Source of the DNA: a virus
Virus record (IMG/VR): IMGVR_UViG_3300045482_000005
Coordinates: 1 to 23,155 of that record
Direction: 5' to 3' (one strand)
Length of the DNA stretch: 23,155 bases
The notes beneath the pieces were generated by a model, which was not told where the DNA came from, searched no databases, and saw nothing but the letters and a program-made list of their open reading frames with translations. Within the stretch, counting starts at the first letter, position 1. The number at the start of each line of letters is the position of its first letter. Below, piece after piece: positions 1 to 23,155 of the stretch. The position numbers and the translations under genes are program-made.

Positions 1-63
1 GACATGCTGCACGATGCTGCTGGACGAGTACGCACCAATTGTCCACGGCAGGCGTGCCAGCAC
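1..63 (-). CDS. Start of a further late gene, cut by the window edge
   Basis: A GTG at 63 opens a frame that stays open for 21 codons to the left edge. A purine-rich GAGGGG lies three bases upstream, which is a short spacing. The visible peptide begins VLARLPWTIGAYSSS and is too short to assign. It continues the minus-strand late operon eight bases after the stop of the preceding gene, which is the main reason to believe it. The product could be any head-completion or tail protein. Confidence 0.4.
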   Translation of the reverse strand, partial: MLARLPWTIGAYSSSSIVQHV

Positions 64-70
64 CAGCCCC

Positions 71-382
71 TCAGCCCTCGGACAGCATCTCGAACCAGTT
101 CGCCAGGTGCAGCTTGCAGTTCTGGCGCAGCCGGTCCTCAGTCAGGTTTTCCACGTCGCGCCTCGGCACACCAATGGCCGCCGCATAGTTGCGCAGCGAG
201 GGCTCGTTGAGCGCGTCGATGTCCACGCTCTTGGGCGGGCGGCCGGGCTCGAAGGTCATGACCGGCGTGGCCTTGGGCTGCGCAGAGGTTTTGTGTGCAT
301 CTGGGGTGGCCGCCCGGGCGCACTTGAAACCCGGCTTCGGGCCGGGCTTCTTGTGCTGCTCGGGCGGCTTGCGCTTGGTCAT
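71..382 (-). CDS. Small basic protein downstream of the capsid genes, unknown function
   Basis: Encodes 103 residues. The ATG at 382 overlaps the stop of the upstream gene in an ATGA, so translation is probably coupled; an upstream in-frame ATG at 409 would lie inside the previous gene and is less likely. The first 40 residues are Lys/Pro rich (RKPPEQHKKPGPKPG) and look disordered. The rest forms a short helical domain with the segments LRNYAAAIGVPRRDVENLT and LRQNCKLHLANWFEML. No catalytic motif is seen. Its place after the major capsid gene suggests a head or head-completion accessory protein, but this is inferred from position only. Confidence 0.7.
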   Translation of the reverse strand: MTKRKPPEQHKKPGPKPGFKCARAATPDAHKTSAQPKATPVMTFEPGRPPKSVDIDALNEPSLRNYAAAIGVPRRDVENLTEDRLRQNCKLHLANWFEMLSEG

Positions 383-843
383 CAGGCGCCCTCGACCGCC
401 GGGCGGCACAGCACGGTGAGGCGCACGCGCGCCCCCGCCGTCGGCGTGGTGATGGTCGTGCAGGCCAGGCCGATGCCTCGGTCAGCCGTGGTCGGAGCGA
501 TGCGGCCACCGCCCGCGGCCGACATGCGCTTGATGCCGGCGGTCTGGAAGGCCTGGGCCGACATGAACTCGGCGCCGCAGGTGCGAGCCTGATCGTTGCT
601 GCCGTAGGCGCCCGAGAGGATGCCCACGTTGAACGTCATCGTCGCGCCCAGGGCCTCGTTGTCCGCGATCACGTCCACCGGCACGTAACCGGCGGGCAGC
701 GGCGCCATCTCGACCACATCGCCGCTGGCAAAGCCAGCCGCGGGGACCGTGAAGTCGCCGAAGATCGGGATGAGGTCCATCGCCGCATCGGCATTGGGCA
801 CCGGCAGGCCGGCCGCCACTTGGGTTGCTTTGTGAAGAGCCAT
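382..843 (-). CDS. Putative capsid-associated (decoration or head) protein
   Basis: Encodes 153 residues, with a strong ribosome site AAGGAG nine bases before the ATG at 843. It begins 27 bases after the stop of the major capsid gene. The sequence is rich in Ala, Gly, Thr and short beta-prone stretches (MTFNVGILSGAYGS, GARVRLTVLCRP), with no signal peptide or membrane segment. Small beta-rich proteins directly after an N4-gp56 type capsid gene are often capsid decoration or stabilising proteins. Here that role is inferred from position and composition; I do not recognise a named family. Confidence 0.75.
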   Translation of the reverse strand: MALHKATQVAAGLPVPNADAAMDLIPIFGDFTVPAAGFASGDVVEMAPLPAGYVPVDVIADNEALGATMTFNVGILSGAYGSNDQARTCGAEFMSAQAFQTAGIKRMSAAGGGRIAPTTADRGIGLACTTITTPTAGARVRLTVLCRPAVEGA

Positions 844-870
844 TTCAGTTCTCCTTGAGGGTCAGTGGCG

Positions 871-1995
871 TCACTGGGCCGCGGTGAAGGCGTGGTCGCA
901 CGCGATCACACCGAAGTCCATGCCGTTGAAGCGGCACTTCGAGAAGCCGGCGACCATGCGGACGATGATGACGCCCTCCTCGCCGTAGTCCTCGTCGTCC
1001 TCGCGCAGCTCGTACTTCATGCCGCCCCGCTGGCCCTTGGTGCCGTGCGCCACAGCCACGGCGTTGGCGCCGAGGAACAGCGAGCGCGTGGCCGGGAAGG
1101 CGTAGGTGCTGCCGTTCATCGTGCTGGAGGTGCCGAACTTCACGACCGTCTGCGTCTCGTCCAGCAGCACGCCGTTGTAGTAGGCCTTGCCGCCGGTGAA
1201 GATCGGGTTCTTGCCGCCGTCGGCCGCCGCCTTGGCCTTCTCCAGGGTCAGCCAGCCGGCGTCACCCACCTCGCGGCGGATGTCGTACATGCCTTCGGGC
1301 GCCGTGAGGAACACGAAGTGCTTGCCGCCTTCGACCTGGATCGGCTCCATGCGCACCGCCTTGTCGGGCTGGCCGCCGATCTGCTTCTTGGCCCGCAGCA
1401 CCAGCTTGTCGATCACGTTGGTCGAGAGCTTGTCGCCGCTGGTCAGGGCTGCCACGTTCGCCCGGCTGCCGTCCCACACCATGTAGTGCTGGGCGTCGGG
1501 CTGGTCGAAGGTGTTGGGGAAGCCTGCGTAGCCCACCGGGTAGTGCTGGATCTCGTCGCCGACACCGCGGTCACCCGAGGCGGTCATGGTGATCTGCTCG
1601 TCGTAGATCTCGGCCATGTAGTCGCTCAGGCGATCACGGGCCTGCTCTTCGATGTTCCAGTTCACCCGCTTCTGGTCCATGATGTCGCCGACGTTGACCG
1701 CCTGGCGGTGCTTGTCGATGCGCATCTTGTGGGTGGCGTGCGAGAGCTTGTGCACGCGGCCGGCCAGCTTCTCGTTGCCCTCGACCGGCTTGCCCTTGAT
1801 CTTGGCGATCAGGGTCGTGGTCACCTCGTCACCGGGCCCGGATTCCAGGTCGGTCTTGTTGACCACCGGCATGTAGGAGCCTTCCTTGCCGGTCATCTTG
1901 TTGAAGTAGGTCTTCTTCTTCGAGTCCAGGGCGACTTTCGCCGCCCAAACTTTGACTGCCCCCGGATCGGTCGGCAGGATGCTGGTACGTGCCAT
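871..1995 (-). CDS. N4-gp56 family major capsid protein
   Basis: Encodes 374 residues and would form the shell of the phage head. The ATG at 1995 follows GGAGG by six bases. The N-terminus is typical of the N4-gp56 (DUF4043) capsid family: a run of Lys (DSKKKTYFNKMTGK), then a conserved stretch ending in DLESGPGDEVTTTL and KPVEGNEKL, a central region with HRQAVNVGDIMDQKR, and a long arm with DDDEDYGEEGVI close to the C-terminus. The length is normal for the family. It follows a scaffold-like gene and a CsrA-like gene and precedes small head proteins. The 64-base leader before it is GGA-rich with a GAAA-capped hairpin, unlike the near-overlapping junctions elsewhere in the operon, which hints at separate translational control. 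Confidence 0.93.
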   Translation of the reverse strand: MARTSILPTDPGAVKVWAAKVALDSKKKTYFNKMTGKEGSYMPVVNKTDLESGPGDEVTTTLIAKIKGKPVEGNEKLAGRVHKLSHATHKMRIDKHRQAVNVGDIMDQKRVNWNIEEQARDRLSDYMAEIYDEQITMTASGDRGVGDEIQHYPVGYAGFPNTFDQPDAQHYMVWDGSRANVAALTSGDKLSTNVIDKLVLRAKKQIGGQPDKAVRMEPIQVEGGKHFVFLTAPEGMYDIRREVGDAGWLTLEKAKAAADGGKNPIFTGGKAYYNGVLLDETQTVVKFGTSSTMNGSTYAFPATRSLFLGANAVAVAHGTKGQRGGMKYELREDDEDYGEEGVIIVRMVAGFSKCRFNGMDFGVIACDHAFTAAQ

Positions 1996-2042
1996 GAGTT
2001 ACCTCCATTGAGGGCACACATGAGCACTCCTGCGCTCGAACT

Positions 2043-2058
2043 CCCCGGTTTCCCGGGA
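2043..2058 (-). other. GAAA-tetraloop hairpin in the capsid gene leader
   Basis: Read on the minus strand, TCCCGG, GAAA, CCGGGG forms a six-pair stem (one T-G pair) closed by a GNRA tetraloop. It sits just after the stop of the CsrA-like gene and about 48 bases before the capsid ATG. The 64-base leader holds four GGA triplets, one within the loop-proximal part of this hairpin and one in the capsid ribosome site. It is not followed by a T-run, so it is not an intrinsic terminator. It may be an RNA-stability or translation-control element. Confidence 0.45.
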
Positions 2059-2059
2059 C

Positions 2060-2263
2060 CTATTGCGGGGTCAACTCCCGCAGTTTTTCGGGTCGGCCCA
2101 CCGTGACGGCATCGCCGGCCTGAACTCTCATCCGAGCCACTCGCCCGGATTTCGATTCGAGTGTCACAAGGATTTCGCCGGAGTCAACGGCCCCGGGTTT
2201 CAGGGTGAAACGCACCGTCTCACCCTCCCTGACATCCATCAGCAATCCGCGGCCTTTGCTCAC
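2060..2263 (-). CDS. Small CsrA-like protein between scaffold and capsid genes
   Basis: Encodes 67 residues from a GTG at 2263, which has a clean AAGGAG five bases upstream; the frame is open far upstream, but only this part looks protein-like. By eye it can be laid over CsrA/RsmA, the dimeric mRNA-binding regulator that recognises GGA in hairpin loops. LLMDVREGETVRF (residues 7-19) matches the CsrA N-terminus, and ILVTL, then RMRVQAGDAVTVGRPEKL (44-61), matches the CsrA strand pair and its basic VHREEI segment. About ten residues are extra between strands 1 and 2, and the usual LTR is not conserved. I am confident it is a gene and only moderately so about the family. A small beta-barrel virion protein is the main alternative. 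Confidence 0.6.
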   Translation of the reverse strand: MSKGRGLLMDVREGETVRFTLKPGAVDSGEILVTLESKSGRVARMRVQAGDAVTVGRPEKLRELTPQ

Positions 2264-2279
2264 CGGCGCTCCTTGTGTC

Positions 2280-3239
2280 TCAGTGGGCCTGGCGCAGCAG
2301 GCGCTCCACCACAGCGGGCGGCTGCTTGGCCAGGAACAGCTCGGCTTCCTCGCCTTCCAGATTGGCGAACTGGTTGAAGAGGTCATCGCCCACCGGCGCT
2401 GCCGAGGCCGAGGGCAGACCGCCCAGCGTCTTCGGGCCCGGAGGCGGCGCGGTGCGCTGGGCAGCCGCGGGTGCCTGTGCCGGAGCCTGCGCAGGAGCCG
2501 CGGCCTGCTTGGGCTGCACGCCTCGCAGGGCCAGCAGCGCGCGGTGCGCTTGGGCGGCCACGTCTTCGAAGTCCGCTTGGGCGTTGTCCGGGTCCTCGAG
2601 CAGGCCGCTGAGCAGCGTGTCGTACTGGCGGCGTGCCTTCTCGTCGTTCGCGTAGTCGATCTCGCCGGCTTTCTTGGCCTGCTTGACAATGTTGGCGATG
2701 GCGCGCGCATGCAGCGAGGCCTGGGCCTGCTCGTTGGCCGCTTGCAGCGTCTCGGCGCGCACGCGGGCCGCGGTCAGGTTCTCCAGGGCCTCGGCCACCT
2801 CGGCATCGACGGCCGCGAACTCGTCGGCGTCGATCTCGCCGTCCATGAGCTGCTTCATGGCGCCAGCTTTCTTGGCCATGAGAGCCTTGCGCTGGTCGGC
2901 GTAGTCCTTGGGCACCTCGCCCTGGAACTTGGGCACGAACGGGGCTTCGCGCTGGTCGTCGTCCGCGATCTCGGCCAGGGCTTCGGCGCTGGATTGCTCG
3001 GCCGGGGTGCCTTCGCCGCCCGGCTTGCCGTCGCCCTCGGCTTGTCCATCGGTGCCGGCCTCGGAAGAGGCTTCGGCGACTGCGGCTTCTCCGGCCTCGC
3101 CGGTGTCATCGGCGCCCTGGGCTTCACTGGCAGGATTGCCAGCCAAGATGTCGGCAGCGTCCTCGCCTTGCAGCGCGGCCAGCTCTTCGGGGGTCAGGTC
3201 GGCCTTGTCGTCGGCCGAGAGTTCCAGTTGCTTTCCCAT
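2280..3239 (-). CDS. Putative head scaffolding protein
   Basis: Encodes 319 residues. The N-terminal third is strongly acidic and low complexity (Ala, Glu, Gly, Asp). The middle (about residues 100-200) is predicted long helix or coiled coil with KDYADQRKALMAKKAGAMKQ. A Pro/Ala-rich linker (PAQAPAQAPAAAQ) follows, and the C-terminal helix ends in ELFLAKQPPAVVERLLRQ. Acidic, helical, non-enzymatic proteins between portal and major capsid genes are usually scaffolds, which direct capsid assembly and then leave the head. The assignment rests on this composition and on gene order (portal, small protein, this, CsrA-like, capsid). No protease motif was found that would make it a fused maturation protease. 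Confidence 0.75.
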   Translation of the reverse strand: MGKQLELSADDKADLTPEELAALQGEDAADILAGNPASEAQGADDTGEAGEAAVAEASSEAGTDGQAEGDGKPGGEGTPAEQSSAEALAEIADDDQREAPFVPKFQGEVPKDYADQRKALMAKKAGAMKQLMDGEIDADEFAAVDAEVAEALENLTAARVRAETLQAANEQAQASLHARAIANIVKQAKKAGEIDYANDEKARRQYDTLLSGLLEDPDNAQADFEDVAAQAHRALLALRGVQPKQAAAPAQAPAQAPAAAQRTAPPPGPKTLGGLPSASAAPVGDDLFNQFANLEGEEAELFLAKQPPAVVERLLRQAH

Positions 3240-3269
3240 GTCGTGCTCCTTGGGGTGGTGATGAAAGGC

Positions 3270-3455
3270 TTACTTCGTGGCCTGGGCGGCCTGCAGCGCC
3301 TGCATCTGCTCCTTGGCCTTGGCCTTCGCGGCGGCCAGGCGCTTGGGGTCCTTCTTGATCTCGGCGGCGCGCAGCAGGGTGCGCAGGTCATCCTCGGCGC
3401 GCCAGTCGGCTTCCTGTTTGGCGCTCACTTGCGCGGCGCTTAGGGTCTTGGCCAT
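3270..3455 (-). CDS. Small charged helical protein, unknown
   Basis: Encodes 61 residues, rich in Ala, Lys, Glu and Gln, predicted as two helices (QEADWRAEDDLRTLLRAAEI and LAAAKAKAKEQMQALQAA). The ATG at 3455 lies one base beyond the portal stop, and its AGGAG ribosome site is inside the last portal codons, so translation is probably coupled. Small helical genes sit at this spot in many phages of this type, but I know no tested function. It could assist portal or scaffold assembly. Confidence 0.65.
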   Translation of the reverse strand: MAKTLSAAQVSAKQEADWRAEDDLRTLLRAAEIKKDPKRLAAAKAKAKEQMQALQAAQATK

Positions 3456-3456
3456 G

Positions 3457-5640
3457 TCACATCACTCCTGGTTGCAGACCGTCAGCGGCCTGAGTTTCAA
3501 TTCCAGCCATGGCCCCGTCGGCCTGCTGTGGTTCGGGGATCGCGGGCCCGGGCTGGGCCCCTTGCGCTGCGGCCGGGTCGATCACGCCGGCCCCGCCCTT
3601 GTCCTGGAAGCCCGCGGAGCGCAGCAGTTCATCGGCGATGGGGGTGATGCCCGGCGCCATGGCCAGCACCTGGGCACCCTGGGCGGCCATGTAGAGCGAT
3701 TCCAGCCGCTTGGCCATCGCCTCGGCGTCCAGCTTCTCGCCCTTGGCCTGGGCCTCCTTGATCGCGGCCTGCATCTGGGCCATCTGGGCCTGGAACTGCG
3801 CCTGTGCAATCGCCTGCTGCTGCGCCTTGGCGGCCTGCTGCTCGGGCGTGTCTTCCTCGCCCGGGGCGTTCTGGCCGGTGACGCCGCGCACGCGCTGCAG
3901 GATCGTCTCGCGCTTGGGCAAGTTGGGGTGCATCTCGAAGACGAGATCGAGGATGGCCACCACCACCTGCGGGGCGACCGGGGCAAGCTGGCCCAGCAGC
4001 TCCATCGTGCTGTCGAAAGCCCCCTCGGCCAGGCTCTGCTTCCACGGCTGCTCGCCGATCACGAAGTGGGCCTGCCGCGCGGTGATGTCGTTGAGCACCT
4101 CGCCGTTCGGCCCCGGCTGGTTGATCTTCACGTAGTCGAAGCGCGAGGACTCGCCCGGCACGCCGAAGGTCTTGGGCTGGTTCACGAACTGCTCGCACAG
4201 GCTCAGCGTGAGCTCGCCCTCCAGTTGCCGGGCCAGCAGCAGGTTGTCGAAGGGCTCGGTGGTGAGCATCGAGCCCTGTTCCTGCTTGGCGATGATGGCC
4301 TTGCCGGAGCGGGCGGTGGTGTCCAGGCCGCGGGCCTCGCCGTTGACACCCGAGCCCATGCGGATGGCCTGGATGTTGTGCTCGGCCAGGCGCAGGTCGC
4401 CCTCCACGAAGGGTTGGCCCTCGCGGATCTGCACCTTGCTGCCCGAAAGCGCGCCGTCGGCGAAGGTGAGCACACCATCGGGGGCTGCTGCCTCGTCGCG
4501 CAGTTGCTCCTCGTCCATCACCTCACGGTCCAGGGCCGACTTTTCCAGGCGGATCTGGTTGGCCGACAGGCGCCACTGGGCCTTGGACATCTGCTTGTTC
4601 AGCACGTCCTGCGGCCCGCGCTGCTGGCGGATCATCCCGTAGGGCGCGCGGTCCTTCTTGCGCCGGTAGCACCACACCGGGACGAAGGGGAAGCGGTTGT
4701 GCTTGTACGGGCTCCAGGTTTCCAGCAGGGTGTCGTACTCGGTCATGATGGTCACGCGCTTGCGCATGCGAACCGGGTCGTTCAGGCTGGCGCCGCCGTC
4801 GCCCTCGCGGCTGGGCACATACACCTCGTTGGCCCAGCACTCGATCAGCAGCACCCGCTCGCGCGGGTTGGTGAGCCAGGCGTCGGCGTCGTAGGGCGCC
4901 CACTTCTGCGGCATCGCGCCCACCGGGCTGGTCATGCCGCTGATGGGCTCGCCGTTCCACCACTCCAGGTAGGTCGATCGCTGGTCGCCCTCGATCAGGG
5001 CCTTCCTGAGCAGGTCGCCGTGGCCGAGATAGGCCTCGGCAATGTCCAGGTCCACCTCCTTGAAGCGGAACTGGTAGCGCCAGTCATCGTCGGGGATCGG
5101 GCTCATGCCCAGGCTGTCGTACAGCATGTTGCGCCACGTCTCGGAGCGCACGTAGACCGGCTCGTCGCTCTCGTCATCGCGCACGCCCACCTCCAGCCAC
5201 CCCAGGCCGGCCTTCACCGACTCCTCGAAGGCCCAGGAGCGTGCCCAGGGCGTGCGGTTGACGTCGGACAGGTACTTGAGCAGCTTGGTCTTGGCCTGGG
5301 CGTCCTCGTAGGCCTCCTTGCTGTCGTCGCTGCGGCTGGTCACCAGGTGATCGACGCGGGTGCGCCGCTCGGTGCCGATCATCCAGTCGATCGTGGGCTT
5401 GACCTCGTTGTAGACCACGGGGTTCTGGCCACGGGCCAGCAGGGCGGCCGCTTCGTCGGGCTGGTACTGCAGGCCGTCGTAGTAGTCCTCGTCCATCGCC
5501 ATCTGGTAGCGGTTGGCCGCCTGGCGGGTGAGCTCCATCTGGAACCAAGCCTTGCGCGTGCGAAAGCGCTGGATCTTGGCTTCGTCGTGCTTGCGCTCTT
5601 CCGCGCGCTGGGAGCCCGTGCGGGCTTTGATGGTGGCCAT
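3457..5640 (-). CDS. Portal protein, P22 gp1-like
   Basis: Encodes 727 residues. The product would form the ring at the packaging vertex through which DNA enters and leaves the head. The start region, with KAWFQMELTRQAANRYQMAMDE and then DYYDGLQY, and the segment NPVVYNEVKPTIDWMIGTERR, are characteristic of the P22-type podovirus portal family; 727 residues agrees with P22 portal (about 725). Further family segments include WAFEESVKAGLGWLEVGVR and RNMLYDSLGMS. The C-terminal 150 residues are Gln/Ala-rich helix, as expected for the portal barrel. The ATG at 5640 overlaps the previous stop by one base. It lies between terminase and scaffold as usual for head modules. Confidence 0.92.
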   Translation of the reverse strand: MATIKARTGSQRAEERKHDEAKIQRFRTRKAWFQMELTRQAANRYQMAMDEDYYDGLQYQPDEAAALLARGQNPVVYNEVKPTIDWMIGTERRTRVDHLVTSRSDDSKEAYEDAQAKTKLLKYLSDVNRTPWARSWAFEESVKAGLGWLEVGVRDDESDEPVYVRSETWRNMLYDSLGMSPIPDDDWRYQFRFKEVDLDIAEAYLGHGDLLRKALIEGDQRSTYLEWWNGEPISGMTSPVGAMPQKWAPYDADAWLTNPRERVLLIECWANEVYVPSREGDGGASLNDPVRMRKRVTIMTEYDTLLETWSPYKHNRFPFVPVWCYRRKKDRAPYGMIRQQRGPQDVLNKQMSKAQWRLSANQIRLEKSALDREVMDEEQLRDEAAAPDGVLTFADGALSGSKVQIREGQPFVEGDLRLAEHNIQAIRMGSGVNGEARGLDTTARSGKAIIAKQEQGSMLTTEPFDNLLLARQLEGELTLSLCEQFVNQPKTFGVPGESSRFDYVKINQPGPNGEVLNDITARQAHFVIGEQPWKQSLAEGAFDSTMELLGQLAPVAPQVVVAILDLVFEMHPNLPKRETILQRVRGVTGQNAPGEEDTPEQQAAKAQQQAIAQAQFQAQMAQMQAAIKEAQAKGEKLDAEAMAKRLESLYMAAQGAQVLAMAPGITPIADELLRSAGFQDKGGAGVIDPAAAQGAQPGPAIPEPQQADGAMAGIETQAADGLQPGVM

Positions 5641-6113
5641 CAGATGGTGTCCTCGCTGAGGGTCTTGCCGGTGGCCTCGTCGCTGAGCTCCACCTCGAGC
5701 AGGGCTTTGCCGGCCTCGGCCTGGCGCGCATCACGCGGCATGGGCGGCATGAGGATCAGCTCGGGGATGTAGTGCATCACCACGTCCACCAGGGTGCTGA
5801 CCTCCACCTGCAGGGGCGCGCGGTCGAAGCACTCCACCAGCGCGGCGCGGGCCTCGGCGAAGGCCTCCGGCGTGGGCTTGCCGCTGGGGTCGGCGTACTT
5901 GCCCACCGAGCTCAGGCAAATGCCCCACACGCCGGCCTCGCGCCCACCGGCCACGGGCCAGATGGCCAGCATGGGCTCGGTGGTGCGGCGCCCAGAGAAC
6001 CATTCCAGGCTCACGCAGTAGCCCTTGAAGGTGCCGGTCTTCCAGCTGGTCGGCCCGCCGAGCGAGTACAGGTCGCGCCCGAGGGTGTCCACGAGAGGGG
6101 TGTTGATGTTCAT
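5640..6113 (-). CDS. Conserved phage protein between large terminase and portal, unknown
   Basis: Encodes 157 residues, starting at an ATG that overlaps the terminase stop in an ATGA. The sequence has a beta-rich N-terminal half (GTFKGYCVSLEWFSGRR, MLAIWPVAGGREAGVWGICL) and a helical middle (PEAFAEARAALVECFDRAP), ending in an acidic tail. It has no signal peptide or recognised motif. Its tight coupling to terminase and portal suggests a role in head assembly or packaging, but this is only positional. Confidence 0.75.
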   Translation of the reverse strand: MNINTPLVDTLGRDLYSLGGPTSWKTGTFKGYCVSLEWFSGRRTTEPMLAIWPVAGGREAGVWGICLSSVGKYADPSGKPTPEAFAEARAALVECFDRAPLQVEVSTLVDVVMHYIPELILMPPMPRDARQAEAGKALLEVELSDEATGKTLSEDTI

Positions 6114-7552
6114 AGGATCTTGGGGTTGCGCTCGCGCCGCTCACGGCGCGGCTGAGGTTCGGTGGTGGCCCTGGCCAGGCCTGAGACGATCAGGTAGCGC
6201 GTTGCGTCCATGAGGTGGTCGTTCTCCTTGACGATGGCGCCCTTCTCGTCGCGTCGGTACAGCCGGTACTCGCCGAGCCAGTTCTGCAGGCTGCGGAAGA
6301 CCTTGAGGCGGCCGGTGGACAGGCGCTGCCACACGTCGTAGATGCCGGCCTCGCGTGCGTTGTTGGCCGGCTGTAGGTCCAGGCCGTGCTCCCGGTAGGT
6401 TTCGATGAGCTTCTCGCCGTCTTTCTGGCTTCGCCCCCGCGCGGCCGGGTCGATCACGCCGGGTATCCACTTGCCCTTCGCCTTGATCGCGTCGGCGTGG
6501 ATGCTTGGCTCTGCTTGACCGCGGTAGTGCTCGGCAGTCAGATACACCACGTCGTTCTCTCGGTCCCACGCTGCCCAGGCTGCGGCTGTGCGATTCCATC
6601 CCACGTCCATGCCATAGGATCGCGGCCAGTGCTCCGGGATGTCGAAGGGCGCCACCACGATGTCTTCCTCCGGCACCGGGTAGATCGCTCCCGCCCCCAG
6701 GCTGGGAATGCCCTTTGTTCGGGCGTCGCGCTGGTGGGGCATCAGCTTGGCCAGCATCTTGATCTTCACGTCCTCGTCCAGGTGAGGCACGTCGTCCCAT
6801 CCGCACTGCACGATGGCCCGGCTGGCCGCGGCGTCTGTGCTGGTCTTCTGGAGGCTCACCACAAGCGGCGTCAAGCCGTTCAGGGGCGTGAAAGTGAGCA
6901 TCGAGATGCCTCGGCGCGTCATCAAGCGCACCAGGCCCTCCTCGTACACGTCCTCGGGGCACTCTTCGTCGGCCCAGAACACGTCCAGCTCGAAGCCCTG
7001 GAAGATCTCGCGGCCCTGCTCGTAGCTGCGCAGCCACAGCTCCGACTCGCCGCCGGTCACGTGGCGCACGGTCACGCGCTCGATGGCGCCCTTGACGTGT
7101 GGCCGCGGGATGTAGCTGATGATGTCTTGACCAGGGATCAGCCCCGTGCCGATGTTCTCCGGGCGGTCGGTCGTCCCGCCCAGCAGCTTGAGCTGCAGGA
7201 TGTCGCGCGTGGTTTCGTGGGTGTCGCCGGACGCTAGCGCCCGGATCGGCCGGTTGAACCTGCGCCCCTCCCACCACGCAGGGTACTTGCCCGTAAGGTG
7301 GTACGCGATCTCGCAGCCTGCGGCCACGGTCTTGCCGGTCCTGTTGCCCGCGATGAACGCCCGCTCGTCCTTCTCGGCGCCGAGCCGGAAGAACTCGACG
7401 TGCTTGGGGTACAGATCGCGTCGCAGCGGCCCATCGTCCGGGAACATGCCGTCGAGCAGGCGCATGCGGCTACGCCGCTCGACCTCTCCCAGCAGCACCG
7501 CCAGTTCGGCCTTGTCCTCAGGGCTCAGAGTCGAAAGGTCAATCGCCCCCAT
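6110..7552 (-). CDS. terL: Large terminase subunit, DNA-packaging ATPase/nuclease
   Basis: Encodes 480 residues. It cuts concatemeric phage DNA and drives it into the prohead through the portal. Walker A is AGNRTGKT at residues 68-75; Walker B is LDVFWADEE at 189-197. The RNase H-like nuclease half shows the expected acidic residues: D316 in GMDVGWN, D368 in GVIDPAARG and D449 in HLMDATRYLI. I chose the ATG at 7552 because GGAGGG lies eight bases upstream; the longer frame begins with an Arg-rich stretch encoded within the small terminase gene. The gene overlaps the small terminase by 14 bases and the next gene by four. Confidence 0.94.
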   Translation of the reverse strand: MGAIDLSTLSPEDKAELAVLLGEVERRSRMRLLDGMFPDDGPLRRDLYPKHVEFFRLGAEKDERAFIAGNRTGKTVAAGCEIAYHLTGKYPAWWEGRRFNRPIRALASGDTHETTRDILQLKLLGGTTDRPENIGTGLIPGQDIISYIPRPHVKGAIERVTVRHVTGGESELWLRSYEQGREIFQGFELDVFWADEECPEDVYEEGLVRLMTRRGISMLTFTPLNGLTPLVVSLQKTSTDAAASRAIVQCGWDDVPHLDEDVKIKMLAKLMPHQRDARTKGIPSLGAGAIYPVPEEDIVVAPFDIPEHWPRSYGMDVGWNRTAAAWAAWDRENDVVYLTAEHYRGQAEPSIHADAIKAKGKWIPGVIDPAARGRSQKDGEKLIETYREHGLDLQPANNAREAGIYDVWQRLSTGRLKVFRSLQNWLGEYRLYRRDEKGAIVKENDHLMDATRYLIVSGLARATTEPQPRRERRERNPKIL

Positions 7553-8270
7553 CTGCGGCGCCCTCCGTCTTCGGCGGCGTGATGGCCGTGATCCCAAACC
7601 GTGCCAGCCGCTTGGCCAGCTCGTCGTCGCTCATGGACCGAGCATCGATGGTCGCGTCGACCTGCACCTTGTCGCCGTAGACCCGCGGCTTGAGCTTCGC
7701 CGCCACCCATTTGCGTGCATCAACGCGCAACTTCGCGCGCTGCACCGCTGCATGGTTCGTCACCGGCCGGCCGTCTTCGTCTTCTGCCAGGTCGCTGCCG
7801 TCGTCGTCGCTGATGGACACGATCTCGTCGGCCAGCTTGTCGGAGCGGTCCTCGCGCGCACGCGCGTATTTGGCGTCTCTCTCAGGGTCGGCGGCGATCC
7901 AATCGCGGATCGTGCTGTAGCTCAGGCCCTGCTCTTGTGAGTAGGCCCACAAGTTTCCGCCGGACACGATGTAGTCGCACAGGGCCGTGATGGCACGAGC
8001 GGGGTCGGCGCTCCACTTCTGCCACGGGGTTTGCGGGGTCTCTGCGGCTGCTGCCGGTGCCGGCTTTGCCTTCTTGGAGCGGGCGCCCGGAGTTGAACCG
8101 GGCGACTCCGACGTAGAAGGACGGCGCCCTGCCAGTTGAGCTACGCCCCCCGCGGGTTGCTTGGGTTTGGCCGCGACCTTCTTGGCCGCCGGGCGCTTTG
8201 CCGGGGCCTTCTTCGGGTCAGGGGTGGTCGCCTTGGCCTTGGTGGGCTTCGGCGTACTCTTGCGCGCCAT
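7539..8270 (-). CDS. terS: Small terminase subunit with a tRNA-like insert
   Basis: Encodes 243 residues. It recognises phage DNA and recruits the large subunit for packaging. The conserved part is residues 83-215: an HTH-like segment (ITALCDYIVSGGNLWAYSQE, LSYSTIRDWIAADP) followed by YARAREDRSDKLADEIVSI and AKLRVDARKWVAAKLKP, typical of Sf6-like and related small terminases. The first 80 residues are Lys/Ala/Pro-rich and probably disordered. Residues 41-66 within this linker are the translation of a complete tRNA-shaped sequence (separate entry). The ATG at 8270 has GAGG about nine bases upstream; a longer frame to 8324 lacks a site. It is the first gene of the late operon. Confidence 0.88.
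   Translation of the reverse strand: MARKSTPKPTKAKATTPDPKKAPAKRPAAKKVAAKPKQPAGGVAQLAGRRPSTSESPGSTPGARSKKAKPAPAAAAETPQTPWQKWSADPARAITALCDYIVSGGNLWAYSQEQGLSYSTIRDWIAADPERDAKYARAREDRSDKLADEIVSISDDDGSDLAEDEDGRPVTNHAAVQRAKLRVDARKWVAAKLKPRVYGDKVQVDATIDARSMSDDELAKRLARFGITAITPPKTEGAADGGD
8075..8150 (-). tRNA. tRNA-Arg(UCU)-like sequence embedded in terS
   Basis: Read on the minus strand, 76 bases fold as a canonical cloverleaf including an encoded CCA. It has T8 A9; D-stem GCTC/GGGC with an eight-base loop holding A14, G18 G19 and A21; anticodon loop CTTCTAC with T33, anticodon TCT (34-36) and A37; a five-base variable loop; T-arm CCCGG, TTCAACT, CCGGG; discriminator T73; CCA at 8077-8075. Two pairs are broken: G2-G71 in the acceptor and T30-T40 in the anticodon stem. 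Each is one substitution from pairing. The first base is also the first base of codon 41 of terS, same strand. It may be a decayed, captured or still functional tRNA; the T discriminator is unusual for bacterial tRNA-Arg. Confidence 0.7.
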
Positions 8271-8313
8271 CCGTGTGTCCTCGTGGTGGTGGGCAGCCGC
8301 GAGGGAAAGAACG

Positions 8314-8336
8314 GCCCAGGGCACCAGGCCCCGGGC
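8314..8336 (-). terminator. GC-rich hairpin upstream of the late operon, possible terminator
   Basis: On the minus strand GCCCGGGGC and GCCCTGGGC pair over nine bases (one G-T) around the loop CTGGT, followed by the moderately T-rich CGTTCTTTCCC. It lies between the end of the early region and the terS start. A terminator here could limit readthrough into the late genes until antitermination, as at lambda tR'. The T-tract is imperfect, so it is only a candidate. The rest of 8271-8433 holds no open frame that I would call. Confidence 0.35.
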
Positions 8337-8433
8337 GTTCCACCAGTCCCCACTGGCTGCGATGGCAACTGCTTACCATCAAGGATGAGTAGAACCTGGG
8401 TTTTGCCGGAGTCAACGAGGCCGCATTGCGGGC

Positions 8434-8461
8434 TTGACTTCACACCAATGTGGTGTATAGT
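8434..8461 (+). promoter_or_regulatory. Promoter of the plus-strand island
   Basis: The -35 TTGACT (8434-8439) and -10 TATAGT (8456-8461) are separated by 16 bases. Both are near consensus, so this is one of the best sigma-70-like promoters in the window. Transcription would start near 8467-8469, just at the ATG of a 16-codon frame, and run into the four-gene island. The spacer holds a palindrome listed separately. Confidence 0.65.
8442..8456 (+). promoter_or_regulatory. Palindromic operator between -35 and -10
   Basis: ACACCA-ATG-TGGTGT is a perfect six-base inverted repeat with a three-base spacer. It fills the promoter spacer and touches the -10 box, so a bound protein would block RNA polymerase. 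The natural candidate ligand is the HTH protein encoded last in the same operon. No second copy of this palindrome was noticed in the window. Confidence 0.6.
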
Positions 8462-8467
8462 TCAGGC

Positions 8468-8518
8468 ATGGTGATCGAGTTGATCGCCACCGACGCCAGG
8501 CGGGTCCTGGCTCTCTGA
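8468..8518 (+). CDS. Possible 16-residue leader peptide, perhaps leaderless
   Basis: The frame ATG GTG ATC ... TGA encodes MVIELIATDARRVLAL. The ATG sits at the expected transcription start of the promoter, so the message would be leaderless. The stop codon runs into the GAGGAG ribosome site of the next gene, which would couple the two. It is too short to be sure of; chance is a fair alternative. Confidence 0.25.
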   Translation: MVIELIATDARRVLAL

Positions 8519-8528
8519 GGAGATCATC

Positions 8529-8801
8529 ATGAGCACCCGCACCACCTTTTTCACCCTCCGGGCACCGGGCCCGGCAGTACTGGTCGCCGACGCCTGCGAG
8601 GCCCTGCCCGACACGGGCGAGCACGCGCGCCGGATGGCTCTGACCGAGCACTCGGTCATCAAGACCGGCCACCGCGCCGGCCACTGGAGCCGCGAGGCGC
8701 TGGAGCGTCTGGCCACCCGTCACGGGATGGCGCTGGTATCCGCCTACTCGATCGCCCGCGACAGCAATGGATGGATCGAGGCGTCGCGCAGCAGTATCTA
8801 A
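8529..8801 (+). CDS. Small orphan protein, first main gene of the plus-strand island
   Basis: Encodes 90 residues. GAGGAG lies six bases before the ATG. The protein is soluble and mixed alpha/beta, with TTFFTLRAPGPAVLVADACE at the start and HWSREALERLATRHGMALVSA in the middle. No family is recognised. It is first in a self-regulated unit of small genes ending in an HTH regulator, oriented against the late and early operons on either side. That setting is typical of phage accessory genes such as counter-defence proteins, but nothing in the sequence shows the activity. Confidence 0.75.
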   Translation: MSTRTTFFTLRAPGPAVLVADACEALPDTGEHARRMALTEHSVIKTGHRAGHWSREALERLATRHGMALVSAYSIARDSNGWIEASRSSI

Positions 8802-8858
8802 CTCCCACCCCCGGCCCTGCACGCGGGGCCTGCGCACAGAACGCACGAAAGGACCATC

Positions 8859-9176
8859 ATGAGCACCACCTACGTCATCCACTGCGAGCCCGGCTACTTC
8901 GAGGGCGACATCCACGGCCGTGACAAGCCCTACATCCTGCTCAGCGAGCGCGACGGGCGAGCCATCGCCCTGGCCTCCAGCGACGAGGCCGAGCGCATCG
9001 CTGCGATGATGGAGCCCTCGGGCGGCGTGCAGCTCGACGACAACCAGCACTCCCTGCCGACCTACAGCGTCCAGGCCGCCCCTGCCGGCACGGCGCCGAT
9101 GACGATGCGCGAGGCCATGCGGGCGCTCGACCTGCACCACGACTACCGCGAAGACGGCTCCCGCATCACGGCATGA
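8859..9176 (+). CDS. Small acidic orphan protein in the plus-strand island
   Basis: Encodes 105 residues, with AAAGGA seven bases before the ATG. The 57 bases between it and the previous gene include a C-rich and G-rich stretch (CCCCCGGCCCTGCACGCGGGGC) that could fold weakly. The protein is acidic and mixed alpha/beta: YVIHCEPGYFEGDIHG, KPYILLSERDGRAIALASSD and a C-terminal helix MTMREAMRALDLHHDY. No motif or family is recognised. The end overlaps the next start by four bases. Confidence 0.75.
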   Translation: MSTTYVIHCEPGYFEGDIHGRDKPYILLSERDGRAIALASSDEAERIAAMMEPSGGVQLDDNQHSLPTYSVQAAPAGTAPMTMREAMRALDLHHDYREDGSRITA

Positions 9177-9421
9177 CCAGCAAGCACTACAGGTGGCAGC
9201 AGCGCTGGCGGCGCGAGCCTTCGGGCCATCTGCTGCATGACAGCGGCCTGCGCGTGCTCGTGACGCGAGGGCCGGACTACACCGACCTGCAGGCCTCGCC
9301 CGACACGCTGGAAGCCTGGCAGGCCTTCGAGGCTGCGCGCGGCGTGCCGATGCACGACATGCTGGCGAGGCTGCAGCGCCTGATCCGGGAGGCCGAGCAA
9401 TGGCACAGACTGAATGCGTGA
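9173..9421 (+). CDS. Small basic orphan protein in the plus-strand island
   Basis: Encodes 82 residues, starting at an ATGA overlap with the preceding gene. Its N-terminus is basic and aromatic (SKHYRWQQRWRREPSGHLL). A beta hairpin (LRVLVTRGPDYTDLQ) and two helices follow (TLEAWQAFEAARGV, MLARLQRLIREAEQ). No family is recognised. It overlaps the HTH gene that follows by 22 bases. Confidence 0.7.
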   Translation: MTSKHYRWQQRWRREPSGHLLHDSGLRVLVTRGPDYTDLQASPDTLEAWQAFEAARGVPMHDMLARLQRLIREAEQWHRLNA

Positions 9422-9636
9422 TCTATTCCATCGCGCCACCGCTGCCCGAGGACATCGTGACTGCCCGGCTCATGGCTGGGCACACCCAGTCCCAGGCTGC
9501 TGCATGCGTCCACCGCCCAGGCTACCGCTCGTGGCAGAACTGGGAGCGCGGCACCGCCCAGATGCCCGCCGACACGTGGGAGCTGTACCTGCTCAAGACA
9601 GGGCAGCACCCCGTGCACACGCTCCGAAAACGATAG
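9400..9636 (+). CDS. XRE-like HTH regulator closing the plus-strand island
   Basis: Encodes 78 residues. The central segment TARLMAGHTQSQAAACV, HRPGYRSWQNWERGT is a helix-turn-helix of the XRE/Cro type, followed by MPADTWELYLLKTGQHP, a pattern common in small phage and plasmid HTH proteins. It probably binds DNA as a dimer. As the last gene of a four-gene unit whose promoter carries a palindrome, it likely represses its own operon, as Aca proteins do in anti-CRISPR operons. The likeness to Aca2 (RSWQ-x-WE-x-G) is generic for the HTH and not proof of family. Confidence 0.82.
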   Translation: MAQTECVIYSIAPPLPEDIVTARLMAGHTQSQAAACVHRPGYRSWQNWERGTAQMPADTWELYLLKTGQHPVHTLRKR

Positions 9637-9653
9637 CCGCCCGCGACCCGGAG

Positions 9654-9881
9654 TCAACGGGACGCCAGGATCTCCACGGCCCTTTGCCGGGCCTCGATGG
9701 TCTTGGTGTCGGCCTGCTGCCAGCGCTTGCAGGAGTGGCCGAAGGCGTGGAAGGTGGCCCGGTAGGCGCTGCCTGTGCAGTTGATGAGCCCGAGCCTGGC
9801 CATCTCGACCAGGATCTCGTTGCGCTTGGCGTCCCGGCGGTCACGCATGGCGGCGTGGGTGCAGGTCAGGCAGGTGGTCAT
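9654..9881 (-). CDS. Small Cys/His protein, last gene of the early operon
   Basis: Encodes 75 residues, starting at an ATGA overlap. CLTCTHA at residues 4-10 with later Cys and His (INCTGSAY, FHAFGHSCKRW) suggests a zinc site. A basic helix (MRDRRDAKRNEILVEMARLG) lies between. Such small Cys-rich proteins are frequent in ninR-like regions, with mostly unknown roles. Its stop faces the end of the plus-strand island across 17 bases, where no clear terminator is seen. Confidence 0.7.
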   Translation of the reverse strand: MTTCLTCTHAAMRDRRDAKRNEILVEMARLGLINCTGSAYRATFHAFGHSCKRWQQADTKTIEARQRAVEILASR

Positions 9882-10288
9882 GTGTCCTTGCGATCCAGGA
9901 AACGCCGGATGCGCTCAACCAGTTCATCGCGGTTGTCTCCGGCGATGCCGAAGGCGCCCATGGAACGCATGAAGCGCGCGGCCCATTCCAGCAGTTCTTT
10001 CGCTTCCTGCAGGTCCCTCCGAAGCAGCTTCTCTTCGGCGGTCACCACCCCCTGAGCCGGCTCGGCGTCCTGCGTTGGCTCCGAGGTGGCCTCCTTGATG
10101 GCCTGCTGGATCTGGAGGACGGCGCGGATTTCGTAGGCGGCAAACTCCCAGCGACAGCCTCTGACCTGCAACCCTTCGACAAATCCGCGCAGGCCATTGA
10201 AGACCTCTTGGGTCACGCGCTCATCCGGGGCCTGCCCCCGCATCCTGCACAGCGCCCTGGCGGCGCGCTCGATCTGGTCTTCGGTCAT
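9878..10288 (-). CDS. Unknown early protein, helical
   Basis: Encodes 136 residues, mostly helical. The N-terminus TEDQIERAARALCRMRGQAPDE resembles a short element seen at the start of many phage proteins. A long middle helix holds YEIRAVLQIQQAIKEAT, and the C-terminal part is LLRRDLQEAKELLEWAARF. No enzyme motif or membrane segment is seen. It is in the distal part of the early operon, coupled to the next gene by an ATGA; a 12-base gap separates it from the gene before. Confidence 0.7.
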   Translation of the reverse strand: MTEDQIERAARALCRMRGQAPDERVTQEVFNGLRGFVEGLQVRGCRWEFAAYEIRAVLQIQQAIKEATSEPTQDAEPAQGVVTAEEKLLRRDLQEAKELLEWAARFMRSMGAFGIAGDNRDELVERIRRFLDRKDT

Positions 10289-10300
10289 CGTCGGGTCCTC

Positions 10301-10801
10301 TCAGAAGGGGTTGTTCACGTAGTCGGGCACCGGCACGCCCTTGGGCCACAGCCGGCGCTCCAGCAGTTCCTGCACGGTGTCCTGGTGGGCTTTCCACCAC
10401 ATCGCCTTGCGCTCGTGCTCGGTCAGCCGGGAGCCTTGGTCCAGGTCGCCGTGGCAGGTCGAGCACAGGCTCGCGCAGCGGTTGTCGTCGGCCTTGATGC
10501 TCTTGCCTTTGCCGTGCACGGCCCAGTTGGAGTGCGCACCGCAGACCGTGCCGTCGTCCTTCCCGCAGTTCTGGCAGGGGATCAGGCGGTAGGCCTTCAT
10601 GAGGTCTGCGCTGCGCACGTAGGCGCGCTTCTCGATCCTGGGTGACTGGCCCAGCCGGAACGGCGCGGCCTGGCGCTGCAGCTTCGGAGCCGGCCGGCGC
10701 TCGGACTTCAGCAGTTCGGCGGCCTCCAGGGCCTGCACCACTTCCCGGCGCTCGCAGCCGAGGGCGCGGGCCAGGGCGCGGATCTCGCGGTCGGGGGTCA
10801 T
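10301..10801 (-). CDS. Zinc-binding HNH-like protein, resembling YbcO/DUF1364
   Basis: Encodes 166 residues. Its N-terminal 35 residues form a small HTH-like region (REIRALARALGCERREVVQAL). The C-terminal half carries C76-x2-C79, C87-x2-H90, then HGKGKSIKADD and C113-x2-C116-H117. This spacing of Cys pairs, a basic GKG-IKA segment and a final CxxCH matches the DUF1364/YbcO group of lambdoid phages, a small HNH-fold nuclease family. The ATG at 10801 overlaps the upstream stop in an ATGA; a longer frame is not needed. A nuclease acting in recombination is likely but not shown. Confidence 0.75.
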   Translation of the reverse strand: MTPDREIRALARALGCERREVVQALEAAELLKSERRPAPKLQRQAAPFRLGQSPRIEKRAYVRSADLMKAYRLIPCQNCGKDDGTVCGAHSNWAVHGKGKSIKADDNRCASLCSTCHGDLDQGSRLTEHERKAMWWKAHQDTVQELLERRLWPKGVPVPDYVNNPF

Positions 10802-11235
10802 GCTGCACCTACCGTTGATCGTTTCGCGGGCGACTTGGGGGGATGAGGCTTCTTGATCTTCCGTCGCTTGCTCAGACACACCCAGCACATGTCATCGTCG
10901 TCGGTGCCGAGCCACCTGAAAATGGACCGTCTGTGCTCGTAGTTGCCACAATCGCAGCGCACCACCCACTTTGCACCCTGCTTGCCGCCCCCCTGGTTCG
11001 CTGCGTAGCCGATGATCGTCATTCGGCCTCGCCGACGCCCGGGAAGTTCGGCCAGCTCCGGCTTGTTCCTCAGCGCTTCCTGGGGAATCTTCCGTGTTGC
11101 CAGGGCCTCAGAGGAGAACACACGGTTGTCCTTGCGGATGTTTGGCGCCCACAAGTCCTCGGGCTTGGCCTTCTTGACCACCCTCATCGCCACCCGGTCG
11201 ATGGGAATGTGGTTCACAAGCAACTTCTCGATCAT
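10798..11235 (-). CDS. Zinc-ribbon phage protein, unknown
   Basis: Encodes 145 residues from the ATG at 11235 (ATGA overlap); the open frame upstream is not used. After a helical, basic N-terminus (NHIPIDRVAMRVVKKAKPEDL) there is a beta-rich zinc ribbon: GRMTIIGYA, KWVVRCDCGNYEHRRSIFR, MCWVCLSKRRK, giving CxC and CxxC as likely metal ligands. The tail is Lys/Pro-rich. Proteins with a VRC-CG-YE-RR core of this kind occur in the nin-like regions of many phages. Nucleic acid binding is a reasonable guess. Confidence 0.75.
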   Translation of the reverse strand: MIEKLLVNHIPIDRVAMRVVKKAKPEDLWAPNIRKDNRVFSSEALATRKIPQEALRNKPELAELPGRRRGRMTIIGYAANQGGGKQGAKWVVRCDCGNYEHRRSIFRWLGTDDDDMCWVCLSKRRKIKKPHPPKSPAKRSTVGAA

Positions 11236-11426
11236 GCTGCAAGCTCCAGCGCCATCTGGCGCGGATCGGTTTCGGGTTGCGCGCTGCGGATGCGCACGGC
11301 CTTGCGCCTGGGCTGGATCAGGCCGGCCAGGCGGGCGCACTTCGGTCCCCAGTGCTGGTAGCCCCGGCGCGTCAGGATCGACAGCGCGGAGCGGGAAAGG
11401 GGCTTTTTGCAGCGTGTGCAGCGCAT
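11232..11426 (-). CDS. Very small CxxC protein, unknown
   Basis: Encodes 64 residues. The ATG at 11426 overlaps the upstream stop by one base, and the stop overlaps the next start. MRCTRCKKPL gives one CxxC; W26 GPKC30 may complete a half zinc site. The rest is basic (LIQPRRKAVRIRSA). The open frame extends upstream inside the neighbouring gene, but that part is an out-of-frame shadow. It resembles the small zinc-binding proteins of nin regions; the function is unknown. Confidence 0.68.
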   Translation of the reverse strand: MRCTRCKKPLSRSALSILTRRGYQHWGPKCARLAGLIQPRRKAVRIRSAQPETDPRQMALELAA

Positions 11427-12007
11427 CAGGCGGCCTCCCGCATTACGCTGGACCGGCGGGCGACCTCGCACAGCCACTCCGCAAGCTCCGGAGGGGTCGC
11501 CTCGAACTCCCGCTTGCTGATGGATGGCCGGCAGCGCGCCTTGTCCCTGCCGCTCCACAGGCCCACCGTGTGCGTCGCCTCGCCAAGGCGCATTGGAATG
11601 GGTGGAATGTCCGCCGGCTCGCATCCGACGATGTACAGGCGGGTCCGCTTGCGTGCGCGATGGCCCCACCAGTGCTGGTCGATGATGAGCGTCCAACCCC
11701 CATGCTCGTCCCGCATCCCCGGTTCGGGAAGGCCCGCGACCTTCCAGAGAGTAGAGAGCTGCGGGTGCTCGAGGACGCCACCCCACTGACGAACATGGCG
11801 GATGGCGAGGTGAGCCAGGTCCTTCTCGCCATCCCTCGGCTTCGCGCAGTGTCGAAGACTTGCCCAGGCCCGGCACGGCGGATGCGCCACCACCGGCACG
11901 CCGCCAGGCCAGTTTCGGGCGTCCCTCGCCTCGTCCCAGGCATCGACCCCGGGCATGGTCTTGTAGATCGAGTCCGCGCGCACGAACAGGGCGGCTACCT
12001 CACGCAT
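11426..12007 (-). CDS. C5 DNA methyltransferase-like protein, minimal or degenerate
   Basis: Encodes 193 residues. Three segments fit cytosine-C5 methyltransferases: AHPPCRAWASL (motif IV-like, C45), GGVLEHPQ (motif VI-like, but EHP rather than ENV) and ARKRTRLYIVGC (motif VIII-like RxRxxxVG). The SAM-binding FxGxG at the start is not evident (VAALFVRADSIY), and there is room for no target recognition domain. So it has the fold's signature but probably not the standard activity. The ATG at 12007 overlaps the previous stop by eight bases; a start at 12028 would include an Arg run and is less likely. Confidence 0.68.
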   Translation of the reverse strand: MREVAALFVRADSIYKTMPGVDAWDEARDARNWPGGVPVVAHPPCRAWASLRHCAKPRDGEKDLAHLAIRHVRQWGGVLEHPQLSTLWKVAGLPEPGMRDEHGGWTLIIDQHWWGHRARKRTRLYIVGCEPADIPPIPMRLGEATHTVGLWSGRDKARCRPSISKREFEATPPELAEWLCEVARRSSVMREAA

Positions 12008-12194
12008 GCTCGGCCTCCTCCGGCGCAATCCTGAACTCGCACTCGAACGCGATCACCGCAGGAGGTGCCATGTGCGCCACTCGCGGGTGGTCGATCGGTG
12101 CGGCTGTGCGGCGCAGGCAGTCCTCGCAGCCCTCGCGCCATTGGCCTTCGGCTTGCACTCCTGGGCAGCGGGCGACATCGGCGGGTAGGTTCAT
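12000..12194 (-). CDS. Small Cys-rich nin-region protein, unknown
   Basis: Encodes 64 residues from an ATG in an ATGA overlap with ninB. NLPADVARCPG, then WREGCEDCLRR gives three Cys that could bind zinc, and the C-terminal half has AVIAFECEFRI and an acidic end. The short N-terminus MNLP-D-ARCPG is common among phage proteins of this size. No activity is known to me. Confidence 0.72.
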   Translation of the reverse strand: MNLPADVARCPGVQAEGQWREGCEDCLRRTAAPIDHPRVAHMAPPAVIAFECEFRIAPEEAEHA

Positions 12195-12652
12195 GCCACC
12201 TCCTCCATCAGCCCGGCCCACTCTCGGCCCAGGCTCGCCGGGCGCCACTGCACGCCATGCTCGTCGCCCCAGGCCATGATGTAGTCGCTCAACTCCACGC
12301 ACTCCGCCCGCGTCAGCTTCGAGGTGTGGCGAAACACCACGTCCACGCCGTGCCCGTCGATGGCCGGCAGGAACTCCACCGGGTCGCCCCGCGAGCGCAG
12401 CCACGCCGCCGTGAGAAGGCGCTTCCAGGTATCGGTGTCGCGCTTTCGGCCCATCCACTCCACCTGCCGGGCGATGTCGCCGATGCGGGAATGCAGGAGC
12501 CGGTTCTGGGCATCGCTGCGCGTCTCCAGGCGCACCTCGAGCACCAGCCTGTGGCCGGCGACCAGCATGGCCTTGATCCAGGCCCAGACCTGCGGCAACT
12601 GCTGCGCGGCCTGCTGCGCGGTGGCCAGCACCAGGGTTTGCTTGTCGCTCAC
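12191..12652 (-). CDS. ninB: NinB/Orf family recombination protein
   Basis: Encodes 153 residues from a GTG at 12652, chosen because GAGGAGG lies four bases upstream and the GTG overlaps the previous stop (GTGA). It follows lambda NinB (Orf) along its length. SDAQNRLLHSRIGDIARQVEW (SLDQNR...GDVSRQVEW in lambda) is the hallmark, followed by DTDTWKRLLTAAWL and, near the end, ELSDYIMAWGDEHGVQWRP. NinB binds single-stranded DNA and mediates the action of SSB and RecFOR-type recombination. It works well with the ERF annealing protein encoded at the right edge. Confidence 0.9.
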   Translation of the reverse strand: MSDKQTLVLATAQQAAQQLPQVWAWIKAMLVAGHRLVLEVRLETRSDAQNRLLHSRIGDIARQVEWMGRKRDTDTWKRLLTAAWLRSRGDPVEFLPAIDGHGVDVVFRHTSKLTRAECVELSDYIMAWGDEHGVQWRPASLGREWAGLMEEVA

Positions 12653-12942
12653 TGCACCTCCTCCACCATCCGCACCACCTCGGGCCGGCGCCCGGTGCGG
12701 AAGTGCACAGCCTCCTTCACCACTTCGGCCCGACCCTCCACGAAAGCACGGCCCAGGGGCGTGATGCGGCACACCTGGTTGCGGCCGTGGCCCGTGGCGG
12801 GCTCGATGAGTCCCAGCTCGCGCAGCCGCTCAATAGGCCAGTAGACGTTCGCCTTACCCCTCACGTGCCCGGTGATCTGAGAGGACATGGCAAGGCCGTC
12901 CATCTCGTACAGGCGGCGGATGGCGACCTTCCAGGCGCTCAT
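12649..12942 (-). CDS. Small winged-helix DNA-binding protein
   Basis: Encodes 97 residues; the ATG at 12942 is in an ATGA overlap. The sequence reads as a winged helix: VAIRRLYEMDGLAMSSQITGH, then WPIERLRELGLIEP (recognition helix and strand) and RNQVCRITPLGRAFVEG (wing). It may be a transcription regulator within the replication operon or act at the origin with the initiator and P-like proteins. No family name is offered. Confidence 0.75.
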   Translation of the reverse strand: MSAWKVAIRRLYEMDGLAMSSQITGHVRGKANVYWPIERLRELGLIEPATGHGRNQVCRITPLGRAFVEGRAEVVKEAVHFRTGRRPEVVRMVEEVQ

Positions 12943-13703
12943 GCACCAACCTCCTGGCGCATGGCCGGCGGCAAGGCGCCTGCCTCGACGCCAGCGAAAC
13001 CCGTGCTCGCGGGCGGCGCTTCTTCGTGAGCCATCAGGGCACACCTGGCCATGTCCACATGCGCCACCGGCAGGCGCTCGCCAGCTTTCACGCGGTCCAG
13101 CAGGCGCTCGGCCCACTCGGTGCCGCGGCGGATCGTCGGGGCCTCGACCTTGAGCGCGGCTGCGCGCACCTTGGCCTCGTCCCTTGACAGCGGCTCGGGC
13201 GCCGGCAGCGCCTTCGGCGGCGGCGGGATCTCGGCAGGCAGCTCGCCGCGCTCGACCTTGGCCTTGGCCTTCTCGAGCTCACCCTTCCACCGCTCGCCGT
13301 GCTTGGCGAGCTCGCCTGTGCGCAGCTCGTGCGCCATCTCGCGGTAGGCGTGGAAGACCCACGGCGCCGACCAGGTGCCCACCTCGCCGGCCTCGCGCTC
13401 CTTGGCGGCCGCCTGGGCCTCGTACCACAGCAGCGTGGGGTTCATCGGCGGGCGGCAGAGCTTCAGGAACTCGGGCAGGGTCGGGGGCCAGTCGCGCTGC
13501 TCGCACGCGGTCAACCCACGGCGCAGTTCGTCGCCAGACAGGCCGGCCAGCTTCTGCGCCCAGAAGGCCTTGAGCGTGGCCGGGTCTTGGCTCCCCCACT
13601 GGTCCACGAACTTCGAGCCGTACAGAGCGCCAAGCTCGGCAAAGATGCGCTCGATCCACTTCGTCGGCAAAGGCTCAGACGTCGATGTAGTCGCCAGTTG
13701 CAT
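12939..13703 (-). CDS. Replication protein P-like helicase loader
   Basis: Encodes 254 residues, with GGGAG seven bases before the ATG. The first 80 residues match the lambda P type domain: KWIERIFAELGALYGSKFVDQW, LKAFWAQKLAGLSGDELRRGL, DWPPTLPEFLKLCRPP. Lambda P recruits the host DnaB helicase to the O-bound origin. The middle is a long charged helix and a Pro-rich linker. The start lies 29 bases inside the upstream initiator gene, the usual O-P arrangement. The exact loader mechanism is inferred. Confidence 0.85.
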   Translation of the reverse strand: MQLATTSTSEPLPTKWIERIFAELGALYGSKFVDQWGSQDPATLKAFWAQKLAGLSGDELRRGLTACEQRDWPPTLPEFLKLCRPPMNPTLLWYEAQAAAKEREAGEVGTWSAPWVFHAYREMAHELRTGELAKHGERWKGELEKAKAKVERGELPAEIPPPPKALPAPEPLSRDEAKVRAAALKVEAPTIRRGTEWAERLLDRVKAGERLPVAHVDMARCALMAHEEAPPASTGFAGVEAGALPPAMRQEVGA

Positions 13704-14496
13704 GGCTTGCTCCCTTCACGAACTCGCCGCCCAGGGCGGCCATGGTTTCCTTGCGCTGGTCCATCCGCGTGCCGCCGCGCTCGCCGCTGGAGCGCTGGCA
13801 CGCGGCCTTGAGGAACGATGGGGGGTCGGCGGGCCGCTCGAGCACCGCGACGCGCACTGCCTGGACGACGATCTCAGCGCCGTAGTCCTTGACCAGCTTT
13901 CCGACGAAGTAGCCGCACTGCTTGGCAGGCATGCCGCTCTGCTCCAGCAGCGACTTCCCAGCTGCCCAAAGCTCGTCCTTGGTCATCTGCTCAATGGTCT
14001 TGGCCGGCGGCGAGCCGCCCGCTCCGTCAGGAGCGGAAGAAGCGAACGTAGTGAGCGGTGTAGGTGATGGTGGAGGGCATTCCTCATGCATATGCTCTGG
14101 CAATGCTTGTGGCATGCTTGGAGCATTGCTTGAGGAATGCTCTTGAGGCTTCTTCCATCGTGCTTGTGCTGCCCTGCCGGCTTTCTCCGCGGCCTTCTTG
14201 GAGCGTTCATCAGCCTCCGCAATCTCGGCTTCGACACGCTTGTGCCACCACACGCCGTCACCGACCCTGAAGAACTTGGCCAGCACCGGGCGAACCCTCT
14301 TCCATTCGGAGCGCTCCAGCTTCGTGATCGCTCGCAGCTCCTCGTCATCGTCAGCCAACGCCTTGCGCTCGCGCCAGTAGGCAATGAGCAGCAGCAGGTA
14401 GGCCCCGTGCTGAAGCGTGGTGAGCTTCATGGTGTCGGCCAGGTAGGCGCCGATCCACAGCGGCATCCAGGTGTCGGCCTTCTTGTCACCGGCCAT
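13675..14496 (-). CDS. DUF1376 phage replication initiator
   Basis: Encodes 273 residues. The N-terminus is DUF1376: DTWMPLWIGAYLADTMKLTTLQHGAY (in part), then LLLIAYWRERKAL and ITKLERSEWKRVRPVLAKFF, ending in a basic helix with KAGRAAQARWKK. A low-complexity linker (about residues 125-165) follows, then a helical C-terminal domain (YFVGKLVKDYGAEIVVQAVR). This plan (DNA-binding N-terminus, linker, partner-binding C-terminus) and the P-like gene after it point to the role of lambda O. The linker DNA holds iteron-like repeats. The ATG at 14496 overlaps the methyltransferase stop by one base; a start at 14511 is possible. Confidence 0.85.
   Translation of the reverse strand: MAGDKKADTWMPLWIGAYLADTMKLTTLQHGAYLLLLIAYWRERKALADDDEELRAITKLERSEWKRVRPVLAKFFRVGDGVWWHKRVEAEIAEADERSKKAAEKAGRAAQARWKKPQEHSSSNAPSMPQALPEHMHEECPPPSPTPLTTFASSAPDGAGGSPPAKTIEQMTKDELWAAGKSLLEQSGMPAKQCGYFVGKLVKDYGAEIVVQAVRVAVLERPADPPSFLKAACQRSSGERGGTRMDQRKETMAALGGEFVKGASHATGDYIDV
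14077..14147 (-). repeat. Iteron-like repeats inside the initiator gene, candidate origin
   Basis: On the plus strand the core ATGCTYT/ATGCTTG begins at 14092, 14103, 14114, 14125 (as ATTGCTTG) and 14137: five copies at spacings of 11, 11, 11 and 12 bases, close to one helical turn. The cluster is bounded by a nine-base inverted repeat, GCATTCCTC (14077-14085) and GAGGAATGC (14132-14140). The tract is clearly less GC-rich than its surroundings. It lies in the linker-coding part of the initiator gene, the same relative place as the lambda origin in gene O. Confidence 0.55.
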
Positions 14497-15146
14497 CAGG
14501 CTGCCTCCCACGAGAAAAGGTCCATGGTTGCTGGCGGCTCTGGCTGGGCAAGAGTGCGCTCCACGTGTTCAATGCGTGCCCGAGCAATCGCCACATATTC
14601 CTCCTCACGCTCGATGCCGACGAACCTGAAGCCCTCCAGGACGGCGCCTCTTCCAGTGCTGCCGCTGCCCATGAACGGGTCCAGCACCACGCCGCCGGGA
14701 GGTGTCACCAGGCGGCAGAGGTAGCGCATCAGGTCGGTGGGCTTGACGGTGGGGTGGTTGTTCTTGCCCTGGGCGGGCGGCTTGCCGTCGATGCGCGTGT
14801 CGTTGCCGACCATGCGTCGGCCGCGATGTTGGCCGTAGGGGTCGGCCGTCACGGTCGGCATGTGGCCCAAGCCTTCGTCCCGCTCCCGCTTGCTCGCCTT
14901 GGCGCAGTAGAAGAACCGGGCGGCGCTGCCGGTGTCGCCCCTTGGGGTGGTGGCCGGGCGCCCGTTGAACTGCCCGTAGACGGCGTTCGTCTTGCTGCTC
15001 GGCTCATTGCCAGTAACGGCGCCCTGCTGACCGTTGGCCTGCGGGAACGCCGCCAGCACCTCGTCGCGCGCCGGGTTCGGCTCCGCCCGAAACAGCGCCT
15101 GCAGGTGCGCCGGCATGGCCTTGTATGTCTCCTCGTCAATCCGCAT
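14496..15146 (-). CDS. C-terminal half of a split DNA methyltransferase
   Basis: Encodes 216 residues carrying the second half of a beta-class amino-methyltransferase: ATTPRGDTGSAARFFYCAKA (68-87), HPTVKP (131-136, motif X) and DPFMGSGSTG (156-165, motif I, SAM binding), ending in EYVAIARARIEHVE. It lacks the catalytic DPPY, which is in the separate gene at 15728-16891. In the usual single-chain protein these parts follow one another, so the gene has been split by the HNH gene between them. The ATG at 15146 lies 11 bases inside the HNH end, allowing translational coupling. The two halves might still assemble, as natural split methyltransferases can. Confidence 0.85.
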   Translation of the reverse strand: MRIDEETYKAMPAHLQALFRAEPNPARDEVLAAFPQANGQQGAVTGNEPSSKTNAVYGQFNGRPATTPRGDTGSAARFFYCAKASKRERDEGLGHMPTVTADPYGQHRGRRMVGNDTRIDGKPPAQGKNNHPTVKPTDLMRYLCRLVTPPGGVVLDPFMGSGSTGRGAVLEGFRFVGIEREEEYVAIARARIEHVERTLAQPEPPATMDLFSWEAA

Positions 15147-15741
15147 AGCGAGTCCTTCCGTGTTCTTCGTAATGGCATGCGCGGCAGAGCGTCACGCCGT
15201 TGTCGAGCGCCCAGAGTTCGGCGGCATGAAGGCGGGCGTCGTCTCGCGACGAGATGCCAAGCGCCTCGATCAGATCCGCAAGCGGTGTGCGGTGGTGGGC
15301 CTCAAGGGTTTCCGTGGCGGCGCAGCGCGTGCATTTATGGCCGTCCCGCGCCTTCACCGCATCCATCCAGCGACGGTTCTCGGTCATGCGCCGGATCGAC
15401 GCATTCAGCTTGGACGCCCCTCCCTTCCATCGGTAGTGCGCCTCGCCGCGCACCTTTTCGCCGCGAGCCGCCACGCGATCCGGGTTCGCTGCGCACCAGG
15501 CTTTGTGGGACGCGGAAGTCTTGGCCTTAGACTCGGCGCGGTGCCGATAGCCGGCGCGTCGGTTGTCTCCGGGGCGGCGCCCCAGCTTCAGCGCAGCGGC
15601 TTGCGCCTCGGTCACGCCGGATGCGGCCTGCGCCTGCCCCCGATGCTCAAGGCAGGCGACGTGACGAACCCGCGCGAGATCGGAGGGCCGCCGATACAGC
15701 GGCTTCTGGCAGATCACGCAGGCGCAGTTAGGCGTTCGCAT
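15136..15741 (-). CDS. HNH homing endonuclease between methyltransferase halves
   Basis: Encodes 201 residues. The N-terminus has a zinc ribbon (C8-x2-C11, C30-x2-H33); residues 98-108 (GEAHYRWKGG) fit the GxxH-x-WKGG motif common in phage homing enzymes. The C-terminal HNH domain has WMDAVKARDGHKCTRC (C137, C140), LEAHHRTPL (H149, H150), N181 and CRACH (C186-C189). Such enzymes cut an uninvaded allele and copy themselves in by repair. The gene overlaps the upstream half by 14 bases and the downstream half by 11, filling the gap exactly, with no room for intron RNA. The start ATG at 15741 lies within the last codons of the upstream half. Confidence 0.88.
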   Translation of the reverse strand: MRTPNCACVICQKPLYRRPSDLARVRHVACLEHRGQAQAASGVTEAQAAALKLGRRPGDNRRAGYRHRAESKAKTSASHKAWCAANPDRVAARGEKVRGEAHYRWKGGASKLNASIRRMTENRRWMDAVKARDGHKCTRCAATETLEAHHRTPLADLIEALGISSRDDARLHAAELWALDNGVTLCRACHYEEHGRTRYAD

Positions 15742-16891
15742 CCATCCACTCCGAGAGTTGTCGAAGCTGGCCGGGCGTCACGTCGTCGCGCAGCGCGTAC
15801 TGGTCTTCGGGAACCGACAGGATCAGGTTGGCGGGCCAGCGGCCAACATAGGTCTTCGGATCGCCCTGCGTGCCGCGCCGCGCCTCAGCGGTACCGGCTG
15901 CGCCCAGCGCGTTGCCGTGGCAGGGCGCTAGCGAAGTGAAAGCCGCGACGCGCACTTCATCGCCCACCCTGCATCCGTCGATGTTCAACGCCCCAGTGCC
16001 ATGCGCCTGCACGTTCTCGGCCACGGTACCGGCCAGGGGCTTGCGGGCCACCACAATGCTTTCCCATGCGGGCTTGAGCGCTGTTCCCCAGCCCTCCCAT
16101 TCGCCGCTCAGGTTGTGACTCTTGGGGAATCCCGAGCCAAAAATCCAGCCGATGCAATCCCGCACCTCGAAGCCTGCGTCCTCGATTCCGGCTGCCAGTC
16201 GGTGATACTGCCGCGGCGCGCCAAAGGCGAGCATGTGCCCGCCCGGCTTCAGGACGCGCAAGCACTCGGCTGCCCAAACCCGGCACCAGTCTTGGAATCG
16301 GTGCCCAGACCACGGAACGTCGGTGTAGCGCCGAACATCCTCCAGTCGCGCCTTCAAGAGCGCGGCGCGCGACTGGTCGGCTTGACCATGCCAGCGGTTT
16401 CCGCGCGGGCGCTCCAGCCACTCCCACACAGCCTGAGCCCACACCTCGAAGTCGTTCGCCTTCTTGGCCGTCAAGGGGTAACGCCGAAACAGGCCGACCA
16501 AAGCCTCACACCCCTCTTTGTCCTGCACGACGTAGACCGCTTGAGGGCTGCTACTGCCCTCGCCGTCCGCATCCCGAACGGTACCGTGGCCGACGAACCG
16601 CCGGATGCGCTCCAACACCGCCCGGTCGTCGCGGCGCAACTTGATCTGAAAGGCGCAGATATGCGTTCCTCTTTCGTGGCGCTGAACCCGGAAACACCCC
16701 TCGCCGTCCGTGAATCCGGCCAGCCAGTAGCCGAACCCGGCATCCTCACGCCCGTCGTGTTTATCCCATTGCTTGCCCATGAATCCGCCGGGCAGCGCAT
16801 AGGGCGGATCGGTGACGATCGCGTCGATGCTGTTCTCGGGCATGCCGCGCAGCACCTCCAGACAGTCGCCGTGGTGGATATCGAACGGCAT
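15728..16891 (-). CDS. N-terminal half of DNA methyltransferase with in-frame LAGLIDADG domain
   Basis: Encodes 387 residues. The methyltransferase part begins with FDIHHGDCLEVLRGMPENSI and the catalytic DPPY at 28-31, then GGFMGKQWDKHD. About residues 48-192 are a LAGLIDADG endonuclease domain (separate entry). The methyltransferase resumes at HRFQDWCRVWAAECLRVLKPGG, then the recognition region with GSGFPKSHN, ALKPAWESIVVARKPL and AENVQAHGTGALNIDGCRV, and stops after WMDANA. Motifs X and I are missing here and sit in the gene at 14496-15146. I chose the ATG at 16891 (one-base overlap with the previous stop); an ATG at 16903 adds four residues. The target is likely adenine-N6 or cytosine-N4; the sequence it recognises cannot be read off. 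Confidence 0.85.
   Translation of the reverse strand: MPFDIHHGDCLEVLRGMPENSIDAIVTDPPYALPGGFMGKQWDKHDGREDAGFGYWLAGFTDGEGCFRVQRHERGTHICAFQIKLRRDDRAVLERIRRFVGHGTVRDADGEGSSSPQAVYVVQDKEGCEALVGLFRRYPLTAKKANDFEVWAQAVWEWLERPRGNRWHGQADQSRAALLKARLEDVRRYTDVPWSGHRFQDWCRVWAAECLRVLKPGGHMLAFGAPRQYHRLAAGIEDAGFEVRDCIGWIFGSGFPKSHNLSGEWEGWGTALKPAWESIVVARKPLAGTVAENVQAHGTGALNIDGCRVGDEVRVAAFTSLAPCHGNALGAAGTAEARRGTQGDPKTYVGRWPANLILSVPEDQYALRDDVTPGQLRQLSEWMDANA
16316..16750 (-). mobile_element. LAGLIDADG homing endonuclease domain inserted in the methyltransferase
   Basis: About 145 codons with the single-motif signature GYWLAGFTDGEGCFRV (LAGFTDGEG at residues 57-65 of the host protein). These are followed by FQIKLRRDDRAVLERIRRFVG, YVVQDKEGCEALVGLFRRYPL, AKKANDFEVWAQAVWEW and HGQADQSRAALLKARLEDVRRY, a pattern known from bacterial and phage LAGLIDADG enzymes. 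One motif per chain suggests a homodimer. Flanking residues continue the methyltransferase without a gap. There is no Cys/Ser plus His-Asn pair at the borders, so it is not an intein. Borders are estimated from where methyltransferase-like sequence ends and resumes. Confidence 0.8.
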
Positions 16892-17244
16892 CAGTGCACA
16901 CATCGGATCAGGTACACGGCCACCGGGTGACTGCGGGTCTTGACGGCTGCGGCCTTCGCGTACACCTGCGATCCATCCGGGTGTGTCTTCGGCGCGATCA
17001 GCCCGGCGCGCATCAGTAGGCGCGGCGCGGAGCCCCAGGCCGCCGAGCTGGGCGGCTGCTGCTTGGCTGCTGCTCTGAACTCTTCAACTCTGAAATCGCG
17101 CAGGCCCATCGCCACGCGCCTGGCGGCCCAGGCCCGGAACTCGGCCAACATGCGGTCGGCCCAGCTCTCGTCGATGTCGAGCGCGAGCTGCTGGCCAAGA
17201 GCCTTGCGGCGCTGGCCTTCTTGGGGGTCGAGGAGCACTGTCAT
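16891..17244 (-). CDS. Unknown early protein, helical, possible winged helix
   Basis: Encodes 117 residues from an ATG in an ATGA overlap. The N-terminal half is helical (QEGQRRKALGQQLALDIDE, WADRMLAEFRAWAARRVA). The second half reads as a possible DNA-binding winged helix: DFRVEEFRAAAKQQPPSSAAW, APRLLMRAGLIAP and then strands with SQVYAKAAAVKTRSHPVAVY. No name is offered. It precedes the methyltransferase directly. Confidence 0.7.
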   Translation of the reverse strand: MTVLLDPQEGQRRKALGQQLALDIDESWADRMLAEFRAWAARRVAMGLRDFRVEEFRAAAKQQPPSSAAWGSAPRLLMRAGLIAPKTHPDGSQVYAKAAAVKTRSHPVAVYLIRCVH

Positions 17245-17444
17245 GCCAGCGCCTCCACCCAGGTCGCACGAGGGCGCGGCGCTACGTGCCACGCGCCCTG
17301 CGGCACCCAGACGACACCGGACGACTCGGCCTTCAAGGGCGGCAGGTCGCCCGTCACACGAAGGGCTGCGGTGATCGTCTTGCGTGAGACTTCGACGCCA
17401 GCACGCGCTGCGTCGAGAATCTCCTTGGCTTCAGCCTTGGTCAT
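17241..17444 (-). CDS. Small early protein, unknown
   Basis: Encodes 67 residues. It begins with MTKAEAKEILDAARAG, an HTH-like start with VSRKTITAALRVTGDL as possible recognition helix, and ends in a less ordered segment with WVPQGAWHVAPRPR. The ATG at 17444 lies 14 bases inside the previous gene and the stop overlaps the next start in an ATGA. It could be a small DNA-binding protein. Confidence comes mainly from its place in the overlap chain. Confidence 0.65.
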   Translation of the reverse strand: MTKAEAKEILDAARAGVEVSRKTITAALRVTGDLPPLKAESSGVVWVPQGAWHVAPRPRATWVEALA

Positions 17445-17676
17445 TGCTCTTGCTCCTGAATCGCCACACCGTCTCGCTCTCGATCCACCCAGCAGTGCGC
17501 AAGAACGCCAGGGCGTTGCGGGCGTAGCGCACGGTCACACCGAACTTCGTGGCAACGTCGTGAGCGCTGAGGGTTTCGTTGGGCCCTGCCGCGCGGAACC
17601 ACTCGGCGAGCTGCTCGCGCAGGGCTGGGCGAAGGAGCTTGCCGCGGCGACGGATCTGGAAGTCCATGGGCGTCAC
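17431..17676 (-). CDS. Small winged-helix protein
   Basis: Encodes 81 residues from a GTG in a GTGA overlap; an ATG three codons later (17667) is an alternative, and neither has a clear ribosome site. LREQLAEWFRAAGPNETLSAHDVATKFGVTVRYARNALAFL is a classical helix-turn-helix pair, followed by TAGWIESETVWRF as wing. It is probably a DNA-binding regulator or replication accessory protein of the early operon. Confidence 0.72.
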   Translation of the reverse strand: MTPMDFQIRRRGKLLRPALREQLAEWFRAAGPNETLSAHDVATKFGVTVRYARNALAFLRTAGWIESETVWRFRSKSNDQG

Positions 17677-17861
17677 TCATGCTTGGCCACCTGGCGCATC
17701 ACCAGCAGCAGCGGGTACTCGCCCTCGGCTCGGTCGTCGCATGTGGCGATGCGCTCGGCCTGTGGCTCGCTTTCGATGCGGGCGTAGCGCTCACAGTCCA
17801 GGTGGTGCGTGCAGCACACGCCGAAGCACGCCGGGTTCGTGGGGGTGATGGGGTGGATCAC
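17673..17861 (-). CDS. Small Cys-rich protein from a GTG start
   Basis: Encodes 62 residues. The start is the GTG at 17861 because AAGGAGG lies four bases upstream and the codon overlaps the previous stop (GTGA). C12, C16, C17, H19, H20 and C23 (ACFGVCCTHHLDCERY) make a compact metal-binding candidate, with another Cys at 41 (ATCDDR). The C-terminal half is a helix (EYPLLLVMRQVAKHE). No family is recognised. Confidence 0.7.
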   Translation of the reverse strand: MIHPITPTNPACFGVCCTHHLDCERYARIESEPQAERIATCDDRAEGEYPLLLVMRQVAKHE

Positions 17862-18334
17862 GATGCCTCCTTGATCAGGGTTTCCGTGCCATCCGGGTTG
17901 CGGCGCGTGACGCGGCCGTCGCGGTAGTGCAGCAAGTCGCCGTGGCGGCTCGGGCAGTTGAGGTAGTCCAGCCCGCCGCGGCGGATGGGGGCCGGCGGGA
18001 GTTCGCGGGCGGTGAACTGGGTGGTGTCGCGCGGGGTGGCGATGCTGGTGTCTGTGCACACACTCAGCACCGGCGGGTAGCCGGGATGCTCCTCGCCGTA
18101 GGGCAGCTTGCAGGAGGGGCCGAACCAGTAGCGCGCATCCTGGCCCACGCCGGGGCTGTCTGAGGCGAGGTAGCCTTGCTGCTTGAGATTGCCCACCACC
18201 CTGAAGAGCTTGTAGTGCCCGGCCCTGCAGGCCTTCACCACGTCGGGATGCTCGGCAATCTCAGACATGAGGACCTTGCGGCGGAACGACACCACCGCGC
18301 GCCACGTCATCAGGGTCACTTCCGCCAGCCTCAT
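17858..18334 (-). CDS. Unknown early protein with possible N-terminal winged helix
   Basis: Encodes 158 residues from an ATG in an ATGA overlap. The first 80 residues read as HTH plus wing: WRAVVSFRRKVLMSEIAEHP, YKLFRVVGNLKQQGYLASDS, DARYWFGPSC. The C-terminal half is beta and loop rich, ending in YLNCPSRHGDLLHYRDGRVT and RRNPDGTETLIKE, a repeat-like acidic-basic alternation. The role could be transcriptional, but only the fold hint is visible. Confidence 0.72.
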   Translation of the reverse strand: MRLAEVTLMTWRAVVSFRRKVLMSEIAEHPDVVKACRAGHYKLFRVVGNLKQQGYLASDSPGVGQDARYWFGPSCKLPYGEEHPGYPPVLSVCTDTSIATPRDTTQFTARELPPAPIRRGGLDYLNCPSRHGDLLHYRDGRVTRRNPDGTETLIKEAS

Positions 18335-18615
18335 GCGCTGACCTCAGCAGGCTTGACGGCCTGGCGCTTGAGCCAGTCAGGGTCGCAGCGCCCCGCCTTG
18401 CTCATCGCGTAGGCGTGCTTCGATGCGCAATCAGCGCAGAAAGAAAATGAGGTGTTGAACACCCCTTTCCCCTTGACCACGATGACCACCTGGGGCTCGC
18501 CGGCCGAGTTCTGGGCAGCAGCAGCGGCCTTGAGGTATTCGACCCACTGGGTGCGCGAGTCAAAGCATGGCGGCGCCTTGGGGGCCGCGTGGTCGATGAA
18601 GTCGGCAAGGTTCAT
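18331..18615 (-). CDS. Small Cys-containing protein, unknown
   Basis: Encodes 94 residues. The start at 18615 overlaps the CII-like stop by one base (TGATG). It has MNLADFIDHAAPKAPPCF at the N-terminus, a strand (EPQVVIVVKGKGVF), then FCADCASKHAYAMSKAGRC with a CxxC and distant Cys as a possible zinc knuckle. The short start MNLADFIDHA resembles the start of Cro in this same phage (MNLADYVDQAHG), which may be chance. Confidence 0.7.
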   Translation of the reverse strand: MNLADFIDHAAPKAPPCFDSRTQWVEYLKAAAAAQNSAGEPQVVIVVKGKGVFNTSFSFCADCASKHAYAMSKAGRCDPDWLKRQAVKPAEVSA

Positions 18616-18983
18616 CAGGCGCTCCCTGTGCGTCGGTTGAAGGCTGCGAGTTGAGCCATCACGCCCTCAAGGGCAGCGGTCAAGCGCCGCCGCTCCTCGG
18701 ACTCGTGCTCTTCCTTGGTGATGGGCTCGGGGTGCCGGTAGCCCAGGTCGGCACAGATGAACTCCAGGGCCGCGTGGCATCCGCGCTCGCGCGCCATGCG
18801 CATGAGCATCAGCACCTCTTCCGGGCCCAGCTTCTCGTTGCGCTCCGGGTTCAGGCAGGCCAGCAGCCGACGCTGCGCGGCCTCCACGCCCAGGGCGGGC
18901 CACAACGCCACACCCACCGACTTGGAGCCGCCGCAGACCTTCACGCAGTCGATCAGGGCATCGTTGAAGGACTCAGCGACCAT
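18615..18983 (-). CDS. CII-like transcription activator, first gene of the early operon proper
   Basis: Encodes 122 residues. The sequence FNDALIDCVKVCGGSKSVGV, ALWPALGVEAAQRRLLACLN, KLGPEEVLMLMRMARERGCH, AALEFICADLGY fits the CII-like regulators seen in phages of Burkholderiales and Pseudomonas, with HTH in the first 40 residues and a helical body. In lambda, CII activates the repressor and integrase promoters and so favours lysogeny. AAAGGG lies about nine bases before the ATG; the long open frame upstream is not used. It is encoded directly after Cro on the same strand, as in lambda. Confidence 0.75.
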   Translation of the reverse strand: MVAESFNDALIDCVKVCGGSKSVGVALWPALGVEAAQRRLLACLNPERNEKLGPEEVLMLMRMARERGCHAALEFICADLGYRHPEPITKEEHESEERRRLTAALEGVMAQLAAFNRRTGSA

Positions 18984-18997
18984 CGTGAGAGCCCTTT

Positions 18998-19030
18998 CCA
19001 AACGACCACAAATCGCGGCCAGACGTTTGG
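18998..19030. repeat. Inverted repeat upstream of the CII-like gene
   Basis: CCAAACG (18998-19004) and CGTTTGG (19024-19030) form a seven-base inverted repeat with a 19-base spacer. It lies 15 to 47 bases before the CII-like start. It could be an operator or part of an RNA hairpin in the leader between cro and the CII-like gene. The support is modest. Confidence 0.3.
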
Positions 19031-19067
19031 GATGCGTGTGGAAAGCCCGCCCGGCACAGTGAGTGCC

Positions 19068-19262
19068 ATGACGACGAACCGACCGAAGAAAAACCCGCCG
19101 CGGCCGAAGCCGCAGCGGAAGGCCGCGCCGCGAGGAGACAGTTGCGAGGAGTCGGCGCGGGATGCGATGTGGGCCAGCCTGCGCGTGAGCGAGATGCTGG
19201 CCCGCGTGCAGCGGTGGGCACAGCACGAGCTGCGCTCGGGCTGGCGCGATGGGGATGCGTGA
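19068..19262 (+). CDS. Possible small plus-strand gene between cro and the CII-like gene
   Basis: A 64-residue frame, antisense to the PR transcript. The first 25 residues are Lys/Pro/Arg rich (NRPKKNPPRPKPQRKAAPRG) and the rest is an amphipathic helix (MWASLRVSEMLARVQRWAQ). There is no clear ribosome site or promoter. The stretch 18984-19285 has no better minus-strand frame. It may be a small regulatory peptide, an antisense RNA locus or chance. Confidence 0.33.
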   Translation: MTTNRPKKNPPRPKPQRKAAPRGDSCEESARDAMWASLRVSEMLARVQRWAQHELRSGWRDGDA

Positions 19263-19285
19263 CCATGTGGGGACTGGCACTCACG

Positions 19286-19546
19286 TCACACCCCCTCTTG
19301 CTCGGGGATCTTGGGGGCGCCCTTGGCCTTCCTCAATTCAGGCCACAGCAGCCACCAGTCGTTGGGGCGCAGGTCCCAGCGCTTCACCGCCCCACCAGTT
19401 GCGACCTCGATGGCGGTCGCCCTCAGAGCTGGGACGGGACGTGTGCCACGGCTCCACTGCCACACCAGCTGCGGGGGGCAGCGCAGCAACTTGGCCAGCT
19501 CGGTCTGGCGCCCGTGGGCCTGGTCAACGTAGTCGGCAAGGTTCAT
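19286..19546 (-). CDS. cro: Cro-like repressor, YdaS type
   Basis: Encodes 86 residues. MNLADYVDQAHGRQTELAKLL, CPPQLVWQWSRGTRPVPALRA, AIEVATGGAVKRWDLRP is the YdaS/Cro helix-turn-helix pattern, ending in WWLLWPEL. It would repress the repressor gene and later the early promoters. It is the first gene from the minus-strand promoter at 19554-19582 and faces the repressor gene across three operators. The predicted transcription start is about one base before its ATG, so its message may be leaderless. An ATG nine bases upstream (19555) is in frame but would fall inside the -10 box. Confidence 0.85.
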   Translation of the reverse strand: MNLADYVDQAHGRQTELAKLLRCPPQLVWQWSRGTRPVPALRATAIEVATGGAVKRWDLRPNDWWLLWPELRKAKGAPKIPEQEGV

Positions 19547-19553
19547 GGCCGAC

Positions 19554-19582
19554 ATATTAAGCGCGTCGCTTGATGTTTGCAA
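19554..19582 (-). promoter_or_regulatory. PR-type early promoter driving cro and the replication operon
   Basis: On the minus strand the -35 TTGCAA (19582-19577) and -10 TAATAT (19559-19554) are exactly 17 bases apart. Operator 2 shares its last two bases with the -35 and operator 1 abuts the -10, so a bound repressor would block both. The geometry is identical, base for base in spacing, to the PL-type promoter at 20991-21019. Confidence 0.75.
19559..19571. promoter_or_regulatory. Operator 1 of the immunity switch
   Basis: AAGCG-CGT-CGCTT, a 13-base palindrome with a three-base spacer, ends at the -10 box of the PR-type promoter. Its centre is 22 bases from that of operator 2. It recurs with the same half-sites at four other places in the window. 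Confidence 0.8.
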
Positions 19583-19593
19583 GCGCGGCGCTT
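19581..19593. promoter_or_regulatory. Operator 2 of the immunity switch
   Basis: AAGCG-CGG-CGCTT overlaps the -35 box of the PR-type promoter. It also lies in the region where a weak promoter for the repressor would need to be. A bound repressor could thus repress cro and perhaps assist its own transcription. Confidence 0.8.
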
Positions 19594-19605
19594 CTTGGTC
19601 TTTCT

Positions 19606-19618
19606 AAGCGGTTCGCTT
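19606..19618. promoter_or_regulatory. Operator 3 of the immunity switch
   Basis: AAGCG-GTT-CGCTT lies 12 bases before the repressor ATG, 25 bases centre to centre from operator 2. Its position would let Cro (or excess repressor) shut the repressor gene, as OR3 does in lambda. No strong repressor promoter or ribosome site is seen here, in keeping with a weak, activated promoter. Confidence 0.8.
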
Positions 19619-19629
19619 GCAATCCGCAG

Positions 19630-20082
19630 ATGAAGACCGTCAGCGATATTCGGAGAGCCAACCTGGAGGCCCTAATCCAGGAGCACGGGACACTTGAGGC
19701 CGTGGCCGCCAAGGGATCAACCTCATCGGTCTACCTGAGCCAGATTCGCAACTCGGCCAAGGACGCAAAGACAGGCCGGCCCAGGCAGATGGGCGACAAG
19801 ATGGCTCGAGCATTGGAGCGCGGCTGCGGCAAGCCGCCTGGCTGGATGGACGCTGACCACTCAGGTCAGTCACCCGTGATCTACGATCCCGAGGCTGGGT
19901 CAGGAATGACGCTGGCCACCGCGATTGCTTACCTTGGTAGGCGCCTGCAGGACGTGGACGCCATGGACCGCCGGGCGGTGCTGGAGATGCTGAGGGGGCT
20001 GGAGACGCGCCCGGCCGATGCGCCGAGGATTGGTCAGGTCATCGAGCGACTGATGGAGGCAGCCAAACAGTCCATCGCATGA
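19630..20082 (+). CDS. CI-like repressor lacking a peptidase domain
   Basis: Encodes 150 residues. The N-terminal part, DIRRANLEALIQEHGTLEAVA, AKGSTSSVYLSQIRN, GRPRQMGDKMARALERGC, GKPPGWMD, is the HTH domain usual in CI-like repressors of Burkholderiales and Neisseria-type phages. The C-terminal 60 residues are two helices (TLATAIAYLGRRLQDVDAMD, RIGQVIERLMEAAKQ), probably for dimerising. There is no S24 Ser-Lys peptidase domain, so RecA-driven self-cleavage is not expected. I chose the ATG at 19630; a longer frame from 19570 would run through the operators. It faces cro across operators 1 to 3. Confidence 0.85.
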   Translation: MKTVSDIRRANLEALIQEHGTLEAVAAKGSTSSVYLSQIRNSAKDAKTGRPRQMGDKMARALERGCGKPPGWMDADHSGQSPVIYDPEAGSGMTLATAIAYLGRRLQDVDAMDRRAVLEMLRGLETRPADAPRIGQVIERLMEAAKQSIA

Positions 20083-20152
20083 GGCCCCCCGCGCGAATTT
20101 ATCCCATTCGCCCCCACTTGTTACAAGATGCAAGTCAGGAAAAGCCCTCGCC

Positions 20153-20168
20153 TCCCCCTTCAGGGGGA
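20153..20168 (+). terminator. Short hairpin after the repressor gene
   Basis: TCCCCC-TTCA-GGGGGA forms a six-pair stem with a four-base loop. No T-run follows, so intrinsic termination is doubtful; it may pause transcription or protect the repressor message. It is bracketed by TGTTACA (20119-20125) and its inverse TGTAACA (20169-20175). Confidence 0.3.
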
Positions 20169-20173
20169 TGTAA

Positions 20174-20189
20174 CAGCGGTTGACCGCTG
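20174..20189. promoter_or_regulatory. 16-base palindrome upstream of the exported-protein genes
   Basis: CAGCGGTTGACCGCTG is a seven-base inverted repeat around TG, 34 bases before the ATG at 20223. It differs from the AAGCG-type operators. TTGACC inside it could serve as a -35, but no good -10 follows. It may be an operator for separate control of the two exported proteins. Confidence 0.4.
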
Positions 20190-20222
20190 GCAATCTATCA
20201 GCATCCCTTAAGGAGAGACAGC

Positions 20223-20441
20223 ATGAAGACGTTTGCAGCCGCCGCGCTTCTTGTGCTCAGCTCGGCCAGCCACGCTTGGGGCCTGGACGCCGCGTTGCGC
20301 AGCGCTGGCATCCCGATTTCCGGCCCTTCCTACAACCTCTCGTGCGGCATCGCCCCGATCCCGCCCATAGGGTGCCGAGTCGGCCAGTGCGTGTGTGATG
20401 GCATGGGGCAAAACTGCAGGTGGACGTTCGTATGCAGTTGA
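20223..20441 (+). CDS. Small secreted Cys-rich protein
   Basis: Encodes 72 residues with AAGGAG eight bases upstream. MKTFAAAALLVLSSASHA is a typical signal peptide with cleavage likely after SHA. The mature part of about 54 residues has six Cys (41, 51, 56, 58, 65, 71), suggesting three disulfides formed in the periplasm. It has no lipobox. It lies between the repressor gene and a terminator, the place of lysogen-expressed genes in lambdoid phages, so a role in superinfection exclusion or host conversion is possible. No family is recognised. Confidence 0.75.
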   Translation: MKTFAAAALLVLSSASHAWGLDAALRSAGIPISGPSYNLSCGIAPIPPIGCRVGQCVCDGMGQNCRWTFVCS

Positions 20442-20887
20442 GGGCATGCGCCGCGGCAATGCTTCTGTGGGTTGGCCTTGCCGGCGGTGCCAAGGCGTCA
20501 CCACCGATGCCGATCTACATCGACTCGACGTCCAATGACTCTGTTGGGCAGACGCTTTCGTATGCCATACGAGAGCGGGTCAGGCGCAGCGCCAGCATGG
20601 CCCTGGCTGCACAAGATCGTGATGCCAAGATCGTTCTACGCATCGTGACGATCGACCCGGATCAAGGCGCAAACAGCGCTCAGAACATGACCGTGTACTC
20701 CGCCACGATCACAATGTGGTCCGCCCACAACTTTCCCCTTGAGGTGTACCTGAACTCTCGGGTGGGGCTCTGCGGAGCACAGCGCATCGAGCAGTGCGCG
20801 CTGCGAATCACCGCTCAGCTCGATGAAGAGGTGACACAACTGCGCGCCGTCTGGCGGCAGTTCGGGGTCGAGCCACCAAAAAACTGA
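20432..20887 (+). CDS. Exported protein, unknown, paired with the Cys-rich protein
   Basis: Encodes 151 residues. The N-terminus MQLRACAAAMLLWVGLAGGAKA is a signal peptide ending in AKA, followed by a mature domain with SVGQTLSYAIRERVRRSASM, KIVLRIVTIDPDQ and NMTVYSATITMW, a mixed alpha/beta plan, and two Cys (LCGAQRIEQC). The ATG at 20432 overlaps the end of the previous gene by ten bases and has AGGTGG upstream; a GTG at 20420 is an alternative. It is followed 16 bases later by a strong terminator. The periplasmic location is inferred; the function is unknown. Confidence 0.75.
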   Translation: MQLRACAAAMLLWVGLAGGAKASPPMPIYIDSTSNDSVGQTLSYAIRERVRRSASMALAAQDRDAKIVLRIVTIDPDQGANSAQNMTVYSATITMWSAHNFPLEVYLNSRVGLCGAQRIEQCALRITAQLDEEVTQLRAVWRQFGVEPPKN

Positions 20888-20903
20888 AGCGCCACCCCGG
20901 CCG

Positions 20904-20927
20904 ACCGCCTGCGGGCGGTTTTCTTTT
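20904..20927 (+). terminator. Rho-independent terminator
   Basis: ACCGCC-TGCG-GGCGGT forms a six-pair GC-rich stem with a four-base loop, followed by TTTTCTTTT. It ends the plus-strand unit of repressor and exported proteins and insulates the PL-type promoter that begins about 60 bases later. Confidence 0.88.
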
Positions 20928-20964
20928 GCCTTCGCGCTGATACGTAGTTGCATAGGTAATCGCG

Positions 20965-20975
20965 TTGCGCCGCTT
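20965..20975. promoter_or_regulatory. Degenerate third operator copy upstream of the PL-type promoter
   Basis: TTGCGCCGCTT keeps the right half-site CGCTT (20971-20975), joined to the next operator through the perfect palindrome CGCTTAATTAAGCG (20971-20984). The left half and spacing are off consensus, so binding would be weaker. It may be a third site in the manner of OL3. Confidence 0.4.
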
Positions 20976-20979
20976 AATT

Positions 20980-20992
20980 AAGCGTGTCGCTT
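20980..20992. promoter_or_regulatory. Operator at the -35 of the PL-type promoter
   Basis: AAGCG-TGT-CGCTT shares its last two bases with TTGACA, exactly as operator 2 shares the -35 of the PR-type promoter. Its centre is 22 bases from the next copy. Confidence 0.8.
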
Positions 20993-21019
20993 GACAGCAG
21001 GAAGCGCCCCGCTTAAATT
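20991..21019 (+). promoter_or_regulatory. PL-type early promoter driving the recombination operon
   Basis: The -35 TTGACA (20991-20996) is perfect consensus; the -10 TAAATT (21014-21019) lies after a 17-base spacer. Transcription would start near 21026 and give a 25-base leader with GGAGAGG before the ATG at 21052. Both boxes touch AAGCG-type operators, so the repressor controls this operon together with the PR-type one. Confidence 0.82.
21002..21014. promoter_or_regulatory. Operator at the -10 of the PL-type promoter
   Basis: AAGCG-CCC-CGCTT fills the promoter spacer and its last base is the first base of the -10. The nine-base gap to the preceding copy equals that between operators 1 and 2. 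Confidence 0.8.
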
Positions 21020-21051
21020 CCTCTCCACACCAACCACACGGAGAGGACGCG

Positions 21052-21354
21052 ATGAAGATCACCGCCATCCATGCGCCCGAGCGCCAGGCTCACGAAACCC
21101 AAGTCGAATACCGCTCCCGTCAGCGCGCCAGCAAGCGCCACCACCAGAAGATCGCGCTGAGCGGCCCGTATCGCTCGCCCGGCCGCAACACCGGCGGCAG
21201 CCGCCAGAACCTGCGCGACCTGCAGCGCCGCAACGGTTCCCTGTTCGCCGGTCTGTTCGGCGCCGGTCTGCGCGAGGCGATCACGCGCAAGAACCTCGCG
21301 GACATTGCCGAGCGCAAAGCGAAGGCCCTTCGTCTGGCTTCACGCGAGGCCTGA
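21052..21354 (+). CDS. First gene of the recombination operon, basic, unknown
   Basis: Encodes 100 residues; GGAGAGG precedes the ATG by five bases. The protein is very basic, with many Arg and Gln (MKITAIHAPERQAHETQVEY, RQRASKRHHQKIALSG, RSPGRNTGGSRQNLRDLQRR) and a C-terminal helix with AITRKNLADIAERKAKAL. The high charge suggests nucleic acid binding. In its place lambda has N-region genes, and an antiterminator role is conceivable, but no Arg-rich motif of a known N type is clear. Confidence 0.75.
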   Translation: MKITAIHAPERQAHETQVEYRSRQRASKRHHQKIALSGPYRSPGRNTGGSRQNLRDLQRRNGSLFAGLFGAGLREAITRKNLADIAERKAKALRLASREA

Positions 21355-21355
21355 C

Positions 21356-21733
21356 ATGGCCCTCACCCTCGCCTACGACGCCGCCCAGGAGCGGCAGCAC
21401 CAAGCCCGGCTTGAGGCCGGCCAGCGGCTGGCCGAGCGCACCGAGCACTGGCACCACCGCCTCAAGGCCCTGGTCGCGCTCGGCATGACCGGCGTTGAGC
21501 GCGTCGAGTTGCCCTACCGCATCTGCGGGTCGACCAGCTCGCGCATCGCCTTCGACAAGCTTCCCGAGGCCATCTACGACGCCTTCGACAGCGCCGGGGT
21601 GATGGCTGGGCTGATGCACGTGCTGGCCGAGAGCACCGACCCGCTCGTCGCCGAACTGCGCATCGTCATCGCCGAGCAGATCGCCCGCAGCCGAGCCACC
21701 GGCATCGCGGAATGCGAAGCCGAGAACGCCTGA
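21356..21733 (+). CDS. Unknown early protein, helical
   Basis: Encodes 125 residues from the ATG at 21356, one base after the preceding stop; an upstream in-frame start at 21305 would overlap that gene. Helices dominate: TLAYDAAQERQHQARLEAGQ, RLAERTEHWHHRLKALVALG, FDSAGVMAGLMHVLAES, and LVAELRIVIAEQIARSRATG. No motif is recognised. It sits in the PL operon before the ERF gene and may belong to the recombination set or be an accessory gene. Confidence 0.72.
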   Translation: MALTLAYDAAQERQHQARLEAGQRLAERTEHWHHRLKALVALGMTGVERVELPYRICGSTSSRIAFDKLPEAIYDAFDSAGVMAGLMHVLAESTDPLVAELRIVIAEQIARSRATGIAECEAENA

Positions 21734-21744
21734 AGGAGCCCGCC

Positions 21745-22047
21745 ATGCACACCCAAACGCACGAAGCCCGCCTTCACACCATCGTGCGCAGCGACGGCAC
21801 GCAGCGCGACCGCATGACGCTGGTGGACCCGAAGCTGGACAACCCGCCGGTCGATCTTCCGGCGCCCACTGGCGGCTTGTGGACAGAGCCGCCGCCTCAT
21901 CGCGCCGCGGCCTGCTTCGAGGACGACAGCGACAGCAGCATGCGTGGTGCCGGCGTTGCCTTCGCGGCGGCCGGAATCATCGGAGCGTGCCTCGTCATCT
22001 ATCACGCCCACACGATCGCCACGTGGATCTTGGAGGTGCTGAAGTGA
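21745..22047 (+). CDS. Small membrane-anchored protein, C-terminal TM
   Basis: Encodes 100 residues; AAGGAG lies seven bases before the ATG at 21745. The first 70 residues are polar and Pro-rich, with DSDSSMRGAG just before a hydrophobic span (VAFAAAGIIGACLVIYHAH, about residues 72-90) and a short amphipathic end (TIATWILEVLK). It is likely an inner membrane protein with a cytoplasmic N-terminus. The next gene also encodes a membrane peptide and overlaps it, so the two may act as a pair, for example in host takeover or exclusion; this is speculative. Confidence 0.72.
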   Translation: MHTQTHEARLHTIVRSDGTQRDRMTLVDPKLDNPPVDLPAPTGGLWTEPPPHRAAACFEDDSDSSMRGAGVAFAAAGIIGACLVIYHAHTIATWILEVLK

Positions 22048-22148
22048 AGAACCGCAACAACGACCGCAAGCTCACGCTGATGCGCGCCCTGGGGGTGGTC
22101 TTCGTGATCGGCATTGCTGTGGGCCTGAGCTTCTGGGGGCTGCTGTGA
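22044..22148 (+). CDS. 34-residue membrane peptide
   Basis: A GTG at 22044 overlaps the preceding stop (GTGA) and has GGAGG eight bases upstream. The peptide has a basic start (VKNRNNDRKLTLMRAL) and a single hydrophobic span (GVVFVIGIAVGLSFWGLL) ending at the last residue, so it is a bare transmembrane peptide. It overlaps the next start by four bases. The tight coupling on both sides and the good ribosome site support it despite its size. Confidence 0.65.
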   Translation: MKNRNNDRKLTLMRALGVVFVIGIAVGLSFWGLL

Positions 22149-22333
22149 TCCAGCACGCCCACGAACGCCCCAACCTGCCGCAGGACCACCGCGGCTATGC
22201 CTGGCTGCCCAGTGGCCGGGTGGTCTTCTGGACCGGCCGCGTGGCCATCGGCCTGCGGTACTCCCCGAACAAGCCCGCGCCCGCACCCCACGGGATGGAA
22301 GCGGTGCAAGACGCCATGAAGGTGAAGCAATGA
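22145..22333 (+). CDS. Small protein before the ERF gene, unknown
   Basis: Encodes 62 residues from a GTG in a GTGA overlap. It reads IQHAHERPNLPQDHRGYAWL, PSGRVVFWTGRVAIGLRY, with a possible beta hairpin, and ends in a helix (MEAVQDAMKVK). Its stop overlaps the ERF start in an ATGA. No family is recognised; position suggests the early recombination set. Confidence 0.65.
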   Translation: MIQHAHERPNLPQDHRGYAWLPSGRVVFWTGRVAIGLRYSPNKPAPAPHGMEAVQDAMKVKQ

Positions 22334-23155
22334 ACGCAGCAGTGAAACAAGACGCGCTCGAACTGGTCGAGCAGGATCAGCCGAAGTCTGGCGCACTGCA
22401 GGCGCGCCCTGCGCAATCCGTGGCCATGGTGTCGGATCACGAAGCCGCCAGCCTCATCCAGGTGATCGCCGCTGCAGCCCGCGACCCGAACGTCGACATC
22501 GAGAAGATGGAGCGACTGTGGGCCATGCACGAGCGCATGAAGGACCGCGCCGCAGAAGAGGCGTTCAACGACGCCATGAACAAGGCCCAGTCGGAGATGG
22601 GACGGATCGCCGCTGACGCTGAGAACAAGCAGACGCGCAGCAGGTATGCCACCTACGGCAAGCTCGATGCTGCCGTGCGGCCGATCTACACGCGCCACGG
22701 CTTCTCGATCAGCTTCAACGAAGGCGAAGGGGCGCCCGAAGGCTGCGCCCGCATCCTGGCCTACGTGTCCCACACCGCTGGGCACACCCGCACCTACAAG
22801 GCCGATGTCCCGAACGACGGCAAGGGAGCCAAGGGCGGCGACGTGATGACCAAGACCCACGCCACCGGATCGGCTCACAGCTATGGCCGCCGCTACCTGC
22901 TGAAGGACATCTTCAACATCGCCATCGGCGAGGAAGACGACGACGGCAACGGCGGCGATGGCGGCGGATACACCCCTGAGGACAAGCTCGTCGAAGCCAT
23001 GCTGGACACGGCGCGCGCTGAAGCCTTGAAGGGAACCACCGCCCTCCGGACGTGGTGGGACAAGCAGCTCAGCGAATCGGACCGGGAGAAGCTCGTTCCG
23101 CACCTGCGCTCGCTCAAGCAAGCCGCCCTCAAGGCAGACAAGGAGAGCGCGCAAT
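22330..23155 (+). CDS. erf: ERF family single-strand annealing protein, 3' end beyond window
   Basis: At least 275 residues are visible; the stop is not reached. The core has the ERF signature: MKDRAAEEAFNDAMNKAQSE (70-89), SRYATYGKLDAAVRPIYTRH (104-123), GFSISFNEGE, and GSAHSYGRRYLLKDIFNIA (180-198), followed by an acidic Gly-rich linker (EEDDDGNGGDGGG). ERF proteins, like P22 Erf, bind single-stranded DNA as rings and anneal homologous strands, serving genome circularisation and recombination. The ATG at 22330 overlaps the preceding stop in an ATGA. NinB encoded at 12191-12652 is its likely functional partner. Confidence 0.92.
   Translation, partial: MNAAVKQDALELVEQDQPKSGALQARPAQSVAMVSDHEAASLIQVIAAAARDPNVDIEKMERLWAMHERMKDRAAEEAFNDAMNKAQSEMGRIAADAENKQTRSRYATYGKLDAAVRPIYTRHGFSISFNEGEGAPEGCARILAYVSHTAGHTRTYKADVPNDGKGAKGGDVMTKTHATGSAHSYGRRYLLKDIFNIAIGEEDDDGNGGDGGGYTPEDKLVEAMLDTARAEALKGTTALRTWWDKQLSESDREKLVPHLRSLKQAALKADKESAQ

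Follow-up and report, generated by a model that had tools for sequence, protein, structure and literature searches.

The window, by which we mean the whole stretch of 23,155 nucleotides analysed here (positions 1 to 23,155 of IMG/VR record IMGVR_UViG_3300045482_000005), carries a late operon on its minus strand. On this strand the small terminase gene, terS, lies directly upstream of the large terminase gene, terL, and the terS reading frame runs through a tRNA-like sequence. The features of the locus are collected in Table 1. The conserved core of the small terminase matches the Pfam family Sf6_terminase (PF20901; 92.6 bits, residues 94-204) as well as PHROG 1482; the PF20901 domain and the position of the gene directly upstream of terL identify it as an Sf6-type small terminase.

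Table 1 Features of the terS locus and of the integrase region. Coordinates are those of the window unless preceded by G001, the 61-kb record described in the text.
Feature	Coordinates	Strand	Evidence
Terminator-like hairpin just upstream of terS	8314..8336	-	GC-rich, T-rich tail
Ribosome-binding-site-like GAGGA, 7 nt upstream of the ATG of terS	8278..8282	-	Sequence
terS, small terminase, 243 aa, ATG at 8270	7539..8270	-	PF20901, PHROG 1482
terS codons 1-40, Lys/Ala/Pro-rich N-terminal tail	8151..8270	-	M(P)ARKS start as in L202 and L307; codon usage
Sequence derived from tRNA-Gly(UCC), 76 nt including CCA; present anticodon TCT	8075..8150	-	ARAGORN, Rfam, family comparison
Rest of the terS tail (residues 66-93), lacking in-frame ATG/GTG/TTG	7992..8074	-	Sequence, AlphaFold
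terS conserved core, residues 94-204	7659..7991	-	PF20901 match; helices from residue 82 on (AlphaFold)
terL, large terminase, downstream neighbour of terS	6110..7597	-	PF03237/PF17289
Tyrosine integrase	G001 19828-20859
Candidate attP, 38-nt tRNA-Val(CAC) 3' end	G001 20866-20903	Opposite integrase	6 bp past integrase stop

The sole other copy of the tRNA-containing terS was found in IMGVR_UViG_3300045454_000015 (G001), a record of 61,189 bp whose 127-bp end overlap defines a circular genome of 61,062 bp, of which the window is a permuted part. G001 is identical to the window at terS and 99.6-100% identical overall, and the two may not be independent samples. All 17 differences between them fall within positions 104-4541 of the window, the remaining 18.6 kb being identical.

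Within the window, ARAGORN called exactly one tRNA, at 8075-8150 on the minus strand and with the anticodon TCT. A search of the window against all 4227 Rfam families matched RF00005 at 8078-8150 minus with 45 bits, well above the gathering cut-off of 29, and E = 8.6e-7; the tRNA match is therefore not due to chance. The initial annotation, made from the sequence alone, had described a complete tRNA-shaped sequence at these positions, lying on the same strand as the late operon. It had proposed to check it with ARAGORN over 8060-8165 and to give it up if covariance scores fell far below threshold, and both programs bear it out; its coordinates were plus-strand ones, the tRNA itself being on the minus strand like the late operon. 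Non-standard pairs are found only at 2-71 (G.G) and 30-40 (T.T), the same two that it had listed as broken. On paper, 19 of the 21 stem pairs form, and the T arm and CCA are intact.

The first base of the tRNA, at 8150, falls exactly on codon 41 of terS as counted from the ATG at 8270, in agreement with the earlier claim that the tRNA is read in frame from a codon boundary. Its 76 bases make up codons 41-65 and the first base of codon 66. The resulting GGVAQLAGRRPSTSESPGSTPGARS would serve as a tRNA-encoded linker of about 25 codons that joins the basic tail to the folded DNA-binding core, and the peptides GGVAQLAGR and RPSTSESPGSTPGAR would, allowing for trypsin sites, be the expected products of reading terS through the tRNA. 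In AlphaFold models, residues 1-80 adopt no secondary structure, with the lowest confidence at 40-50, which fits the disordered-linker setting that had been proposed for this segment.

Between the end of the tRNA and the conserved core, ATG, GTG and TTG are all absent from the terS frame. Past the tRNA, a common start codon is first met at codon 102, a GTG located where the first long helix of the core ends, and rare starts (ATC, CTG) just before this codon would likewise truncate that helix. Translation of terS must therefore pass through the tRNA, as no common start codon is available to it before the core. At the other end of the gene, the M(P)ARKS protein start is common, almost base for base, to terS in two related contigs, L202 and L307. 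Codons 1-40 are phage-like in usage (GC3 0.88, codon-adaptation index 0.66), and so is the remainder of terS, with an index of 0.57-0.58, while for codons 41-65 GC3 drops to 0.60 and the index to 0.32, as against 0.57-0.66 elsewhere in terS; across 14 late genes, an index as low was found in just 2.7% of 25-codon windows. Judging from these sequence features, we interpret terS as a conserved gene read through a foreign segment.

We then compared the sequence with other tRNAs. In a ranking of 484 distinct tRNAs with the anticodon masked, a set gathered in part by arm pattern and thus favouring relatives, the best match was the tRNA-Gly(UCC) of contig L155 with 57/70 identical positions, as against 46/70 for the best tRNA-Arg; a host tRNA-Asp reached 56/70, but only with an insertion. 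A phage search and a ranking made before the pattern scan agree on tRNA-Gly as the nearest relative. All matches among 50,697 phage records were in Pseudomonas phages, including YMC11/02/R656 and D3, and wherever a tRNA was annotated under the match it was a tRNA-Gly. A first pattern of the D arm and anticodon arm, in which UCC and UCU were allowed and T30 and T40 were fixed, retrieved 60 other viral contigs, all with tRNA-Gly(UCC). With positions 30 and 40 left free, the number rose to 68 other viral contigs, again with tRNA-Gly(UCC) in 68/68; T30-T40 is present in 60 of them and a normal pair in 8. The mismatch, which the initial annotation had read as a mark of coding drift at T30, is common to so many relatives that it represents an ancestral trait of the family. 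Examples of T30-T40 are seen at L155:6610-6685, L110:1994-2069 and L142:3383-3458, and candidate reasons for its retention are that it is a tolerated relic or that it permits escape from a host anticodon nuclease.

Like the phage tRNA-Gly(UCC) genes (YMC11/02/R656 and D3; contigs L155, L167 and L142), the terS tRNA is an ungapped 76-nt cloverleaf with CCA and a near-identical D arm; its sequence from the D arm to the anticodon arm is that of the family apart from single changes, and it shares T30-T40, U73, G1-C72 and G3-C70. Unlike these genes, which lie between other genes or in tRNA clusters and have the anticodon TCC, it resides inside a conserved gene and carries TCT, C38 in place of A38 and a nonstandard G2.G71 pair. 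These departures are the reason why we describe it as derived from tRNA-Gly(UCC) and not as a functional member of the family. In the terS frame, the change from UCC to UCU does not alter the encoded residue (TCC/TCT, both Ser). The isotype first assigned, tRNA-Arg(UCU), thus gives way to descent from a phage tRNA-Gly(UCC). An alignment to the host tRNA-Arg(UCU) had also been proposed; no near-identical tRNA was found in 398 Pseudomonadota genomes, and a host tRNA-Arg was rejected as the source, tRNA-Gly being nearest.

The reading frames of this family bear on the in-frame position of the tRNA. Frame 2 of the terS tRNA meets a TAG at tRNA positions 8-10, and among the tRNA-Gly family frame 1 is open in 96%, frame 3 in 100% and frame 2 in none. 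Given these statistics, the start at a codon boundary is less striking than it sounds, and since two of the three family frames are stop-free, in-frame capture is not improbable once an insertion had occurred.

We next looked at related terminases. ARAGORN found no tRNA inside terS in 82 other homologues, in L202 or in 39 more obtained with a two-sequence profile, some of these contigs being end-clipped at the 5' end. The comparison of terS homologues suggested by the initial annotation therefore shows the insert to be absent from some 120 further small terminases. Of the relatives with a tail, L202 (61,380 bp; terL 65% and terS core 52% identical) is the nearest; it has the same kind of Lys/Ala/Pro-rich tail and no tRNA anywhere in its genome. 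Removing residues 41-65 lowered the score of the alignment with L202 from 428 to 418; the tail is of low complexity, so this alignment alone does not place the insertion and speaks neither for nor against a clean one. In L307, a contig whose portal gene is 52% identical and whose terS also starts with MPARKS, a separate tRNA-Gly(UCC) of another sequence lies 203 bp upstream of terS.

Several further observations were made on these contigs. The M(P)ARKS start is shared at the DNA level between window 8256-8270, L202:3358 and L307:3507, and the terS core of L307 is unrelated, as if the 5' end of terS stays and the core is swapped. An Rfam-positive tRNA at L307:2893-2998 (34.1 bits), just upstream of the tRNA-Gly(UCC) and terS, has a perfect 7-bp acceptor stem and an anticodon loop that is larger by ~20 nt. 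Hairpins similar by eye to the one upstream of terS in the window are present upstream of terS in L202 and L307, and this hairpin is possibly a late-gene antitermination site.

Compared with its family, the terS tRNA has probably decayed. Five positions that do not vary among 25 tRNAs of the family (23, 36, 38, 46 and 48) are altered, the change of C2 to G breaks pair 2-71, and the variable loop lacks the family sequence. The 13 departures from the family are distributed over codon positions 1, 2 and 3 as 2, 6 and 5; they therefore show no coding constraint, contrary to the earlier proposal of drift under coding use. The score of 45 bits is below those of all 84 of 84 tRNAs of two bacterial genomes (47.9-75.8) and of six tRNA-Gly family members (52.5-67.9), though some phage tRNAs of contigs L190 and L307 score between 34.8 and 50 bits. 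Furthermore, the cloverleaf is less stable than the best fold by 8.8 kcal/mol (0-6.2 in the family); as a gap this large occurs in 23% of the gathered 76-nt tRNAs, we regard it as supporting evidence only. No sequence of intermediate divergence is available, so the loss is not datable and selection is not measurable. On this comparison, the terS tRNA is probably no longer functional as a tRNA.

We consider it likely that a phage tRNA-Gly(UCC) was captured by terS, where it now codes for a disordered TerS linker and is probably dead as a tRNA. The earlier idea of a tRNA turned into protein stands in this form as the best reading, the sequence being translated and absent from homologues; its Arg identity and the coding drift do not. 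In such a scenario, a phage-borne tRNA-Gly(UCC), of a family frequent in phage tRNA clusters, would have recombined into the 5' part of terS, at a pre-existing disordered Lys/Ala/Pro-rich tail, and the stop-free frames of such tRNAs would have permitted read-through. The direction of the event would be from tRNA to terS, with the captured sequence becoming linker between basic tail and folded core and the added peptide being presumably neutral. The tRNA role would have decayed through the changes UCC to UCU, A38 to C and C2 to G and the loss of the family sequence in the variable loop. Short-range recombination of an upstream tRNA into terS seems the simplest route, and the tRNA upstream of terS in L307 indicates that such an arrangement exists in the group.

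A different reading, which we consider unlikely, is that the sequence is bifunctional, being translated as terS yet cut by RNase P and perhaps RNase Z, and thus acting as a brake on the small terminase. RNase P acts on tRNA-like structures within mRNAs, and a cut at 8150/8151 would separate the start codon from the core while leaving terL intact. The encoded CCA, 6 of 7 acceptor pairs, the 45-bit cloverleaf score and a T-arm pair probability of 1.0 in every folded context are consistent with processing. However, efficient cutting would destroy terS, the 2-71 mismatch adjoins the cut site, and the arrangement lacks conservation that would indicate selection. The acceptor stem has a pair probability of 0 both alone and in all mRNA contexts folded, a result of small weight, as the same tool does poorly on the genuine tRNA-Gly of L155 as well. 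It is quite improbable that RNase P still cuts the captured tRNA at some rate, so that the coding sequence would carry a cleavage switch by which TerS is reduced relative to TerL. If processing did take place, it would represent a new mode of late-gene control.

It is very unlikely that the sequence is a working tRNA-Arg(UCU), which would have arisen from a tRNA-Gly by the anticodon shift and would decode AGA in late expression. The anticodon UCU and the ARAGORN label point in this direction. In E. coli, tRNA-Arg is identified by A20 and A/G73, and G1-C72, G3-C70 and U73 are the Gly-type elements for the synthetases. The terS tRNA has C20 and T73 and fits the Gly type at all three elements, and none of the Arg tRNAs compared is close to it. 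Among the Arg codons of the phage, AGA is used least (1.7 per 1000), so a need for such a tRNA is not evident.

The initial annotation had also considered the sequence as the mark of a past integration, and an attP or its relic would suit the temperate make-up of this phage and its tyrosine integrase. Phages often integrate at tRNA genes. This possibility is already nearly excluded, as a 3' end of tRNA-Val(CAC) type adjoins the integrase, in the normal position of an attP. The candidate attP matched tRNA-Val(CAC) genes in 12 of the 398 Pseudomonadota genomes with 1-3 mismatches, and ARAGORN called the tRNA at all but one of the 12 loci examined; on this sequence evidence, we take it to have the expected attP anatomy. 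The terS tRNA, on the other hand, lies 24 kb from the integrase, is complete at both ends, and has no near-identical counterpart among the tRNAs of the 398 Pseudomonadota genomes; none of its 14-nt segments is found a second time in the phage genome. Likewise, tRNA-dependent lysogeny, in which a temperate phage with a tyrosine integrase also carries a tRNA, requires matching isotypes (PMC10865867), whereas here the attP is of the Val(CAC) type and the tRNA in terS is Gly-derived with UCU.

Equally, there is hardly any room for a terS that starts downstream of the tRNA, which would make the in-frame reading an annotation artefact of the AntiFam type. The frame in question is open in 46% of the 484 tRNAs, and spurious ORFs are known to arise over tRNAs (PMC9710616), with the same style of translation (GVAQL...). 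Unlike these, the terS frame belongs to a real gene with a conserved core and a conserved start, the absence of common start codons extends from the tRNA to codon 102, and codons 1-40 are phage-like. Finally, the idea that GC-rich coding sequence merely happens to look like a tRNA is excluded by the Rfam E-value and the arm sequence shared with the tRNA-Gly family.

Like other Sf6-type small terminases, the protein has the conserved core with its KWVAAKLKP motif, and several homologues also have a Lys/Ala/Pro-rich N-terminal tail; it differs from the members examined in carrying a tRNA in this tail. Exonised transposable elements in eukaryotic genes (PMC2203978) are similar in that a mobile sequence is recruited as coding; in terS, the source is a phage tRNA, no splicing is involved and the gene serves phage packaging. 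In the open-access literature we found no tRNA inside a terminase and no other in-frame case. The terS locus would be a rare example of the conversion of an RNA gene into protein, in which a whole structural-RNA gene lies in a conserved protein with both ancestries readable, the frame forced and tRNA-less homologues in existence. It suggests that phage tRNA genes can end as protein linkers, and that a single synonymous codon change can make the apparent isotype depart from the true ancestry. It is also a warning that tRNA callers name such relics by their anticodon alone.

Two other features of the phage were observed. A DNA methylase at 14496-16903 on the minus strand of the window is divided between two ORFs. 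The one for the N-terminal part (15728-16903) includes a LAGLIDADG domain in frame; between it and the C-terminal part (14496-15146) lies an HNH-like ORF (15136-15741). In G001, the minus strand at 28030-38958 holds an open frame that spans 3643 codons and is strongly coding in composition.

Follow-up and report, generated by a model that had tools for sequence, protein, structure and literature searches.

What is encoded by the four small plus-strand genes at positions 8434–9636 of the window, the 23,155-nucleotide stretch of viral DNA analyzed here by computation? An earlier note had seen in their layout an anti-CRISPR (acr-aca) or other counter-defense locus. At a probability of about 0.62, the island is read here as an autorepressed acr-aca-type moron (accessory) operon whose cargo most likely blunts host defense. 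The features of the island are as follows:

8434–8461, plus strand: sigma70-type promoter TTGACT-16-TATAGT, 10/12 matches in a consensus scan, with promoters correspondingly placed in relatives
8442–8456, no strand: palindrome ACACCA-ATG-TGGTGT, predicted to be the operator that the HTH protein binds, from its sequence and from a position and geometry as in Aca10-like loci
8529–8801, plus strand: ORF1, 90 aa, pI 9.3, orphan with a coding signature, predicted cargo
8859–9176, plus strand: ORF2, 105 aa, acidic (pI 4.9), orphan with a coding signature, predicted cargo
9173–9421, plus strand: ORF3, 82 aa, one of 17 members of an undescribed family whose genes are coupled to a regulator gene downstream
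9400–9636, plus strand: HTH protein, 78 aa, a divergent Aca10 relative and putative autorepressor

The four ORFs were found where the earlier note had placed them, and all are coding. Their GC3 values (0.81–0.93) and positive codon scores constitute the coding signature of the phage, and the long antisense ORFs within the island DNA have negative codon scores. ORF2 and ORF3 overlap by 4 nt, and ORF3 and the HTH gene by 22 nt. As in acr-aca operons, the small cargo genes and a small terminal HTH gene make up a single operon. The strong plus-strand promoter that had been proposed is near-consensus and is the better of two promoter-like sites in the scanned region, for which 0.2 were expected in shuffles. 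The palindrome described in its spacer is present, with perfect 6-bp arms, and can alternatively be written as ACACCAA-T-GTGGTGT (7 + 1 + 7, one mismatched pair). The island thereby shares with acr-aca operons a promoter of the constitutive type whose core contains an inverted repeat. Taken by itself the palindrome is only marginally above chance (shuffle p ~0.06), and the argument for an operator therefore rests on relatives, in which palindromes are found at that place too.

The window is a fragment of a Bcep22-like phage that is probably temperate. The portal protein shares 35–40% identity with its counterparts in Burkholderia, Pseudomonas, and Klebsiella phages of ~61 kb. A capsid protein, a terminase, and a NinB relative are also encoded, and a Cro/YdaS-like gene and a repressor-like gene are adjacent to each other. 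A 61,189-bp IMG/VR contig with a 127-bp terminal repeat spans positions 104–23155 of the window, with 100% identity over 11227–23155 and 99.85% identity (17 differences) over 104–11353. The four-gene island is 100% identical in the two.

The orientation claimed for the island was also confirmed, since the genes on both sides are on the minus strand: terS, terL, portal, and capsid to the left, and the ORFs from 9654 onward to the right. Two minus-strand sites were observed nearby: a promoter-like site (9657–9630) immediately beyond the right end of the island, and a terminator-like site (8336–8313) just upstream of terS. The pair could represent a late promoter and its leader terminator, with transcription passing through the island in the antisense direction. 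It might be argued from this setting that the plus-strand transcript regulates early-to-late read-through as an antisense RNA and that the ORFs are incidental, for the island separates the early region from terS, opposes both, and is flanked by these two sites. Against this, four of four ORFs are coding, and conservation of the ORF3-HTH pair extends to otherwise unrelated settings, among them a plasmid and a chromosomal locus; an antisense role is thus very improbable.

Two other features of the phage were observed. A tRNA-Arg (TCT) gene at 8075–8150 (minus strand; ARAGORN; Rfam 45 bits) is contained in the 5′ part of the terS reading frame (7539–8324), which continues through it on the same strand. 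The DNA methyltransferase gene at 14496–16903 (minus strand) appears to have been invaded twice. Its first part holds an in-frame LAGLIDADG domain (E = 7e-16), and an HNH-like ORF (15136–15741) precedes its C-terminal part. No group I or group II intron at this gene reached the Rfam threshold.

The earlier note had recognized no Aca family in the HTH protein, a statement that has to be revised. The protein matches PDB 7XI5 (E = 9.9e-12), which is Aca10 of Pseudomonas citronellolis; the Aca2 structures match weakly. In a direct comparison with Aca10, 58 of 65 residues were aligned with 29/58 identities (50%). This places the protein at the lower limit of the range by which Aca10 homologues were gathered, namely, 80–100% coverage and 50–100% identity (PMC9410906). 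Judged by its sequence, the 78-aa protein is a divergent Aca10-like protein. The Aca10 residues that have been tested are Q22, R34, Q37, and R44, together with the dimer residues G49 and E52, and R44 is the most critical for DNA binding (PMC9410881). In the alignment to Aca10, Q22, R34, Q37, and E52 are kept; R44 is replaced by Ala and G49 by Asp.

Relatives of the HTH protein, searched for in part with a three-row alignment because the full set of 13 was too divergent, are scattered over plasmids (99 records), viral contigs, and Burkholderiaceae-type genomes (25/399); 63 Klebsiella plasmid records were matched in the regulator search. Two plasmid relatives are located just downstream of antirestriction genes: L013, by annotation, and L023, where ArdA two genes upstream was confirmed by Pfam. 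On a phage contig (L026, 3611–4237 of IMGVR_UViG_3300045738_001973), an unrecognized 93-aa protein is followed by an HTH protein 49% identical to that of the window. With its spacer palindrome, this operon is another candidate counter-defense operon.

The three small proteins had been described as orphans. This held for ORF1 and ORF2, for which no relatives were found in phages, plasmids, or IMG/VR (best matches, E 0.1 to 1); their AlphaFold models, made without an alignment, were not usable (mean pLDDT of 56 and 48, respectively). ORF3, in contrast, has 16 relatives in phages, in chromosomal DNA, and on one conjugative plasmid, pVEIS01, where the relative (73% over 52 aa) directly precedes an Aca10-like gene. 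More relatives come from bacterial genomes of the same family and from 13 further IMG/VR contigs. The alignment of the 17 members contains 11 invariant columns. In 15/15 loci with an intact next gene (14 loci compared together, the window among them, and G603), there is an overlap of 1–26 nt between the end of ORF3 and the following gene, whose product is a small regulator-like protein. The regulators after ORF3 are of several types:

Aca10-like regulator, five loci: window, L083, L099, L100, L102
KorA/TrfB-like regulator, five phage contigs: L093, L095, L096, L098, L101
XRE relative: L090
Another, possibly XRE-like, protein: G603
Small basic proteins above no Pfam threshold: L094, L103, L104

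The L093 regulator matches PF16509 (E = 5e-11), that of L095 is just below the threshold, and those of L096, L098, and L101 are near-identical to L095. Classification of the small basic proteins as ribbon-helix-helix proteins was considered and dropped, as none exceeded a Pfam threshold. In L105 the contig edge comes right after ORF3, so the next gene was not scored. In L088 (1264–2184) and L097 (811 onward), an IS1595-like transposase gene starts at the ORF3 stop or just beyond it, where the regulator is in other loci. The check that had been suggested, a search for the small proteins next to aca genes, was thus productive for ORF3, whose relatives precede Aca10-like genes in five loci, the window included, and KorA/Aca4-like genes in five, and not for ORF1 and ORF2, which have no relatives. 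The cargo upstream of ORF3 differs among loci and includes RadC, DUF932, and LPD29 proteins. The main text of a paper on plasmid leading regions contains no mention of RadC, DUF932, or Aca (PMC11541004), and cargo of the RadC/DUF932 type is therefore only suggestive.

The same pairing could be that of a type II toxin–antitoxin system in which ORF3 is the toxin and the HTH protein the antitoxin, in the toxin-first order of HigBA and MqsRA; the antitoxin would autorepress via the palindrome, with ORF1 and ORF2 as passengers. The overlap of ORF3 with the next gene is tight in all loci, several regulator families occur after ORF3, as toxins pair with various antitoxins, and the Aca10 fold resembles HigA2 and MqsA (PMC9410906, PMC9410881); the L102 regulator itself matches MqsA weakly. 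However, the ORF3 family has no match to toxins in Pfam, NCBIfam, PHROGs, or PDB, and additional small genes are regularly found upstream of ORF3 in the operons. ORF3 also persists in L088 and L097 with the transposase gene in the expected place of its regulator. Proteins of the KorA type are not known to be antitoxins. A toxin–antitoxin pair is thus rather improbable, and the acr-aca-type operon is retained as the preferred reading.

The operons with Aca10-like regulators have a sigma70-type promoter and a palindrome centered mid-spacer on one base. The site of L017, on a K. pneumoniae plasmid, AATACGCTCA-T-TGAGCGTATT, is identical to the Aca10 site proven by gel shift, and that of L102 is near-identical to the published Aca10 site. 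Variant palindromes are present in the viral contig L026 (ACACTCA-A-TGAGTGT), in L021 (GTACCCA-T-TGGGTAC), and in L012, L099, and L100, which shows that the site drifts. The window site agrees with the Aca10 operator ATACGCTCANTGAGCGTAT in position and geometry and differs from it in the half-site. With a matrix built from the relatives, this diverged half-site ranks 50 of 61,172 in the phage.

An Aca10-like regulator is combined with a promoter that could be detected in four ORF3 loci, and the spacer palindrome is present in 4/4: L099, L100, and L102, which were found without regard to palindromes, and the window, which was not. L083, on a plasmid, likewise has an Aca10-like regulator, and the part of its sequence that was read contained no clear promoter. 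For ORF3-locus promoters with other regulators the palindrome is present in 0/6 (odd-center scores of 2–4 of 8), and for control promoters in 3/71, all three in loci of HTH relatives. The Fisher values of 6e-9 and 1e-10 are inflated because L012, L017, L021, and L026 were chosen partly by their palindromes; the unbiased comparison is that of the ORF3 loci only. A different motif, TTGCRATAAACGAMTAATCGTGTATTAT, is common to four KorA-type ORF3 loci; the palindrome of the remaining one, L093, is different again. From this distribution by regulator type, the operator class follows the regulator class. The exact Aca10 operator was additionally observed in near-consensus promoters upstream of small genes in L110, L112, L115, and L116, followed by different HTH proteins in the first three and by no visible HTH in L116. 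One operator may thus serve several regulator families.

The exact Aca10 operator was detected in 11 IMG/VR contigs, and proven acr genes are under it. L107 is the published acrIC7-acrIC6-aca10 operon, identified by 100% Aca10, promoter, and gene order, and is headed by this operator. In L117 the operator precedes a gene for a 152-aa protein that matches 8dwq (E = 1e-98) and AcrF11 (6kyf, E = 1e-4), and then Aca10. L108, which is the same contig as L102, has the exact operator, an ORF3 relative, and then an Aca10-like gene. The acrIC7 and acrIC6 genes adjoin aca4 in one species and aca10 in another (PMC7913775), and Aca4 has a KORA domain (PMC9410906), so their partners are of the same two regulator classes seen behind ORF3.

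The island resembles the acrIC7-acrIC6-aca10 operon of Pseudomonas citronellolis (PMC9410881, PMC7913775) in its strong promoter, the palindrome centered in the spacer, the small cargo genes, and the terminal gene for a small HTH repressor that overlaps the last cargo gene. It differs in that the window has no AcrIC6 or AcrIC7 relative, the operator half-site is another, and R44 and G49 are not kept. With L117, where an AcrIF11-family gene is under the Aca10 operator, it shares the cargo slot before an Aca10-type gene; the cargo there is one known Acr family, whereas that of the window is three unrecognized proteins. The link to Aca4/KorA-type operons is through the ORF3 relatives that precede KorA-like regulators in five phage contigs; the window differs from these in its Aca10-like regulator and its operator. 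An island of Pseudomonas phage Sirocco (L016, 3811–4387) likewise has an HTH relative and is small and opposed to late genes, but its regulator is longer, with an extra C-terminal part, and it has one small upstream ORF and no ORF3. On the Klebsiella pneumoniae plasmid NZ_CP132707.1 (L017, 2431–3189), the exact Aca10 operator is followed by genes for an unrecognized 148-aa protein, which is a candidate Acr on a plasmid, and an Aca10-like regulator.

A mobile-element accessory operon, autorepressed by a solo Aca-like regulator, could alternatively serve phage or plasmid physiology that has no connection with host defense, such as host takeover or establishment. Most bacterial Aca-like genes have no known acr adjacent (PMC9410906), the HTH relatives occur in many plasmid contexts, and ORF3 relatives are found with RadC, DUF932, and LPD29 proteins of unsettled role. 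On the other hand, the ORF3 relative of L108 is under the very operator that acr operons use, and ArdA-type antirestriction genes adjoin two HTH relatives. Such a non-defense operon is unlikely; it and the toxin–antitoxin pair are the strongest rivals to the acr-aca reading.

The acr-aca-type architecture of the island is well supported by the Aca10 homology, the operator in the spacer, the exchangeable overlapping regulator, and known acr genes that are similarly placed. This part of the reading in the earlier note stands, terminal regulator included. As that note had also stated for Acr families, ORF1–ORF3 gave no match to a known Acr or anti-defense protein in Pfam, PHROGs, NCBIfam, PADLOC, or PDB, and identification of ORF3 as AcrIC6 was rejected (hhalign probability of 0.9%). 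These results count against the acr-aca reading, as do the two substitutions in the HTH protein and the diverged half-site. Judged by association, an anti-CRISPR activity of the cargo is possible, though at less than an even chance, and some other anti-defense activity is only slightly less probable. The recurrent position of the ORF3 family just upstream of small regulators, in phages and on a plasmid, makes it a good candidate for a new counter-defense protein.

On infection, the strong promoter would be free and the four genes would be transcribed at once. ORF1, ORF2, and ORF3 would be the cargo, most likely blunting a host defense system, as the terminal, presumably dimeric HTH protein of the divergent Aca10 family accumulates. 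This protein would then bind the spacer palindrome, exclude RNA polymerase, and switch the operon off.

The operon architecture is already known; new are the ORF3 family, ORF1, and ORF2. It is proposed, at close to an even chance, that the ORF3 family comprises undescribed, widely distributed counter-defense proteins of mobile elements that are coupled translationally to an exchangeable Aca-type repressor, and that ORF1 and ORF2 are two further unique inhibitors. The outcome is a testable candidate: a family, seen here in 17 members, that is linked to repressors of the Aca10-like and KorA-like types and to their operators, in a position equivalent to that of proven anti-CRISPR genes. That the operator class tracks the regulator class with the cargo gene unchanged is a useful rule to locate more such loci. 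If active, the ORF3 family would be a broad new inhibitor family.
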